Shown: one piece after another, positions 1 to 64,000 of the stretch
Layout: every line of letters starts with the position of its first letter
Position numbering within the stretch: the stretch's first letter is position 1
Assembly (NCBI RefSeq): GCF_009811795.1
Contig: NZ_BLJE01000005.1
Span: 62,001-126,000, forward strand
DNA length: 64,000 nt
Origin: Litoreibacter roseus
GTDB taxonomy: Bacteria; Pseudomonadota; Alphaproteobacteria; Rhodobacterales; Rhodobacteraceae
Reading direction: 5' to 3'
The notes under the pieces: generated by a model
Told to the model about the DNA's origin: nothing
The model's database searches: none
What the model saw: only the letters and a program-made list of their open reading frames with translations
Program-made: the position numbers and the translations under genes

Positions 1-1134
1 GTGTTGTTGGCGCTGATGGCGCTGCAGTTCCGGCGCTATGCAGACGCGCAGATCTTCGCTTTCGATTTCGGGGGGTCGATCCGCTGCGCGACGATGGCCT
101 GCGGCGGGGATTGGGAAGATCTCGGACTCGCCCTGTCGGACGAAGACGATGCGGTCCATCTGCAGCCGCTCGCGCGGATCGACGATCCAGCCGAGCGCAG
201 CTGGGCGCAGGACTGGCTCGCCGGACTGCTCACCCGCGAAGGGGTGACGGTTGATCCAGTGGCGCGCGACCATCTCTGGTCGGCGCTCACCTCGCTCGCC
301 TCCGCTCCTGTCGAGGAGCGCACGCTGACCGGACTCTCGGTCCTGCTCCAATCAAACGATCTCAAGCGTGCTCTCGCGCCGTTTTGCCTCGGCGGTCCTT
401 TCGGTCGCTTGCTGGATGCGGAAAGCGAAGCGCTCGGCAGCGCCGACTTCCAGGCCTTCGAAACGGAGGGATTGATTGGGTCCGCGGCCGCGCCCGCCGT
501 TCTCTCCTATCTCTTCCACCGGATCGAAGCCCGGCTCGAAGGACGTCCGAGCCTCATCATCGTCGACGAGGGCTGGCTAGCTCTCGATGACGCGACCTTC
601 GGCTCGCAACTCCGCGAATGGCTGAAGACGCTGCGCAAGAAAAACGCCTCCGTCGTCTTCGCCACGCAATCGCTTGCCGATATCGATGGGTCGGACATCG
701 CGCCCGCGATCGTCGAAAGTTGCCCGACCCGCATCTTCCTACCCAACGAGCGCGCCTTCGAACCGCAGATCGCCGCCACCTATCGCGGCTTCGGGCTCAA
801 CGACCGGCAGATCGAGATCATCGCGAGGGCGGCACCGAAACGTGACTATTATTGCCAGTCGCGCCGCGGCAACCGGCTGTTTGCGCTTGGTTTGGGCGAG
901 GTCGCGCTGGCCTTCACCGCGGCGTCTTCCAAATCCGATCACGCCGCCATTGACGCGATCCTCGACGAGCATGGGCGGGACAGCTTCGCCGCCGCATGGC
1001 TCGCCCGCCGCGATCTTGGCTGGGCGACCGAGCTGCTCGGCCCGTCCGATGCCGTGATCGAGGCTGCCCCATCCCCCACCCCAAAAGCAAAAGACGACAA
1101 GGAGACTGAGAATGTTCAGAACGAAGACAAGTAA
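1..1134 (+). CDS. trbE: TrbE conjugation ATPase, C-terminal fragment (cut by window edge)
   Basis: C-terminal part of TrbE, the VirB4-class ATPase that powers assembly of the P-type (Trb) mating-pair type IV secretion system at the inner membrane. The window opens inside the gene, so the N-terminal half and the Walker A loop are not visible. The 377 visible residues carry a Walker B motif (LIIVDEGW, visible residues 185-192) and the downstream ATQS motif (221-224) typical of VirB4 proteins. The last 23 bases overlap trbJ, consistent with translational coupling. The gene order that follows (J, K-alt, L, F, G, I, DUF2274) is the standard one for trb modules of alphaproteobacterial ICEs, which makes the assignment firm despite truncation. 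Confidence 0.9.
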   Translation: MLLALMALQFRRYADAQIFAFDFGGSIRCATMACGGDWEDLGLALSDEDDAVHLQPLARIDDPAERSWAQDWLAGLLTREGVTVDPVARDHLWSALTSLASAPVEERTLTGLSVLLQSNDLKRALAPFCLGGPFGRLLDAESEALGSADFQAFETEGLIGSAAAPAVLSYLFHRIEARLEGRPSLIIVDEGWLALDDATFGSQLREWLKTLRKKNASVVFATQSLADIDGSDIAPAIVESCPTRIFLPNERAFEPQIAATYRGFGLNDRQIEIIARAAPKRDYYCQSRRGNRLFALGLGEVALAFTAASSKSDHAAIDAILDEHGRDSFAAAWLARRDLGWATELLGPSDAVIEAAPSPTPKAKDDKETENVQNEDK

Positions 1135-1891
1135 ACTGGCCGGCCGCGCTGCCGCGGCCCTACTGCTTTCGAGCGCGATCGCGCTATCACCGGCGACCGC
1201 ACCGCCGGCCCATGCACTGTTCGGCGGCGGCTTCGGCGGGATCGTTTACGACCCCACAAACCATGCCGAGAACCTGCTGACCGCCGCGCGCACGCTGGAG
1301 CAGATCAACAACCAGATCGCCCAGCTCCAGAACGAAGCCCAGATGCTGGTCAATCAGGCCCGTAACCTCGCAAGCCTGCCATATTCCTCGCTGTCCCGCC
1401 TGCAATCGTCGGTCGAGCAGACCCAGCAACTCCTGAACGAAGCGCAGCGCATCGCCCATGACGTAGCGACGATCGACGAGGCCTTCACCCAGGATTACGG
1501 CACCGCCGCCGCGCGGGGCGATTTCGACGAGATGATTGCGGGTGCGCAGAACCGTTGGCGCACTTCCGTCGCCGGGTTCGAGGATGCGCTCAAGGTCCAG
1601 GCCGGCGTCGTCGGCAATATCGAGACCGCTCGCACCGAGATGCAGGCGCTCGTCGGGCGCAGTCAGGCGGCAACGGGTGCGTTGCAGGCGACCCAGGCCG
1701 GCAACCAGCTCCTCGCGCTCCAGAGCCAGCAGATCTCCGATCTAACGGCCGCCATTGCCGCGCAGAACCGCGCGCAATCACTGGAAGCCGCACGCGTCGC
1801 GACGGCCGAAGCGCACGCGCGCGAGAACCTGAACCGCTTCCTCGACTACGGCTCCGGCTACGAGCCGACGACCGTGCGGATGTTCCGGTAG
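1112..1891 (+). CDS. trbJ: TrbJ, P-type conjugative transfer protein
   Basis: 259-residue exported protein of the Trb type IV secretion system, VirB5-like; members of this family are thought to sit in or near the pilus. A signal peptide is visible: basic start, hydrophobic stretch about residues 12-30, cleavage probably after AHA (~33-35). The mature start is followed by FGGGFGGIVYDP and then a long Gln/Asn/Ala-rich helical region (~50-115) expected to form coiled coil, which is characteristic of TrbJ. It starts inside the end of trbE and is followed after 6 bases by the small trbK-alt gene. Length and placement are normal for the family. Confidence 0.9.
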   Translation: MFRTKTSKLAGRAAAALLLSSAIALSPATAPPAHALFGGGFGGIVYDPTNHAENLLTAARTLEQINNQIAQLQNEAQMLVNQARNLASLPYSSLSRLQSSVEQTQQLLNEAQRIAHDVATIDEAFTQDYGTAAARGDFDEMIAGAQNRWRTSVAGFEDALKVQAGVVGNIETARTEMQALVGRSQAATGALQATQAGNQLLALQSQQISDLTAAIAAQNRAQSLEAARVATAEAHARENLNRFLDYGSGYEPTTVRMFR

Positions 1892-1897
1892 GACGCG

Positions 1898-2176
1898 ATG
1901 AAGCTGTCTGCTGAGACTACCCTCAGAGGGATCACGATCGCCATGGGCGCCATTGCCGCGCTCATGGTGGCGGTCGAGTTCCAGTCCGCCCTTGAAGCAG
2001 AGCGTGCGGGCGAACCGGCAACGGTTGTTTCGGACGATCCACTGCGGGCGATGCTGCAGCACTGCCGGACGCTGACCCCGGAAGAATTGGAGACCGACAC
2101 GACCTGCCAAGCGGCTTGGGAAGAGAATCGGCGGCGCTTTTTTGGCCTCACATCCAACGATCAGGAAACGGAGTAG
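1898..2176 (+). CDS. TrbK-alt, putative entry-exclusion protein
   Basis: 92-residue protein between trbJ and trbL, the position held in many alphaproteobacterial ICE trb operons by the protein called TrbK-alt. It has one N-terminal hydrophobic segment (about residues 9-26) that could act as a signal or membrane anchor, then a polar region with two Cys (HCRTL and TTCQAAW) and a conserved-looking AAWEENRRRFF segment near the end. The proposed role, blocking redundant mating into a cell that already holds the element, is taken from position and from the name given to the family; nothing in the sequence proves it. It is separated from both neighbours by only 3-6 bases. Confidence 0.75.
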   Translation: MKLSAETTLRGITIAMGAIAALMVAVEFQSALEAERAGEPATVVSDDPLRAMLQHCRTLTPEELETDTTCQAAWEENRRRFFGLTSNDQETE

Positions 2177-2179
2177 GCC

Positions 2180-3469
2180 ATGGGTGATGTCGGCGTCATC
2201 GATCGGTTCCTGGAGGTCTTCACCACCTATATCGACAGCGGTTTCGGGCTGCTCGGCGGCGATGTCGCCTTCCTCGCCACCACGCTGATCGTCATCGACG
2301 TCACGCTCGCAGCCCTCTTCTGGGCTTGGGGGGCGGATGACGACATCATCGGACGGCTCGTTAAGAAAACGCTCTTTGTCGGCGTCTTCGCTTACATCAT
2401 CAGCAACTGGAACACACTCGCGCGGATCATCTTCGAGAGCTTCGCCGGACTGGGTCTTGTCGCGACAGGTGGTGCCCTTGGCGCAGGCGAGTTGCTTCAG
2501 CCGGGCCGCATCGCCGCCGTCGGTCTCGAAGCCGGTCAGCCAATTCTGGAATCCGTCGCCGACCTGATGGGCTTCGTCGCCTTCTTCGACAACTTCATCC
2601 AGATCATGATCCTGCTCTTCGCCTGGGTCGTGGTGCTGCTGTCTTTCTTCATCCTCGCGATCCAGCTCTTCGTCACCCTGATCGAATTCAAGCTGGCAAC
2701 GCTGGCGGGCTTCATCCTCGTGCCTTTCGGTCTTTTCAACAAGACCGCCTTCATGGCCGAGCGCGTCCTCGGCCTCGTCATCTCCTCAGGCGTCAAAGTG
2801 CTCGTACTCGCGGTCATCGTCGGGATCGGCTCGACCATATTCAGTGAGTTCACCACCGGCTTTGTTGGCGAACCAATCATCGGTGACGCCATGGCCGTCG
2901 TACTGGCAGCCCTCTCTATCCTCGCGCTCGGCATCTTCGGCCCAGGCATCGCCAATGGCATCGTCTCTGGCGGTCCGCAGCTTGGTGCTGGGGCCGCTGT
3001 TGGTGCGGGTTTGGCCGCAGGCGGTGTCGTCGCCGGAGGCCTCGCGGGTGCGAAGATGGCTGGTGCCGTCGGAGGCGCAGCCTTACGTGGCGGTTCTGCT
3101 GTCGCGGGCGGTGCCTCCACCGCGTTCCAAATCGGCGCTGCATCGGGAACGACGACTGCCGGAAAAGCCGCAGGCGGCATGGCCGCGGTCGGACAGGCTG
3201 GAGCATCCACCGCCATCAGTCCGCTTAAGCGTGCCGTCGGCGACAGCTATCGCTCCGGCTCGCGCGCCGCATTCGAGGCCACCGGCGGCAAGTTCAGCAA
3301 TTCCCCGGCCAACATGCCGACCCCCGCAAACGACGGTCCGCCCGCTTGGGCGCGCCGCATGAAACGCCAGCAATCATTGCACCATGGCGCCATGACCACT
3401 GCCCACGCGCTGCGCTCAGGCGATGGCGGCGGTGCGGGCACGTCCATTAGCCTTTCGGAGAGATCATGA
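2180..3469 (+). CDS. trbL: TrbL, polytopic membrane protein of the Trb channel
   Basis: 429-residue TrbL/VirB6-type inner-membrane component of the conjugation channel. The first ~270 residues hold several strongly hydrophobic helices (about 28-52, 62-82, 138-165, 170-190, 200-222 and 235-258). They are followed by a Gly/Ala-rich low-complexity stretch (~265-345) and a polar C-terminal tail rich in Ser, Pro and Arg, the usual architecture of TrbL. The ATG is 3 bases after trbK-alt, and the stop overlaps the trbF start by 4 bases, indicating coupled translation. A long open frame on the opposite strand across the Ala-rich part is a GC-composition shadow. Confidence 0.9.
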   Translation: MGDVGVIDRFLEVFTTYIDSGFGLLGGDVAFLATTLIVIDVTLAALFWAWGADDDIIGRLVKKTLFVGVFAYIISNWNTLARIIFESFAGLGLVATGGALGAGELLQPGRIAAVGLEAGQPILESVADLMGFVAFFDNFIQIMILLFAWVVVLLSFFILAIQLFVTLIEFKLATLAGFILVPFGLFNKTAFMAERVLGLVISSGVKVLVLAVIVGIGSTIFSEFTTGFVGEPIIGDAMAVVLAALSILALGIFGPGIANGIVSGGPQLGAGAAVGAGLAAGGVVAGGLAGAKMAGAVGGAALRGGSAVAGGASTAFQIGAASGTTTAGKAAGGMAAVGQAGASTAISPLKRAVGDSYRSGSRAAFEATGGKFSNSPANMPTPANDGPPAWARRMKRQQSLHHGAMTTAHALRSGDGGGAGTSISLSERS

Positions 3470-4152
3470 GATTCAAGCGACCGAGCGTGCGATACGCCAA
3501 GACACCGGAACCGACGACACCCTATCAGAAAGCCGCTCAGGCTTGGGATGAACGCATGGGTTCCGCCCGCGTCCAAGCCCGCAATTGGCGGCTTATGGCT
3601 CTGGGATGCCTCGCCACGACCGCAACTTTCGGAATGGCGCTGGTCTGGCAATCCACGCAAGGCACCATCGTTCCGTATGTGGTCGAGGTCGATCGCATTG
3701 GCGCGGCTCGCGCGGTCACTCCCGCCACGGCGAACTATCGTCCCACCGATCCTCAGATCGCGTTCCACCTCGCGCGCTTCATCGAGAACGTTCGTCAGGT
3801 CCCGGCCGATCCCATCGTGCTGCGTGAGAACTGGCTACGCGCTTATGACTTCGCCACTGATCGCGGGGCTGTCGCGCTCAACGATTTCGCGCGGGAGAAC
3901 GACCCCTTCGCCCGCGTCGGCGAAGTTCAGGTCGCGGCCGAAATCTCCAGCGTCATCCGCGCATCTGACTCGAGCTTCCGCGTCGCCTGGATCGAACGCC
4001 GTTACATCAACGGACAACTCGCCGAGACCGAACGCTGGACCGGCATCCTCTCCATCGTCGTCCAGCCGCCCCGCGACGCGGAGCGCCTTCGCAAGAACCC
4101 TCTCGGCGTCTTCGTCCACGCCATCAACTGGTCACGGGAGAACGCCCAATGA
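3466..4152 (+). CDS. trbF: TrbF, VirB8-like bitopic protein
   Basis: 228-residue VirB8-class subunit of the Trb channel. It has a short cytoplasmic N-terminus beginning with the family-typical 'RYAKTPEPTTPYQKAAQ.W' pattern, one transmembrane helix (about residues 42-62), then a periplasmic domain containing IVPYVVEVDRIG and ending in the VHAINWS segment common to TrbF. Such proteins bridge the inner-membrane complex and the TrbG/TrbI core. Its start overlaps the trbL stop, and its stop overlaps the trbG start (both 4-base ATGA-type overlaps), so it is translated as part of the operon. Confidence 0.92.
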   Translation: MRFKRPSVRYAKTPEPTTPYQKAAQAWDERMGSARVQARNWRLMALGCLATTATFGMALVWQSTQGTIVPYVVEVDRIGAARAVTPATANYRPTDPQIAFHLARFIENVRQVPADPIVLRENWLRAYDFATDRGAVALNDFARENDPFARVGEVQVAAEISSVIRASDSSFRVAWIERRYINGQLAETERWTGILSIVVQPPRDAERLRKNPLGVFVHAINWSRENAQ

Positions 4153-5189
4153 GACACCGAGTGTCCACCAAACTTTCGATCACAACACTTCTCGCCTGCA
4201 CGATGCTAGCCGGGTGCGCCACATTCAAACCGCCCGAGATCAGCTACGACGATCCAGTCGCCGCAACGCTGGTCGCGGAACCGGCGCTGCCTGTTCGTCT
4301 CGTTGAGACACCGGAGCCTCTACCGCTGCCAGGCCAGCTCATGCGGATCGATGCTGATGATCGTCCGGCAGAAGCGGAGGAACCGAGCGAGCGAGTGACC
4401 AACGCCAACGCCGCTGCCCGGATCGAACCAGTCCGCGATGGCTTCATCAACGCCGTCCAACTCTATCCCTACAGCTCCGGCGCGCTTTATCAGGTCTATA
4501 CGTCTCCGGGACAGGTGACGGACATCGCCCTGCAGGCAGGCGAAAGTCTTGTCGGCTCCGGCCCCATCGCGGCGGGAGACACCGCCCGTTGGATCATTGG
4601 CGACACGGAAAGCGGCGCTGGCGGTAACCGCCGCATCCATGTGCTCGTGAAACCGACACGGTCCGATCTGGTCACCAATCTCGTCATCAATACCGACCGG
4701 CGCACCTACCACCTCGAACTGCGGGCGACACCGCAGGCTTACATGGCTTCGGTCTCGTGGCAGTATCCCGAGGACGAACTGATCGCGCTGCGTCGTCAGA
4801 ACGATCGTGCTGCAGCAAACTTACCTATCGGTCGCAATGTCGATCTCGACGATCTCAATTTCCGCTACCGGATCACCGGCGATCGCGCGCCCTGGCGGCC
4901 GCGCCGTACCTTCGACGATGGGCGGCAGGTCTTCATCGAATTCCCGCGCGGGATCGGCCAGGGCGAGATGCCGCCGCTCTTCGTGATAGGGCCGGAAGGG
5001 GATGGCCAGCTCGTCAATTACCGCATCCGACGCAATTACATGATCGTCGATAGGCTCTTCGCCGCCGCCGAGCTGCGGCTTGGCGACCGCCAGCGCGTCG
5101 TCCGGATCGTCCGGACCGACGGCGTGCGCCGGAGTGCGAAGCGGGAGGAGCGTATAGTCTCCGCGTGGCGCCAGGACGATGACCGGTGA
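4149..5189 (+). CDS. trbG: TrbG, VirB9-like outer-core protein (lipoprotein)
   Basis: 346-residue VirB9-class component of the periplasmic/outer-membrane core of the Trb system. The N-terminus is a lipoprotein signal: basic start, hydrophobic run, then the lipobox LAGC (Cys at about residue 22). The body has the VirB9 pattern: AVQLYPYSSGALYQVYTSPG (about 98-117) near the start of the N-terminal domain and, near the end, the NYRIRRNYMIVDRLF segment with an LRLG turn. Both ends overlap neighbouring trb genes by 4 bases. Confidence 0.92.
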   Translation: MRHRVSTKLSITTLLACTMLAGCATFKPPEISYDDPVAATLVAEPALPVRLVETPEPLPLPGQLMRIDADDRPAEAEEPSERVTNANAAARIEPVRDGFINAVQLYPYSSGALYQVYTSPGQVTDIALQAGESLVGSGPIAAGDTARWIIGDTESGAGGNRRIHVLVKPTRSDLVTNLVINTDRRTYHLELRATPQAYMASVSWQYPEDELIALRRQNDRAAANLPIGRNVDLDDLNFRYRITGDRAPWRPRRTFDDGRQVFIEFPRGIGQGEMPPLFVIGPEGDGQLVNYRIRRNYMIVDRLFAAAELRLGDRQRVVRIVRTDGVRRSAKREERIVSAWRQDDDR

Positions 5190-6418
5190 GCGACATGAGT
5201 GATCGTGAAGCAGACCGGAATGAGGATGGCGGCGAAACCGAGCCGCGGTCCGAGCAGGAGATCGCCAAGGACCTGCGGCTGCGCCCGGACCCGCCGCGCG
5301 TGATGAGACTATCGCGTAGAGCGATCACGGTCATTACCGTGGCGGGCGGGCTGGGGATCGGTGCAATCCTAATCGTCGCGTTTCAAGGCCCAGATCGGGG
5401 GGACGGGCCGTCGGAGCTTTTCTCCACCGAGCGTGTGCAGGAGGCGGAGGGCCTATCGCTACTGCCACGAGACTATGGATCGATCCCGCAGCTTGGGCCG
5501 CCGCTGCCGGGCGAGTTGGGTCGTCCAGTCTTGTCCGCCCAGCGGCGCGGTGAGGCGGTGCCGGTCGTGCCCGCCACTGGACCCGCCGTCGATCCGGTCG
5601 AACAGCTGCGGCTCCAGGAGGCAGAGGCCGCACGGCTCGCGACGCTCTTTGCCGATGCGCAGACCAGCAGCACGACTGCCAGCTCTCAACCGGCAAGGCC
5701 AGGGCCGCCGCAAGCGTCGGGATTACAGGGGCTCTTTCCAACCGCAACGGGAGCGACGGATCGGCCCGATGCTGTCGATCGCCGTGAAGCGTTTCTGGAC
5801 AGAGACGTCGATCGTCGCACGACGGCGGCAGATCGCTTGCAGCCGCCAGCAAGCCCCTATATCCTGCAGGCTGGGTCCGTGATCGAGGCCGCACTGCTCA
5901 CTGGTTTGCGGTCCGATCTGCCGGGCCAAATCAGCGCCCAGGTTACCGCCAATGTCTATGACAGCCCGACCGGACAGTTCCTCCTTATCCCGCAAGGAGC
6001 GCGGCTCCTCGGAGAATATGACAGCCGTGTCGCGACAGGCCAGCGGCGCCTGCTGCTCGTTTGGACACGGCTCATCCTGCCCGACGGCCGCTCGATCGTC
6101 CTCGAACGCGAACCGGGAACGGACGGGGCTGGCTATGCCGGCCTTGAGGACGGTGTCGACAACCATTGGGGATCAGTTTTCCTAGCCGCAGCGCTCGCCA
6201 CGATCCTCAATATCGGGCTCGAGAGCGGTGAGGACGATGGCGACGAGATCGCAGAAGCCATTCGCGACGGCACGCAAGACACGATCGGGCGCGCCGGTGA
6301 AGCGATCGTGCAGCGTCAGCTGGGTATCCCACCAACGCTCACGATCCGGCCGGGGTTTCCTGTCCGGGTGATGGTCACGCGCGATCTGATTCTCGAGCCA
6401 CGAGGAGCCACCCAATGA
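5186..6418 (+). CDS. trbI: TrbI, VirB10-like core protein
   Basis: 410-residue VirB10-class protein spanning inner and outer membranes in the Trb channel. A charged cytoplasmic N-terminus (~1-35) precedes one transmembrane helix (about 42-61). A Pro/Gln/Ala-rich linker follows, and then the C-terminal TrbI domain with ILQAGSVIEAALLTGLRSDLPG (split here as residues ~229-250), LIPQGARLLGEYDS, and a GFPVRVMVTRD end. The GTG at 5186 overlaps the trbG stop; an in-frame ATG nine bases on (5195) is an equally possible start. It overlaps the DUF2274 gene by 4 bases. Confidence 0.92.
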   Translation: MSDMSDREADRNEDGGETEPRSEQEIAKDLRLRPDPPRVMRLSRRAITVITVAGGLGIGAILIVAFQGPDRGDGPSELFSTERVQEAEGLSLLPRDYGSIPQLGPPLPGELGRPVLSAQRRGEAVPVVPATGPAVDPVEQLRLQEAEAARLATLFADAQTSSTTASSQPARPGPPQASGLQGLFPTATGATDRPDAVDRREAFLDRDVDRRTTAADRLQPPASPYILQAGSVIEAALLTGLRSDLPGQISAQVTANVYDSPTGQFLLIPQGARLLGEYDSRVATGQRRLLLVWTRLILPDGRSIVLEREPGTDGAGYAGLEDGVDNHWGSVFLAAALATILNIGLESGEDDGDEIAEAIRDGTQDTIGRAGEAIVQRQLGIPPTLTIRPGFPVRVMVTRDLILEPRGATQ

Positions 6419-6663
6419 CGAAGCTGAAACTTGGAAACATCCGAAATGATAAGCCGGTGAAGCTAAACGTAGAACTGCCTGCGCACGTGCATCGCGATCT
6501 GACGGCCTATGCAGAGATCCTTGGCGCTGAAAACGGAGAAACGCTTGAGCCGGCCAAGTTGGTAGCCCCGATGCTGGAACGATTCATGAAGACCGATCGT
6601 GGTTTTTCGAAGCTCAGGAAGGATCACCGTTCTTCTTCGCCTCGATCCGCGCAAGAGAGATGA
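6415..6663 (+). CDS. DUF2274 protein, last gene of the trb operon
   Basis: 82-residue cytoplasmic protein of the DUF2274 family, a small protein almost always found directly after trbI in ICE trb operons; its role is unknown. Visible family features are the opening TKLKLG, the KPVKLNVELPA segment (about 14-24), HRDLTAYAE (29-37) and the MLERFM stretch (~56-61). The pattern suggests a small helical, ribbon-helix-helix-like protein, which is inference. The final ~17 codons run antisense through the 3' end of the convergent LysR gene, a 50-base overlap. The last residues (Ser/Arg-rich) look unlike the family core and may simply be read-through to the first available stop. Confidence 0.8.
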   Translation: MTKLKLGNIRNDKPVKLNVELPAHVHRDLTAYAEILGAENGETLEPAKLVAPMLERFMKTDRGFSKLRKDHRSSSPRSAQER

Positions 6664-7537
6664 AGCGGCGAAGCGCCGGATTGTCGTTCTCTGGGCGCCA
6701 AACCAAGGAAAACGGGATTTGATCGGCCTCATCACGAATTGGTACGAAGGTCACATTCGGGTACGATAGGCCTCGCCAGTGATCAGTGACCAAGCTAACT
6801 CCAAGACCAAGGCCAACTAGGCTCATGATGCCCTCGCGTCCTAGCCTATGCCGTCGCACTTTTACCGAGCGCCCGAGATCGCTCAGTTGGCGGATTACGT
6901 AGTCATGAATTTCCGGACCGGGCTCGCGGGCGCTAACGATAAAACGCTGTCCCGATAATGTAGACCAAGCCAATGCAGTCTGAATCGCCAAGGGATGATC
7001 ACTAGCAACCCCCAGAAACACGTGTTCCTTCGCGAGGATCAATTTGTCAAAGTCATCATAGTCGGGCTCCCCTGAAACACATACCAGATCAATCCGACGA
7101 TGACTTAGCATCGTCATCAACTCACTGCGATCGGTTTCCAGCAGACAAATTTCCACCTGCGGATGCCTCTCGACAAATCTTTGCAGCAACGTTCGAATTG
7201 GGCCTGCTGAAAGCGACGCGATGATGCCGATCTGTAAATGACCGTTCTTGGCGATGCCGGCTGACCTTGCGGCATCGACTGCAAAGTTAACCTCATCCAT
7301 GATCAGTCTGGCACGAAGCGCAAAACACTCGCCAGCGACAGTTAGCCTAGCACCAGAAGGACGCCGCTCGAAGAGTGACACGCCCAAAGTGTCCTCAAGC
7401 TTTTGAATGCGTCGGCTGATCGCAGATTGTCCAATGTCAAGCGCAGCCGCAGCGCGGTGAAAGCTGCCCGCTTCCGCGACAGTGAGAAAGTATGACAACT
7501 GTGCTGTTTGAACATCTGGACACATGCGACATGTCAT
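6614..7537 (-). CDS. LysR-family transcriptional regulator
   Basis: 307-residue LysR-type regulator. The N-terminal winged helix-turn-helix is clear (about residues 10-68: FLTVAEAGSFHRAAAAL, then SAISRRIQKLE). It is followed by the periplasmic-binding-protein-like effector domain (~95-295, starting GHLQIGIIAS). A LysR gene facing the end of the trb operon is a common arrangement in ICEs of alphaproteobacteria, so it probably controls transfer or adjacent cargo genes; the effector cannot be inferred. No strong ribosome-binding site precedes the ATG at 7537; ATGs at residues 5 and later are possible. Its 3' end overlaps the DUF2274 gene by 50 bases. Confidence 0.9.
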   Translation of the reverse strand: MTCRMCPDVQTAQLSYFLTVAEAGSFHRAAAALDIGQSAISRRIQKLEDTLGVSLFERRPSGARLTVAGECFALRARLIMDEVNFAVDAARSAGIAKNGHLQIGIIASLSAGPIRTLLQRFVERHPQVEICLLETDRSELMTMLSHRRIDLVCVSGEPDYDDFDKLILAKEHVFLGVASDHPLAIQTALAWSTLSGQRFIVSAREPGPEIHDYVIRQLSDLGRSVKVRRHRLGREGIMSLVGLGLGVSLVTDHWRGLSYPNVTFVPIRDEADQIPFSLVWRPENDNPALRRFISLARIEAKKNGDPS

Positions 7538-7861
7538 ACATGAGGCTCGGAAAAGTCTCCTCCAGATTCCGAACTCAGTTTTATAGAATACGGATATTCC
7601 GTTAGATCAACGACTAGGCATTGACATGAGTTTCCTGCTTTATGCTCCGCGAAGCCATTTCGCGAAATTGATTGTTCAAGGGACCATATCGCTTTCGACA
7701 AAGAGCGGTTTTGCGGCTCTCGCGACATCGCGAACGCGCGAAACAGACAGAACCAAATACTACGTTTTCGGGGTCCGTATTAGCACAGTCGCAGGCCAGA
7801 TTTCTTTAAGACCTTCGCCCCTTGGGTCTAGCTCCAGTTAGGAGCCAGTTTTAGGTACAAT
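7538..7861. other. intergenic region between LysR gene and MBL hydrolase gene
   Basis: 324 bases holding the LysR promoter side and the end of the leftward cargo operon. Two short open frames (64 and 71 codons, opposite strands) show no recognisable motif and no good ribosome-binding site, so I do not call them. I see no terminator or repeat. Confidence 0.5.
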
Positions 7862-8773
7862 TCACCTTTCCCTCAGCAATTCTTCAGCGATAGCTTGAGC
7901 ATTGAGACGCATAAAATCAGGAATCGGCGCAACAGGCTCTTGACCGGGATGTAGCAGTTCGAATTCCTCGGCGACTTCGGTTGCCTCTTCATCCGTAAAT
8001 ACACCATCTTCGATACGAACGCGAACGAGGCCATGCATATCCGTGATCCATACAGCCTGTTCTTCCGCCAGTTTGGAGAGAGGAGCTTGGGCGCCGTGAC
8101 CCGGGTACGCAATTGTTTGATCGCGCCCATATTTCTGGGTGACGTAATCCAGTTGCCGAAGCCACTGAGTTGTGCGTTGCTCGAGCAGAAAGCCTTTCTT
8201 GTCATTATCCGTTAAGTCACCCACGAAGACTGCGCCGTTCTGCTGATCGTAGAAGATCGTCATGGCGATGGACTCGCCCGCTCCGATATCGTCAACCGTG
8301 AGCGCAATATCTCCAAAGCGTAGAACCTCCCCATCGACCACCACCCGAGTGACTGTGGCAAGCTGCGTTGGATAAGCGTCGCCATTCACGCGGCGCGCGA
8401 AGGCAAACATCCCAAGGCTATCGCTTTGCATCTCATCGGCGGTGGCTTGGAGCGCAACGACTGGGGTGTCGGGAAAGGCTTGCAGTATAGATGGGATCCC
8501 TCCCACATGGTCTGGATGCGGATGAGTGATGAGTATGGCGAGAAGCGGCTTGCCTGTCGCCTCGATGCGCTCCGCCAAGTCCTGGCCGGCTTGAATGGTT
8601 CGCTGGCCATCTATCAACACGACGCCATCCTCGCCTTCGAGTATCCATGTATTCACACTGCCGGGTCCCGGCTCGTGGAACCGCTCGATCTCATACGCCC
8701 ATGCGGGAATGGCCAGCGTCATGATTAATGTGACTGCTCCGACGAAGCGGGCTGCGAATGGCGAGGTCTTCAT
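7862..8773 (-). CDS. Exported metallo-beta-lactamase-fold hydrolase
   Basis: 303-residue MBL-fold metal-dependent hydrolase. A signal peptide (residues 1-26, ending AWA) predicts a periplasmic location. The dinuclear-metal motif HPHPDH is intact (His84, His86, Asp88, His89), and GDLTDND with a later PGHG (YPGHGAQAP) supplies further ligands. The family covers lactonases, thiolesterases, arylsulfatases and quorum-quenching enzymes, and the substrate here is not readable. It is the last gene of the leftward cargo cluster, 87 bases beyond the MFS gene, so it may be co-transcribed with it. Confidence 0.85.
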   Translation of the reverse strand: MKTSPFAARFVGAVTLIMTLAIPAWAYEIERFHEPGPGSVNTWILEGEDGVVLIDGQRTIQAGQDLAERIEATGKPLLAILITHPHPDHVGGIPSILQAFPDTPVVALQATADEMQSDSLGMFAFARRVNGDAYPTQLATVTRVVVDGEVLRFGDIALTVDDIGAGESIAMTIFYDQQNGAVFVGDLTDNDKKGFLLEQRTTQWLRQLDYVTQKYGRDQTIAYPGHGAQAPLSKLAEEQAVWITDMHGLVRVRIEDGVFTDEEATEVAEEFELLHPGQEPVAPIPDFMRLNAQAIAEELLRER

Positions 8774-8860
8774 GGTCTATTTCCTTTCGAAAAAGTTTCG
8801 GCCAGTTGTTCTTTCATTTAGATCGCTTCCGACGGTGATTGGACTGCCGCGCGCGATGCG

Positions 8861-10615
8861 TCAGACATCCATCGTGGTAGGGCCGATAAGAGTGTGCGGT
8901 AGATCGGTGGGTCGTGATGCCGTCGGTTGAGCCTTCTTCCGCCCTGCGCCAATCCAGTGGACCACATGCGGTTCACTCTCTTCTTGCAAGGTCGCACGAA
9001 GCATCTGCTCCAACTCAACCGCTTCGGCGGATTGCCGACTGCGTTGTCTCAGGTGATCGTCCCAGGTTGCCACCAGGTTCACTTCCATGAAGCGCCTTGG
9101 CTCACCGCCGTGTTCGAACAAGTCCCAGGTCACTGTCCCGCTGGCTCGGCGCGTGCTTGCGATGCGGCATATGATTTCGTGGAATCGGTCCTCCATGCCT
9201 TGCCGAACAGCATATTGCACTGTCACGAGGATCGGGCCGTCAGTAGAGTCGATGTCGGCATTGATGTTGGGTTCTGGCCAAACGGCGGCTCGGGTCGTGC
9301 TTGACGGCGCCTTGGCTTTCGGCATGGGCCACGCGAACGTTACCGCGGTTCCGACAAGCTGCAAAACGCCGGCCGAGACAAGAGCTGCGGTGAGGTCGAT
9401 CGTATCGGCCAAGGCACCCCACAGCAGGCTTCCGGCGCCCATACCGACAGCGAAAACCATCATGAACAAAGAGGTCGCGCGGCCTCTGATCCAACCAGGA
9501 ACCGCGACCTGCACCCCCGCCGTTAGCAGCGCCATGCAGATCATCCAGCCCATTCCAGCCAAGATCATGGCGGGAACCGCTAAAGCAGGCGCGAGTGCGA
9601 AGAGGCCAATCGCAGCCCCGAGGAATACGCCAGCCATCCCGACCAGATGCGCATCATCGGCCCGCTTGCGCATGGCCGCCAGCGTAACACCAGCGATGAG
9701 CGAGCCGATCCCGACAGCGGCCAGAAGCAAACCATACACTTCAGGCCCAGCTTGCGGGTCGCGCCTGGCGACCAGTGGCAAAAGCGCCCAAAGCGCGCTC
9801 GCCGGAATGGAAAAGAGGGCTGTACGCACGAGCAGGCTGCGCAGGCTGGGTGCGTTGCGGGCATAGCGCAGGCCGGCACGCAGCGCCGCCAAAGCCCGTT
9901 CGCGTCCGATCTGGAGTTCTCCCAGAGCAGCTTGCACGCTCGCAGCTTTCGCAAAGAAGAGTACGCCAACGACGCCAGCGAAGCTTACCGCGTTGAGCAG
10001 GAAAACCGCGCCCGGACCGATCGCAGCGACCAGGACGCCGCCGAGCGCTGGACCAACGGCTCGGGCGAGGTTGAAGGAGATACCGTTGAGAACGAGCGCC
10101 TGCGTTAAATCATCCTCGCCGACAATGTCAGCAATCATGGCTTGAAAGGTAGGCAGCGAAAATGCGGCAGCAGCCGCTAGCGCGAAGGTCAGCCCCAAGA
10201 GCAGGGGCGGCGTCATCGCGCCCGATATCGTGACCAGGCCGAGCACGACCGTGACCAGCAGCATCGCGATCTGAGCGCCGAGCAGGAGCCGCCGCCGGTC
10301 ATAGAGGTCCGCCATCACTCCGGCGGGCAAAACCAGGAGCGCCATTGCTGCCATCGCAGCAGATTGCACGAGTGCAACAAGAGTGGCACTCGGCGTAAGT
10401 TCGGTCATGAGCCAGGCTCGCCCGACATCTTGAACCCAGGTTCCAAAATTCGAGACGGTGGTGGCGATGAAGAGGGCCAAAAAGAGGCGGTTGCGCAGCG
10501 GAGCGAGCGCTGAACTCGTCTCGCGTTCCGTAGGCTCTAATTCGGTAGGTGTTTGGGACCCGGTGCCGATCGGCGACGCTTCGTCCGCGCTTGTTTGATC
10601 GGCTTCGCCAGGCAT
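8861..10615 (-). CDS. MFS exporter of the MFS_3 (EntS-like) family with C-terminal alpha/beta-barrel-like domain
   Basis: 584-residue major facilitator transporter. Twelve hydrophobic segments lie between about residues 45 and 440, beginning RLFLALFIATTVSNFGTWVQDVG, the signature opening of the MFS_3 / 'transmembrane secretion effector' group, which includes the enterobactin exporter EntS. After the membrane part comes a soluble domain of ~100 residues (about 465-560) with VQYAVRQGMEDRF, RRASGTVTWDLFE and EVNLVATWDDHLRQ. This resembles the dimeric alpha/beta-barrel (antibiotic monooxygenase-like) tail of many proteobacterial MFS_3 proteins. It starts 1 base after the SnoaL-like gene. A 70-base piece of its tail is repeated at 21945-22014. 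Confidence 0.88.
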   Translation of the reverse strand: MPGEADQTSADEASPIGTGSQTPTELEPTERETSSALAPLRNRLFLALFIATTVSNFGTWVQDVGRAWLMTELTPSATLVALVQSAAMAAMALLVLPAGVMADLYDRRRLLLGAQIAMLLVTVVLGLVTISGAMTPPLLLGLTFALAAAAAFSLPTFQAMIADIVGEDDLTQALVLNGISFNLARAVGPALGGVLVAAIGPGAVFLLNAVSFAGVVGVLFFAKAASVQAALGELQIGRERALAALRAGLRYARNAPSLRSLLVRTALFSIPASALWALLPLVARRDPQAGPEVYGLLLAAVGIGSLIAGVTLAAMRKRADDAHLVGMAGVFLGAAIGLFALAPALAVPAMILAGMGWMICMALLTAGVQVAVPGWIRGRATSLFMMVFAVGMGAGSLLWGALADTIDLTAALVSAGVLQLVGTAVTFAWPMPKAKAPSSTTRAAVWPEPNINADIDSTDGPILVTVQYAVRQGMEDRFHEIICRIASTRRASGTVTWDLFEHGGEPRRFMEVNLVATWDDHLRQRSRQSAEAVELEQMLRATLQEESEPHVVHWIGAGRKKAQPTASRPTDLPHTLIGPTTMDV

Positions 10616-10616
10616 T

Positions 10617-11048
10617 CTACGGGGTCCGCGCTGCAGCTACAGCGAACGTGTTTTCGAAGAACTGACCGCCCGCAATCCGCCCGCCCTTCATATCGAAGCG
10701 GGCGCACCAATCGCTGTCCGCAAGCTTGCCTGTTTGCTTATGACGGAATAGGAAGTGCCCTTCGACGTAGACCCGCCCTCCCGCTTCGGCGAAGGAATGC
10801 GGCGTGAATTCCTCGACCTCGAACTCACCGAAGAGCTTGCTGTATAGTTCGGCGTAACCTTCTTCACCTTCATGGACGTATCCGGCCCAGGGGATTGCGG
10901 CGCGCAACTCATCGTTCCCAGCTGAGCCCGTAACGAAGCGAAAGTGGTCGTGACCGTAAAGCCGGAACCCTTCATCCGCTCTGCCAGCATATTGCAGTTC
11001 GAAGAAATGCCGGACCTTCTCAACATTTGATTGCTCACTGCCGCTCAT
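10617..11048 (-). CDS. SnoaL-like (NTF2-fold) protein 1
   Basis: 143-residue cytoplasmic protein with the NTF2/SnoaL-like pattern: N-terminal helix with VEKVRHFFELQYAGR, a central AIPWAG segment, a strand with VYVEGHFLFRHKQTG, then ADSDWCARFDMKGGRIA and a terminal FFENTFA. Such folds act as cyclases, isomerases, dehydratases or small-ligand binders. It is clearly related to the SnoaL-like protein encoded at 14293-14787 (shared IPWAG, TGxxADSD, GKI/GRI and E-TFA positions), so the cluster holds a paralogous pair. Its ATG overlaps the stop of the upstream oxidoreductase gene by 4 bases. Confidence 0.75.
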   Translation of the reverse strand: MSGSEQSNVEKVRHFFELQYAGRADEGFRLYGHDHFRFVTGSAGNDELRAAIPWAGYVHEGEEGYAELYSKLFGEFEVEEFTPHSFAEAGGRVYVEGHFLFRHKQTGKLADSDWCARFDMKGGRIAGGQFFENTFAVAAARTP

Positions 11049-11656
11049 TGGTCCGTTTCCATGTGATGCCGGACCAGCGCCCAGTCACGTCCAGTCCGGC
11101 CAGTCCCTGCAAGGTTGATCCAGATCATCGCGAAGGCCTCAAGTAGGTGGGATTGCCGTATTGAGCCGAGGTATTGTGGGTCGAAGCCAGCATCACTGAC
11201 GACCTGCTCGGCGATGCTGCGGCTTTCGCCATCGGGGCCGGCAATGAGCATGAAGGGCTTGGCTCCGCCGAAGGAGTCTGGCTCGGCCAGCACCTCGACG
11301 CCCACCTGATTGAAGCTCTTGTAAACATCGGCTGCCTCGGCCCAGGTAGCGATATTCTCACCTGCAGACTGTCCCGGCTTCAAAGCAATGCGCGGACCCT
11401 CGTCGCCCATGTCGACGGCGTTGGTTGCATCGATGAGAACCTTGCCGGTCAGATCGCCCGCCGCCGCGATGACCGGCTCGGCTGCGGAGTACGGGACCGC
11501 AAGAAGTACGACAGCTGCATCCGATACGGCATCAGCGAACGACATCTCGCCATTCTTCGGTGCACGCACGCCATAGACGACCTCGTGTCCGGCTGCGGCA
11601 AGTATGCCGCCAATGCCTCGTCCGACGCCGCCAGCGCCCAAAACTGCAATCTTCAT
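11045..11656 (-). CDS. F420/NADP-reductase-like NAD(P)-binding oxidoreductase
   Basis: 203-residue protein with an N-terminal dinucleotide-binding motif (VLGAGGVGRGIGGILAAAGH, residues 4-23) and the AVVLLAVPYSA and VLIDATNAVD segments of the family that includes NADPH:F420 reductase and related NADP oxidoreductases. The host is not expected to use F420, so NAD(P)-dependent reduction of a small substrate is more likely. It is translationally coupled on both sides (4-base overlaps with the NmrA-type and SnoaL-like genes), which places it in the same pathway. Confidence 0.75.
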   Translation of the reverse strand: MKIAVLGAGGVGRGIGGILAAAGHEVVYGVRAPKNGEMSFADAVSDAAVVLLAVPYSAAEPVIAAAGDLTGKVLIDATNAVDMGDEGPRIALKPGQSAGENIATWAEAADVYKSFNQVGVEVLAEPDSFGGAKPFMLIAGPDGESRSIAEQVVSDAGFDPQYLGSIRQSHLLEAFAMIWINLAGTGRTGRDWALVRHHMETDQ

Positions 11657-12522
11657 GATGCTACCTCCGGTCGGAATTCTCGTGCGAAATCTCTGGCGAA
11701 GTCTCTGAATGATCGTGCAGGACGACCGGTCAAACGTTTCACACTGTCGCTGACTGTGCCCAGTTCTCCCGCCTTCAGCTCGGCGTCGAGTTCGAGCTCC
11801 GCGTCAGCATAGGCTTCGCTCTGTCCAAAGGAGAGCAGTCGCCGCTTGTGCTCTTCAGGCGTAATATCCTCATGGTGTATCGAGCGACCTAGAACGTCAG
11901 TTAAAACGTCGGCTTGCTGCTGGAACGACAGGGCCTCCGGGCCAGTCAAGAGATAGGCCTGACCGTCATGGCCGTCTTCGGACAACACGGCCGCCGCACA
12001 GGCGGCGATATCGCGCGTGTCGATAACGCTGACATTCGCGTCGCCCACTGGTAGGCCGAATACGCCGTCTGACTTGATCGGGTCAGTAAACCAGAACAGA
12101 TTCTGCATGAACACGTTCGGTCGCAAGAACGTCCAGGCCAGACCAGACGCGCGGATTGCCTCCTCGACCGGCCTGTGCCAGTGGCCAAAACCGAAAGTCG
12201 GTTCGTGGTCGGCGGCGATGACAGAAAATTTTACAATCCGTTCGATGCCTGCATCCTTTGCGGCCTGGACCGCCGCCAGCTCCCGGTCCGGCAGGGACGG
12301 ATCGGCCGAAGAAATGAGCATAAGCGTCTGCGCGCCGCGCATGGCTGGCGCGAGCGTCTCTGGTGCGTCAAAGTCTCCCCGAACCAATTCGACAGCGGCA
12401 GGTAACCGACCGCGAGCCCGTTCGGGGTCACGAACCATACCCCGAACCGATGCTCCACGCTCGTTCAGAAGGCGGACAATCTCCGATCCATTGCCGCCAG
12501 TGGCTCCAGTCACGACAATCAT
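11653..12522 (-). CDS. NmrA-type atypical SDR NAD(P)-binding protein
   Basis: 289-residue atypical short-chain dehydrogenase of the NmrA/quinone-oxidoreductase type. The glycine-rich motif VTGATGGNGSEIVRLL (residues 4-19) is at the N-terminus, followed by VRGMVRDPERARGRL and, in the middle, a LRPNVFMQN segment typical of the family. The usual SDR Tyr-x-x-x-Lys is not evident, as in many NmrA members that act as redox sensors or quinone reductases. It overlaps the genes on both sides by 4 bases, so it belongs to the same translationally coupled set. Confidence 0.8.
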   Translation of the reverse strand: MIVVTGATGGNGSEIVRLLNERGASVRGMVRDPERARGRLPAAVELVRGDFDAPETLAPAMRGAQTLMLISSADPSLPDRELAAVQAAKDAGIERIVKFSVIAADHEPTFGFGHWHRPVEEAIRASGLAWTFLRPNVFMQNLFWFTDPIKSDGVFGLPVGDANVSVIDTRDIAACAAAVLSEDGHDGQAYLLTGPEALSFQQQADVLTDVLGRSIHHEDITPEEHKRRLLSFGQSEAYADAELELDAELKAGELGTVSDSVKRLTGRPARSFRDFARDFAREFRPEVAS

Positions 12523-13514
12523 TGTCCCGTCTCCTTGTCGGTCTCGATCGCGGTGAGCGGCAAACGTACTAGCGTCGCCTCTCCGGTTCCGCCGATGAAC
12601 ACACCGCCCGTCCCCAATGCGTAAAGCGTGGTGCCGTCCGGTGTGAGTTCGACCGCCGTCGCCCCATCGACATGTTCATCGAGCACTGGCTCCACGCTGC
12701 CATCGCGCGCGCGGACCAGTACCACATCGGTATGCGGCGCGAAGAACAACCTTCCGTCGGCAGCATACTTGAAATCGTCAATGCCGGGCAAACTTGCGAC
12801 ACGTTCTAGATCGCCCGAAGGCGCGCTATCCGCGCCTATGTCGATCCGGCTGAGTGATGCATCGGCGGAATTCGCAAGATAGAGCGCGCCGTCATGGATC
12901 TGAAGGCCATTGAGCCCGAAACCCGCCGGATCTTCTGGGGCCAGGCTCGGGTCCTCGAACCAAACCGAAGCAAGGTCGGATTCCAGATTAACTTGCCAAA
13001 CCCGACCCGTTGCAGAGTCACCCAGAAGGGCAACAGTCTGGGACAATAGTGCCATGCCATTAAGGGCTGCGGCTTGTGGTAGATCGATAGTTTCGCGGAT
13101 CTCGCCATCATATGCGACGATCATCACGACGTTGCCGAGACCATCTGCGGTCGGCGCCGCCATCGACCCACGATGCGCAAGCACCACGAATTCGCTATCC
13201 CGGGCGACGACATTCATCGCATGCGCTCCGAGATCAATCGGCGTCTGCAAGCCCCCGCCCGGGCGCCAGATCTCAAGGCGCTTCGCGGTGTAATTGGTGA
13301 AGACCACGTCGCCATTCGGTGCGATCTCGAGATTCTCGAGGAAAGTTCCAGGTGCGAAACGGGCGAGCACCTCGGATTTTGCGATCGGCTCGGTTGGGGT
13401 TTCCGCCTCAGAAGCGCCGCCCGAGCAGGCTATTAGGAGCGCGATCCCCGTCATGCAGCCCGCCGCTCGTCGCCAACCAGTCACGCATCGCGCAGAGATG
13501 ACATCAAAACTCAT
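12519..13514 (-). CDS. SMP-30/gluconolactonase-like beta-propeller lipoprotein
   Basis: 331-residue predicted lipoprotein with a six-bladed SMP-30/gluconolactonase-like propeller. The N-terminus has a basic start, a hydrophobic stretch and the lipobox IACSGG, so it probably sits in the periplasm on a membrane. Repeated strands such as FLENLEIAPNGDVVFTN, GNVVMIVAYDGEI and TAVELTPDGTTLYALG mark the blades. A longer frame begins at 13586, but the ATG at 13514 overlaps the upstream stop (ATGA) and gives a clean lipoprotein signal, so I prefer it. It is related to the propeller encoded at 18774-20156. Confidence 0.75.
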   Translation of the reverse strand: MSFDVISARCVTGWRRAAGCMTGIALLIACSGGASEAETPTEPIAKSEVLARFAPGTFLENLEIAPNGDVVFTNYTAKRLEIWRPGGGLQTPIDLGAHAMNVVARDSEFVVLAHRGSMAAPTADGLGNVVMIVAYDGEIRETIDLPQAAALNGMALLSQTVALLGDSATGRVWQVNLESDLASVWFEDPSLAPEDPAGFGLNGLQIHDGALYLANSADASLSRIDIGADSAPSGDLERVASLPGIDDFKYAADGRLFFAPHTDVVLVRARDGSVEPVLDEHVDGATAVELTPDGTTLYALGTGGVFIGGTGEATLVRLPLTAIETDKETGQ

Positions 13515-14191
13515 CCGACCATTCCTTCGATCTCGGAACCGTCCACGGCATGCATCAGCCGCGGCCAGATAAGCCACTGCCACCAAGTGTGCGCTATCGC
13601 AAAGAGGCTTCCGTGGTGCTCGCTTCCGTCGGCAATACGCTCATCGGCTGGGTCCGTGGGCAGCACGAGAGTGTGCGCGTTTGTTTCTTCGATCGCGCGA
13701 ACATGAAGGTCAGGATGGAATGTACCGCCCATCTCGGCCTCGAGCGCTTCCCGCGGCGCTGACAAAAGAGCAGCCCGCCACTCAGGGTCCGTCCAGCTTC
13801 GCCCAATTATCTGGACGTTGAGCGCGCCGAGGAAGGGGTCGACCACCTCGCCGTGCTCGCGGCGCATCCACCAGTAAAAGCCGTGCGCAAGCATCCACCA
13901 GTCGGAGATCTGCTCGTAGCGATACCAGAGCTCAGTTTTGGGCGGGATACGCGGAACGACGAAGATGAATTCATCGGTCGCCTTGTCAACAATCCGAAGG
14001 TCCATGCCTTCAGGTTCGGGCAACCCTGTCAGTTCGAAATAGGTCTTCGGGCTTTCGGCCAACTTCTGCCGAAGCGCGGCATCCTTCCAAGTGAGATGAC
14101 CCAATTCAGCCGCGAGAGACTCGCGGTAAGGACCGAAGGGGCGAACATCAATGCCGCTCCAAGTGCTCTTGGTTTGCAGTTTCTGGGTCAT
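13511..14191 (-). CDS. Protein with two tandem nitrile-hydratase-leader-like (NHLP) units
   Basis: 226-residue cytoplasmic protein of no family I can name. It contains two segments that match the pattern of nitrile-hydratase-alpha/NHLP leader domains. Unit one (~33-83) has LTWKDAALRQKLAESPK and ends FIFVVPRIP. Unit two (~131-181) has SWTDPEWRAALLSAPREAL and ends HTLVLPTDP. Each unit is followed by a Trp-rich stretch (SDWWMLAHGFYWWMR at 97-110; HTWWQWLIWP at 201-210), so the whole protein looks like an internal duplication. The catalytic VCTLCSC cluster of nitrile hydratase is absent. NHLP leaders are known from proteusin-type peptide precursors, but no maturase is visible nearby. A GGA-rich site (AAAGGAAC) precedes the ATG by about 10 bases. 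It heads a set of five coupled genes. Confidence 0.6.
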   Translation of the reverse strand: MTQKLQTKSTWSGIDVRPFGPYRESLAAELGHLTWKDAALRQKLAESPKTYFELTGLPEPEGMDLRIVDKATDEFIFVVPRIPPKTELWYRYEQISDWWMLAHGFYWWMRREHGEVVDPFLGALNVQIIGRSWTDPEWRAALLSAPREALEAEMGGTFHPDLHVRAIEETNAHTLVLPTDPADERIADGSEHHGSLFAIAHTWWQWLIWPRLMHAVDGSEIEGMVG

Positions 14192-14292
14192 GGCAATTCA
14201 GTTCCTTTTCCAATTGCGGCCGATTGCACCATCGCCTCAACCGCATGATCTCCGGCTTGGGCGCAGGTAACGACGGCACTGATACCTGCGAC

Positions 14293-14787
14293 TTATGTAC
14301 CGTTCTCCGGCACGGTCCGCGGCGGCGCGCCGGGCGCCCCATTGTCGATTGTCCAAGATCCCGCCGTTCTAAAGGCATTGGCGATGGCGAAGGTGTCCTC
14401 GTAGAAGTGGTAGGATGCGATTTTTCCCTGGCGCACCACGGCATGCATGGCGAAGTCGCTATCGGCGGCGTGCCCGGTGGATTTCGCCACAAAGCGGAGT
14501 GTGCCGAACACAGCCACCTGGTCGCCGTCGACAATGAACGTGTGATCATCGAAGCCGCGAACTTCAAAGTTCGCATTCAGAAGTTCCTGAAAAGCGATAA
14601 TCTCAGCGATCCCGGTCCACGTCCCGGCCCAGGGAATGGCCTGTTTGGTTTCGGGTGACATCTGCTCGCTGGCAAAGTTCAGATAGACCGCATCTTCCGT
14701 GAAGAGGTCGGGAATGAGGTCGCGCCAGTTGGCCTCGCGAAAGCTGGCATAATACGCGCGTACGGTCGCTTCGGGGGAGCGTGTCAT
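14293..14787 (-). CDS. SnoaL-like (NTF2-fold) protein 2
   Basis: 164-residue SnoaL-like protein. The opening SPEATVRAYYASFREANW, LFTEDAVYLNF and GSW positions, the IPWAG segment and the closing ASYHFYEDTFAIANAF fit the NTF2-like fold used by cyclases, isomerases and dehydratases. The frame is open up to 14970, but the ATG at 14787 has a good ribosome-binding site (GAGG, about 8 bases upstream) and starts where the fold starts, so I chose it. It is paralogous to the protein encoded at 10617-11048. It lies 58 bases after the SDR gene and 101 bases before the NHLP-like gene. Confidence 0.75.
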   Translation of the reverse strand: MTRSPEATVRAYYASFREANWRDLIPDLFTEDAVYLNFASEQMSPETKQAIPWAGTWTGIAEIIAFQELLNANFEVRGFDDHTFIVDGDQVAVFGTLRFVAKSTGHAADSDFAMHAVVRQGKIASYHFYEDTFAIANAFRTAGSWTIDNGAPGAPPRTVPENGT

Positions 14788-14845
14788 CTTGTGATCCTCT
14801 TCATATCCGTCTGCTTCTGTTGCGGGCTCCTGAAGGCTGGTCGCA

Positions 14846-15577
14846 TCACCATGGCAGCGCGCCTTCCCTGTTGCGAAAACTTCCATCCGGCGCATCGACG
14901 CCGCCGGTCGCAATGCCGAGCGCGAGGTCTGCCGCATCCTCAGGCGTATTGGGAGCATCCGGCCCGCCAATGTCGGTTTGCGTCCAACCAGGGCACATGG
15001 CGTGTACGGTAACAGACGTGTCTCTCAGTGCCTTTGAAAGAAGCGCAGTGACCCCGTTCAACGCCATCTTCGATAGTCGATACGAGCCCGCCTTCATCGA
15101 AGCATAGTCATTTTCAGGATCGAGGGTCGCGGCGATCGACCCGGCTTCGGAAGAGACGTTAATGATGCTGGCACCATCCCTCGATGCTTCCAGCAGAGGC
15201 AGCAAGGCCCGCGACATGCGCAAGGGGCCAATCGCGTTGATCGCAAGAGAGGCTTCTATATCCTCATAAGACGCGGCAACAATGTCGTGCTCCTGGCCAA
15301 CATTTATTCCGGCATTGTTGATCAGAACGGATATGCTCGAATGGGCCTTGGCGAGCGCATCTGCCGCAGCGTCTATTGATGCGGGGGCGGTCACATCGAG
15401 CGGCATGGCTTCGGCGCTACCGCCCTTCGCTGCTATAGCTTCCCGGACCTCTTCTGCTTGCGCCGCGTCGCGCGCACCGATCACGACGTGGTAGTCCGCG
15501 TCCGCGAACCGGAGCGCGGTGGCACGGCCGATGCCGCGATTGGCGCCGGTGATGACTGCGACCTTCGCCGCGCTCAT
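14846..15577 (-). CDS. Short-chain dehydrogenase/reductase (SDR)
   Basis: 243-residue classical SDR. It has the NAD(P) motif VITGANRGIGRATALRF (residues 8-24), the NNAG motif (ISVLINNAG), the catalytic Ser region (NVSSEAGS) and the active-site Tyr-x-x-x-Lys (SYRLSKMAL), followed by MCPGWTQTDIGG, where substrates bind. It should oxidise or reduce an alcohol/carbonyl, and the substrate is unknown. The open frame extends to 15730, but the ATG at 15577 overlaps the aldehyde dehydrogenase stop and begins exactly at the Rossmann fold. Coupling with the dehydrogenase suggests successive alcohol and aldehyde oxidation. Confidence 0.88.
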   Translation of the reverse strand: MSAAKVAVITGANRGIGRATALRFADADYHVVIGARDAAQAEEVREAIAAKGGSAEAMPLDVTAPASIDAAADALAKAHSSISVLINNAGINVGQEHDIVAASYEDIEASLAINAIGPLRMSRALLPLLEASRDGASIINVSSEAGSIAATLDPENDYASMKAGSYRLSKMALNGVTALLSKALRDTSVTVHAMCPGWTQTDIGGPDAPNTPEDAADLALGIATGGVDAPDGSFRNREGALPW

Positions 15578-17097
15578 GATGTGGCCTCCGCAATGGACGG
15601 CAACCAGATGGATTTGGTCTGAGTGTAGTTCTCCAACACCTGTCGTCCGCATTCTCGGCCAAAGCCGGATCGCTTGTATCCGCCGAACGGAACCGACACG
15701 TCGAAATAATTGTAACTGTTGATCCAGCAAGTGCCGGCTTTAAGGGCGTTCGCGACGCGTAGGGCCTTGGCCATGTCCGTCGTCTGCACGCCCGAGGCGA
15801 GACCGAACGTGGTATCATTGGCGATGCGGATCGCTTCGGCCTCGTCATCGAAAGGAATGACCGTCAGAACCGGCCCGAAGATTTCCTCTTGAGCGATGGC
15901 CATGTCGTTTGTGCCAAGAAAAATCGTCGGTTGGTGGAACCAGCCTTTGCCGCCCAATCCTTCAGGCTCTGCCCGTTCGCCGCCATAGCGCAGGTCAGCA
16001 CCGGCCTCGCGGCCCTTGCGGACATAGCTCTCGACCTTCTTCAACTGACCTTCATCCGCCATCGGGCCGAGGAATGTCGCGGCATCAAGCGGATCGCCGA
16101 TGACGAGTGCACCCGCAGCTGCGACCAGTGCCGCGAGAACCTCTTCAAGAGCCGAACGCTCCACCAGAAGACGCGATCCTGCGGTGCAAATTTCGCCCTT
16201 GTTGTAGAAAATGCCGAAGATCGCGTTTTGTATCGCGTTATTCATGTCTGCATCGGCGAAGATGATATGGGCCGACTTGCCGCCCAGCTCCATCGTCACC
16301 TTCTTCACTGTGTCGGCGCTCTTCGCGATGATCCCTTTGCCGACACCGGTTGAGCCAGTGAAGGCGATCTTGTCGACATCAGAGTGTGTCACCAGCGTGT
16401 CGCCAATCTCCGATCCGGGTCCGGTCACGAGGTTGTAGACCCCTGCGGGCACGCCCGCTTCCTCGAACGCCATGGCGAGGCGCACGGCAGAAAGCGGCGT
16501 GGCCGAGGCGGGCTTATGGACGATCGTGTTCCCAGCCGCCATGGCTGGCGCGATCTTGGTCGCCGAGAGCAGTAGGGGGAAGTTGAAGGGTGTGATGGCC
16601 GCCACAACGCCGACCGGCTCGCGCACGGACATGACCTGACGTGCTGCATGGTCGGGTGGCGGTGAGACGGTGCGCGCATCACCATCCGGATCAGCTGCCG
16701 CCGCGCCAAAGAAACGGAACAAATCCGCAAGAAGGACGGCATCGATGCTACGGGCGAACTGGATGGGCTTGCCCATATCGAGCGTCTCGCAGCGCGCGAA
16801 ATCGTCAGCATGGCGCTCGACGATATCGGCGACCGTCATCATCAGACCTTGACGCTCCGGCGCTGGCATGCGGGCCCATTCTGCATCGTCGGCGCGTCGC
16901 CGCGCCGCTGCAATGGCCGCTTCAACATCATCCTTGCCTCCCTTGGCGACAGTGGTGATGACAGACTCGGTCGTCGGGTCGACTGTTTCCATGCGATCAC
17001 CTGAGGCACTCTCGCGCCAAGTGCCGTCGATATAGAGCTGACAGTCCTCGACGGGAGACGTTCGGGTGTCGGTTGCGCAAGTTGCTGCGTTCTGCAT
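15574..17097 (-). CDS. NAD(P)-dependent aldehyde dehydrogenase
   Basis: 507-residue aldehyde dehydrogenase of the ALDH superfamily, full length. The catalytic residues are in place: Asn172 (ITPFNFP), general base Glu270 (MELGGKS) and nucleophile Cys304 (GEICTAGSR). The cofactor-binding FTGSTGVGKG lies at 246-255. It oxidises an aldehyde to the acid in the cytoplasm. The SDR gene starts inside its stop codon. The 168-base gap upstream carries a copy of a 16-base sequence (17191-17206) also found in front of the propeller-porin pair, so it probably has its own regulated promoter. Confidence 0.92.
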   Translation of the reverse strand: MQNAATCATDTRTSPVEDCQLYIDGTWRESASGDRMETVDPTTESVITTVAKGGKDDVEAAIAAARRRADDAEWARMPAPERQGLMMTVADIVERHADDFARCETLDMGKPIQFARSIDAVLLADLFRFFGAAAADPDGDARTVSPPPDHAARQVMSVREPVGVVAAITPFNFPLLLSATKIAPAMAAGNTIVHKPASATPLSAVRLAMAFEEAGVPAGVYNLVTGPGSEIGDTLVTHSDVDKIAFTGSTGVGKGIIAKSADTVKKVTMELGGKSAHIIFADADMNNAIQNAIFGIFYNKGEICTAGSRLLVERSALEEVLAALVAAAGALVIGDPLDAATFLGPMADEGQLKKVESYVRKGREAGADLRYGGERAEPEGLGGKGWFHQPTIFLGTNDMAIAQEEIFGPVLTVIPFDDEAEAIRIANDTTFGLASGVQTTDMAKALRVANALKAGTCWINSYNYFDVSVPFGGYKRSGFGRECGRQVLENYTQTKSIWLPSIAEATS

Positions 17098-17190
17098 GGT
17101 CAGTCATCCTCCGTTGCACGACCAGAATTCGATCGATAAATGATGATAGCCGACGGGAACGGCCGTGTTTTCTACCGGACGCGCATGCCT

Positions 17191-17206
17191 TTGCACGATA
17201 CCAACA
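17191..17206 (-). promoter_or_regulatory. candidate AraC-type operator, copy 1
   Basis: A 16-base sequence beginning TTGCACGATAC that recurs with a single mismatch at 20321-20336. This copy lies about 95 bases upstream of the aldehyde dehydrogenase start. Both copies precede leftward transcription units of the same cluster, and the AraC genes are close by, so a shared operator is a reasonable inference. The site itself is seen directly; the binding protein is not. Confidence 0.45.
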
Positions 17207-17265
17207 TCTAGCGGATCAACTGGCTCGGCTTGCTCCATTCGCTCGTTTGATGCGAACAAGCCCGA

Positions 17266-18777
17266 TCAAAAACGAAACCGCCCCAGGAATTGGAGCCGCG
17301 ACGCATCGGCCTGCTCGCCGGATTGTGTTTCGCGCGCTCCGATGACTATTTCCGCGCCCAGATCGACCATGGCAACCGGCGACCAGACAAGATTTACGGT
17401 ACCGCTCTGCAGCATTCGTGGATCGTCATCATCAAGGCTCTGCGTTCGGCCAACTACAATGAGCCCGTAGGTCGCCGTGCTTCGCAGCGTGTTGGACCAC
17501 CAATGCTGATAGCCGGCATGTGCCGTCCATGTTGGGACGGTCTGCAGCGTTCCGTCGGCACTCACGGTTCCGTCAAGACCGTCGAATGCCAGTTCGAGAT
17601 GATAGCGCCCAATGCTCTCACCGCCGCCAACGCCGAACACCAGATTGTCGCGGTCTCCAAGGAAGGGCAGGTCGATGCGGCCGGTCATATTCAGGCCCCA
17701 CCCAATCTCGCTGTCGGGACGGGTCTTGCCATCGATCTCTGTACGCGCTCGCAGCGCGCGTACCAAACCCACTAGGCGTATTCGGCCCCAGTCGCGTTCC
17801 AGGGTCATCCCGGCAAGCAGATCGGGCCAGTTGTCGAGGCTTTCGGTGGATTGGGGCCCCGAAAACCGGCTCGCCGGGTTCTCGGCGGCGATGGCATAGG
17901 ACAGGTCTGCCGACAAATCACCAACATAGCGTATCCCGACCTGCCTCACCACCGACTTGCCCGTCGGCGATGTGGGGTTAAGCGTTTCGGCAAACGATTC
18001 AACATCAGAGAAAAGCGACCAGTATTGGCCCGCATAGAGATTGCCGAGCTGGCCATAAGCATGACGAAGGCGCAACCCATCACCGTTAGAAGTTAATGGA
18101 TTGCCCTCTGCCCCATTGAAATCTGCTTCGATGAAGGCCCTAAACAAGCCGCGTTCGGTATCCCCGCGAACGTCAAGATTGAGGCGGCTGCTATCAGCGA
18201 AGATAGCGGTGCGCGATGCATTTGGCGCGGCTAAGCGAATGAGGCTTGGCAGGAACGCCCCATCGGCTATCCCGTTGCCGAAAGACCGATTGAGATCAAC
18301 CTGCGCGAACCCTCCAATCCTAAACGCAAGAAGACTACCTGGGATCTTGATCGAATTGTCAAAACTGCCCGGCCTGACGACTGTATCGTCCGGAAATCGG
18401 CCTATCTCGCCATCGGTGCGGCCTTGCCTGTTAATCGGTTCGTCATAGACCCCGTCGCTGCTCACAGGAATTGACGCTTGAGGCACTACCGAATCAATAG
18501 CGGGCTCCGCCAACATCGCTATCGACGGCTCGCTGCCTCTTGCTCTGTCGTCAAGTCGGCGCTCCAGTTCATCAATACGTTCGCCTTGTCGGCGGATCAG
18601 CTCTTCCTGCCTTTCGATGATTGCGATCAGGTCCGGGAGTGTCTGCGTGGGCTGTGCGGCGACAGGCGAGGTGGGAAGACAGGTGCAAAAAAGCGCCATC
18701 GATCCGGCGAACGCTGGCGGCAATACCCGTCGTGTACATTTGGCAAGATTCGAAGAACAGATCGACAAGGCGGTCAC
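17266..18777 (-). CDS. DcaP-like outer-membrane porin
   Basis: 503-residue outer-membrane protein. After a signal sequence (about residues 1-40, ending VAA) there is a coiled coil (~52-75, IIERQEELIRRQGERIDELERR, shortened) of the kind that trimerises DcaP porins. A beta-barrel of alternating strands follows and ends FLGRFRF with the C-terminal Phe needed for barrel assembly. The segment FDNSIKIPGSLLAFRIGGFAQ marks the start of the barrel in this family. Such porins import small, often acidic or aromatic, compounds. Its ATG overlaps the stop of the propeller/YCII gene, so uptake and the propeller protein are made together. Confidence 0.8.
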   Translation of the reverse strand: MTALSICSSNLAKCTRRVLPPAFAGSMALFCTCLPTSPVAAQPTQTLPDLIAIIERQEELIRRQGERIDELERRLDDRARGSEPSIAMLAEPAIDSVVPQASIPVSSDGVYDEPINRQGRTDGEIGRFPDDTVVRPGSFDNSIKIPGSLLAFRIGGFAQVDLNRSFGNGIADGAFLPSLIRLAAPNASRTAIFADSSRLNLDVRGDTERGLFRAFIEADFNGAEGNPLTSNGDGLRLRHAYGQLGNLYAGQYWSLFSDVESFAETLNPTSPTGKSVVRQVGIRYVGDLSADLSYAIAAENPASRFSGPQSTESLDNWPDLLAGMTLERDWGRIRLVGLVRALRARTEIDGKTRPDSEIGWGLNMTGRIDLPFLGDRDNLVFGVGGGESIGRYHLELAFDGLDGTVSADGTLQTVPTWTAHAGYQHWWSNTLRSTATYGLIVVGRTQSLDDDDPRMLQSGTVNLVWSPVAMVDLGAEIVIGARETQSGEQADASRLQFLGRFRF

Positions 18778-20156
18778 CGGTCGCGGGAAACCTCGTCCGG
18801 CCAGGCCACCGCTCCGATCATGGAGCCCAGCATCACATCGAATGGCTCGGCGTCGCAGCTGCTGTAAACACCTTCGGTAAAATAGGGAGACCCTTCCATC
18901 ATCGCCTCAGCGCGCGCTTCGTCTAAACCGTGCATGAAATAGAGCCGAGCCGTCGGCTCCGCTTTCCGCCCATCGCCGTAGACCTGCCCTGCAAATGCAA
19001 TCCGGGTCATATTAAGCTCAAGAAATCTGGTGTAGTCAGGCGCGGCAGCTCGCCGCCTCTCATCCGATCCCGACGCGGTGATACACCGCACCACCGCCAT
19101 GCTGGCGGCGCGCTCCATACCGGGATAGGCAAGATGAGAAAGGCTTGCCGCAAGCGATAAGCCCGGCTCGCCCGCATCGATGGCAACTACATTTGCTGCT
19201 GCAGGGTTTTCTGGATCGAGGTAGAAACCTCCATCGCCAACGACATAGAGCGTATTTCGGTCCTCTGTACGGCGGCCGAATGCCGCCGCCGTTGATCCTG
19301 CAACGCCCTGCTCGGCGCGAGCGATGGTCGTGGCAGACCCGTCCTGCTCAATCCGGATCACGCTGTCATAGATGTGGGTGGTGCCGTAGATCGTCCCGTC
19401 TGCAGCGATCGCGAGATCGTCGAGTACTACATTTTCCGAAACCGTCTCAGGCTCTCCCGCGCGATGATCTGGCCCGATGAGGGAGATGCGCAAAACAGTC
19501 ATACGGCTGGAATTAGTCGCGTAGACCGAGCCATCGAATAACTTCAACCCATTTACCGCTGGTAGCAGAGGATTGCGATCCGGATGTGATTGGAGAACTT
19601 CGCCCGACAGCCATATCCGTACCTCTCCGGTATCGGTATCGACCTGAAGAATCGTTCCGGCTCCTGAGTCCGCAACCAGCAACTGACCGGGCGAGACAAA
19701 CGTAGTACCGTTCAGGAATTGCGCCCCTTCGATTGGGATGGTTCGCTCAAGCTCGCCATCATCATGAAATATAAAGACCGCGCCGGTACCGTCTGCAGTC
19801 CTGCCGGACGAGACGATCCGACCATCGATATCGACAGCCAGACCCACCGGCTGGATATCCGAATGATGAAACAGCGTGCGCGTTCCGGTCGACGAAACTC
19901 GCCAGACTATATGGCCGATGGCCTCAGTGATCAGCAGGTCTCCGTTCGGAAGAACGATCACGCTTTCGAGAAAATTTCCCTTTTCGAAAGCAGCAACGAT
20001 ATTGGACGGCAGCGGCTCGAAGGCTGTGTTTTTCTGCGGCAGAATTGAGACATCGATCCGCGGCTGCGACGCAGCGGGAGCGGCGAAAACGAAAGCAGCA
20101 ACGACCAAGGCCACAGCGCCATTCCATGTCCTCGGACTAACTGATCTGAGCTTCAT
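18774..20156 (-). CDS. Exported beta-propeller (SMP-30-like) fused to a YCII-like domain
   Basis: 460-residue exported protein. A signal peptide (about 1-30, ending ASQP) leads into an SMP-30-like propeller (~45-340) with blade motifs such as FLESVIVLPNGDLLITE, GLAVDIDGRIVSSG and DDLAIAADGTIYGTT. From ~360 to 460 a second domain follows with FLELNMTRIAFAGQVYGDG, ARLYFMHGLDEARAEAMMEG and SPYFTEGVYSS. This is the layout of YCII-related dimeric alpha/beta-barrel proteins, which often have a catalytic or binding His/Asp pair. The combination is unusual. The propeller half is related to the lipoprotein at 12519-13514. It is the first gene of the leftward unit and overlaps the porin gene by 4 bases. 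Confidence 0.7.
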   Translation of the reverse strand: MKLRSVSPRTWNGAVALVVAAFVFAAPAASQPRIDVSILPQKNTAFEPLPSNIVAAFEKGNFLESVIVLPNGDLLITEAIGHIVWRVSSTGTRTLFHHSDIQPVGLAVDIDGRIVSSGRTADGTGAVFIFHDDGELERTIPIEGAQFLNGTTFVSPGQLLVADSGAGTILQVDTDTGEVRIWLSGEVLQSHPDRNPLLPAVNGLKLFDGSVYATNSSRMTVLRISLIGPDHRAGEPETVSENVVLDDLAIAADGTIYGTTHIYDSVIRIEQDGSATTIARAEQGVAGSTAAAFGRRTEDRNTLYVVGDGGFYLDPENPAAANVVAIDAGEPGLSLAASLSHLAYPGMERAASMAVVRCITASGSDERRRAAAPDYTRFLELNMTRIAFAGQVYGDGRKAEPTARLYFMHGLDEARAEAMMEGSPYFTEGVYSSCDAEPFDVMLGSMIGAVAWPDEVSRDR

Positions 20157-20311
20157 GTGTTATTTCTCCTTGGTGCTGCCGCGCTGGACTGGAAGCGCCG
20201 GCAATTGGGGACCGTACCTCAAGGCCGGAACCCTAAACTCCAGTACGTTGAGCAGTGCTGCTCTATGATCTGATGTTAGCTGCCGAGAAAGGTGGTGTTT
20301 ACCATCAATTA

Positions 20312-20336
20312 ATCGTGCTATTGCACGATACGAACA
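20312..20336. promoter_or_regulatory. candidate AraC-type operator, copy 2, with inverted repeat
   Basis: A perfect 7-base inverted repeat (ATCGTGC, 4-base loop, GCACGAT; 20312-20329) overlaps the second copy of the 16-base TTGCACGATAC-type sequence (20321-20336; one mismatch with 17191-17206). It lies just past the AraC gene end and ~155 bases upstream of the propeller-porin start. It could be an operator or, less likely, a weak hairpin at the end of the AraC transcript; there is no T-run. Confidence 0.45.
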
Positions 20337-20351
20337 ACATGCCGCTAGAAT

Positions 20352-21269
20352 CTAGGAAAGACGGGTTTCCTGCCGCGCAGCGGCGGGCGTTTTTCCGAAA
20401 GCACTCTTGAAACAGCGTGTCAGATGACTCTGATTTGCAAAGCCGCAACGGTAGGCGATCTCGGCGATCGAGAGGTGCGTCGACAACAGCATTTCCTTTG
20501 CCCGCTGGCAGCGGCGTCGGGTGACATAATCCCAAACCGGATAGCCCGTAGTCATTTTGAAGGTGCGTGAGAAATGCCCAGGCGATAGGCAGGCGACTGC
20601 GGCCAGTTCGGAAATTGTCATCGCATCGCCGAAATACGACTCAATATAGTCGATCACCCGAGCGATGCGCTCATCCTCCGGGCGGGCGCCACCCAATGGC
20701 GCGAGGTCACTCGCTCCGGACAGTTCAGCCAAAAATTGCAGCGTCAGGCCGTCGAATAGGAGATGGTCTTTCGCTTCCGGCTTTTGCATCACACTCCACA
20801 TTCTGTCCATGAGTCGGGAAACCGTGACCGGCGTGGCCAGACAGCGGCCGATCCACCGTCCGAAGTTCGCCCCATCTAGAGCTATCCCTGCATCCAGCAT
20901 TTCGTCGGTGAGGGCAGCTACAGGAAAGGCGAACTGTGTGAGCGCGTGGGCATCATTAACCCTCGTCCTGCTCGCACTTTGTGCTGGGTAGATTGTAAGT
21001 CCGCTTGCGAATCTGTCGCTTACGACCGGACCGTCGCCACAGTCGATCAATACCTCAGCCATCACACTGTCCCCGCGACAGAAAACGATTTCGGGTACGG
21101 GCGCGTCGATGAAATCAATCGGCTCTTGTTCAACCTTCATCATCGTCACGCCGAAAGACCCACCACGCCGAAGCTGCTGTGGAAATGCGGCGTAGGCCGA
21201 ATCGCTGTAAAAATCGGCATGGGTGTTGAACTTGGCCCCGGGATCAGCAGCGTGCTGAGGAGCGGTCAT
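20352..21269 (-). CDS. AraC-family transcriptional regulator 1
   Basis: 305-residue AraC-type regulator. The N-terminal ~190 residues form a cupin-like sensor domain, opening with HADFYSDSAYAAFPQQLRRGG (shortened). The C-terminal double helix-turn-helix (~205-300) contains MTISELAAVACLSPGHFSRTF and LSIAEIAYRCGFANQSHLTR. Its position directly upstream of the propeller-porin unit suggests that it controls the cluster. Its DNA-binding half is almost the same as in regulator 2 (22051-22821), while its sensor half resembles that of regulator 3 (23530-24432). Confidence 0.9.
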   Translation of the reverse strand: MTAPQHAADPGAKFNTHADFYSDSAYAAFPQQLRRGGSFGVTMMKVEQEPIDFIDAPVPEIVFCRGDSVMAEVLIDCGDGPVVSDRFASGLTIYPAQSASRTRVNDAHALTQFAFPVAALTDEMLDAGIALDGANFGRWIGRCLATPVTVSRLMDRMWSVMQKPEAKDHLLFDGLTLQFLAELSGASDLAPLGGARPEDERIARVIDYIESYFGDAMTISELAAVACLSPGHFSRTFKMTTGYPVWDYVTRRRCQRAKEMLLSTHLSIAEIAYRCGFANQSHLTRCFKSAFGKTPAAARQETRLS

Positions 21270-21536
21270 GACGCACAGGCCCCAGCATACCGGCTGCTCG
21301 GGCCACGCGAGTGGCGCGCGCTGCTACCGGTCAGCTCGGAATCGCGAGTGCTTCGTATCCATCCGACTACTGGCGAGCCGCAGCCAACCACGTAGGGAGG
21401 GCCTCGGTGCTCTGCTTCAATCTGCTGTAATTCAGTCGACATCACGACTGCGTATAACACCGCTAGCGATTTTTTCAGAACGAAGTTGACCGAAATTATT
21501 GCAGAATGCGCACGACAGTTTGCAGCTTTCTGCTAT

Positions 21537-21743
21537 TTAGCTCGCTTCAACTGCTAGGCAACAGCCTTGGATCTTGCTCTCGTTTGCTGATGCAATCTTG
21601 GCTTTTATCCAAGCTTCGACTTCGCTCTCCTGCCACGCTACCATAGGTTCCTCAACGAGCGCAGGCGAGTTTTTGTGAGAAGCATGTGCGGACCTTTTCA
21701 GTTTGGGTTTTACAAAGGCCGCAAAAATGTCTGGAATGTCCAA
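21537..21743 (-). pseudogene. AlpA-like regulator remnant
   Basis: An open frame of 68 codons whose C-terminal half (PMVAWQESEVEAWIKAKIA) matches the end of AlpA-type prophage/ICE excision regulators, where a W-x-E-S-E-V-x-A-W-I pattern closes the winged helix. The expected N-terminal helix-turn-helix is not present in any frame upstream, so I read it as a truncated copy. Small AlpA-like genes are typical near the ends of integrative elements, which fits its place ~3 kb from the tRNA. Confidence 0.4.
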
Positions 21744-21944
21744 GAGTGGAAGGAACTTTCCAAGACAATCTGAAGGTCGAATACCCTAGATTTTTGAGAT
21801 TTTTATAGACAATCTGGGAGAGCAAGAGATGGTGCTCCTGAAAGGACTCAAACTTGTGGCATTCGGTTCTGGAGTTTCAAGTGTTTTGAGAACGTCGGAG
21901 GCGTCTCAGTTTCCATATGATCGCGCGGCATATCGGTGAATGAC

Positions 21945-22014
21945 TGCCGACTGCGTTGTCTCAGGTGATCGTCCCAGGTTGCTACCAGGTTCACTTCCAT
22001 GAAGCGCCTTGGCT
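21945..22014 (-). repeat. 70-base fragment of the MFS exporter gene tail
   Basis: This stretch is identical to 9033-9102 except for one base (T for C), and encodes PRRFMEVNLVATWDDHLRQ in a short open frame (21848-22060). The sequence on both sides is unrelated to the MFS gene. It is therefore an orphan fragment left by duplication or recombination, not a gene. Confidence 0.8.
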
Positions 22015-22050
22015 GCCGTTGCACAATTGGGACGAGATCGCGCTTAAACC

Positions 22051-22821
22051 TTAGGTGCAATGGAGCCCATTGCGTGCCGCTGCTGGGGTGACCCCGAAAG
22101 CCTCCTTAAAGCACCGTGTCAGGTGGCCTTGGTTGGCGAAGCCACAGCGATAGGCGATTTCGGCGATCGAAACGCTTGTCGTCAGCAACATCTCCTTCGC
22201 TCGCTCGCACCGACGGCAAGTGACATAGGCCCAAACCGGAACGCCCATCGCCGCCTTGAAAGTCCGGGAAAAATGACCGGGCGAAAGACAGGCAATGCCA
22301 GCAAGTTCTGCAATCGTCAGCGCATCGCCGTAGTGGGTCTCGATGTAATCGACACTGCGCGCTATGCGGTGATCGAGGCGATCCATGAGGTCCAATCGCT
22401 CCTGCTGAGCGCGCACGCGCGACGCAACGAGAAGCTCGATCACGCTCAACATCGGGTCAATGATCTCGCTCGCGGTGTAGGATGAGCCCCAAGCCCTACG
22501 CAGAAGCTGTCCGATCAGCCGGTCACCTACGCGTTGCGGAAACGGCGGTGCGGGAAGATTATCCATCCGCGCGCTCAAGACACGGCCTCTCACACAAGCG
22601 CTGGTGCTGTCCCCTACAGGCAAGAGAACGAGTTCGCCAACGCTCAGCCTCCCGTGAAGGTCTGTCAGGCTGAATTCTTTCGCCTGGCAGTCGAGCACCA
22701 GGACGATTTCGCACTGCTCACGCTCAGGCCAAACTTCTCCACGCCTGAAAGTGATGAGGCGCAGGCGCTGATCAGCTGTCGTGTTTGCTGAATCCTGGAT
22801 GTTGAATTCGGACTGCCTCAT
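22051..22821 (-). CDS. AraC-family transcriptional regulator 2
   Basis: 256-residue AraC-type regulator with a short N-terminal sensor domain (~1-140) and a C-terminal double helix-turn-helix (~155-250: LTIAELAGIACLSPGHFSRTF and SIAEIAYRCGFANQGHLTR). The DNA-binding half is very close to regulator 1, so both may recognise the same sites, but the sensor halves differ. The sensor half instead resembles the stand-alone protein encoded at 22917-23378 (shared LIG-LL-RAW-SS pattern). Confidence 0.88.
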   Translation of the reverse strand: MRQSEFNIQDSANTTADQRLRLITFRRGEVWPEREQCEIVLVLDCQAKEFSLTDLHGRLSVGELVLLPVGDSTSACVRGRVLSARMDNLPAPPFPQRVGDRLIGQLLRRAWGSSYTASEIIDPMLSVIELLVASRVRAQQERLDLMDRLDHRIARSVDYIETHYGDALTIAELAGIACLSPGHFSRTFKAAMGVPVWAYVTCRRCERAKEMLLTTSVSIAEIAYRCGFANQGHLTRCFKEAFGVTPAAARNGLHCT

Positions 22822-22916
22822 ACAGATCAGAAAGCAAATTCGTTTAGGCCCGTATTCCGCGCAGATGTTGATTCAAGAATTGGAAATCCAGAACGCTCGA
22901 CGATTCTGAAAAAATT

Positions 22917-23378
22917 TCAGTTTAACCTTGGATGCGCACCGCCATGCTCAGCCCGCGAGGCCATTTCTTCGTGGATCAAGAGCCGCACCAACGCCAGCGA
23001 AGTCTCTGCAATTTCATCGGAACTGCGCCAAGCACGCGAGCAGAGCAAACCGATCAGTGCCTCGGCTAGGGGCCCGACGTACTCTGTGACCACAAGCCCC
23101 GGAAGCACCACGCGAAGCGCCCTCAGATGGCCCGAGATTGATAGCGTTGCCCCCGGTGGCAGCAGAATGGCAGCGCCTGACCGGTCTCGGCCGTTCGTTC
23201 CCGACCAGCGGGCACGGCCACGCCCAGCGTTGCGCAGGAAAATCTCGAAATCGTCACCGGCGACAACAGTGTCGTCCTTGCTCAACATGACATAGCAGAT
23301 GCTGCCAGTACTGAGGTCGCGCCGGGACCCGTCGCTGGAACTGACCACAGGTGGCGGTTTGGAGGTTCCGAAGGTCAT
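22917..23378 (-). CDS. Stand-alone AraC-type sensor domain lacking DNA-binding part
   Basis: 153-residue protein related to the N-terminal sensor half of regulator 2: VMLSKDDTVVAGDDFEI and later ALIGLLCSRAWRSSDEIAETSLALVRLL align with the same positions there. The frame stops where the helix-turn-helix domain should begin. It may be a decayed regulator, or a functional decoy that forms mixed dimers with the full-length AraC proteins. The open frame reaches 23543, overlapping the divergent regulator 3 start, but the first 55 residues look random. The ATG at 23378 is my choice and is not certain. Confidence 0.5.
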   Translation of the reverse strand: MTFGTSKPPPVVSSSDGSRRDLSTGSICYVMLSKDDTVVAGDDFEIFLRNAGRGRARWSGTNGRDRSGAAILLPPGATLSISGHLRALRVVLPGLVVTEYVGPLAEALIGLLCSRAWRSSDEIAETSLALVRLLIHEEMASRAEHGGAHPRLN

Positions 23379-23529
23379 TCCAGAAAGGTCGCACCAATTA
23401 GCGCGCAGGTATTTCACATTCGTCGACCGACGAAGTCTGAATTCTCGACGATTACAGAATACTGGATCACTTTGTGCTATATAGTGTTTTGAAGTTCTGG
23501 CCAATTGCACGCGAAAGGAGGCGGAAAAA

Positions 23530-24432
23530 ATGACACAGCACACCGCACCCTCGCTAGCAGATTTTTACAATGATCCGTCCAGTCCTTACGCAGGATTCCC
23601 TCAGGAACATCGCTCCGGTGGATCGATACCGCTGAAACTGCTTCGCGCTGAGCAGCAGCCATTTGAAGGTACAGATCCTGCTGTGCCGGAATTGGGGCTA
23701 ATCCTGGTGATGCGCGCTGACATGCCATTCCGTTGGAACGTCGGTGATGGCCTTACCGACGAAACAACTTATCGAAGCGGCTGTCTCAGCTTCGTTCCAC
23801 CGGGGACGGCTGTAGATTTCTACTGCTATGGGGAACATGAACTCATAGACATTCTTCTTCCCGCAGCTGAGATTGAAGCGCTGCTTGAGGATCATGGCGC
23901 GGGTAGCCTATCAGACTTGAACTCTCTGACCGGAGCCACACTTTTCCGAGACGACACTCTCCGCCGCACCGTCATGCAGATGTGGACCGAGAGCGCGCGG
24001 ACAGGTGGCACCAGCGACCTGCTGATGGACGGGCTGACCCAAGTCCTGATCGCGCGGCTGCTCGACAAGGCAGGCGCGCTCCGCCGACCGCAGCCGATCC
24101 TGCCGCTCAGCCCCGACGAGATCACACGCATCGACACGCTGGTCGAGCACCGGCTTGCCGAACGGCTCACTGTCGAAGACCTTGCAAGCGCACTCGACAT
24201 GCCCCGCTGGACCTTCGCCGACGCCTTCAAGGCCACCACTGGCGACACGCCGCACGTCTATGTCACCGGCAAGCGTCTGGACAAAGCCTGCGAACTCTTG
24301 CGTCTGGGCGACATGCCACTCGCCGAAATCGCCTACGCCACCGGCTTCGCCTCCCAGAGCCACATGACCGACACCTTCCGCCGCGTGCTGGGCACAACGC
24401 CAGGGAAGTGGCGGCGGGAGGCGCGGCAGTAG
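23530..24432 (+). CDS. AraC-family transcriptional regulator 3
   Basis: 300-residue AraC-type regulator on the plus strand. Its sensor half begins SLADFYNDPSSPYAGFPQEHR (shortened), closely echoing regulator 1. The C-terminal double helix-turn-helix (~200-298) has TVEDLASALDMPRWTFADAF and PLAEIAYATGFASQSHMTDTF, clearly different from regulators 1 and 2. A strong ribosome-binding site (AAAGGAGG, 23514-23521) precedes the ATG. It is the last gene before the tRNA boundary of the element. Confidence 0.9.
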   Translation: MTQHTAPSLADFYNDPSSPYAGFPQEHRSGGSIPLKLLRAEQQPFEGTDPAVPELGLILVMRADMPFRWNVGDGLTDETTYRSGCLSFVPPGTAVDFYCYGEHELIDILLPAAEIEALLEDHGAGSLSDLNSLTGATLFRDDTLRRTVMQMWTESARTGGTSDLLMDGLTQVLIARLLDKAGALRRPQPILPLSPDEITRIDTLVEHRLAERLTVEDLASALDMPRWTFADAFKATTGDTPHVYVTGKRLDKACELLRLGDMPLAEIAYATGFASQSHMTDTFRRVLGTTPGKWRREARQ

Positions 24433-24799
24433 GGCCTCCGGCTGCCGTCCGGCGCCATCGCTATCCGCCGTATTGTGCGAGCGAACTGGTCGTAGGCCGC
24501 TGCCAGCCGAACGTAGCGCGACTGCTTAGGAATAGTTCGCATCTCATCGCGGGTTGGCATTCGCACCGTCGGCGTCATTTCGCATCAAGGAGTACTCACT
24601 GGCACGGCAGCGAACCATTTCTCACGTGGTGGTGCGCGTGAGATTCGAACTTACCGCAAAAACCGACTGACTTAGTTGGCGATATCGCTCCAGCACGCCA
24701 TAATTGCCTGATTGTCTACGCAAAATCGCCGCGCAAGCACCACGTAAGCAGCAAAGCTCCGCGGCGCCGTTTTCTAAGATATTGATTTATTGAGAGAAA
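24433..24799. other. intergenic, right end of the element
   Basis: 367 bases between AraC regulator 3 and tRNA-Arg. No gene is recognisable. At 24630-24655 the minus strand reads like the end of a tRNA (TTCGAAT T-loop, four of five T-stem pairs, ending GCACCA) but with ~3 acceptor bases missing, so it may be a decayed tRNA or attachment-site remnant. No integrase gene is present at this end. Confidence 0.5.
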
Positions 24800-24876
24800 T
24801 GGCGCACCCGACAGGATTCGAACCTGTGACCTTCGGCTTCGGAGGCCGACACTCTATCCAGCTGAGCTACGGGTGC
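24800..24876 (-). tRNA. tRNA-Arg(CCG)
   Basis: A complete 77-base tRNA including an encoded CCA end. The acceptor arms GCACCCG/CGGGTGC pair fully, the anticodon stem TCGGC/GCCGA encloses the loop CTCCGAA with anticodon CCG (reads codon CGG), and the T-arm ACAGG-TTCGAAT-CCTGT is perfect. It lies between the conjugative-element genes to the left and chromosome genes to the right, the classic place for an ICE attachment site. Confidence 0.96.
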
Positions 24877-25215
24877 TCTATTTCTTCCTACTGCTTACGC
24901 AGTGCTTACTCGAAACATTGACTCGTTTGAATAGCGGTTCCGACATCCGCTCAAGCCATTGTTTCGCAAACTTATTCTTCCAGTTCCCTTAGCAACCGCC
25001 AGACTTGACATCCGCCTTCGGAGGGCAGCGCTCTATCCAGCGGAGCTATGGGTGCCTCAGCGCGGTATAGCCAGCTTGATCCGGTGGTGCAATGGCGGCC
25101 ATGTCCAAAATGCCGCCCAAAAATTAATACTTTTTCTGAATCACAGAAAATGGTATCGCCATGATTGTTTCAAGAGTGGCGCCAATTTGGCGTATTTTTA
25201 ATTAGGAGTATTTCC
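24877..25215. other. intergenic across the element boundary
   Basis: 339 bases between the intact tRNA-Arg and the haem peroxidase. It contains the truncated tRNA copy (25011-25055), and the stretch 24877-25010 carries no gene. The part from ~25056 on is the promoter region of the peroxidase gene. Confidence 0.5.
25011..25055 (-). pseudogene. truncated tRNA-Arg(CCG), 5' half only
   Basis: 45 bases matching the tRNA-Arg 5' half: acceptor strand GCACCCA, D-arm AGCTCCGCTGGATAGAGC, anticodon arm CTGCC-CTCCGAA-GGCGG. The similarity ends at the base of the anticodon stem, with no T-arm or 3' acceptor strand beyond. The anticodon stem differs from the intact gene at paired positions on both sides, yet still pairs, so this is a remnant of a different tRNA-Arg(CCG) allele and not a recent copy of its neighbour. 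Confidence 0.85.
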
Positions 25216-26694
25216 ATGGTACAGATGTTCCACGGCCTTTCCCGCTATGACTATCTCGTAAAGGAATGCCTCAATGCTCATGCATTGAACGATTCCGCGC
25301 CGTTTCCGCAGGTGTTCGGTCGGCTTTTTCATGAAAACCCGGTTACCGGTAATTTGAGCACATCGCATATTGTCGATGCATTTGATGCGTTGGTGGAAAC
25401 AATGCGCACGGATGAAATTAACGACGGTCCCGCAGACGCCGGTATGACATTTTTGGGCCAGTTCGTGGATCATGACGTGACTCTCGACGCTCAGAGCGCC
25501 ATCGGAACGCGCATTGATCCGCGCTCTATCCGCAACATCAGAACGCCCAATCTGGATCTGGATTGCGTCTACGGGGACGGGCCGGAAGCGACGCCGTTCC
25601 TTTATTCGCCCGACCATGAAGGCTTCATGCTGATGGGACGCGAAGACAATCCCAATGATCTGCCACGCAACTGCAAAGGGCGCGCGCTGATCGGTGATCC
25701 GCGCAATGACGAAAACATCATTGTTAGCCAGATCCAAGGCGCCTTCATTCAGCTGCATAACATCCTCATGAGCCATGTGGAGGAAGAGGATGACACCGCC
25801 AAGGACGTGCATGATTGTGCCGCCATGGGCATCCGCAGCGAAATTTGGAGCGAAGTGGTCGCCCCGAAATTGATGGGGTTTGAGCAGGTGCGACGGTTCA
25901 TCCGGCTGCACTATCAGTGGATCGTCCTTCACGAGATGTTGCCGGCCTTCGTCGATCAAAAAATCATCGACCATGTTCTGGCCCATGACCCCTTCCCCAA
26001 CGCCCCTATCATGCCAGCAGAATTTTCCGGCGCGGCGTACCGGTTCGGGCATGCGACGGTGCAACCGACCTACAAATTAAAAAAGGGCGGTGACCCGGTC
26101 CATCTGTTCGAAATGCTCGGCTTCTCGCCCCGTGGAACGGAGAGCGATATCGAGATGCGGATGTTCTTTGATGTTGCGGGCACAGCGGCGCAGAAGGCCC
26201 TGCCTGTCGGTATCGAAATGGCTGATACCCTGTTCCAACTGCCGGGCAACATTGTTGGTGGTGGTCTGGAATGGAACGGGCATGAGATTCCGCTCGAACA
26301 GGCCAGAAAACTGGGGCTCAGAAACATCCTCCGGGACCGCTCCGCGCTGAAGCTTGCTTCTGGCCAGCAAGCGGCGGCCAAACTGGGCCTGGACGCATTG
26401 GCGCCCCCGACGGCGCTGACGGACCATCATATCGATAAAACGCCGCTCTGGTTTTACTGCCTGCAGGAAGCATCCGAGAAAGGCAAAGGTCGGTTGACCG
26501 GCGTCGGAGGACACATCGTGGCTTCGGTTATCATACGGTTGTTGCGTCTGGATCCGGAAAGTGTCCTGAACCTGCATCATTTTGAGCCTTGGCATGGCTT
26601 TGGCGGTGCCGATTGCACGATGGGACGGATGATGGAGTACGTTGAGACACACCGAGACCATGTGACCCACCGCGAAGATCTTTTCTGCGGCTAA
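25216..26694 (+). CDS. Animal-type haem peroxidase (An_peroxidase family)
   Basis: 492-residue haem peroxidase of the peroxidase-cyclooxygenase superfamily. The distal haem pocket motif GQFVDHDVT holds His86, and the proximal motif EFSGAAYRFGHATV holds His279. The family usually oxidises halides or organic substrates with hydrogen peroxide. There is no signal peptide, so it acts in the cytoplasm or leaves by a non-Sec route. The ATG at 25216 follows AGGAG by 7 bases; an upstream in-frame ATG at 25165 lacks such a site. It is the first gene right of the tRNA boundary, and an inverted repeat follows its stop. Confidence 0.88.
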   Translation: MVQMFHGLSRYDYLVKECLNAHALNDSAPFPQVFGRLFHENPVTGNLSTSHIVDAFDALVETMRTDEINDGPADAGMTFLGQFVDHDVTLDAQSAIGTRIDPRSIRNIRTPNLDLDCVYGDGPEATPFLYSPDHEGFMLMGREDNPNDLPRNCKGRALIGDPRNDENIIVSQIQGAFIQLHNILMSHVEEEDDTAKDVHDCAAMGIRSEIWSEVVAPKLMGFEQVRRFIRLHYQWIVLHEMLPAFVDQKIIDHVLAHDPFPNAPIMPAEFSGAAYRFGHATVQPTYKLKKGGDPVHLFEMLGFSPRGTESDIEMRMFFDVAGTAAQKALPVGIEMADTLFQLPGNIVGGGLEWNGHEIPLEQARKLGLRNILRDRSALKLASGQQAAAKLGLDALAPPTALTDHHIDKTPLWFYCLQEASEKGKGRLTGVGGHIVASVIIRLLRLDPESVLNLHHFEPWHGFGGADCTMGRMMEYVETHRDHVTHREDLFCG

Positions 26695-26700
26695 TCTGAT

Positions 26701-26731
26701 AGACTTCGCCTGCATCCGTCAGGCGAAGTCT
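26701..26731. terminator. bidirectional terminator hairpin
   Basis: A perfect 12-base stem (AGACTTCGCCTG / CAGGCGAAGTCT) with a 7-base loop lies between the convergent haem peroxidase and sufS genes. A short T-rich tail follows on the plus strand, so it can serve both transcripts. Confidence 0.75.
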
Positions 26732-26741
26732 TCCTTGCGTG

Positions 26742-27962
26742 TCAGGCAAACAGTTCGTGGCACAGTTCCAGTGCGTCCACCAGCGTGTCGACCTCGTCCT
26801 TGGTGTTGTAAAGCCCGAACGACGCCCGGCACGTGGCGGTGACGCCCATATGCTCCATCAAGGGCTGTGCACAATGATGACCCGCCCGGACGGCCACGCC
26901 TTTTTTGTCAAGAACGGTAGAGATATCATGGGCATGGGCGGCGCCGCTCAGCGTGAATGAGAAGATCGCAGCCTTCGTGGCACTTTGTCCCTGAACGTTG
27001 AGCCAATTCAACCCGTCCAGCCGATCACGCGCATAGTCTCGCAAGATGTCTTCGTGGGATGCAATATTGTCCATCCCGAGGCCCATCATGTAGTCTAGCG
27101 CAACGCCCAGGCCGATCGTCTGCACGATACCAGGCGTGCCCGCTTCGAACTTCATCGGCGGATCATTGTAGGTGATGACGTCCTTATGGACCTCACGGAT
27201 CATATCCCCGCCACCCATGAATGGGCGCATCTCGGACATCCGGTCAGGATGCACATAAATTGCGCCTGACCCAGACGGACCATAGAGTTTGTGACCGGTG
27301 ATTGCGTAGAAATCACATCCCAGGTCCTGCACATCAACAGGCATGTGAACCGCTGCCTGAGATCCATCGACCAGCACCGGGACGCCCTTCGCGTGCGCTT
27401 CGGAACATATCGTTTTGATATCGACCTTGGTGCCCAGAACATTCGACAGATGGGTCACTGCGATGAGCTTTGTTTTCGGCGTAATCGCGTCAATCACGCT
27501 GGACGGATCAAGATCATCATTGCTGTCGACGTCCACCCAAACCAGTTTGACACCCATCCGTTCGCGCAGGAAATGCCACGGCACAATGTTCGCGTGATGC
27601 TCCATGACGCTGAGGATGATCTCGTCCCCCGCCTCCATCTGCGGCATTGCCCAACCGTAAGCGACCATGTTGATGCCCTCGGTCGTGCCGGAATTCATCA
27701 CGATATCATCTTCGGATGCTGCGTTTAGGAACTGCGCGATCTTACCTCGAACACCCTCATACTTCTCGGTCGCGACATTCGAAAGATAGTGCAAGCCCCT
27801 GTGAACATTTGAATATTCATGTGAATAGGCATGTGCGATTGCATCAATCACGACCTTGGGCTTCTGCGCCGATGCACCGTTGTCCAGATAAACAAGCGGT
27901 TTTCCGTTTACCTCGCGCGACAGGATCGGAAAATCCGCGCGAACTGCATTCACATCATACAT
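26742..27962 (-). CDS. sufS: SufS, cysteine desulfurase
   Basis: 406-residue class II PLP-dependent cysteine desulfurase that supplies sulfur as persulfide to the SufBCD scaffold. The PLP lysine is Lys225 (ITGHKLYGPSG) and the sulfur-accepting cysteine is Cys364 in RAGHHCAQPLM, the SufS signature. The ATG at 27962 has GGAGG eight bases upstream; a longer frame to 28007 lacks support. It is the last gene of the iscR-suf operon and overlaps the end of the upstream YIP1-family gene by 8 bases. Confidence 0.95.
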   Translation of the reverse strand: MYDVNAVRADFPILSREVNGKPLVYLDNGASAQKPKVVIDAIAHAYSHEYSNVHRGLHYLSNVATEKYEGVRGKIAQFLNAASEDDIVMNSGTTEGINMVAYGWAMPQMEAGDEIILSVMEHHANIVPWHFLRERMGVKLVWVDVDSNDDLDPSSVIDAITPKTKLIAVTHLSNVLGTKVDIKTICSEAHAKGVPVLVDGSQAAVHMPVDVQDLGCDFYAITGHKLYGPSGSGAIYVHPDRMSEMRPFMGGGDMIREVHKDVITYNDPPMKFEAGTPGIVQTIGLGVALDYMMGLGMDNIASHEDILRDYARDRLDGLNWLNVQGQSATKAAIFSFTLSGAAHAHDISTVLDKKGVAVRAGHHCAQPLMEHMGVTATCRASFGLYNTKDEVDTLVDALELCHELFA

Positions 27963-28542
27963 TTTGTACCTCCAGCCCCAGCAGAGCTGCAAAAAGCGAC
28001 GCCACAATGGCCAGTCCGAACGACACGCCGACGATGGTGATCAACGTGCCAAAAAAGACCATGGCAAGGGAATTGAAGTCGTGAATCACGAGAACGAAGT
28101 TCAGGAAAATCCAGATGCCAATCAGGAACAGTGCAAGCCCGGCAAGAAGGGCCAGACCGGGTGAGATCAGGAACAGGATGACCTGTCCGACCTGCAGTAC
28201 AAGAAGCACCCATTGCAGCCAAATGACCGCCTTCATGCTGTCGTCAAATGAGCCCGTCCCGCCAAACACGCGCCCAAAGTAATACGTGCAGAGTACAGTT
28301 ATGACCAAGCCGCCCGCAACCAGCACCGCCAGAACAACCGGTGCGCTTGGAAACGGCTGCGATGTCGCGCCTGCAGGCGTCAGCCAGACGATCAGCTTTG
28401 TTACGATAACGCTCATCAGGGCTACTGCTGCCAAGGCGGTCCACAGCGCTTCACGCGGAATATCCCAAGCTTGCAGCGCACGTGCGGCATCTTGAGGGCG
28501 TTTGATGCTCTCAATCGTAAGTGGCGTGAGCGCTTTCAACAT
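27955..28542 (-). CDS. YIP1-family membrane protein 2
   Basis: 195-residue integral membrane protein of the YIP1 family with about five hydrophobic helices (near 35-55, 68-90, 110-130, 138-155 and 165-190). The start at 28542 overlaps the stop of the preceding YIP1-family gene (TGATG). Function is unknown. Its place inside the suf operon, tightly coupled on both sides, suggests co-expression with Fe-S assembly but not necessarily a direct role. Confidence 0.75.
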   Translation of the reverse strand: MLKALTPLTIESIKRPQDAARALQAWDIPREALWTALAAVALMSVIVTKLIVWLTPAGATSQPFPSAPVVLAVLVAGGLVITVLCTYYFGRVFGGTGSFDDSMKAVIWLQWVLLVLQVGQVILFLISPGLALLAGLALFLIGIWIFLNFVLVIHDFNSLAMVFFGTLITIVGVSFGLAIVASLFAALLGLEVQNV

Positions 28543-29030
28543 CAGGTGGCCCTTTCCAATGCAATGAGGCCACGCAACCAAATATAGAGAAAGCCAGCGA
28601 AGGCAACGAACGAAACGAGTGTCAGTTGCGGTCCCTCGCCAATGAACCCAGCGACCAGTCCGCGCAACAACACCAGAGGCGTGGCGGCGAGCAAGGCCCA
28701 GAACAGCGCGAGGCGCGCGTCCAGCCAACGGCCCGACCCACCCACGATCTTTGCAACGAGATGCGATAGCGCGGCCAAGACATAGAAAAATAGGGGCGCC
28801 AGAAGGATCGTGCCGAAGAACGTTCCAAGCGCCAATCCAAAAAGCGGCGTCTCATCCCCATTCAGATGCGCCGTTCTGGCCAGACCGGGCAAGCGCGCGA
28901 CAAAAAACAGAATGCACGCGACAAGAAGCCACGTGAGGGCCAAGCCCTCGTCCGCCCCGTCATCCCGGAACCTTTTTAGAACGGCACCGGGGGTACGGTA
29001 GCTGCGCAGAATTGTCTGGGCCGTCGACAT
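28542..29030 (-). CDS. YIP1-family membrane protein 1
   Basis: 162-residue membrane protein with about five hydrophobic segments (~28-48, 62-92, 105-125 and two near the C-terminus) and the amphipathic N-terminus ILRSYRTPGAVLKRF seen in bacterial YIP1-like proteins. It follows sufD by 3 bases and couples to the second YIP1-family gene. The pair is probably a heteromeric membrane unit; the role is not known. Confidence 0.72.
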   Translation of the reverse strand: MSTAQTILRSYRTPGAVLKRFRDDGADEGLALTWLLVACILFFVARLPGLARTAHLNGDETPLFGLALGTFFGTILLAPLFFYVLAALSHLVAKIVGGSGRWLDARLALFWALLAATPLVLLRGLVAGFIGEGPQLTLVSFVAFAGFLYIWLRGLIALERAT

Positions 29031-29033
29031 AGA

Positions 29034-30323
29034 CTAGGTGGCGCGCCTACGAGACAGCCAACCGTCTAGCCGTTCCAGCAAAACAGCCGCGATGTCTTCA
29101 TCTTCGATCTCGTCCAAGGCTTCGGCGAGGAAGGCCAAGGTCAGCAAATCCTGCGCCTCGGATGATGGCACACCGCGTGACCGCAGGTAGAACAGCGCGT
29201 CTTCATCGATAGCGCCAGACGTCGACCCATGAGAGCAGGCGACATCGTCGGCATAGATCTCCAACTCAGGCTTTGCGAGAAACTGGCTGTCGCCATCCAG
29301 CAGCAAGGACTGGCTGATCTGATAGCCATCGGTTTTCTGAGCCCCCTCTTTGACGAGGATCTTGCCCTGGAACACACCGGTCGCCCCGTTGCGCAGAACT
29401 TTTTTGAACACCTGACGGCTTTCGCAATTCACCGCATCATGGGTCACGAAAACTGTGTCATCATGGTGAAAGTCGCCGTCGCCCACAGCAGCACCGGCAA
29501 CATGGGCCACAGCATCGTCACCGGTCAGTTCAATTACACATTCGTTCCGCGTCAGCACGCCATTGACGGTCAGGGTGAAGCTTTTGAACGTACTTTCGGT
29601 CCCAAGGCGCGTGAACATATGCGTCGCCGCGCTGCGTTCGTGGTCCCGGCCTTGAGTGCGCACGTGATGGAAGGCGGCGCCATCGGCAACCTCGACTTCC
29701 ATTACTTTGTTGAAGCGCGCCGCAGCGGGGCCATTTTCCAGTACGGTCACGTCAGCGCCGGCGTCCAGTTTGATGCAATGGTGCAGGATTGCGTCCGATG
29801 TCTCTGATTGATGGAGGTAAATCAGGTTAATTGGCTTGGACACTTTACCCGTCACGTGGATCAAAATGCCGTCTGTCGCAAAGGCCGTATTCAACGCAGC
29901 CAGTGGGCGCTGAACCGGCGACTGGCCTCGGGCTTCCAGGACGCCGTAGATATCTTTCGCCCAGTGGATATCTGTCGAGGCAGCGTCTGAGAGACGCTGG
30001 ATATCGACGGCTTCGAGGGTCAGATCATCTGATTGATCCGCGTCGAAAACACCATCCACGAAGACAATTTTCAGCGCGTTGATGATCTCAAAGATCGGCG
30101 CCTCGTCTGTCACGAGCACTTTGGCCGCCGGCGCGTCGGACGAAACCAGACCGCGCGGATCGGTAAAGCGCCAATATTCATCACGGCGGACAGGCAATCC
30201 CATGGCCCGCAATCGGTCCAGAGCGTCTGCGCGCGCAGCACTCGACCAAACGCCGCCCTCCGGCAAAGTCAGGTCAGACAAGCGCTCGTCAATCTGGCTT
30301 TGTTTTTGTTCTGGAAGTGCCAT
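29034..30323 (-). CDS. sufD: SufD, Fe-S cluster assembly protein
   Basis: 429-residue SufD subunit of the SufBC2D scaffold. The N-terminal helical part is followed by the right-handed beta-helix core, with SHG (DVACSHGSTSGAID, the conserved His region) and the LLTLAFLAEAL end typical of SufD. It pairs with SufB and binds SufC. It shares one base with the end of sufC and lies 3 bases before the first YIP1-family gene. Confidence 0.93.
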   Translation of the reverse strand: MALPEQKQSQIDERLSDLTLPEGGVWSSAARADALDRLRAMGLPVRRDEYWRFTDPRGLVSSDAPAAKVLVTDEAPIFEIINALKIVFVDGVFDADQSDDLTLEAVDIQRLSDAASTDIHWAKDIYGVLEARGQSPVQRPLAALNTAFATDGILIHVTGKVSKPINLIYLHQSETSDAILHHCIKLDAGADVTVLENGPAAARFNKVMEVEVADGAAFHHVRTQGRDHERSAATHMFTRLGTESTFKSFTLTVNGVLTRNECVIELTGDDAVAHVAGAAVGDGDFHHDDTVFVTHDAVNCESRQVFKKVLRNGATGVFQGKILVKEGAQKTDGYQISQSLLLDGDSQFLAKPELEIYADDVACSHGSTSGAIDEDALFYLRSRGVPSSEAQDLLTLAFLAEALDEIEDEDIAAVLLERLDGWLSRRRAT

Positions 30324-31078
30324 CAGGCCACCTCAGCCAAGATATCGGCATACCCGTTGTTTTCGACCTCGAGGGCCAGTTCTGGCCCACCGCTTTTCAC
30401 AATACGACCGTCGGCCATAATGTGAACGACATCAGGTTTGATATGGTCCAGAAGCCTTTGATAATGCGTAATAACGAGGAAAGAGCGGCCTTCGTTCCGC
30501 AACGCGTTCACCCCTTCGGACACGAGCTTCATCGCATCGACATCCAGACCTGAGTCTGTCTCGTCCAAGATGCACATCTTCGGCTCAAGCATCGCCATCT
30601 GAAGGATTTCGTTTCGCTTTTTCTCACCGCCCGAGAACCCGACATTGACCGGCCGCTTCAGCATGTCCGCATCAATCTTAAGCTCTTTGGCACGGGCGCG
30701 GATTGCCTTGAGAAAATCAGCCGCGCTCATCTCTTCCTCGCCCCGCGCCTTGCGCTGCGCGTTCACCGCAGTGCGCAGAAACGTCATGTTCCCGACACCG
30801 GGAATTTCGACAGGATACTGGAAAGCAAGAAACAGACCTGCGGCGGCGCGCTCTTCAGGCTCCAAATCAAGCACGTCCTGACCTTCAAGCGTCGCGCTGC
30901 CCTTGGTGACCTCATAGCCGTCCTTGCCAGACAGAACGTAGGACAATGTCGACTTGCCGGAGCCATTTGGCCCCATGATCGCGTGCAATTGCCCCGCATC
31001 GACTGTGAGGTCGACACCTTTGAGGATTTGCTTGTCCTCTTCTTCAAGTTGTACGTGCAGGTTCTTGATTTCCAACAT
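30323..31078 (-). CDS. sufC: SufC, Fe-S assembly ATPase
   Basis: 251-residue ABC-type ATPase that drives conformational change in SufBCD. Walker A GPNGSGKST (about residues 37-45), the signature FSGGEKKRNEI and Walker B CILDETDSGLD are all intact. The frame continues upstream to 31177, but MLEIKNLHV at 31078 is the normal family start and follows GGAAG. A 154-base gap separates it from sufB. Confidence 0.95.
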   Translation of the reverse strand: MLEIKNLHVQLEEEDKQILKGVDLTVDAGQLHAIMGPNGSGKSTLSYVLSGKDGYEVTKGSATLEGQDVLDLEPEERAAAGLFLAFQYPVEIPGVGNMTFLRTAVNAQRKARGEEEMSAADFLKAIRARAKELKIDADMLKRPVNVGFSGGEKKRNEILQMAMLEPKMCILDETDSGLDVDAMKLVSEGVNALRNEGRSFLVITHYQRLLDHIKPDVVHIMADGRIVKSGGPELALEVENNGYADILAEVA

Positions 31079-31232
31079 TCTTTTCTTCCTCGTTCTGTTC
31101 CTGAGATCAGCTATTCCTGCCGCCCAGTAATCTTGCGTGTCTTCTTTAAGGCCAACGAAGCCCGTGTGGTCCCGCACGTCTCAGACACGCCTTTACGCGA
31201 GACGGACCATCCATGGGGCCATTCGACAGCAC

Positions 31233-32750
<1,518 letters not shown>

Positions 32751-32767
32751 CCTGATCTCCCGTCCGT

Positions 32768-33883
32768 TCACGCGGCTTTCGCGTGAAATTTCTGTTCCGC
32801 CTTCAACCACGTTTCAGCGAAACGCAGCACATCGTCTTCTGTTGTCTGAGGTCCCAGCGAAACGCGAATGGCGCTTGCGGCCTCTGTGTCGTCATAGCCC
32901 ATCGCTTTCAACACACGGCTGGACTTCACCTTGCCGCTCGAACATGCAGAACCTGCGCTTATCGCAAACCCCGCAAGATCCATCACCATCACCTGCGTCT
33001 CGCCCTTCCACCCGGGCGTAATAAAGCAGGTTGTGTTGGGCAACCGATCAGCCCCTTTCCCAACTAAAATAGTATGCTTTGAAGCAGCCTCAATGGCCTT
33101 TTCTAGAATATTTCTAAGTTTCGCAACCCGGTCCCAAACACCATCCTTCAGATCCCGGGCGGCGGCCTCTGCGGCAGCGCCAAATCCAGCAATTCCGACA
33201 ATGTTTTCAGTGCCTGACCGCCGACCCATTTCCTGACCGCCACCTGGAATACGCGGCGCCGTCGACAGCCCGCGCTTGACGTAGAGAGCCCCGATCCCTT
33301 TCGGACCGCCGATCTTGTGAGCAGATGCCATCAGGTAATCTGCGCCGGACCTATCTGTCGAGAACGGAATTTTGCCAATGGCCTGAACCCCGTCGACCAA
33401 GATCTTCACGTCCCGCTTCAAGGCCCATAGGCTCTGTGCGATGGGCATGGTGTTCTGCAAAACGCCTGTTTCACTGTTTGCCGCCTGCACCGCGACCAGA
33501 TCGTCCCAGATTGACTCTGTCAGCGGTTGACCCCGAAAGGTTCCCGTGAGCTTTCCGTTCTTATCCACGTCCCAATCCGGATGATTGATCCATGCGGCAA
33601 CGGCGTCATGCTCAACCTCACTGCCGGATACGGTTGCAAATTCCGGAATAGCCAAGGCGGCAGCTTCCGTCGCGCTGCCTGTGAACACAAGATCATCCGG
33701 GTAGCAGCCCATAAGTCGGGCCACCTGCCCCCGCGCCTTGTCGACAACCGCCTTCGCCGCCCGCCCTTCCGAATGGACGCTGGACGGATTGCCGAGCACA
33801 TCCATCGCGGCAATCATCGCCTCTCGCGCCTCAGGACGCAGGGGGGCCGTCGCGTTGTAATCAAGGTAGACACGACCTGTCAT
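32768..33883 (-). CDS. IscS/NifS-like cysteine desulfurase
   Basis: 371-residue class V aminotransferase of the IscS/NifS type, a second cysteine desulfurase in the same operon. PLP lysine Lys190 ([11 protein letters not shown]) and catalytic Cys314 in the flexible loop [12 protein letters not shown] are present, the latter distinguishing it from SufS. The start overlaps the iscR stop. A perfect TAGAA-N3-TTCTA palindrome lies inside the gene (33104-33116), matching one upstream of iscR. It may feed SufBCD or other sulfur acceptors. Confidence 0.9.
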
Positions 33884-34341
33884 GCGTCATCCACGACGGT
33901 GAAGATTGACGGCACCGCAGGACACGGCGTCAAATCGTTGCTGACGACATCCGACAGACGGGTCTGGTGCAGAAATACATAAACATGGGCGGACAAGCTT
34001 TCCCACAAGCGGTTGGTCATGGATTGCGCCTTGGAGCCTGAGACGGCACCCGATGCGTTCGCCCCCGTGTGCATCGCACTTACAGTCTCATCGACGGCCT
34101 CGAGGATTTCGGAGACCCGAATTGCCTCCGGTGACTTTGCCAGCTTGTAGCCACCGCCGGGTCCCCGCACGGATGTGACAATCCCCGCGCGGCGCAACTT
34201 GACGAACAACTGCTCGAGATAAGGCAAAGACAAGTCCTGACGGCGCGAAATTTCGCTGAGGGACACAAGCCCCCCTTCCGACGATTGCGCAAGGTCGGTC
34301 AGCGCGACCATGGCATAACGGCCCTTTGTGCTAAGCTTCAT
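33880..34341 (-). CDS. iscR: IscR-like Rrf2 regulator without the canonical cluster cysteines
   Basis: 153-residue Rrf2-family regulator heading the suf operon. The winged helix is clear: MKLSTKGRYAMVALTDLAQ, then LSLPYLEQLFVKLRRAGIV and RGPGGGYKLAK. The three cysteines that ligate the [2Fe-2S] cluster in E. coli IscR (around 90-105) are missing; this segment reads MHTGANASGAVSGSKAQ, and the only cysteine is Cys140. Rhodobacter sphaeroides IscR is reported to be similar in relying on a single cysteine. The ATG at 34341 gives the standard family N-terminus. It presumably senses iron or cluster status and controls the operon. Confidence 0.9.
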   Translation of the reverse strand: MKLSTKGRYAMVALTDLAQSSEGGLVSLSEISRRQDLSLPYLEQLFVKLRRAGIVTSVRGPGGGYKLAKSPEAIRVSEILEAVDETVSAMHTGANASGAVSGSKAQSMTNRLWESLSAHVYVFLHQTRLSDVVSNDLTPCPAVPSIFTVVDDA

Positions 34342-34441
34342 TGCGCTCTGACGCCCCCCGGTTTTGGCGATTGGCATTGACGCCAAGAGGCACAGACCTT
34401 AACTGATCCGAACCGTTCCGGCACCACTATCGCCACTCATT

Positions 34442-34454
34442 TAGAACTATTCTA
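34442..34454. promoter_or_regulatory. palindromic operator candidate in the iscR promoter
   Basis: A perfect palindrome TAGAA-CTA-TTCTA in the divergent region between iscR (about 100 bases downstream on the minus strand) and the hydrolase gene. It is the kind of site expected for the Rhodobacterales iron/IscR box, though I cannot confirm the consensus. The same 5-3-5 palindrome with a different spacer occurs at 33104-33116. Confidence 0.5.
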
Positions 34455-34517
34455 GATTGCCCCAGCAAAGTCGTCAAGATTTCGCGCGGCTGATCTTGAC
34501 CAAAGGACCACGACCCT

Positions 34518-35174
34518 ATGCCCGAAGTGATTTTTCCCGGACCCGAAGGACGTCTGGAAGGCCGCTACCATCCGCATAAAGGGGTCAAGGACGCTCCGAT
34601 CGCGATCATCCTGCATCCGCACCCACAGTTCGGCGGGACAATGAACAATCGTGTTGTCTATAACTTGCATTACACGTTCCACAATATGGGCTTCAATGTC
34701 CTGCGGTTTAACTTCCGCGGTGTCGGGCGCAGCCAGGGCGAATACGATCAGGGCATCGGCGAATTGTCCGATGCCGCCTCGGCGCTGGATTACCTGCAGT
34801 CGATGAACCAGAATACCAAGCATTGCTGGGTTGCTGGTTTTTCGTTCGGGGCGTGGATCGGCATGCAGCTTCTGATGCGTCGCCCGGAAATCACGGGTTT
34901 TATCTCGGTCTCGCCGCCTGCAAATATGTATGACTTCTCCTTCCTCGCCCCCTGCCCCTCGTCCGGACTGATCATAAATGGTCTGGGGGACCGGGTGGCA
35001 CCGCCGCCTGATACTGTTTCGCTGGTGAACAAGCTGCATGAGCAGAAGGGCATCACGATTACGCACCAAGAAGTTGAAGGCGCAGGTCACTTTTTTGAAG
35101 ATAATCACATGGACACGCTGACGACATCTGTCGAGGAATACGTCCGGCGGCGCATGACTGAAAACACCCGGTAA
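34518..35174 (+). CDS. Alpha/beta hydrolase
   Basis: 218-residue cytoplasmic alpha/beta hydrolase of the small dienelactone-hydrolase-like type. The oxyanion region HPHPQFGGTMNN (33-44), the nucleophile elbow GFSFG with Ser109, a plausible acid Asp near LGDRV and the catalytic His in GAGHFF are present. It may cleave a small ester or lactone; the substrate is unknown. It diverges from iscR across a 176-base promoter region and is followed after 6 bases by a small gene, probably in one operon. Confidence 0.85.
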   Translation: MPEVIFPGPEGRLEGRYHPHKGVKDAPIAIILHPHPQFGGTMNNRVVYNLHYTFHNMGFNVLRFNFRGVGRSQGEYDQGIGELSDAASALDYLQSMNQNTKHCWVAGFSFGAWIGMQLLMRRPEITGFISVSPPANMYDFSFLAPCPSSGLIINGLGDRVAPPPDTVSLVNKLHEQKGITITHQEVEGAGHFFEDNHMDTLTTSVEEYVRRRMTENTR

Positions 35175-35180
35175 GTCGCA

Positions 35181-35465
35181 ATGGGGATCACCGAAGATCT
35201 GGCGGATGCGCTGGCAAAGGACGTGATCGCAGCTGAAGAAAAGCTGGGGGACGAGACACTCGTCAATCAGATTTCCGAAGTGATCGGCGCCAGTTCGCAG
35301 ACCACTCAAGAGGCGTTTCTGACCGCCATCAGGGTGCGGCGCGCGGAAGCCCGCGCAAGACGCATGCTGAGACAGAAGCTGGAGAACGCTGCAAAGCCGC
35401 AAAATGCCGCGAGCCCCAACGAGTCCGAACCGGCGCCTTCGCCAGAGAAACCTGCAGAAACCTGA
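35181..35465 (+). CDS. Small conserved-looking acidic/helical protein
   Basis: 94-residue protein I do not recognise. Residues ~1-65 look helical (LADALAKDVIAAEEKLGDE, then a basic stretch RRAEARARRMLRQKL), and the last 25 are a Pro/Glu/Ala tail. It starts 6 bases after the hydrolase stop and ends 4 bases before the convergent histidine kinase gene, which supports it as a real gene. Confidence 0.6.
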   Translation: MGITEDLADALAKDVIAAEEKLGDETLVNQISEVIGASSQTTQEAFLTAIRVRRAEARARRMLRQKLENAAKPQNAASPNESEPAPSPEKPAET

Positions 35466-35469
35466 GCCG

Positions 35470-36606
35470 CTAAACTATCGGGCGTGGGAAGATCACATCG
35501 AACTGTGCCCCACCCAGATCACCATTCTTGGACTCGAACGTCGCGCCGATTTGTTCCGCATAGACGCGGCAAATCTTGATCCCCAGCCCGGTGCTTTTGA
35601 TGACGTCAAAGCCGTGGGGCAGCCCCACACCATCATCACTGACCGAAAGTCTGAAGCTTGTCTCTCCGGCATCGCATGGCACAAGACTGAAGCGAACCAT
35701 GGGAACGTCCTTTGGTGCGCCGTGCTTCAATGCATTTCCGACAAGTTCTGCCGTGATCAGCCCCAATGGAACGGCGACGTTGGCCGGGACCGGGAAGTTG
35801 GCGACGGGACCCACATCAATTTTGCCGTGATCGGTCATGACAGAGGCCAAATCGTCCAAAAGCAGGCAGAGAAACGGGTACAGCTCAACCATTGTCGCTT
35901 CTGCATGCATGTGCAGCTGCTCATGGACACGGGCCAGCGTTCCGATCCGGTTGACTGCGTCGTTGATCGCAGATACCGCCGCTGGCTCAGCCATCTCGCG
36001 CATCTGAAGCCTCAAAATACCGGTGATCAGAGCAAAGCTGTTTTTGACCCGGTGGTCGATCTCACCCATCAGCAGCTTTTGTCGCTCGATCAGCTCGTTC
36101 TTCTCCTCAAGCTGCAGCGAAAGCTCTCTGGCGTAGGACGTGAGCTGATGATCCCGATCTGTCAGACGGTTCTCATAAGACACGCGGTTCGATATATCAC
36201 GGGATGTCGCCATGATCCGTTCGACCCGACCATCACTGGCACAGACCGGCACAACCGAGACATGCCACCACCTGTCGTTGCGGCGTGCGGTCGGGCAAAA
36301 CGCCTCAAATTCAGACGGCAGGCCGAGGGCCGCATCTTCGATCGCGTTTTGAAGCAGGGTTTGCGCATCCTTTGGCCAAAGGCTGGGCCAAGGGCGCCCT
36401 TCGATGGCAGAGAAATCATCAATTTCCATCGCGCACAGACCATTCGTATTCATGAAGGACAGACTGCCATCCAGCTCGATCAACTTGATGCAATCGAGCG
36501 AAGAGTTGAGAACTGACAGCGCAAAGGAGTTGGACAGCCCTTCCAAAAGCCCCAGCACTTTCGCGGACTCTCCTGATTGTGCTGGAAGGCGGGTGTATGA
36601 TTTCAA
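35470..36606 (-). CDS. PAS-domain histidine kinase (HisKA_2 type)
   Basis: 378-residue cytoplasmic sensor kinase. A PAS domain (about 30-145) senses an unknown signal. A coiled linker (~150-180) leads to the HisKA_2 dimerisation domain with phospho-acceptor His185 in GEIDHRVKNS. The ATPase domain (~275-375) has the N-box ELVGNALKHGAP and the G-boxes DDGVGLP and GLGIKI. There are no membrane helices. This kinase class often works with general-stress or light/redox response regulators in alphaproteobacteria; no partner regulator is adjacent. Confidence 0.9.
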   Translation of the reverse strand: MKSYTRLPAQSGESAKVLGLLEGLSNSFALSVLNSSLDCIKLIELDGSLSFMNTNGLCAMEIDDFSAIEGRPWPSLWPKDAQTLLQNAIEDAALGLPSEFEAFCPTARRNDRWWHVSVVPVCASDGRVERIMATSRDISNRVSYENRLTDRDHQLTSYARELSLQLEEKNELIERQKLLMGEIDHRVKNSFALITGILRLQMREMAEPAAVSAINDAVNRIGTLARVHEQLHMHAEATMVELYPFLCLLLDDLASVMTDHGKIDVGPVANFPVPANVAVPLGLITAELVGNALKHGAPKDVPMVRFSLVPCDAGETSFRLSVSDDGVGLPHGFDVIKSTGLGIKICRVYAEQIGATFESKNGDLGGAQFDVIFPRPIV

Positions 36607-36907
36607 GGGATGTCCATATCAGGCGAAAAATATCTGTCGACACGTCCAGTTAAACTTACACTTTTCTCAAGACAGTGTATATCCCCGCTGACAGGGGATC
36701 TCATTTAATCAAGAAATAGGTGAAGATGCGGAAGGTCGCGCACAGGCTGCTTAGCCCAACTTCGCTAATTTTTTGTTAAGCTCAGCCATCCAGAGAATGT
36801 CTACGTGCCATGACACGATCAGTTCGAGCGCTGGCCGGTCGCCGCTTTCTCCGCTGACGGGCTTGCGTTATGACGCGCCCACGTGACTCGCATATTGGAG
36901 AGACTGC
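36607..36907. other. divergent promoter region, histidine kinase / icd
   Basis: 301 bases with no gene. A small hairpin (ATCCCC, 7-base loop, GGGGAT; 36681-36699) lies on the kinase side, and a clear ribosome-binding site (TTGGAGAGA) precedes icd. I see no recognisable regulator site. Confidence 0.5.
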
Positions 36908-38116
36908 ATGTCAAAGATAAAGGTGGAAAACCCCGTCGTCGAACTCGACGGGGATGAGATGACCCGGATCATCTGGGACTTCATCAAAAAGAAGCTAATC
37001 CTGCCCTATCTCGACATTGACCTGAAATACTATGATCTCGGCATCGAAGCCCGCGATGAAACCGAAGACCAAATCACGATAGACGCCGCTGAAGCCATTA
37101 AGGAATACGGCGTTGGGGTGAAGTGCGCGACGATCACCCCGGACGAAGCCCGCGTCGAAGAATTTGGCCTGAAAAAGATGTGGCGCTCGCCCAACGGGAC
37201 GATCCGTAACATTCTGGGCGGTGTGGTCTTTCGCCAGCCCATTATCTGCAAGAACGTGCCCCGCCTTGTGCCGGGGTGGACCCAACCCATCGTAATCGGC
37301 CGTCACGCCTTCGGTGATCAATACCGCGCGACGGATATGAAATTTCCCGGCCCCGGCACCTTGTCGATGAAATTTGTCGGGGACGACGGTGAAGTGATCG
37401 AGCATGAGGTCTACAAAGCTCCCTCCGCTGGCGTTTATATGGGTATGTACAACCTCGATAACTCGATCATCGATTTTGCGCGTGCGTCCTTGAATTATGG
37501 TCTCAACCTCGGATGGCCCGTCTTTCTCTCGACAAAAAACACGATTTTAAAACAGTATGATGGCCGCTTTCTGGAACTGTTTCAGGAGATCTACGAGAAA
37601 GAATTTGAAGAGAAATTCAAGGCCAAGGGCATCCACTACGAGCACCGGCTTATCGACGACATGGTTGCTTGCGCAATGAAGTGGAATGGTGGCTTTGTCT
37701 GGGCCTGCAAGAACTACGATGGCGACGTGCAGTCCGACACTGTGGCGCAGGGGTTCGGGTCGCTTGGCCTGATGACATCGCAACTGATGACCCCAGATGG
37801 GAAGATCGTTGAGGCAGAAGCCGCACATGGCACCGTCACCCGCCACTACCGGCAACACCAAAAGGGGGAAGCGACATCGACCAACTCCATCGCGTCCATC
37901 TATGCGTGGACCGGCGGGCTCAAGCACCGCGCCAAGTTGGATGACAACGCCGAGTTGATGAAGTTCGCCGAGACTTTGGAAAATGTGATCGTCGATACGG
38001 TCGAAAGCGGGTTCATGACGAAAGATCTCGCGCTTCTCGTCGGACCGGATCAGAATTGGCTGACCACGGAAGGGTTTCTCGAAAAAATCGACGAGAACCT
38101 AAATAAGGCGATGTGA
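36908..38116 (+). CDS. icd: NADP-dependent isocitrate dehydrogenase
   Basis: 402-residue NADP-isocitrate dehydrogenase of the dimeric, eukaryote-like class, catalysing isocitrate to 2-oxoglutarate in the TCA cycle. The start [21 protein letters not shown] (shortened), the substrate-binding [10 protein letters not shown] and the NADP-site [10 protein letters not shown] (about 318-327) are all typical. Length is normal. It is monocistronic, with a strong terminator right after it. Confidence 0.97.
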
Positions 38117-38140
38117 ACGGAGTGCATCCGTCTAATAGAA

Positions 38141-38170
38141 AAAGGCGGCTCACCGAGAGCCGCCTTTTTG
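38141..38170 (+). terminator. Rho-independent terminator of icd
   Basis: Stem AAAGGCGGCTC / GAGCCGCCTTT with a 5-base loop followed by TTTT, 24 bases after the icd stop. The A-run on the left side would also let it work for the leftward VPLPA-CTERM gene, whose stop is 16 bases further on. Confidence 0.9.
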
Positions 38171-38185
38171 TCGAAATGAGGTTTA

Positions 38186-38833
38186 TCAGGCCCTGCGGTG
38201 ACGCAACACCCCCAACAGCCCGAACGCCCCAACCAACAGTGGCAAGCCTGCTGGCAGCGGAACCGGCGTGACGCTTCGGGTATCTTCAACACTGAACGTA
38301 TCAATTTGAGATGCCTCGTCCGACACACCAAACAATCTCAGGCTGGTCGGGTCAAATTCGATGATCTCTGTGAAGAAGGAATCGTAACTGAACCGGTCCT
38401 GCTCCGAAAAATCATCATTGGCATACTCCTCGGGACGATTGATGTCTTCAGCGGTAATCGGGTTCACAAACTCCAGCGCCATCATACCATCTGCTGAAAT
38501 GAGTTTGACGAAGTCTGGGGCAGCTGTGGCATCTTCCGTCTGTACGTAGGTGGCGAACGGCGTCGTCACCTCGGCGCCGAACACCTGCAGCGTTTCCGTG
38601 TCCACATTGAACGATCCGATCACGTCGTAAAAACCAATGCCATCGAAGATGGTCTCGAAATCATCAAGGCCTTCGCCACCCGGCTCGACATCGCCGACGC
38701 GATCATCACGCTCAGACAGGTCGAACATAATGCCCGAGTTCAATTCAAAATTGAGAACGGCGGCCTGAACCGCGGGGGTGACAAGAAAGCCTGCGGCGAT
38801 CGCGGCAAGTGTCGTTTTTTGCAATGGGGTCAT
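38186..38833 (-). CDS. VPLPA-CTERM sorting-domain protein
   Basis: 215-residue exported protein. It has a signal peptide (about 1-23, ending QAA), then an acidic, beta-rich body without a family I can name, and a C-terminal VPLPA-CTERM tag: the motif VPLPAG, a hydrophobic helix (PLLVGAFGLLGVL) and a final basic HRRA. Such tags target proteins to an exosortase for processing at the cell surface, often linked to exopolysaccharide. The ATG at 38833 is chosen because it begins the signal peptide; the longer frame to 38962 is not. Confidence 0.85.
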   Translation of the reverse strand: MTPLQKTTLAAIAAGFLVTPAVQAAVLNFELNSGIMFDLSERDDRVGDVEPGGEGLDDFETIFDGIGFYDVIGSFNVDTETLQVFGAEVTTPFATYVQTEDATAAPDFVKLISADGMMALEFVNPITAEDINRPEEYANDDFSEQDRFSYDSFFTEIIEFDPTSLRLFGVSDEASQIDTFSVEDTRSVTPVPLPAGLPLLVGAFGLLGVLRHRRA

Positions 38834-39090
38834 GTGATCAAACCAGAAATAAAGGACGTGTCGATCTGCTTTTTCACGGAAGCTGCGGACAGCCGCAAAG
38901 CAATCTTGTCCAAATTTCTCCGATAAGCAAACTTGCGCCCGAGACGTAGAAACAATTGCCAAAACGGGGGCGAATTATTGCCAATTGATACCCAATGAGC
39001 GCCGAATATCTAAATCGCTTTGACCCCGAGCACCAAAGACCAGAGGACAGGGTCTCGACTCAGCAGCGAACGGACGTCAAGACACATCAG

Positions 39091-39711
39091 ATGAGCATGC
39101 GCGGACCAACGATCACCGCCCTTCTGCTGGCAGGTGGCGCCTCCAGTCGGATGCGGGGATCTGACAAGCTGTTGGAGCCGATTGATGGCACGCCCCTGCT
39201 GACACGCGTGGCACGAACGTGCCTGTCCGCAGAGGTTGATCGAGTTTGTGTGATACTGCCGCCAGATCGCCCGGCGCGCGCCGACGCCTTAGACGACCTA
39301 CCGGTCGATACTCTGTTCAACAATGGGTCGGGCCTGGGTCTGAGCCATTCGCTGCAAACCGGTCTGTCGAATGTGACGACTGACGCCGTGCTGATTATTC
39401 TCGCGGATTTGCCTGATCTCACCACGGCGGATTTGAACGCAGTCATTTATGCGGCCCGCGATACGGATGCTGTCGTCGTAAGAGGCGCGACCAAAGATGG
39501 GCGTCCGGGACATCCGGTCCTGGTGCGCGCCGCGTTGTTCCCCGAGCTTATGCGAACGAAAGGTGATGCGGGCGCGCAGCCGGTTTTGAAAGCACATGTG
39601 GCAGATACGGTGCTTGTCCCACTGCCCGGTCAGCATGCTCTGTCCGATCTCGATACGCCGGAAGACTGGGAAGCTTGGCGCGCCGCACGGCAAGACGCCA
39701 AAAATGACTGA
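39091..39711 (+). CDS. MobA/MocA-like nucleotidyltransferase
   Basis: 206-residue nucleotidyltransferase of the MobA-like (CTP/GTP:molybdopterin) family. The signature LLLAGGASSRMRGSDKLL (about residues 10-27) and ILADLPDLT, which supplies metal-binding Asp, are present. The closest functional guess is molybdenum-cofactor cytidylyltransferase (MocA), which matures xanthine-dehydrogenase-type enzymes, but no such enzyme is in the window. ATGs at 39091 and 39097 are equally good starts; the longer frame from 38995 adds unconserved residues. Confidence 0.8.
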   Translation: MSMRGPTITALLLAGGASSRMRGSDKLLEPIDGTPLLTRVARTCLSAEVDRVCVILPPDRPARADALDDLPVDTLFNNGSGLGLSHSLQTGLSNVTTDAVLIILADLPDLTTADLNAVIYAARDTDAVVVRGATKDGRPGHPVLVRAALFPELMRTKGDAGAQPVLKAHVADTVLVPLPGQHALSDLDTPEDWEAWRAARQDAKND

Positions 39712-39723
39712 AGTAGAACAATG

Positions 39724-39753
39724 AAAAAGGGCCGCTCCCCACAGCGACCCTTA
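39724..39753. terminator. terminator between convergent nucleotidyltransferase and Hint genes
   Basis: Stem AAGGGCCGCT / AGCGACCCTT (one G-T pair) with a 6-base loop. On the minus strand it ends in a T-run, which suits the Hint gene that stops at 39815; it can also end the rightward transcript. Confidence 0.7.
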
Positions 39754-39814
39754 TACTCGTTACCTTCCCCCGAACCGCAGCAACAAACACGCCGCTCTTC
39801 GGATTCCTTAAACG

Positions 39815-40525
39815 TCACCGCGCCATCAGGCGCGCACTTTGACGCCGCCACATCTCCCGCGACGTAGAACGCTGTCGCCAGGGATGTGTCGTCTTGAGAT
39901 CAGGAAATATCTCAAAAAGCTCAATTCTTTGTGCATTGCCAAATCCGTGGTGAGACTTGTCATGCGGCTGGAAAATTTCGGTCCACGTCCCGTTGCACAA
40001 CACAACCTGATGGCAGACACACGCGATGTGGACGTAGGTCACTGTCCCGGCATCCAACTTGTAGATGCCCGCCTTCGGATTCAGCAGATTTTTCGCCGCA
40101 ATCAACGTCTCGGCGTCGACATAGGCCAGCGCCGTTCTATCCCTGAGGGACAAAAGCCGATGATTGGGGCTGACGCGGATGGGTTGTTCAGGCAGCCCGT
40201 TTCCAAGAACGCCTGCCTCGATCACGATGGGTTGCAGATGCTCGTGTGTGCGAAGCCAGAAGGCGTCCAGCGTCTTGATAGACACGCTGACCAGTGGCTG
40301 CGTCCCATTGTCCCGTGTGATGACATCATCACCGACCTTCAGGTCTTCAACGCGCATCTCCCCCTGTGGGGTGGCGACAGAAGTTCCGGACGTCAGACAG
40401 GGCACGGCAGCACCAAACTCCTCAGATGATGAGGCCAAGGGAAAACCGCAAGCGAGATGATCGGGCGTCCGAGCAAACCGAGCAGACGGCTTACAAGGAT
40501 CGAGGGGCATCGACAGGCGCAGCAC
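39815..40525 (-). CDS. Hint-domain protein
   Basis: 236-residue protein with a Hint (hedgehog/intein) domain at about residues 41-190. Block A is PCLTSGTSVATPQGEMRVEDL (shortened), starting with the nucleophilic Cys43; VGDDVITRDNG follows, and the SPNHRLLSLRD block carries the His motif. Such proteins are common in Rhodobacterales, where they are usually short and lack the long secreted repeats; their role is unknown. There is no signal peptide. The start may be 40525 or the ATG at 40510. A terminator hairpin follows. Confidence 0.8.
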   Translation of the reverse strand: MLRLSMPLDPCKPSARFARTPDHLACGFPLASSSEEFGAAVPCLTSGTSVATPQGEMRVEDLKVGDDVITRDNGTQPLVSVSIKTLDAFWLRTHEHLQPIVIEAGVLGNGLPEQPIRVSPNHRLLSLRDRTALAYVDAETLIAAKNLLNPKAGIYKLDAGTVTYVHIACVCHQVVLCNGTWTEIFQPHDKSHHGFGNAQRIELFEIFPDLKTTHPWRQRSTSREMWRRQSARLMAR

Positions 40526-41048
40526 CTGACAATTCCAAGCATCTTCTTGCGGCCGCCCCCGTGGCCTGAATTTTTCGCAACCAGACGTTCATCTGGTATT
40601 CATACAATTTAACAAAACGCTGCCTCAAACCAAGCGGAAATTGGCCGATTGCTGCCACAAATCCGACGTATGAAACTCTCATTTCTCGGGAGTGATCGCC
40701 GAGACCGGTGCGAAACAGGCCAAATTCAATCCAAAACCTAAACGCCCTATCGGGCTTCTTTTTCGGATTTTTCAATTTGCATCAGTGGCTTAAAAGGCAA
40801 ACGCACCGCGTCGAGAATTCCATGGGTCTGACAAACCCCACTTCGGTCCCTGCCTTCATTTTTCGTGATCTCAGAAGACAAACGCCGAACGATTTTTTTC
40901 ACAATCAGCGACGGCCAAAGCTCACCTGTGAAACACTCTCAAAGCCGGACCACACACTGTTTCGGACCCGGCACAACTTAACCATTTGGCGATTCGATTC
41001 GACGCCGGCGGGATATGTAGCGATCATCGTTGCGTGGAAAGGATGGTC
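40526..41048. other. gene-free stretch before tRNA-Leu
   Basis: 523 bases with no convincing gene on either strand. A short GCCC-TATC-GGGC hairpin with a T-rich tail (40744-40763, plus strand) looks like a terminator, but no rightward gene precedes it. The left part is the promoter side of the Hint gene. Confidence 0.5.
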
Positions 41049-41133
41049 TGGTACCCGAGGTCGGACTCGAACCGACAAGCCTCGCGGCGGGGGATTTTGA
41101 ATCCCCTGCGTCTACCAATTCCGCCACTCGGGC
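41049..41133 (-). tRNA. tRNA-Leu(CAA)
   Basis: A complete 85-base class II tRNA with encoded CCA. The anticodon stem GGGGA/TCCCC encloses TTCAAAA, giving anticodon CAA (codon TTG). The long variable arm CGCCGCGAGGCTTG-type region and the T-arm GTCGG-TTCGAGT-CCGAC are present, and the acceptor stem has one G-T pair at its base. Confidence 0.95.
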
Positions 41134-41291
41134 CCCTGCGATCTGTGATGTGGCGCGGTAGCCGCCACCAGAGGTAGAGGCGATTTAGACAACGCCCACG
41201 CAAAGGTCAATCACAGACGGACGTCGGCTTCCGATTAATTGAACTCCGACGGCCAGGGCCTATGTTTCAGCCGGAAGAAGAGGGTTAGAAA

Positions 41292-41816
41292 ATGATGCGC
41301 ACGTCACTCCTAGCAGTCCTGTCCAGTACACTTCTGCTCGCAACACAGGCAGAGGCATTTACCTTCGACAGCATTGACGGCGGAACCATTGATCTGGACG
41401 CGTGGACCGGACAACCTGTCCTTGTCGTGAACACGGCCTCGCTTTGCGGCTTCACCTACCAATACGCAGGTTTGCAGGAGCTCTACGACACCTACCGGGA
41501 CGAAGGTCTGGTTGTGCTTGGCGTGCCGTCAGACGACTTCCGTCAGGAGCTTGGCAGCGAGACGGAAGTAAAAGAATTCTGTGAGCTCAACTACGGGCTC
41601 GACTTTCCAATGACCACAATTTCGGACGTGCGCGGCGGCGATGCACATCCGTTTTACAAATGGGTGAAGGATGCCGTCGGATTTGAGCCCAACTGGAACT
41701 TCAACAAAGTCCTGATCAGCGGCGACGGAGAGGTTCTTGAGACCTACGGATCAAACGTCAGACCAATGAGCCGTGAGGTGACCAGTGCGGTCGAAGCTGA
41801 GCTTCGCGTCAACTGA
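41292..41816 (+). CDS. Exported glutathione peroxidase-like protein
   Basis: 174-residue thiol peroxidase of the glutathione peroxidase family. It has a signal peptide (about 1-22, ending AEA), then the active-site block VVNTASLCGFTYQY with catalytic Cys52, and WNFNK near the end with the conserved Trp/Asn. The second block, normally carrying a Gln, reads GVPSDDFRQE, so the resolving cysteine and the usual Gln position are altered. It acts in the periplasm on peroxides. Its last 8 bases overlap the convergent dctM gene. Confidence 0.85.
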   Translation: MMRTSLLAVLSSTLLLATQAEAFTFDSIDGGTIDLDAWTGQPVLVVNTASLCGFTYQYAGLQELYDTYRDEGLVVLGVPSDDFRQELGSETEVKEFCELNYGLDFPMTTISDVRGGDAHPFYKWVKDAVGFEPNWNFNKVLISGDGEVLETYGSNVRPMSREVTSAVEAELRVN

Positions 41817-43152
41817 CGAACCAGATCGACAGGACCGGGAACGCCACAAGGATCACCACCCGCACCAGGTCGCTGGCCACGAAAGGCAGGACGCCCCGGT
41901 AAGTTTGTGAAATCGGAATATCCCGACCCACCTGATTGATAATGAAGAGGTTCATACCCACGGGCGGCGTAATCAGTCCGACCTCCACCACAATGAGGGC
42001 AAGAATACCAAACCAGATTGCCACTTGTTCCGGCGTCATGCCAAAATCCAGCACCTCGATGATCGGGAAGAAGATCGGGATGGTCAGAAGGATCATCGAC
42101 AAGGAATCCATGACACAGCCGAAGACAAGATAGCAGACAAGCATCGCGATCAGGATAGTGAGGGGCGCGAACCCCTGCCCTGTGACCCACTCTGCCAGAG
42201 CTTGAGGCGCCTGAGTGAAGGCGAGGAAAGAGTTGAACACCTGCGCGCCAAAGATGATCAGGAAGATCATCGCGCTGGCCTGGGCCGTTTCGAGGATGCT
42301 GTCGAGAAAACTTCGCCAGTTCAGCCCGCCCGTCAGGATACCGTAGAGGCCCGTCGCGACGGCCCCCACTGCAGCCCCTTCGGTTGGCGTGAAAAGCGCT
42401 TGAACACCCGGGTTCGCCCAGTTCCAATCAGCCGCGATCCCCCCCATAACCAAACCGAAAATCACGACGACCGGCCAGACCCGCCAAAGCGTCCGGAACC
42501 GTTCTTTGATCGGTTTCCGCTCGGCAACGGGTCCTGAGCCTGGTTTGACCCGAACATAAATCGCAACGGTCAGCATGTAACCCAACGCCGCCAAGATACC
42601 GGGCACGAGCGCGGCGATGAACATCTTGACGATGTTCTGTTCTGTAAGGATCGCATAGATCACCAAAATGACCGATGGCGGGATCAGAATGCCCAGTGTC
42701 CCGCCAGCCGCCAAAACACCTGTCGACAGCGCGTCGGAGTACCCGCGTTTGCGCATTTCGGGCAGCGCCACCTGCCCCATTGTCGATGCCGTGGCGAGGG
42801 AAGATCCGCAGACCGCCCCGAAGCCTGCGCAGGCGCCCACTGCTGCCATCGCCACACCACCCCTCTTGTGCCCCAGCCAATCGGACGCGGCGTTGAACAA
42901 GGCGGCAGACATGCCTGACTTGGTTGCGAACTGCCCCATGAGCAGAAACAGCGGCACGATGCTGAGCGAGTAGCTCGAGAACGTATCATAAGTCAGCGTT
43001 TTCATCTGACTGAGCGTCGCACTTGGACGCCCCAGAACGATCCAAGTTCCGATGAACCCCGTCGCAAACATTGCTACGGCAATCGGCACCCGCAGAAAGA
43101 TCGCCAGCAGCATCAGCGCGAAGGCTATGAGCGCCAGTTCCAGACCTGTCAT
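41809..43152 (-). CDS. TRAP transporter large permease (DctM)
   Basis: 447-residue membrane permease of a TRAP transporter, with about 12 hydrophobic segments and family motifs AACAGFGAVCGSSLATAST (about 105-123) and LLTIPIFFPI. It carries out sodium-coupled uptake of an organic acid handed over by the DctP protein. The start at 43152 overlaps the DctQ stop and follows GGGGAAG. Order on the minus strand is dctP, monooxygenase, dctQ, dctM. Confidence 0.92.
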   Translation of the reverse strand: MTGLELALIAFALMLLAIFLRVPIAVAMFATGFIGTWIVLGRPSATLSQMKTLTYDTFSSYSLSIVPLFLLMGQFATKSGMSAALFNAASDWLGHKRGGVAMAAVGACAGFGAVCGSSLATASTMGQVALPEMRKRGYSDALSTGVLAAGGTLGILIPPSVILVIYAILTEQNIVKMFIAALVPGILAALGYMLTVAIYVRVKPGSGPVAERKPIKERFRTLWRVWPVVVIFGLVMGGIAADWNWANPGVQALFTPTEGAAVGAVATGLYGILTGGLNWRSFLDSILETAQASAMIFLIIFGAQVFNSFLAFTQAPQALAEWVTGQGFAPLTILIAMLVCYLVFGCVMDSLSMILLTIPIFFPIIEVLDFGMTPEQVAIWFGILALIVVEVGLITPPVGMNLFIINQVGRDIPISQTYRGVLPFVASDLVRVVILVAFPVLSIWFVS

Positions 43153-43727
43153 GGCTCTTCCCCTGCAAGTACCCAATTGAGCGCGCGCCAGACCGTGTAA
43201 AGACTAACCAAAAGAAATACGGCCGCGCCGAAGGTCGCCATCGCATAGGGGATCCAGACGGGCAGTTCCAACTCATAAGTTGTTTCCGGGAAGAAAGGCT
43301 TGGATCCCATGCCGAAAAAGCGTCTCACCGCATCCGATCCGTAGGGGAATTTTTCCCCGAAGCCCAGCCAGATGCGCCACAGTATCAACCCAGCGACGAC
43401 AGTGACGGAGATATCGCCGATCAGGCCCAATATGGCTTTCAAGCGGGACGGCAAGGCATTCGCGACAATGTCGACTGTCACATTCCCGCGGTTGAGTTGG
43501 CACCACGGCAAAAATGCAAAAATGGCGATCGCGCAGCCCGCCTCGACCAGCTCAAAGTCACCGGTGATTGGAGACAGCCCCGCAAAAATCAACGCGCGCC
43601 CTGTGATGGAGGCCGCGGTGATTACAGCCATGCTGACCAACAAGACGCCACCGCCATAAGCAAGCAGACGACACACGAGGGTCAGAGCGCGCCCGACGCG
43701 CAGTTCGGTGGTCTTTGCAAGTGTCAT
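43149..43727 (-). CDS. TRAP transporter small permease (DctQ)
   Basis: 192-residue small TRAP subunit with four hydrophobic helices (about 18-45, 58-75, 97-118, 155-180) and the family-typical ELVEAGCAIAIFAFLPWCQL. It forms the membrane complex with DctM. It overlaps both the monooxygenase gene and dctM by 4 bases, so all three are translationally coupled. Confidence 0.9.
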   Translation of the reverse strand: MTLAKTTELRVGRALTLVCRLLAYGGGVLLVSMAVITAASITGRALIFAGLSPITGDFELVEAGCAIAIFAFLPWCQLNRGNVTVDIVANALPSRLKAILGLIGDISVTVVAGLILWRIWLGFGEKFPYGSDAVRRFFGMGSKPFFPETTYELELPVWIPYAMATFGAAVFLLVSLYTVWRALNWVLAGEEP

Positions 43728-44983
43728 GCGGCCCGGTCATCCAATATGCTTGCGCTTGCGTTTAAGGTCTCGATGTCCATGCCCGCAATCGCTTTATAGC
43801 GCCGCGCGTGACTGTCGAGTTCTTCCGCGCTCATGACCTCGTCTATCGTGCCGAACCCGTCGGGTGCGCGTACTGCGACCTCATCTAAGATCTTGTCCGG
43901 CCCGTCACCACGGTTTGCCAACACCAAGGCGTTTACGCTGTCTCGGCGAACATCCTCATAGGCCATCAGCGCGTCCTGCGTCTCGCCGTGATCCCGCAAA
44001 GCCCGTGCCAGATGCCTGGCATCCAGAATACATTGCGATGCACCGTTCGATCCGATGGGATACATGGCGTGGGCCGCATCACCAAGCAAGGTCATGTTGC
44101 CGTGGGTCCACTGGCTCAGCGGTTCTCGGTCAACCATTGGGTATTCCCAAACGTTTTCTGCGGTTTCGATAATCTCAGGGATGTCGAGCCAGTCAAACGA
44201 CCAATCCTTGAAGTGCTGCGCGAAATCAGTGCGCGCGCCCTCCCGGCTCCAGTCTTGAGCCCGCCAATCATAGTCTGGTGGCATCGTAAGATCGGCGATC
44301 CAGTTAATCCGAACACCTTCCGTGTTGCGCGCGATGGGGTAGCAGACGAACTTGACATCTTTCTTGCCGCTCATCGCGACCGTGCAATCGCTGAGAAAGG
44401 CAGGGCCGTCCGTCACACCGCGCCACATCATCGTACCGCCCCAGACGGCGCCATCCTCTTCGGGATAAAGCTTTGCCCGGGCAGTCGAATTGATCCCATC
44501 GGCGGCAATCAGCACCGAACCTTTTGTAGTTCCTTTGGATTTGCCGGTTTTTCGGTCCTCCAACGCGACCTCGACCCCATCCGGCAGGTTCGTCCAGTCA
44601 GAGACCGCTACACCTGTCTGAACCACATCCGTGCCACAGCGGGTCCGCACAGCATCCAAAAGTGCCATGTGAAGCAATCCGCGATGAATGGAGAATTGCG
44701 GCCACCGGTAGCCTGCATCCAGACCGCGCGGCTCTCGCCATATCTCACGACCGTGGGCAGAAAAATATGCGACTTCTTTGGTGCGCAGGCCGATCTCGTC
44801 CAACCGATCCTCAAGACCCAGTTCGAACAATTCCCGGACAGCATGAGGTTGAAGGTTGATCCCCACCCCAAGCGGCCTCAGCTCTTCGACAGCCTCGAAA
44901 ATACGAAATGGCACCCCAACCTGATGCAGACTCAGACCAAACGCAAGGCCGCCGATACCTCCGCCTGCAATCAACACAGTCAT
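43724..44983 (-). CDS. FAD-dependent monooxygenase (aromatic hydroxylase type)
   Basis: 419-residue flavoprotein of the group A hydroxylase fold. The FAD motif GGGIGGLAFGLSL (residues 7-19), the LIAADGINS (DG) motif and GDAAHAMYPIGSNGA (about 303-317) that contacts FAD and substrate are intact. Relatives hydroxylate small aromatics using NAD(P)H and oxygen. Sitting between a TRAP binding protein gene and its permease genes, it most likely processes the imported substrate, which is not identifiable. It ends inside the dctQ start. Confidence 0.88.
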   Translation of the reverse strand: MTVLIAGGGIGGLAFGLSLHQVGVPFRIFEAVEELRPLGVGINLQPHAVRELFELGLEDRLDEIGLRTKEVAYFSAHGREIWREPRGLDAGYRWPQFSIHRGLLHMALLDAVRTRCGTDVVQTGVAVSDWTNLPDGVEVALEDRKTGKSKGTTKGSVLIAADGINSTARAKLYPEEDGAVWGGTMMWRGVTDGPAFLSDCTVAMSGKKDVKFVCYPIARNTEGVRINWIADLTMPPDYDWRAQDWSREGARTDFAQHFKDWSFDWLDIPEIIETAENVWEYPMVDREPLSQWTHGNMTLLGDAAHAMYPIGSNGASQCILDARHLARALRDHGETQDALMAYEDVRRDSVNALVLANRGDGPDKILDEVAVRAPDGFGTIDEVMSAEELDSHARRYKAIAGMDIETLNASASILDDRAA

Positions 44984-45003
44984 AGCACGATCCTGTTTCT
45001 CAA

Positions 45004-45029
45004 ATGCCCCGGACCGAAATCCGGGGCAT
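45004..45029 (-). terminator. intercistronic hairpin between dctP and the monooxygenase gene
   Basis: A perfect 10-base stem (ATGCCCCGGA / TCCGGGGCAT) with a 6-base loop, 9 bases after the dctP stop and 20 bases before the next start. No strong T-run follows. Such hairpins after binding-protein genes usually protect or attenuate the transcript so that the binding protein is made in excess. Confidence 0.65.
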
Positions 45030-45037
45030 GTCCGAGA

Positions 45038-46075
45038 TCAATTGTCGGCGTATTTGGCGACAAGGGCTTGCGCGTCAGACACCATCGCAGCCCCATCAAG
45101 GCCCTTGCTGGTCATCTCAGCGGCCCATGCTTCGGTTTGCGCGTCGCCAATTGCACGAAGCTCTGCCACAGCGGCCTCGTCCATCGTGACGATTGTGTTA
45201 CCCGCAGAGGCTGTTGTTTCCTCGCCAGCCGTATCGCCGGTGTCCATTGCACGACCGGCATCGGCAGATGTTTGGAGGCCGGAATTCGCGTCGATCACCG
45301 CTTTCAGATCATCGGGCAGAGACTCGTAGGTGTTCTTGTTCATACCCCAGATGAAAAATGTATTGTAAAGCGCACGGTCCCCACCAATCTGCGTGTGGCT
45401 GTCTGCAAGTTCATGCACCTTCAGCGGCGGCACGATTTCCCAAGGGATCACACCACCATCAACGACGCCTTTCGACAGAGCTTCCGGGAAAGCCGGAACC
45501 GGCATGCCGACGGGCGTCGCGCCCAGTGTTTCAAGCAATGCGTTGGCCTGGCGGGACGGCCCGCGCAACTTCACGCCCTGAAAATCAGCGGGCGTCGTGA
45601 TCGGATCACCTTTTTTGTGAATGACACCGGGTCCATGCACATGCACAGCAAGCACCTTAATGTCTGAAAGACGTTCCTGCATGTACTTTTCAGTGAACTC
45701 CCATGCCGCCTTGGAGGAGGCCTCGGCGCTCATCGAGGTCATGAATGGCAATTCAAATGCCTCTGCTTCCGGGAACCGACCGGGCGTGTAGGCAGGCAGC
45801 GCCCAACCGCAATCAATTACACCGTCGCGGATCTGATCATAGAGTGCAGGCGGTTTGCCCCCCAGTTGCATCGCCGGATAGATCTCGACCTTGATCCGGC
45901 CGCCTGAGTCCGCCTCAACCTTTTCCGCCCAAGGCTCAATAAAGTAGCGTGGCACCGATCCCTTCGGCGACAGGAAATGCTGACATCTCAGCGTCACGTC
46001 CTGTGCAAAGCTTGCGGTCGCAGTCATCCCCAGCGTCATCGCGCCGACCAGCGCAGATGTAAACAGATGTTTCAT
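45038..46075 (-). CDS. TRAP transporter substrate-binding protein (DctP)
   Basis: 345-residue periplasmic solute receptor. It has a signal peptide (about 1-24, ending SFA), then the DctP fold with GGRIKVEIYPAMQLGG (~56-71) and the conserved Arg in GVKLRGPSRQANALL, which binds substrate carboxylate. The ATG at 46075 is preceded by GGGAGGA. It is the first gene of the TRAP-monooxygenase operon. The ligand is probably an organic (perhaps aromatic) acid, judging from the coupled hydroxylase. Confidence 0.92.
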   Translation of the reverse strand: MKHLFTSALVGAMTLGMTATASFAQDVTLRCQHFLSPKGSVPRYFIEPWAEKVEADSGGRIKVEIYPAMQLGGKPPALYDQIRDGVIDCGWALPAYTPGRFPEAEAFELPFMTSMSAEASSKAAWEFTEKYMQERLSDIKVLAVHVHGPGVIHKKGDPITTPADFQGVKLRGPSRQANALLETLGATPVGMPVPAFPEALSKGVVDGGVIPWEIVPPLKVHELADSHTQIGGDRALYNTFFIWGMNKNTYESLPDDLKAVIDANSGLQTSADAGRAMDTGDTAGEETTASAGNTIVTMDEAAVAELRAIGDAQTEAWAAEMTSKGLDGAAMVSDAQALVAKYADN

Positions 46076-46198
46076 GTTCAGTCGTCCTCCCAAACGTAAG
46101 ATGCGCGCAGCTTAACGCTGCGTCCTATCACTGCAAGAGCGATTGCAAGTCACGTTAGGCATATTGATTGACATTGACAATCAATATCTTCCCACATG

Positions 46199-47062
46199 TC
46201 ACAGGCGGTTTGTGCTGAAGGTGTCGCAGGTCTGAATTTGCGGATTTTCATAGCCCTTTGCGAACCACCGCTGCCGCTGCTCGGATGTGCCATGGGTGAA
46301 AGTATGCGGGTTGGGACGCTGGCCCGCGTTCCGCTGCAAGGTATCGTCCCCGATCTGTTTCGCTGCATTGATCGCTTCCTCCAGATCTCCCTGCTCGAGT
46401 GATCCGAAGCGCGCCTGCGCATACCGAGCCCAAAGTCCGGACAGGCAATCGGCTTGCAACTCGATCCGCACGGAAATCTCATTGCTGCGGGCCTGGGACG
46501 ATTGCGCGCGGATCTGGTTCGCCTGTCCCAGAATGCCCAGTTCATTCTGCACATGATGTGCAATCTCATGAGCAACTACATAAGCCGCCGCGAAATCACC
46601 GCCCGCACCGAGGCGACGTTCCATCGTGACGAAGAAGTCCGTGTCGAGATAGGCTTTCTCGTCTGCCGGGCAATAGAAGGGTCCGGACGCGCCGTTTGCC
46701 CCGCCGCAAGGGCTGTTGGTTGCCCCTTTGAACAGAACAAGTGTCGCCGGGTCGTAAGGCTGTCCGACCTGCTCGGCGAAGATTTCGGCCCAGACCTCTT
46801 CCGTATCGGCCAGAACGACCGACACAAATTGCGCGGCGCGCTCGTCGGCCTCTGTGACTTCTTGGGATTGCGGGGCGCCAACGGACACCGATCCGCCGCC
46901 CCCTTGCAGCAAGGGTGTCACATCAATGCCCAGGAACCAGCCGATCAGGACGATGGCGATCAGCCCGAAGCCGCCGATCCCACCCGCACGTGCGCCACCG
47001 CCACCTCTTTGCCTGCGCCTGTCCTCGATATTTCCGCTTCCGCGACGACCTCTCCAGCGCAT
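46199..47062 (-). CDS. Neutral zinc metallopeptidase (YpfJ family)
   Basis: 287-residue membrane-anchored metallopeptidase. A basic, Gly-rich N-terminus is followed by one transmembrane helix (about 30-46). The catalytic HEIAHH (His165, Glu166, His169) is intact, with a family-typical DEKAYLDTDFF before it and SVRIELQADCLSGLWA after it, giving the third ligand. The catalytic part faces the periplasm. The start at 47062 follows GGGGAG; the upstream extension is not supported. Confidence 0.85.
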   Translation of the reverse strand: MRWRGRRGSGNIEDRRRQRGGGGARAGGIGGFGLIAIVLIGWFLGIDVTPLLQGGGGSVSVGAPQSQEVTEADERAAQFVSVVLADTEEVWAEIFAEQVGQPYDPATLVLFKGATNSPCGGANGASGPFYCPADEKAYLDTDFFVTMERRLGAGGDFAAAYVVAHEIAHHVQNELGILGQANQIRAQSSQARSNEISVRIELQADCLSGLWARYAQARFGSLEQGDLEEAINAAKQIGDDTLQRNAGQRPNPHTFTHGTSEQRQRWFAKGYENPQIQTCDTFSTNRL

Positions 47063-47134
47063 TGTGTTCTCCCCTACCTTGACCGAAGGTGCCCCTCCGT
47101 GCTGCATAGCCCTAAAAGAAGTGCAGGCTTTCCA

Positions 47135-47713
47135 ATGATCAAGCGTCTTTATGACTGGACGATGTCGCTGAGTGCGCATCCAAACGCGTTGTGGGCGCTC
47201 GCGCTCGTATCTTTCGTGGAAAGTTCGTTCTTTCCCATTCCGCCAGATCTTCTGATGATCCCGATGATCTTGGCCCGTCCTGACCGCGCATTTCTGATTG
47301 CGGCGGTGTGTTTGATCTCATCCGTCTTGGGTGGACTTCTGGGCTATGCCATAGGGGCGCTATTTTTCCTGCAAATCGGACAACCGCTGTTGGAGATGTT
47401 GGGCAAAGGCGATGCCGCCCTGGAATTCAATCAGCGCTTCAACGACCTTGGCTTCTGGCCGGTTCTGATCGCCGGACTGACCCCGTTTCCCTACAAAGTC
47501 ATCACGATCATGTCCGGATGGACCGGCATGCCGCTTGGCACATTCATTGTCACTTCGATCATTGCCCGCGGCATGCGGTTCTTCATCGTTGCCGCGCTTT
47601 TGTGGAAATTTGGGGCGCCCATACGCGAATTCATCGAAAAAAGGCTGGGTCTCGCCTTTTCAGCTTTCATCGTGCTGCTGCTTGGCGGCTTCGCTGCGGT
47701 GAAATTGATATGA
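47135..47713 (+). CDS. DedA/YqaA-type (VTT domain) membrane protein
   Basis: 192-residue integral membrane protein of the YqaA/DedA group. It has an N-terminal SFVESSFFPIPPDLLMIPM motif (about 21-39), a re-entrant GLTPFPYKVITIMSG (111-125), and four or five helices. Members are involved in membrane lipid homeostasis. The open frame extends far upstream, but the ATG at 47135 starts the conserved domain. It overlaps the DsbB-like gene by 4 bases, so the two membrane proteins are coupled. Confidence 0.85.
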   Translation: MIKRLYDWTMSLSAHPNALWALALVSFVESSFFPIPPDLLMIPMILARPDRAFLIAAVCLISSVLGGLLGYAIGALFFLQIGQPLLEMLGKGDAALEFNQRFNDLGFWPVLIAGLTPFPYKVITIMSGWTGMPLGTFIVTSIIARGMRFFIVAALLWKFGAPIREFIEKRLGLAFSAFIVLLLGGFAAVKLI

Positions 47714-48165
47714 CGGCGCTGCGCCTTGCCTCGCTTGCGACGCTTGGCTCGGCGCTTCTTCTAGGTGGCGCGTTTGTCTTTCAGTATTTCGGTTATCCGC
47801 CGTGCGCAATGTGTCTTTGGCAGCGGTGGCCCCATGCAATCGCCATCCTGATAGGCCTCGTATTTCTTGCAATCCAAACGCGTGTCCTGCTTGCCTTAGG
47901 GGCGCTGGCCGCACTGACGACAGCGGGCATTGGTCTTTTCCATGTCGGTGTCGAGCAGCAGTGGTGGGAAGGCCCGACGACCTGCACGTCTACCCCAATC
48001 GGGGACCTCACCCCGGAAGAGCTTCTGGATCAAATCATGAACGCCCCGCTGGTGCGGTGTGATGAAATCGCATGGCAACTGGCGGGCATATCTATGGCCG
48101 GTTGGAACGCGATTTTGTCCCTCTGTCTTGCGGTGATCTGGGTGCTGGCGTTACGGCGCGCCTGA
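47710..48165 (+). CDS. DsbB-like disulfide bond formation protein
   Basis: 151-residue four-helix membrane protein of the DsbB family, which reoxidises periplasmic thiol oxidases with quinone. The first cysteine pair is Cys32/Cys35 (PPCAMCLWQRW) and the second periplasmic pair is Cys92 and Cys117 (TTCTSTP and VRCDEI). Length is slightly short but usual for alphaproteobacterial members. The start overlaps the preceding stop. Confidence 0.88.
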   Translation: MTALRLASLATLGSALLLGGAFVFQYFGYPPCAMCLWQRWPHAIAILIGLVFLAIQTRVLLALGALAALTTAGIGLFHVGVEQQWWEGPTTCTSTPIGDLTPEELLDQIMNAPLVRCDEIAWQLAGISMAGWNAILSLCLAVIWVLALRRA

Positions 48166-48269
48166 CTCGCTCCCGAACATGATTTTCATGGGCATTGCAC
48201 CCCATATGCAGCATCGGCTATAGTTTTCACAACAAAATGTAGTCGGCCAAAAGCAAGATCGGAATTTAC

Positions 48270-51002
48270 GTGAACGACACGCCGGAAACACCTGAGAACG
48301 AAGAAGAAAACACTCCTGAACGTATGATCCACGATGGACCGCAAGTGTCTATCACCGACGAGATGAAAACCTCGTTCATTGATTATGCCATGTCGGTGAT
48401 CATCAGCCGGGCCATCCCGGACCTGCGCGACGGCTTGAAACCAGTGCACCGACGCATCCTCTATGCAATGCACGAGACGGGAAACACGCACGACAAATCC
48501 TACCGCAAATCGGCCCGTCCCGTCGGGGACGTGATGGGGAAATACCACCCCCATGGCGACGGCGCGATTTACGACGCGCTCGTCCGTATGGCGCAGGACT
48601 TCTCCATGTCGCTGCCGCTTTTGGACGGGCAAGGCAATTTTGGCTCGATGGATGGCGATAACCCCGCCGCCATGCGGTATACCGAAGTGCGGATGGACAA
48701 ACCCGCCAGTGCAATCCTTGCTGATATTGAAAAAGACACAGTCGATTTTCAGGACAATTACGACGGCAAAGACCGAGAGCCGACCGTCCTGCCCGCCCGC
48801 TTTCCTAACATGCTGGTCAATGGGGCTGGCGGGATCGCCGTGGGTATGGCCACCAACATTCCCCCGCACAATCTGGGCGAGGTGATCGAGGCAACGCTGG
48901 CCTTGATCGAAAATCCCGATCTAGATGCGATCGAATTGATGGAATACGTTCCCGCCCCCGATTTTCCAACGGGCGGTATCATTCTGGGCCGCACTGGCGC
49001 GCGGAAAGCCTATACCGAGGGGCGCGGCAGCGTCATCCTGCGGTCCAAGACCCATATCGAGGAAATTCGCAAGGACCGCTACGCGATTATCGTGACCGAA
49101 ATTCCCTATCAGGTGAACAAGGCCACGATGATCGAACGCATAGCGGAAGCCGCCCGTGACAAACGAATTGAAGGCATCTCTCATGTTCAGGACGAATCCG
49201 ACCGGGTCGGCGTCCGCGTGGTGGTCGAGCTGAAGCGCGATGCAACAGCCGAAGTTGTTCTGAACCAACTGTTCCGCTTTACACCGATGCAGACGTCTTT
49301 TGCCTGCAACATGTTGGCCCTGAACGGTGGGCGGCCGGAGCAACTGACCTTGCGGTCGTTCCTGACGAACTTCATCGCCTTCCGCGAAGATGTGGTCGCG
49401 CGACGTACGGCCTACGAACTGCGCAAGGCACGCGAACGCTCCCATGTGTTGTGCGGTCTGGCGGTCGCGGTGTCGAACGTGGATGAGATCGTGGCGACCA
49501 TCCGTCAGTCGGCGGACGCGGCCGAAGCGCGGCTGAAGCTGATGACCCGGCGCTGGCCCGCTCAGGACATCGCCGATTATATCAAGCTGATCGACGATCC
49601 GACCCACACTATGAACGAGGACGGAACCTACAACCTGTCCGAGACGCAAGCCCGCGCCATTCTTGAACTGCGCCTGCAACGTCTGACCCAAATCGGGGTC
49701 AAAGAGGTCACGGACGAGTTGGAAGAGCTTGCCGGTAAGATCAAGGAATACCTCGATATTCTCAGATCCCGCGACCGGATCATGGAGATCATCTCCAACG
49801 AATTGAAAGAGGTCCGGGACCAGTTTGCCGTGCCACGTCGCACAGAGATCGCCGAATGGTCCGGCGACATGGAAGACGAGGACCTGATTGAGAAAGAGGA
49901 CATGGTGGTGACCGTGACCTCGGGCGGATACATTAAGCGCACGCCGCTCGCCGATTTCCGGGCGCAGCGACGCGGTGGTAAAGGCCTGTCCGGTATGGCG
50001 ACCAAGGAAGACGATGTGGTCACACGGCTCTTTGTGGCCAACACCCACACGCAGCTTCTGTTTTTCACCACGGACGGCATGGTCTACAAGCTCAAGACTT
50101 GGCGCTTGCCGCAAGGGGGGCGAACCTCCAAAGGCAAGGCGATCGTCAACATTCTACCCATCCCCACGGGCGTTTCCATTGCTGCAATCATGCCGGTGGA
50201 CCGGGATGAGAAAGACTGGGGCGACCTGCAGATTGTCTTTGCCACAACCGCAGGTGACGTCCGCCGCAATGCGCTAAGCGATTTCACCAATGTTATGCGC
50301 AATGGCAAAATAGCGATGAAATTGCCCGAGGATGTCGAGTTGGTAAACGCACGTATCTGCACAGAGAGCGATGATGTGATGCTGGTCACCAGTTCCGGTC
50401 GCGCGATCCGCTTCCCGACGACGGACGTGCGCGTTTTTGCTGGCCGCAATTCAACGGGCGTACGCGGTATCAAATTGGACGGCGATCAGAAAGTCGTGTC
50501 CATGTCCGTGATCCGACACTTCGAGGCCAGCCCGGAAGAACGCACGGCCTACCTCAAAATGCGCCGTGCTGTCATGGGTTTAGCCGATGACGCTGAGGTC
50601 GAGGATGAGGAAGCCGCACCGGGTGCAATCTCTCAGGAACGATACGCCGAGATGTCAGCGGCAGAAGATCTGATCCTGACGATCACATCTCAAGGGGCCG
50701 GTAAGACCAGTTCGTCCCACGACTACCCTGTGCGTGGGCGTGGCGGCATGGGTGTGATGGCCATGGACAAGGCAATGCGGGGCGGGCCGATCGTCGCCTC
50801 ATTCCCAGTCGATATGGACGATCAGATCATGTTGGCCACCTCCAAAGGCCAATCCATTCGCTGTCCCGTTGACGGCATATCCTTCCGGTCACGCAGCGCG
50901 GGCGGGGTGAAGGTCTTTGACACCGGCAAAGGGGAAGAGGTCGTGTCCGTCGCGTGGATTGCCGATCAGGGCGACGAGGACGACGGCGACACCACCGAGT
51001 AG
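48270..51002 (+). CDS. gyrA: DNA gyrase subunit A
   Basis: 910-residue GyrA, the breakage-reunion subunit of DNA gyrase. The catalytic Tyr137 is in MRYTEVR, and the GyrA-box QRRGGKGL (about 570-577) needed for DNA wrapping shows it is GyrA and not ParC. The C-terminal beta-pinwheel follows, ending in an acidic tail. The start is GTG at 48270. In the quinolone-determining region the residue equivalent to E. coli Ser83 is Gly98 ([10 protein letters not shown]), while Asp87 is kept as Asp102. Confidence 0.97.
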
Positions 51003-51109
51003 GCAGTCGCAGCGTTGAACCGCTGTGGGCTCACGCCTCAAAGGGCATCAAGAAAGAGAGGAAAGCCGGAAGGCTTTTCATTTAGATCAGGCATCGCTAC
51101 ATCCTTGCC

Positions 51110-52462
51110 ATGAGCAACACATTGAACATCATTGGTGGCGGCATGGCCGGGTCCGAGGCCGCATGGCAGGCCGCAAATCTCGGCGTCAACGTCACAATCC
51201 ACGAGATGCGGCCGAAGGTCGGCACTTTTGCCCATCGTACCGGCAATTTAGGGGAGATGGTGTGCTCCAACTCGTTTCGGTCCGATGATGACGAACAAAA
51301 CGCTGTAGGCCTGCTCCACTGGGAAATGCGCGCCGCGGGCGGACTGATTATGGCAACCGCTGACAAGCACGCGCTTCCTGCGGGCGGGGCGCTGGCGGTG
51401 GATCGCGATCCATTTGCGCAAAGCGTCACCGCGACCCTCCAAGATCATCCGAATATCACGATCAGCTACGATGAGATAACAACCTTGCCAGAGGACGGGC
51501 ACTGGATCGTTGCGACCGGTCCGCTGACCTCGGGCAATCTGGCCTCGTCCATCGCCGACGCCACTGGTCAGGATGCCCTCGCCTTCTTCGATGCCATCGC
51601 GCCGATCATTTATTTCGACACGATCAACATGGAGAAGGCGTGGTTTCAGTCCCGCTACGACAAGGGCGACACCGAGGAAGAGCGGACGGCCTATCTAAAT
51701 TGCCCTATGGATCGTGACACGTATGAAGCGTTTATCGACGCCTTGCTCGCCGCGGATAAAACGGAGTTCAAGCCGGGTGAAACGGCAGGTTACTTCGACG
51801 GCTGCCTGCCCATTGAGGTGATGGCGGAGCGTGGTCGCGAAACATTGCGCTTTGGCCCGATGAAGCCCGTGGGGCTGACCAACCCGCATCAGCCGGACGT
51901 AAAGGCCCATGCCATCGTTCAGCTCAGACGCGATAACGCATTGGGCACACTGTTCAACATCGTGGGCTTTCAGACCAAGATGAAATACGGGGCGCAAAAA
52001 GAGGTGCTCCGAATGATCCCTGGCCTTGAAGAGGCAGAATTCGCGCGTCTGGGCGGCGTTCACCGCAACACATTTATCAACTCGCCCACCCTTCTGGATA
52101 ACCAGATGCGCCTGCGCAGCCGCCCTCACCTGCGGTTTGCAGGACAGATCACGGGCGTCGAAGGTTACGTGGAAAGTGCCGCGATGGGCCTTTTGGCGGG
52201 ACGCTTCGCCGCGGCCGAAATACTTGGTAAGCCCGTTACAACGCCGCCCCCAGAAACAGCAATGGGCGCGCTCGTGACCCATATCACCGGCGGTGCTGAC
52301 GCAAAGACCTTCCAGCCGATGAATGTGAATTTCGGGCTGTTTCCGCCGGTTGACGCCAAGGGTGGCCGGAAAAATCGCAAGACACGCTACAAGATCTATA
52401 CTGATCGCGCGAAAGCCGCTTGGACGTCATGGCTTGATGGTCCCAGACTGGACGCCGCCTGA
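51110..52462 (+). CDS. trmFO: TrmFO, folate-dependent tRNA (uracil-54) methyltransferase
   Basis: 450-residue FAD/folate-dependent enzyme that methylates U54 of tRNA to ribothymidine. The FAD motif [16 protein letters not shown] (about 5-20), the family-specific [13 protein letters not shown]-like [13 protein letters not shown] (46-58) and YFDGCLPIE (about 224-232, with the active Cys) are present. It follows gyrA by 107 bases. Full length. Confidence 0.95.
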
Positions 52463-52482
52463 TCTTTTTGCGACGGTCAGGT

Positions 52483-53094
52483 ATGGCTGAAAAATATCTC
52501 GATAAGGTGTATCAGACGACCGGTAAGGACGCCCAACGCGATCTCTATGATGCATGGTCGACCACCTATGATGATGAGGTCGGGGAACACGGCTATCTCA
52601 CCCCGCGACGCGTCGCCGACGCTATGGGGCGCTGCATCAGCGACAAAACGACACCTATCCTGGACTACGGCTGCGGAACAGGTCTTGGCGGAACCGCGTT
52701 GCGCGACGCCGGTTTCAAAACCTGCGACGGTGCCGATCCCGCCGCCGAGATGCTGGCTGTCGCCCAAGAAAAGAAGATGTATCGCACGCTAACAACGCTC
52801 GACCTGTCCCGTCCGCTGCCTTTTACCCAAGGGCAATATGCGGCAATCGTGGCAATCGGCGTCATCAGCACCGGCGCCGGACCGGCGTCACTTATGGACA
52901 CGTTGATTGATCTGCTGCCAACCGGCGGATATTTGGGGTTTTCCCTGAATGATCATGCACTTGCGGATGAAAGTTATACTGCACGCGTCAAGGCGCTGGA
53001 GGCCGCGGACCATCGCAAACTGGTAGAAGACTACGGCGAGCATCTTCCGGGACTTGACCTGAAATCCATGGTCTACGTGTTCGAGAAAGCGTGA
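52483..53094 (+). CDS. Class I SAM-dependent methyltransferase
   Basis: 203-residue methyltransferase. Motif I is ILDYGCGTGLGGTAL (about 59-73), preceded by DLYDAWSTTYDDEV, the usual opening of ubiquinone/small-molecule type methyltransferases. The substrate is unknown. The ATG at 52483 is the likely start; an in-frame TTG at 52468 is weaker. It overlaps the gluQ start by 4 bases. Confidence 0.82.
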   Translation: MAEKYLDKVYQTTGKDAQRDLYDAWSTTYDDEVGEHGYLTPRRVADAMGRCISDKTTPILDYGCGTGLGGTALRDAGFKTCDGADPAAEMLAVAQEKKMYRTLTTLDLSRPLPFTQGQYAAIVAIGVISTGAGPASLMDTLIDLLPTGGYLGFSLNDHALADESYTARVKALEAADHRKLVEDYGEHLPGLDLKSMVYVFEKA

Positions 53095-53945
53095 CTTTCC
53101 GCACCCGCTTCGCCCCTTCACCGACAGGTCCGCTGCATCTGGGCCATGCCTATTCTGCTCTGCTGGCATACGATATGGCGACAGATGCCGGCGGCACATT
53201 TCTTTTGAGGATCGAGGATACCGACACAAGTCGCTGTCGCCCAGAATGGGAATCGCAAATCTTCGATGATCTCGCATGGCTCGGCCTCAAATGGGATATG
53301 CCGGTCTTGCGCCAGTCGGAGAACGGCCCGCGCTATAATGCTGCCCTCTCAGAATTGGCGACGCTTGGCCTGGTCTATCCATGCAGTTGTCGGCGAGCCG
53401 ATATCCGCGACGCTTTGGGGGCGCCGCAGGAAGGCGTCCATGCTACAGGTCCGGATGGCCTGATTTACCCCGGAACCTGCCGCAAACGTTCGATGGCCGA
53501 TGCAGCGCCAACCGATGCCGTTCGTCTGGACATGAAGAAAACATCGGAACTCATTGATAGAGATTTATTTTTTAAAGAAACCGGCTCTGGCGAGATTATG
53601 GATCGAATGGTTGATTTGGGGACGATGATCGAGACTGTCGGAGATGTTGTCTTGCACAGGCGCGATATTGGGACAGCGGCTTACCATCTGGCCAGTGTCG
53701 TCGATGACGCTGCGCAAGACATCACCCATGTGGTGCGCGGCGAGGATCTGTTCGATGCCACGCAGATCCATGTCGTTCTGCAAGCCCTCTTGGGGTTCCC
53801 CACGCCGATCTACCACCATCATCGATTGATCCGAGACGACGCAGGCAAGCGGCTGGCCAAACGTGACGATGCAAAGGCAATTGCCACGTATCGCGCGGCG
53901 GGATTTACGCCTGCTGACCTGCGTGATCTGGTGGGTCTAGCCTAG
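53091..53945 (+). CDS. gluQ: Glutamyl-Q tRNA(Asp) synthetase
   Basis: 284-residue truncated glutamyl-tRNA synthetase that attaches glutamate to queuosine in tRNA-Asp. The HIGH-like motif is PTGPLHLGHAYS (about 10-21) and the KMSKS-like motif is KRLAKRDDA. The zinc-site pattern CSCRR ... YPGTCR is present, and the anticodon-binding domain of full synthetases is missing, as expected. The start is GTG at 53091, inside the methyltransferase stop. Confidence 0.92.
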   Translation: MTFRTRFAPSPTGPLHLGHAYSALLAYDMATDAGGTFLLRIEDTDTSRCRPEWESQIFDDLAWLGLKWDMPVLRQSENGPRYNAALSELATLGLVYPCSCRRADIRDALGAPQEGVHATGPDGLIYPGTCRKRSMADAAPTDAVRLDMKKTSELIDRDLFFKETGSGEIMDRMVDLGTMIETVGDVVLHRRDIGTAAYHLASVVDDAAQDITHVVRGEDLFDATQIHVVLQALLGFPTPIYHHHRLIRDDAGKRLAKRDDAKAIATYRAAGFTPADLRDLVGLA

Positions 53946-53947
53946 CG

Positions 53948-54307
53948 TTAGGGTTCGGGCTTCATCAACTCGACTTCTGCTTCATCTTGAATCGCGGTGT
54001 AAAAGCAGCTGCGCCTGTTCGTGTGACATGCTGGTCCGGTCTGGCGGACGATCGCCAAAAGACAATCCCGATCACAGTCCACGCGCAGTTCAACCAGCTG
54101 TTGTGTATGGCCGCTGGTTTCGCCCTTAACCCAGAAGGCTTGCCGAGACCGCGACCAATAGGTGACCTTTTCCGTCGCCAGCGTCCGCTCGACAGCCGCT
54201 TCATTCATCCACGCCATCATCAGGACTTCGCCAGTGCCGTCCTGCTGGGCGATACACGGGATGAGCCCGTCCGACGTGTAGTGAAGTGTCGCAGGGTCGA
54301 AGGTCAT
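53948..54307 (-). CDS. hisI: Phosphoribosyl-AMP cyclohydrolase
   Basis: 119-residue HisI, third step of histidine biosynthesis. Family motifs VLMMAWMNEAA (about 29-39), YWSRSRQAFWVKGETSGH (50-67) and VDCDRDCLL (77-85) with the metal ligands, and RRSCFY near the end are intact. The ATG at 54307 is the normal start. It converges on gluQ with a 2-base gap and diverges from the NifU-like gene. Confidence 0.95.
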   Translation of the reverse strand: MTFDPATLHYTSDGLIPCIAQQDGTGEVLMMAWMNEAAVERTLATEKVTYWSRSRQAFWVKGETSGHTQQLVELRVDCDRDCLLAIVRQTGPACHTNRRSCFYTAIQDEAEVELMKPEP

Positions 54308-54398
54308 TGCTGTTTCCTTTTGCAAAACGAGCCGCAAGAGTTACTTAATCAGAGGCAACGGGCTGGGAAAGCCCACAACGACCACGTCGAGGGATCAA

Positions 54399-54851
54399 AT
54401 GTCCGCTGATACCGATCTGATCAAGCTCTATTCCGGCAAGATCCTTGCCCTTGCCGCAGATATCGCGCGGACGGAGCGGCTGAGAAATCCTGATGCGACA
54501 GCCAAAAAACGCTCGCCTTTGTGCGGCTCGACGGTCACCGTCGATGTCAATATGACCGATGGTTTGATCAGTGACTATGGTCAGGATGTTAAAGCGTGCG
54601 CTTTGGGGCAGGCTGCAGCCAGCGTAGTGGCAGATGCAATTGTCGGATGCACACCTGAACAGGTTCAAACTGCGCGCGATCAATTGAAGGACATGCTCAA
54701 ATCAGGCGGCCCTGTGCCGGACGCGCCCTTTGACGGTCTGGAAGTCCTTACTCCGGCACGTGATTTCAAGAACCGGCACGCCTCCATTCTTCTTTCATTG
54801 GATGCGACAGTTGACGCACTTGAGCAGGCGCGCACGCAAAGCTGCGCCTGA
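54399..54851 (+). CDS. NifU/IscU-like iron-sulfur scaffold protein
   Basis: 150-residue scaffold-like protein of the NifU N-terminal family. Two of the three expected cysteines are in the usual motifs: LCGS (Cys42) and ACALGQAAAS (Cys68); the third may be the Cys of VGCTPEQ (about 84). The variant is common in Rhodobacterales next to hisI. It could hold or transfer clusters alongside the Suf system. It is separated from the chemoreceptor gene by 71 bases. Confidence 0.8.
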   Translation: MSADTDLIKLYSGKILALAADIARTERLRNPDATAKKRSPLCGSTVTVDVNMTDGLISDYGQDVKACALGQAAASVVADAIVGCTPEQVQTARDQLKDMLKSGGPVPDAPFDGLEVLTPARDFKNRHASILLSLDATVDALEQARTQSCA

Positions 54852-54922
54852 GGCGATCCCCGTTAACGGACTGACAAGACTAGACTGCTACCCCTGCCTG
54901 ATACCCTATCTATGAGGTCAGG

Positions 54923-56359
54923 ATGCAAGCTGTCGAAGCCGTCGCTTACGAAGAAGATGCCGATCAACGTCGGGCGTCAGAGGTCGAACCGGAAGACCTG
55001 AGCCTTACACAACTTGTCGGTGGCCTTGGCGGATCGATTGTAGACGTCGCAGGCTTTCTAGAAAATGTTGACAACAAGTCCCGTCAGCACGCGGTTGCCG
55101 TCGATCGACTGAAGATCGCACTGCATGAGCTTCTGGACCAGAATGAGACGATCTCGGATTCGCTGGGATCGATCAGGAATGACAGCGAAAACGCGCTCGA
55201 GGTTGTGGCCCAGTCCCTTCGGGTGATGGAAGACACCGTAAAGTACAGCAAGTCCATAGCGACATGGGTCAAGGATCTGGACACGCGCATCCGGTCCTCT
55301 GAAGACGCTCTGAAACATGTGCGCAATGACAATGATGACATCACTGCGATCGCCACGCAGGTTAATATTCTCGCCATCAATGCCAGTATCGAAGCTGCTC
55401 GGGCGGGTGATGCCGGGCGTGGCTTTGCGGTCGTGGCCGAGGCGATCAACGCACTCTCCCGCGACACATCCCGCGCCGCAGGCGGCATCGCAAAAAATAT
55501 CGCGGGCCTGGGCAAGATCGTATCATCCCTGCGCACGGAGGCTGCTGCCATCGCACGGGATGCCGACAAGGTGCTGGATGATGCTGCTGTGACGGATAAC
55601 GCATTGGGTGGCATAGAAACAGCCATGCGCGAGATGAATGTAAAGACCATCCGCATGAGCGAAACCGCAAAGGCCGCACATCAAACAGGCAGTCAAATTG
55701 CGCCGGCCTTCGATGATATGGCCGAAGCCGTCCATAGCACGTCGATTTCCGTAACCAAGGCAAGCGAGCGGATCGGTCACCTGATCGACCTCAGCGAAGC
55801 GATCGTGCAAAGCGTGGCCAGCATTGGTGGCAATGCTGCAGACGGACCTTTCATCAGCTTTGTGCAAACAAATGCCGATCTGATCGCCGAGCGGTTCGAA
55901 GCTGCTATTGAAGAGGGTAAAATCAGCCATGCCGCGCTATTCGACACGAACTACGTACAGGTCGAGGGAACAAACCCGGTGCAACATACGACCCAGTTCA
56001 CCGAATTCACGGACGAGGTCTTACCTGACATTCTTGAAAAGGGTCTCGATTTTCACAAGCGAGTTTGCCTTTGCGCGGCGATCGACCGAAATGGATATAT
56101 TCCGACCCACAACACACGCGTTTCGCAGCCTCAGAGGCCCGGCGATCCAGTCTGGAATGCGCGCCATTCCCGGAACCGCCGGATTTTTGATGATAGGGTC
56201 GGCTTGAAGGGTGGGCGCAACCAAGCACCATTTCTTCTGCAGGTCTACCGTCGGGACATGGGCGGCGGATCCTATACGCTGACAAAGGATGTTTGCGCGC
56301 CGATCTTCGTAAACGGACAGCACTGGGGCAATCTACGGCTTGCCTACCTGCTGGAATAA
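54923..56359 (+). CDS. Soluble methyl-accepting chemotaxis protein with C-terminal sensory part
   Basis: 478-residue cytoplasmic chemoreceptor without membrane helices. The signalling hairpin lies in the first ~300 residues, with the hairpin-tip region around 139-182 ([37 protein letters not shown]). The last ~150 residues form a separate domain with a conserved-looking [13 protein letters not shown] and HWGNLRLAY, probably a Cache-like sensor. This order, signalling first and sensor last, is the reverse of classical receptors. The start at 54923 is GTG/ATG-like with weak ribosome-binding sequence; I could not choose better. Confidence 0.82.
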
Positions 56360-56360
56360 A

Positions 56361-56388
56361 AAGGCCACCACGCGGGGACGTGGTGGCC
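56361..56388 (-). terminator. hairpin acting as minus-strand terminator
   Basis: Perfect stem GGCCACCACG / CGTGGTGGCC. Reading leftwards the stem is followed by TTTTTA, a proper terminator tail, whereas rightwards no T-run follows. It therefore best fits the end of the leftward transcript from recG and the small gene, lying 3 bases past the convergent chemoreceptor stop. Confidence 0.7.
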
Positions 56389-56526
56389 AGTCAGCATGTC
56401 TCTCGCACCATATGCAGACCGGACATGAGGCAACCGGCGAAAAGTTGGGGACTTTTGCATATACCCCTCGAACAACGGGACAGAAATTCGAGCAGTGCGA
56501 GTGTCAGACAGCAGGCAACTCGATAC

Positions 56527-56649
56527 TTAAACCAAACTCGGAAGATGAAGTGCGACGGCCATTATGATGCCGATTGCACTAGCGCCAAGAACATCAACGA
56601 TCAAAGCTTTGGGCGACCTTGCCAAAATGTCTTTTACATCATTTATCAT
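56527..56649 (-). CDS. 40-residue single-helix membrane peptide
   Basis: A short gene: basic N-terminal half with VKDILARSPKALIVDVLG, then one hydrophobic helix (about 20-36, GASAIGIIMAVALHL) ending PSLV. An AGGTGAGG ribosome-binding site lies about 9 bases upstream of the ATG, and the leftward terminator follows ~140 bases downstream. Small proteins of this pattern (R-S-P-K then a helix ending LHLP) are, as far as I recall, widespread but unnamed in Rhodobacterales. Function unknown; it would be anchored in the inner membrane. Confidence 0.6.
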   Translation of the reverse strand: MINDVKDILARSPKALIVDVLGASAIGIIMAVALHLPSLV

Positions 56650-56757
56650 CTTGCGGCCCTCACCTGAAATCCATAAGTTGCCACTTTGTTCTCATTTATG
56701 GATGAGTCTGTAAAGAACTTTTTAAGAACATTTGCGAACAAAAGCAGTCAGAAATCC

Positions 56758-58848
56758 CTAACCCACTGATATTAAGCGAATTGCTTTGTCCTGCTCTGTT
56801 AACCAAAGAAGCACACGCGCCGCCTGTCCCCTGCGCGATTCAAGACCGGGGTCCGTCGTCAAAAGCGCACGAGCATCGGATTGAGCAGTTGCCATCAACG
56901 CGGTCTGCCGCTCCGGGTCAGCGATCCGAAACCGCGGCAGGCCGCTTTGCGCGGTCCCGATAAGATCGCCTGACCCGCGCATCGCCAAATCCTCTTCCGC
57001 GATGCGAAAGCCATTTTCTGTATCGCGAAGAATTTTCAGGCGCCGCTTGCCACTTTCAGAAATCGGATCTTCAAATAATAAAACACAAGCCGATGCTGCC
57101 GAACCGCGACCGACCCTGCCCCGCAGTTGATGCAGTTGTGCCAAGCCGAAGGTCTCTGCTTGCTCGATCACCATGATCGTCGCATTGGGCACATTCACCC
57201 CGACCTCGATCACAGTCGTCGCGACCAGAATTTTCATCTCACCCGCCGTAAAGCGCGCCATCGCTGCATCTTTTTCAGCGCTCGGCATTTGCCCGTGGAC
57301 AAGGCCGACAACCCCTTCGCCAAACACGGCTCGTAATGCCTGAAAACGTGCTTCTGCGGCTGTCTTGTCGCTCAGCTCACTCTCTTCGACAAGCGGACAG
57401 ACCCAATACGCTTGCCGACCATCAGCGACGGCCCCATGCAGCTTGGCGATGACTTCATCCAACCTATCGCTTGATACGGTGACGGTCGTGATGGGTTCGC
57501 GCCCGGGCGGTTTTTCATCAAGGATCGAAACATCCATGTCGCCATATTGTGCAAGAGCCAGGCTGCGCGGAATAGGCGTGGCAGTCATGACAAGCAGATC
57601 AACGGCCGTGCCCTTTGATCCCAGCTCAAGCCGCTGGCGAACCCCAAAGCGATGCTGTTCATCAACTACGGCCAGACGAAGGTCGTGAAACACAACGTCA
57701 TTTTGGAAAACGGCGTGAGTTCCAAGCAGAATGTTCGTGTCCCCCCGGGCCAGTGCCGAAAGCTTGTCCTGACGCTCCGCCCCCTTGTCACGCCCCGTCA
57801 GCAAGGCCAGTGACACCCCGGCAACCTCTGCCAGCGGAGCAAGACTTTCCATATGCTGCCGCGCAAGAATTTCTGTCGGCGCCATCAGCGCCCCTTGCCC
57901 TCCACCCTCGATCGCGGCCAACAAAGCAAGAAACGCCACAAGCGTTTTGCCTGCGCCGACATCCCCTTGGAGCAAGCGGTTCATCCGCACGGGCATCGAC
58001 ATGTCTTTCGCGATCTCGCGCGTTGCACGGATCTGGGCGCCTGTTGGCTTGTACGGCAGGCTCGCCAGCACCTTCTTTTGCAGAATGCCAGTCGCAACAG
58101 TCGAAATCCCCGGTTTTTTCCGCTGATGCAACCGTGCAAGGGCCAGCGTCAACTGGTGCGCGAACAATTCGTCATACGCCAATCGGGTACGTGCGGGCGC
58201 ATCAAGAGAGATATCGCTTAGGTCTTGCGGTGCGTGTGCCTGTGAAATGGCCTCTTGCCAATCTGGCCAAGTTTCCCTCGCCTTCAGTGCGGGATCAATC
58301 CATTCGTCCAGTTCCGGTGCAAATGCCACGGCCCCTTGCGCCGCGCGTGACATGACCCGCTGCGTGATTCCGTGGGTCAGCGGATAGACCGGCTCGAACG
58401 TCGGCATGTCGCCCGCAGTCTCCGACGTCAGAATATGATCGGGATGGACCATCTGCCCGATCCCATCAAAGATTTCGATTTTACCGGAGACGATCCGCCG
58501 CTGGCCCGTCGGAAGCTGTTTCTTGAGATAGTCTGCTCGGGCATGAAAAAACACCAAGCGGAACTCGGTCTGCGCATCATGGACATGCACATGGTAAGGT
58601 CGTCCCTTGCTGCGCGGCGGCACATGCAGCCCGATCTCGACATCCACCGTCACGATGGCGGGCGCCGCCACCTCCCGAATGGACTTGCGACGGGTGCGAT
58701 CTATCCCAGAGACAGGCAGCGTAAAGAGCAGGTCTCGCGGCGCGCGGATGTGCAGGCCCGACAGATTTTGAGCGAGCCGCGGCCCAATTCCGGGCAATTG
58801 TGTCAACTCACCGAAAAGCGGGAACAGGATAGGCGGACGACCTGACAT
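56758..58848 (-). CDS. recG: RecG, ATP-dependent DNA helicase
   Basis: 696-residue RecG, which reverses stalled replication forks and processes recombination junctions. An N-terminal wedge domain (~1-240) precedes the helicase core: Walker A QGDVGAGKT (about 294-302), DEQHRFG (about 395) and motif VI region QLRGRVGRGSAAS. Full length, with start 4 bases from the ligA stop; the two genes form an operon. Confidence 0.96.
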   Translation of the reverse strand: MSGRPPILFPLFGELTQLPGIGPRLAQNLSGLHIRAPRDLLFTLPVSGIDRTRRKSIREVAAPAIVTVDVEIGLHVPPRSKGRPYHVHVHDAQTEFRLVFFHARADYLKKQLPTGQRRIVSGKIEIFDGIGQMVHPDHILTSETAGDMPTFEPVYPLTHGITQRVMSRAAQGAVAFAPELDEWIDPALKARETWPDWQEAISQAHAPQDLSDISLDAPARTRLAYDELFAHQLTLALARLHQRKKPGISTVATGILQKKVLASLPYKPTGAQIRATREIAKDMSMPVRMNRLLQGDVGAGKTLVAFLALLAAIEGGGQGALMAPTEILARQHMESLAPLAEVAGVSLALLTGRDKGAERQDKLSALARGDTNILLGTHAVFQNDVVFHDLRLAVVDEQHRFGVRQRLELGSKGTAVDLLVMTATPIPRSLALAQYGDMDVSILDEKPPGREPITTVTVSSDRLDEVIAKLHGAVADGRQAYWVCPLVEESELSDKTAAEARFQALRAVFGEGVVGLVHGQMPSAEKDAAMARFTAGEMKILVATTVIEVGVNVPNATIMVIEQAETFGLAQLHQLRGRVGRGSAASACVLLFEDPISESGKRRLKILRDTENGFRIAEEDLAMRGSGDLIGTAQSGLPRFRIADPERQTALMATAQSDARALLTTDPGLESRRGQAARVLLWLTEQDKAIRLISVG

Positions 58849-58852
58849 GAGA

Positions 58853-61015
<2,163 letters not shown>

Positions 61016-61100
61016 TCAATCCGCCTTGTCAGGGCAGACTATCTAGAGGGATAGTGCGCCACGGCCAAGGCGTCCAGAGTGAGCGAATGGCTGGCTCAAC

Positions 61101-61130
61101 AAAAAAAGGCGGCCACAATCAGGCCGCCTT
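61101..61130 (-). terminator. Rho-independent terminator of ctrA
   Basis: Stem AAGGCGGCCTGA-type (AAGGCGGCC / GGCCGCCTT) read leftwards and followed by TTTTTTT, 45 bases beyond the ctrA stop. It separates the ctrA transcript from ligA. Confidence 0.88.
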
Positions 61131-61174
61131 CTATGCGCTCTGCCTGCTCTCCGGCAGGTCATAGGTTCGTCAGA

Positions 61175-61894
61175 TCAAGCGCCTATCGCGACACGCTGTG
61201 TATCGTCTGCAGTCGCTGGCTGAGGATCGCGCAGAACATAGCCACGGCCCCATACTGTCTCGATATGGCTTTCGCCACCTGTTGCTGTCGCAAGCTTTTT
61301 GCGGAGCTTGCAGATGAAAACATCGATAATCTTGAGTTCCGGCTCGTCCATTCCACCGTACAGATGGTTCAGAAACATCTCTTTCGTGAGCGTCGTCCCT
61401 TTGCGAAGGCTCAGAAGCTCCAGCATCTGGTACTCTTTGCCGGTCAGATGAACGGGCGTCCCGTCCACATCCACCGTTTTGGCATCAAGGTTCACTGCGA
61501 TGTTACCTGTCTTGATGATCGACTGGGAATGACCCTTGGAGCGGCGGATAATGGCGTGAATGCGGGCGACCAGTTCTTCGCGATGGAAAGGTTTTGTCAG
61601 GTAATCGTCTGCACCAAAACCAAAGCCTTTAAGCTTACTTTCGGTGTCGTCGGCACCCGTCAGGATCAGAATGGGGGTTTCGATACGGGCCAGCCTGAGC
61701 TGGCGCAAAACCTCGTGGCCCGTCATGTCAGGCAGATTCAGATCGAGTAAAATGAGATCGTAGTCGTAGAGCTTGGCGAGGTCGATCCCCTCCTCACCCA
61801 AATCGGTTGTATAGACGTTCAGGTTCGCATGGGTCAGCATCATCGCAATTGATTTTGCTGTTGTCGGGTCGTCCTCCACGAGTAATACGCGCAT
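61175..61894 (-). CDS. ctrA: CtrA, cell-cycle response regulator
   Basis: 239-residue OmpR-type response regulator CtrA. The receiver domain (1-~120) has the phospho-acceptor Asp51 ([10 protein letters not shown]) and ends in the DYLTKPF switch lysine. The winged-helix DNA-binding domain (~125-230) contains [21 protein letters not shown] (shortened) and [13 protein letters not shown], nearly invariant in CtrA. In Rhodobacterales it mainly controls motility, gene-transfer-agent and related genes. A partial CtrA box lies ~55 bases upstream, suggesting autoregulation, and the gene follows sciP. Confidence 0.97.
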
Positions 61895-61946
61895 CTTAAT
61901 CTCTCCGGTCTGCCCCTCATGTAAACAAACTTTAAATACGAAAAGG

Positions 61947-61961
61947 TTAATTCAAAGTTAC
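61947..61961. promoter_or_regulatory. candidate CtrA box upstream of ctrA
   Basis: TTAA-N7-TTAC, one base from the full CtrA consensus TTAA-N7-TTAA, located 53-67 bases upstream of the ctrA start in the sciP-ctrA gap. It fits autoregulation by CtrA or joint control with SciP. Confidence 0.5.
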
Positions 61962-61966
61962 CGGCG

Positions 61967-62266
61967 TTAGTGTTTGCTCTCTAAGGGTTCTGGTTGCCTA
62001 TATTTTTGTAATGCAGTCGTCTTCAGCGCGTTCTCCCCAAATACCGAGACGGCCGTCCGCCAGGAGCTTAGCTCTTCCTCTGACAGGTTATAAAGATCGC
62101 ACGCTTCTTTTTTTGTTAAAAGTCCCGCATCTACGCCTCTTACGACCGCAGCTTTTCGGCTGGCGACCCAGCGACGGGTCGAGGGATCTGGCAAATCAGC
62201 GCGGGTCATCGTCGTGCCATCGGGCAATTCTACCAAATGCGGGCCAGCTTGACGCTTAAGATACAT
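61967..62266 (-). CDS. sciP: SciP-like CtrA inhibitor (DUF1153)
   Basis: 99-residue SciP/DUF1153 protein, in Caulobacter a small helix-turn-helix protein that binds CtrA and blocks its activation of transcription. Conserved pieces are HLVELPDGT, LPDPSTRRWVASRKAAVV (28-45) and KKEACDLYNLSEEELSSWR (52-70), ending LQKYR. The frame is open up to 62992, but the ATG at 62266 begins the family. It is just upstream of ctrA on the same strand with a 72-base gap. Confidence 0.92.
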   Translation of the reverse strand: MYLKRQAGPHLVELPDGTTMTRADLPDPSTRRWVASRKAAVVRGVDAGLLTKKEACDLYNLSEEELSSWRTAVSVFGENALKTTALQKYRQPEPLESKH

Positions 62267-62416
62267 GCGATCATTCCATCTTTTTCTGTGTTCGCTGAGT
62301 GTTTGCACATCCAAGTTTAAAGAGGCATGAAGCTGGTTCTTGTGAGTAGATAAGATTTTCCTATATTTCGCAGGAACTCGCTCAAATCTGAAACTCACCC
62401 GCTCGGAGACCCGCCG

Positions 62417-63565
62417 ATGGCGCTCGATTGGACAACAGGACAACTCAACTCGCTCGGTTTCGCGAAAGCGCCGTCCGAGACGCGCGTGGTCGTGGCCATG
62501 TCCGGCGGTGTGGACAGCTCGGTCGTAGCAGCCCAACTGGCGGACGAGGGCTACGACGTCGTGGGCGTCACATTGCAGCTTTATGACCACGGTGCGGCCC
62601 TGGCCAAGAAAGGTGCCTGTTGTGCAGGACGCGATATTCATGATGCACGACGCGTGGCCGAGGAGATGGGCTTCCCGCATTACGTGCTGGACTACGAGAA
62701 CACCTTCAAAGAAGCCGTGATTGATGAATTTGCGGACAGCTACCTTGCTGGTGCGACGCCCGTGCCGTGTATCCGCTGTAATGAGCGCGTTAAATTCAAG
62801 GACCTGCTGGAAACGGCAAAGGATCTGGACGCCGATTGCATGGCGACCGGGCACTACATCCAGCGCAAATCCGGCAAGTTTGGATCTGAGCTTCATTCCG
62901 CGGCTGACGCAGCGCGGGACCAGAGCTACTTTCTGTTTTCCACGACGCCTGAACAACTGGACTACCTGCGGTTCCCGTTGGGGCATCTGCAATCAAAGTC
63001 CGAAACACGCGCTTTGGCGCTCAAGTTTGGACTGCCGGTCGCGGATAAACCCGATAGCCAGGACATCTGCTTCGTCCCGAATGGCAACTACGCTGCGGTG
63101 ATCGAGAAGCTGCGGCCGGGCGCGGGGGAGCCCGGTGAAATCGTTGATATGGGTGGCACCGTTTTAGGCCAACATGAGGGTGTGATCCACTACACGATTG
63201 GTCAACGGCGCGGCCTGGGGATCGGCGGATTGTCCACGCCGCTTTACGTTGTGAAACTGGACGTGGACAAGCGGCATGTGATCGTCGGCCCGAAAGAAGC
63301 TTTGGCGACGCGCAAGATCCCCGTGCGCGAAATCAACTGGCTGGGCGATGCCCCGTTCGACAGCCAGTCCGAGTGGCATGTGGGGGTGAAGGTTCGGTCC
63401 ACACGCCCCCCCGCCTCTGCAATTATTCGCCCGCTCTCGGCAACGGAGGCGGAGGTCGAATTGCTGACGCCGGAAGAAGGCGTGTCCCCGGGACAGGCTT
63501 GTGTGTTCTACGACGACGACAGCACGCGGATCTTCGGCGGCGGCTGGATATGGCGCGGATACTAA
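62417..63565 (+). CDS. mnmA: MnmA, tRNA 2-thiouridine(34) synthase
   Basis: 382-residue tRNA-specific 2-thiouridylase that thiolates U34 of Glu, Gln and Lys tRNAs. The PP-loop [12 protein letters not shown] (about 27-38), active Cys in [11 protein letters not shown] and the second Cys in DSQDICFVP are intact. Sulfur comes through a relay that may include the desulfurases in this window. It diverges from sciP across a 150-base region. Confidence 0.96.
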
Positions 63566-63581
63566 TTCTGCGCCAGACGCC

Positions 63582-64000
63582 TCAGGCGGTTGCGCTCGCC
63601 GGGCCGCCGTACAGCGCCACGGCGCGTTTTTCAAATGCGCGAACGACCCGCTGCATGGCTTCGTTGAACACCAGGCCGATCACGCCTTGCAGCATCCGGC
63701 TTTTGAATTCGAAATCAACGTCGAAGGACACATCGCACCCGCTTGCCGTGTCCTCGAACCGCCATGTGCTGACAAGATATTTGAACGGACCGTCCAGATA
63801 CTCGGTGTCGATCTTCAGCTCATCTGCAAACAGCGTCACCCGGCTGCCAAAGCGTTCCCGGAAAACTTTGAACGCGATCACGAGATCGGCCAGCATCACC
63901 TCGCAATGTTCTTTTTGGTCGCGGGACCGGATGCGCGCCGCGGCACACCATGGCAAGAACTCTGGATATGCGGCGACATCCGCCACAAGATCGTACATCT
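63582..64000 (-). CDS. COQ10/RatA-type START-domain protein (N-terminus cut by window edge)
   Basis: 139 visible residues of a polyketide-cyclase/START-type protein of the COQ10/RatA group, thought to bind ubiquinone in the inner membrane. The YDLVADVAAYPEFLPWC start of the domain and SFDVDFEFKSRMLQGVIG (shortened) near the end are typical. Normal members have about 12-16 more residues at the N-terminus, which lie past the window end. It converges on mnmA with a 16-base gap. Confidence 0.88.
   Translation of the reverse strand, partial: MYDLVADVAAYPEFLPWCAAARIRSRDQKEHCEVMLADLVIAFKVFRERFGSRVTLFADELKIDTEYLDGPFKYLVSTWRFEDTASGCDVSFDVDFEFKSRMLQGVIGLVFNEAMQRVVRAFEKRAVALYGGPASATA

Follow-up and report, generated by a model that had tools for sequence, protein, structure and literature searches.

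Alphaproteobacterial integrative and conjugative elements that appear to split the host tRNA-Arg(CCG) gene and to carry a whole replacement for it

In the window (the whole 64,000-nucleotide stretch of DNA analysed here, positions 62001-126000 of contig C5 in a 27-contig, 4.47-Mb assembly), one whole and one broken copy of a tRNA-Arg(CCG) gene lie on the same strand, and the question raised by this locus is how the two came to stand side by side. The first-pass annotation had proposed that an element integrated inside the tRNA gene and brought a full replacement with it. The intact copy was called by ARAGORN, the 5' piece (25055-25011, minus strand) is likewise real, and the gap between the two is 134 bases, all as annotated; the two copies are also separate alleles, as had been claimed, because the native gene, once rejoined, and the intact copy are alike at 65 of 77 bases. 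The same annotation had placed the end of the fragment exactly at the base of the anticodon stem. A 5' piece is present there, but its exact end has to be moved: identity to the native gene is unbroken only to position 42, with positions 43-44 reading GG in the fragment and AG in the native gene. The features of the locus are collected in Table 1.

A search of the window's own genome with the window region recovered 45 bases of tRNA-Arg, positions 33-77, at C6:27174-27218, adjoining an integrase gene; this is the matching native 3' half that integration inside the gene had led the annotation to look for. The integrase starts about 115 bp from the half and reads away from it as a 463-amino-acid tyrosine integrase frame with Arm-DNA-bind_3 and Phage_integrase domains (Pfam), a pair that we take to mark a P4-type tyrosine integrase. 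When the C5 and C6 halves were joined in silico at CTCCGAAGGC, a 77-base tRNA-Arg(CCG) resulted (ARAGORN), and this core is found at both ends of the element, inside the host tRNA gene. A functional tRNA is rebuilt at neither attL nor attR, and the halves are orphaned in this genome as well as in its relatives. Insertion inside the tRNA is borne out, but not the proposed point near position 44; the crossover instead maps to positions 33-42, which belong to the anticodon loop and its stem and lie somewhat to the 5' side.

A relative of the same genus that lacks the insertion (G018) has an uninterrupted tRNA-Arg(CCG) at 1379135-1379211 (minus strand), directly between two homologous and collinear flanks: genes at 1350469-1377802 are homologous to C6:40759-69487, and genes at 1379367-1389467 are homologous to window positions 25165-35402. 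Because the flanks of the split gene are adjacent in this relative, its locus represents the empty site. The roughly 13.5 kb beside the 3' half (C6:27219-40758, with a MerR regulator and a metal-transporting ATPase; loci L049 and L247) is absent from that place in G018, which points to a probable further insertion next to the split tRNA. The element itself would span C5 and C6, with a size and continuity that we infer. The empty site also bears on a simpler account, in which a local duplication left the fragment behind as a pseudogene, the intact copy being native. Two tRNA-like copies close together on one strand would suit such a history; however, the missing half lies elsewhere beside an integrase gene and fits by complementarity, homology stops at the same core in most loci, and collinearity with G018 indicates one uninterrupted gene at this site, so that duplication and decay can be given almost no credence.

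Table 1. Coordinates of features in the window.
Feature	Position	Strand	Basis or remark
trb-type conjugation genes: TraG/VirB4-like P-loop protein, TrbL, CagX/TrbG, TrbI	1..6418	+	Pfam
Accessory genes (LysR, MBL-fold, MFS, SDR, aldehyde dehydrogenase, DcaP/porin, AraC regulators)	6614..24432	.	Pfam
Second arm-like pair, inverted, past the cargo tRNA	24730..24750	+	
Cargo (replacement) tRNA-Arg(CCG), complete with CCA, element-borne	24800..24876	-	ARAGORN
Element side of attL (putative P' arm), from core to cargo tRNA	24877..25013	-	Begins GGATGTCAAG, as in many relatives
Tandem arm-type-like repeat GAGTAAGCA-CT-GCGTAAGCA beside the cargo tRNA	24892..24911	-	Spacer alignment of relatives
att core CTCCGAAGGC, 10 bp (anticodon loop and three stem bases)	25014..25023	-	Also at the element's other end
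5' part of native tRNA-Arg(CCG), positions 1-42 (attL)	25014..25055	-	Rejoins with the C6 half to a perfect tRNA
First chromosomal gene past attL, haem peroxidase family	25165..26694	+	Homologue beside the uninterrupted tRNA-Arg(CCG) of G018

The 42 tRNA genes found in this genome (Rfam) include no other tRNA-Arg(CCG) besides the intact copy; their arginine members carry the anticodons CCG (in the intact copy alone), ACG, TCT and CCT, and the intact copy is the sole CGG-reading tRNA found in the genome. The 3' half, the empty site and this single full copy support the first-pass proposal of an element inserted in a tRNA gene and carrying a full replacement. Together with the repetition of the layout in other genomes and the paired stems of the cargo genes, described below, the split halves, the relative's empty site and the single full copy make it very probable that an integrative and conjugative element (ICE) splits the host's only tRNA-Arg(CCG) through a core in the anticodon loop and carries a whole spare gene that would take over CGG decoding.

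Everything to the left of the tRNA pair had been annotated as conjugative-element DNA. The trb genes at one edge of the window agree with that description, as do a TraG coupling protein and a relaxase-like protein with DUF3363, both encoded to the left of it (C5:52458-56318), but this agreement does not extend to the mobility of every gene in between. The parts of an ICE are present in this genome on two contigs: an integrase beside att, a relaxase, a coupling protein and mating-pair genes. Tn4371-like ICEs have the same trb-type mating-pair genes, TraG coupling protein and DUF3363-domain relaxase; they differ from the present element in attachment site and tRNA strategy. Among 22 elements contained in single contigs (17 with ordered ends and those of G378, G315, G422, G440 and G310), a TraG-type coupling protein (PF02534) and TrbI (PF03743) were found inside 21, the one element without them being an 18-kb element in G537. 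The arrangement that the first-pass annotation had named as evidence against itself, two tRNA copies without conjugation genes, was thus seen in one of 22, and its reading stands with 21 of 22 carrying these genes. The element in G315 holds two sets of PF02534 and PF03743 and the longest reading of that in G547 holds three, fitting tandem elements. In a phage collection the integrase had no match at E 1e-40; with conjugation genes present and its integrase unmatched there, the element is not a temperate phage. On its gene content it is best described as an ICE that would work like tRNA-dependent lysogeny but is not lysogeny. Among the accessory genes, a 73-bp direct repeat (97% identical) was observed at window positions 9030-9102 and 21942-22014.

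To measure how widely the layout recurs, the joined native gene was searched in 148 related genomes; it matched in 143, and in at least five of the 148 (G083, G022, G042, G131 and G033) a full copy was closely preceded by a 5' half. Relatives of the integrase at E<=1e-60 were present in 19 of 394 family genomes, the window's own included. All 13 integrases with at least 57% identity, own excluded, had a tRNA-Arg 3' half beside int, one cut to 15 bases by a contig edge; two of five more distant family integrases had a 3' half, and three had none within 1.5 kb. Split or duplicated tRNA-Arg(CCG) layouts that look alike were observed at L109 (G056), L110 (G030), L104 (G022) and L111 (G033). In G022, G030 and G033 this integrase has no relative at E 1e-60, and other integrases or decayed elements may share the strategy there.

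An alignment of 12 integrases, scanned against named genomes, returned at least 80 loci, titled mostly Rhodobacteraceae, Rhizobiales, Sphingomonadales and other Alphaproteobacteria, with a few listed under other titles (e.g., Streptomyces sp. AcH 505 and a Burkholderiales MAG). Among the matches listed, a tRNA-Arg 3'-half match starting at position 28-33 lay upstream of int at 74 of 80 loci, some of these matches being cut by contig ends or diverged further on; the other six comprised three without a match (two of them having under 200 bp of upstream sequence), two with a complete tRNA (L184 and L198) and one partly masked (L186). The core CTCCGAAGGC was common to most of the integrase-relative loci among the matches listed. 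These loci correspond to 78 genomes, L173 being left out and two loci lying in one genome. Among the matches listed, a full tRNA-Arg(CCG)-like gene was found in 72 of 78 genomes, with none at the threshold used in six, and a same-strand 5' half 107-254 bp upstream of a further copy was found in 50 of 78, one of which (G485) has its further copy cut by a contig end; among the 28 genomes without such a pair, real absence is counted together with effects of contig edges, draft assembly and divergence. Before pairs were counted, matches that began at position 3 or 4 with 75-79% identity, and partial matches of the 4-65 type, were dropped and taken as other arginine or unrelated tRNAs, which was checked in part; 14 full-length matches with 75-79% identity, also dropped, later proved to be tRNA-Arg(TCT) in 13 cases and tRNA-Arg(CCT) in one. 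The 5' half, cargo and 3' half lie in order on one contig, over 18-132 kb, in 17 genomes among the matches listed.

Eight plasmid records matched the integrase, and four of them (L385-L388) were inspected. Three Bradyrhizobium plasmids (L386, L387 and L388) hold the integrase and a tRNA-Arg 3' half, with IS66 genes between half and int in L388; because the 3' half is present, these are integrated or remnant copies, in which an element end and a tRNA part were picked up by plasmids. The sequence of pAtK224b (L385) differs after CTCCGAA and is without a tRNA half. Neither a free circular form nor a free attP was found in the four inspected records; the arm-type repeat described below lies on the int side in L385, L386 and L387.

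Nine family genomes (the window's own and eight chosen for the layout) were added to assess whether the separated halves belong together. The resulting set of 87 genomes includes 57 that have the pair and 55 for which both halves are available; genome counts take each genome singly and ignore kinship. When the 5' half was rejoined with the int-side 3' half, Watson-Crick pairing was complete over the 12 positions of the acceptor and anticodon stems in 50 of 55 genomes, and when 3' halves were shuffled among genomes the fully paired count had a mean of 16.3 and a maximum of 26 (2000 shuffles). Combining the 5' half with the 3' part of the cargo gave full pairing in 1/55, and combining the 5' part of the cargo with the distant 3' half did so in 2/55. 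These counts weigh on the reading of the locus as an ordinary tRNA-targeting island, in which a 3' half carried by attP regenerates the gene at attL, so displacing the native end that is now seen as the far 3' fragment, and the 5' piece is debris. Such 3' restoration is the arrangement usually described in the relevant passages of a database paper and a review (PMC4383910, PMC8371274), and the intact tRNA with a far 3' fragment that Islander seeks is present here; a regenerated gene would, however, begin with the native 5' half, yet that half stands separately 134 bp upstream, and it is this half, rather than the cargo's, that pairs with the far 3' half. The ordinary island is accordingly very improbable, and a true split with replacement remains the preferred reading. 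The five exceptions to rejoining were G422, G440, G461, G480 and G524. In the first three, the stem of the 3' half is that of one cargo type, which would agree with an insertion into the cargo tRNA of a different element; the 5' half of G480 lacks one base, and in G524 one acceptor position is unpaired and the anticodon stem contains G-U pairs.

The architecture of the attachment site was then compared among the relatives. The sequence that follows the core at attL is not tRNA, i.e., attP is without a gene-regenerating tRNA part. Spacers between core and cargo align by class, with GTCAAG coming after the core in the majority of short-spacer elements. A tandem repeat built as CGNAAGCA-N1-6-CGNAAGCA was found in 46 of 57 attL spacers, 101-114 bp from the core start (none of 5700 shuffles), the strict motif being absent from 11, the window's own copy included; on the int side, within 260 bp of the core, the repeat occurs at 56 of 80 loci among the matches listed (none of 4000 shuffles). 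We read these CGNAAGCA tandem repeats as putative arm-type integrase sites. The inverted arm-like pair past the cargo is present in only 6 of 57 genomes, all of the 179-base spacing class, and the cargo tRNA begins 4 to 141 bp past the tandem repeat, in discrete classes. All 17 long-spacer elements have TTGAC 38-41 nt upstream of the cargo, followed in 15 of them by a -10-like TA (14 of 3400 shuffles), which makes a promoter of their own probable for these cargo tRNAs. Conserved blocks of other kinds are shared by the short-spacer elements (22 of 36 alignable on the arm). A simple scan of the window's own spacer gave no promoter-like site; transcription may reach the cargo by read-through from a host promoter that lies ahead of the 5' half.

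On this basis, the P4-type tyrosine integrase would act on the host's only tRNA-Arg(CCG) gene, recombining its anticodon loop with the 10-bp core of attP. As attP would hold no tRNA half, integration would truly split the gene, leaving the 5' half at attL and the 3' half at attR beside int, while the complete tRNA-Arg(CCG) just outside the P' arm sites would place a spare gene at attL after each insertion. This spare tRNA, if expressed and needed as we suppose, would take over CGG decoding, and precise excision from an element that is still mobile would restore the native gene.

The cargo genes were called tRNA-Arg(CCG) in 57 of 57 genomes (ARAGORN), partly by construction, as they were found with a tRNA-Arg(CCG) query. 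None of 1134 stem cells was unpaired, and 165 double differences from the host gene were counted (54 genomes, G480 left out); with stems fully paired despite such double differences, the cargo genes look functional. The window's cargo allele is identical to the copies beside 5' halves in G378, G461 and G470. Similarity to the host was considered as a guide to the source of the cargo and rejected, own host's split gene agreeing at 68.9 of 77 bases and those of other hosts at 68.2. Integrase similarity was correlated with spacing class (r 0.29; none of 2000 permutations) and weakly with cargo tRNA sequence (r 0.10; 48 of 2000 permutations), and because the latter correlation is weak no claim is made of strict co-inheritance of the tRNA letters. 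The cargo might also serve mainly another role, such as codon supply for the element or resistance to anticodon nucleases, with compensation for the split gene secondary. Functions of this kind are raised for phage tRNAs in parts of the actinobacteriophage work (PMC10865867), and a second complete tRNA-Arg(CCG) occurs in 6 of 50 genomes with the pair, so that not every cargo is the only copy; however, the other 44 have no second full copy, their lower-scoring full-length matches being Arg(TCT) or Arg(CCT), and the cargo isotype equals that of the split gene in 57/57, partly by construction of the query. Another main role is accordingly improbable, and replacement of the split gene remains the favoured function.

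The cargo genes also differ at the core itself. Pair 30:42 or 31:41 is changed in 29 of 57 cargo genes, and the core is kept in 28. With the comparison confined to genes of the form xxxCC/GGxxx, pair 30:42 was changed in 19 of 47 cargo genes versus 6 of 203 genomes in a class-wide sample (385 genomes, 203 with such a gene and 197 with its unchanged version), a difference with a Fisher p of 4e-11 when kinship is ignored; the six include one cargo gene, that of G131. An earlier estimate of core frequency, 34 of 35 uninterrupted genes, was discarded in favour of the class-wide sample because its loci were ranked by native-gene similarity. Altered core types stand at 5 of 79 readable int-side 3' halves, which indicates that insertion into altered genes happens and that any protection is incomplete. 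We raise, as a tentative suggestion that we would not yet favour, that the cargo acts as an addiction module, the host needing the element for all CGG decoding and its loss being lethal unless excision is precise, and that the cargo has been selected to change stem pairs by the anticodon loop and so to avoid the element's own integrase.

The principle of replacing a whole tRNA has precedents. Whole-tRNA replacement by conjugative elements is reported for Pasteurellaceae ICEs in tRNA-Leu in a paper that cites Dimopoulou 2002 for H. influenzae (PMC6028734); as in the present case, the element is conjugative, the tRNA gene stays disrupted at both ends and an intact copy of the same tRNA lies at one end. 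Those ICEs belong to Gammaproteobacteria, with tRNA-Leu and a XerD-family integrase, whereas the elements here belong to Alphaproteobacteria, with tRNA-Arg(CCG) and a P4-type integrase; no statement on arm sites, rejoining of halves or class-wide spread was found in the sections of that account at hand. Calling the whole-tRNA replacement notable, as the first-pass annotation did, was only partly apt, since it had already been described for the Pasteurellaceae ICEs. Tyrosine integrases, an att site in the anticodon loop and a displaced 3' tRNA fragment at one end are common to the present elements and Islander-type islands, as outlined in the database paper; those islands restore the gene from an attP fragment, whereas a whole spare gene is carried here (PMC4383910). 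Islander, going by that outline, would read an intact tRNA with a 3' fragment as an ordinary island with one end misplaced by the spacer and tRNA.

Among phages, tRNA-dependent lysogeny of actinobacteriophages was defined with experiments by Guerrero-Bustamante and Hatfull 2024 (PMC10865867), who, in the passages concerned, also name a Lactobacillus prophage as a likely further case. Shared with the present elements, on those passages, are a core of about 10 bp in a host tRNA gene, no rebuilt tRNA and a tRNA of the same isotype in the element. The actinobacteriophages are temperate phages, with tRNA-Lys-TTT as the founding case, and their need for the tRNA was shown by deletion and plasmid integration; in contrast, the elements here are conjugative and known from sequence alone. 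In Sinorhizobium meliloti, tRNA-Leu(UAG) is described in part of PMC11476347 as replaced by a phage-related sequence; this case is also alphaproteobacterial, and the split tRNA is replaced by the insert's gene for the same isoacceptor, which resembles genes of other species. It differs in the tRNA and in the phage-related nature of the sequences, and no att architecture was found described in that part of the paper. Passages of two further papers place a Paracoccus prophage at tRNA-Arg(CCG) (PMC6536676) and state that tRNA-Leu replacement is absent in phiLM21-like prophages (PMC12429752). Nothing found in the open-licence literature names replacement of tRNA-Arg(CCG) or this alphaproteobacterial group. 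The principle is thus already published for phages and Pasteurellaceae ICEs, and what appears to be new is a large alphaproteobacterial tRNA-Arg(CCG) group with a clear attP architecture.

If the replacement reading is correct, a large group of conjugative elements breaks and replaces a host tRNA gene, against the rule of reconstitution as phrased in the relevant part of a review, in which integration into a tRNA gene regenerates an intact gene (PMC8371274). Judged by record titles, the group comprises dozens of related elements spread over Rhodobacteraceae, Rhizobiales and Sphingomonadales. The host would depend on the element for one codon, its tRNA allele would be swapped for one of other origin, and the att site would be freed from matching the host tRNA beyond ten bases. 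Island finders that seek an intact tRNA with a displaced fragment probably file such elements as ordinary islands with one end mis-mapped. Cultivable type strains are among the listed relatives, which makes the dependence directly testable; Amaricoccus macauensis DSM 101730, Breoghania corrubedonensis DSM 23382 and Roseibium marinum DSM 17023 each have the element on a single contig.

Finally, two sets of loci hold unusual arrangements of the tRNA copies. The int-side 3' halves at L121, L128, L130 and L240 equal the window's cargo tRNA over 45-46 bases (GCCGA stem), which suggests either that the cargo gene of a different element was the insertion target or that elements lie in tandem. At G498:C93:4928-5336 (L278), two successive 5' halves lie 166 bp apart and are followed by one intact tRNA-Arg, the footprint expected from repeated insertion into cargo tRNAs.
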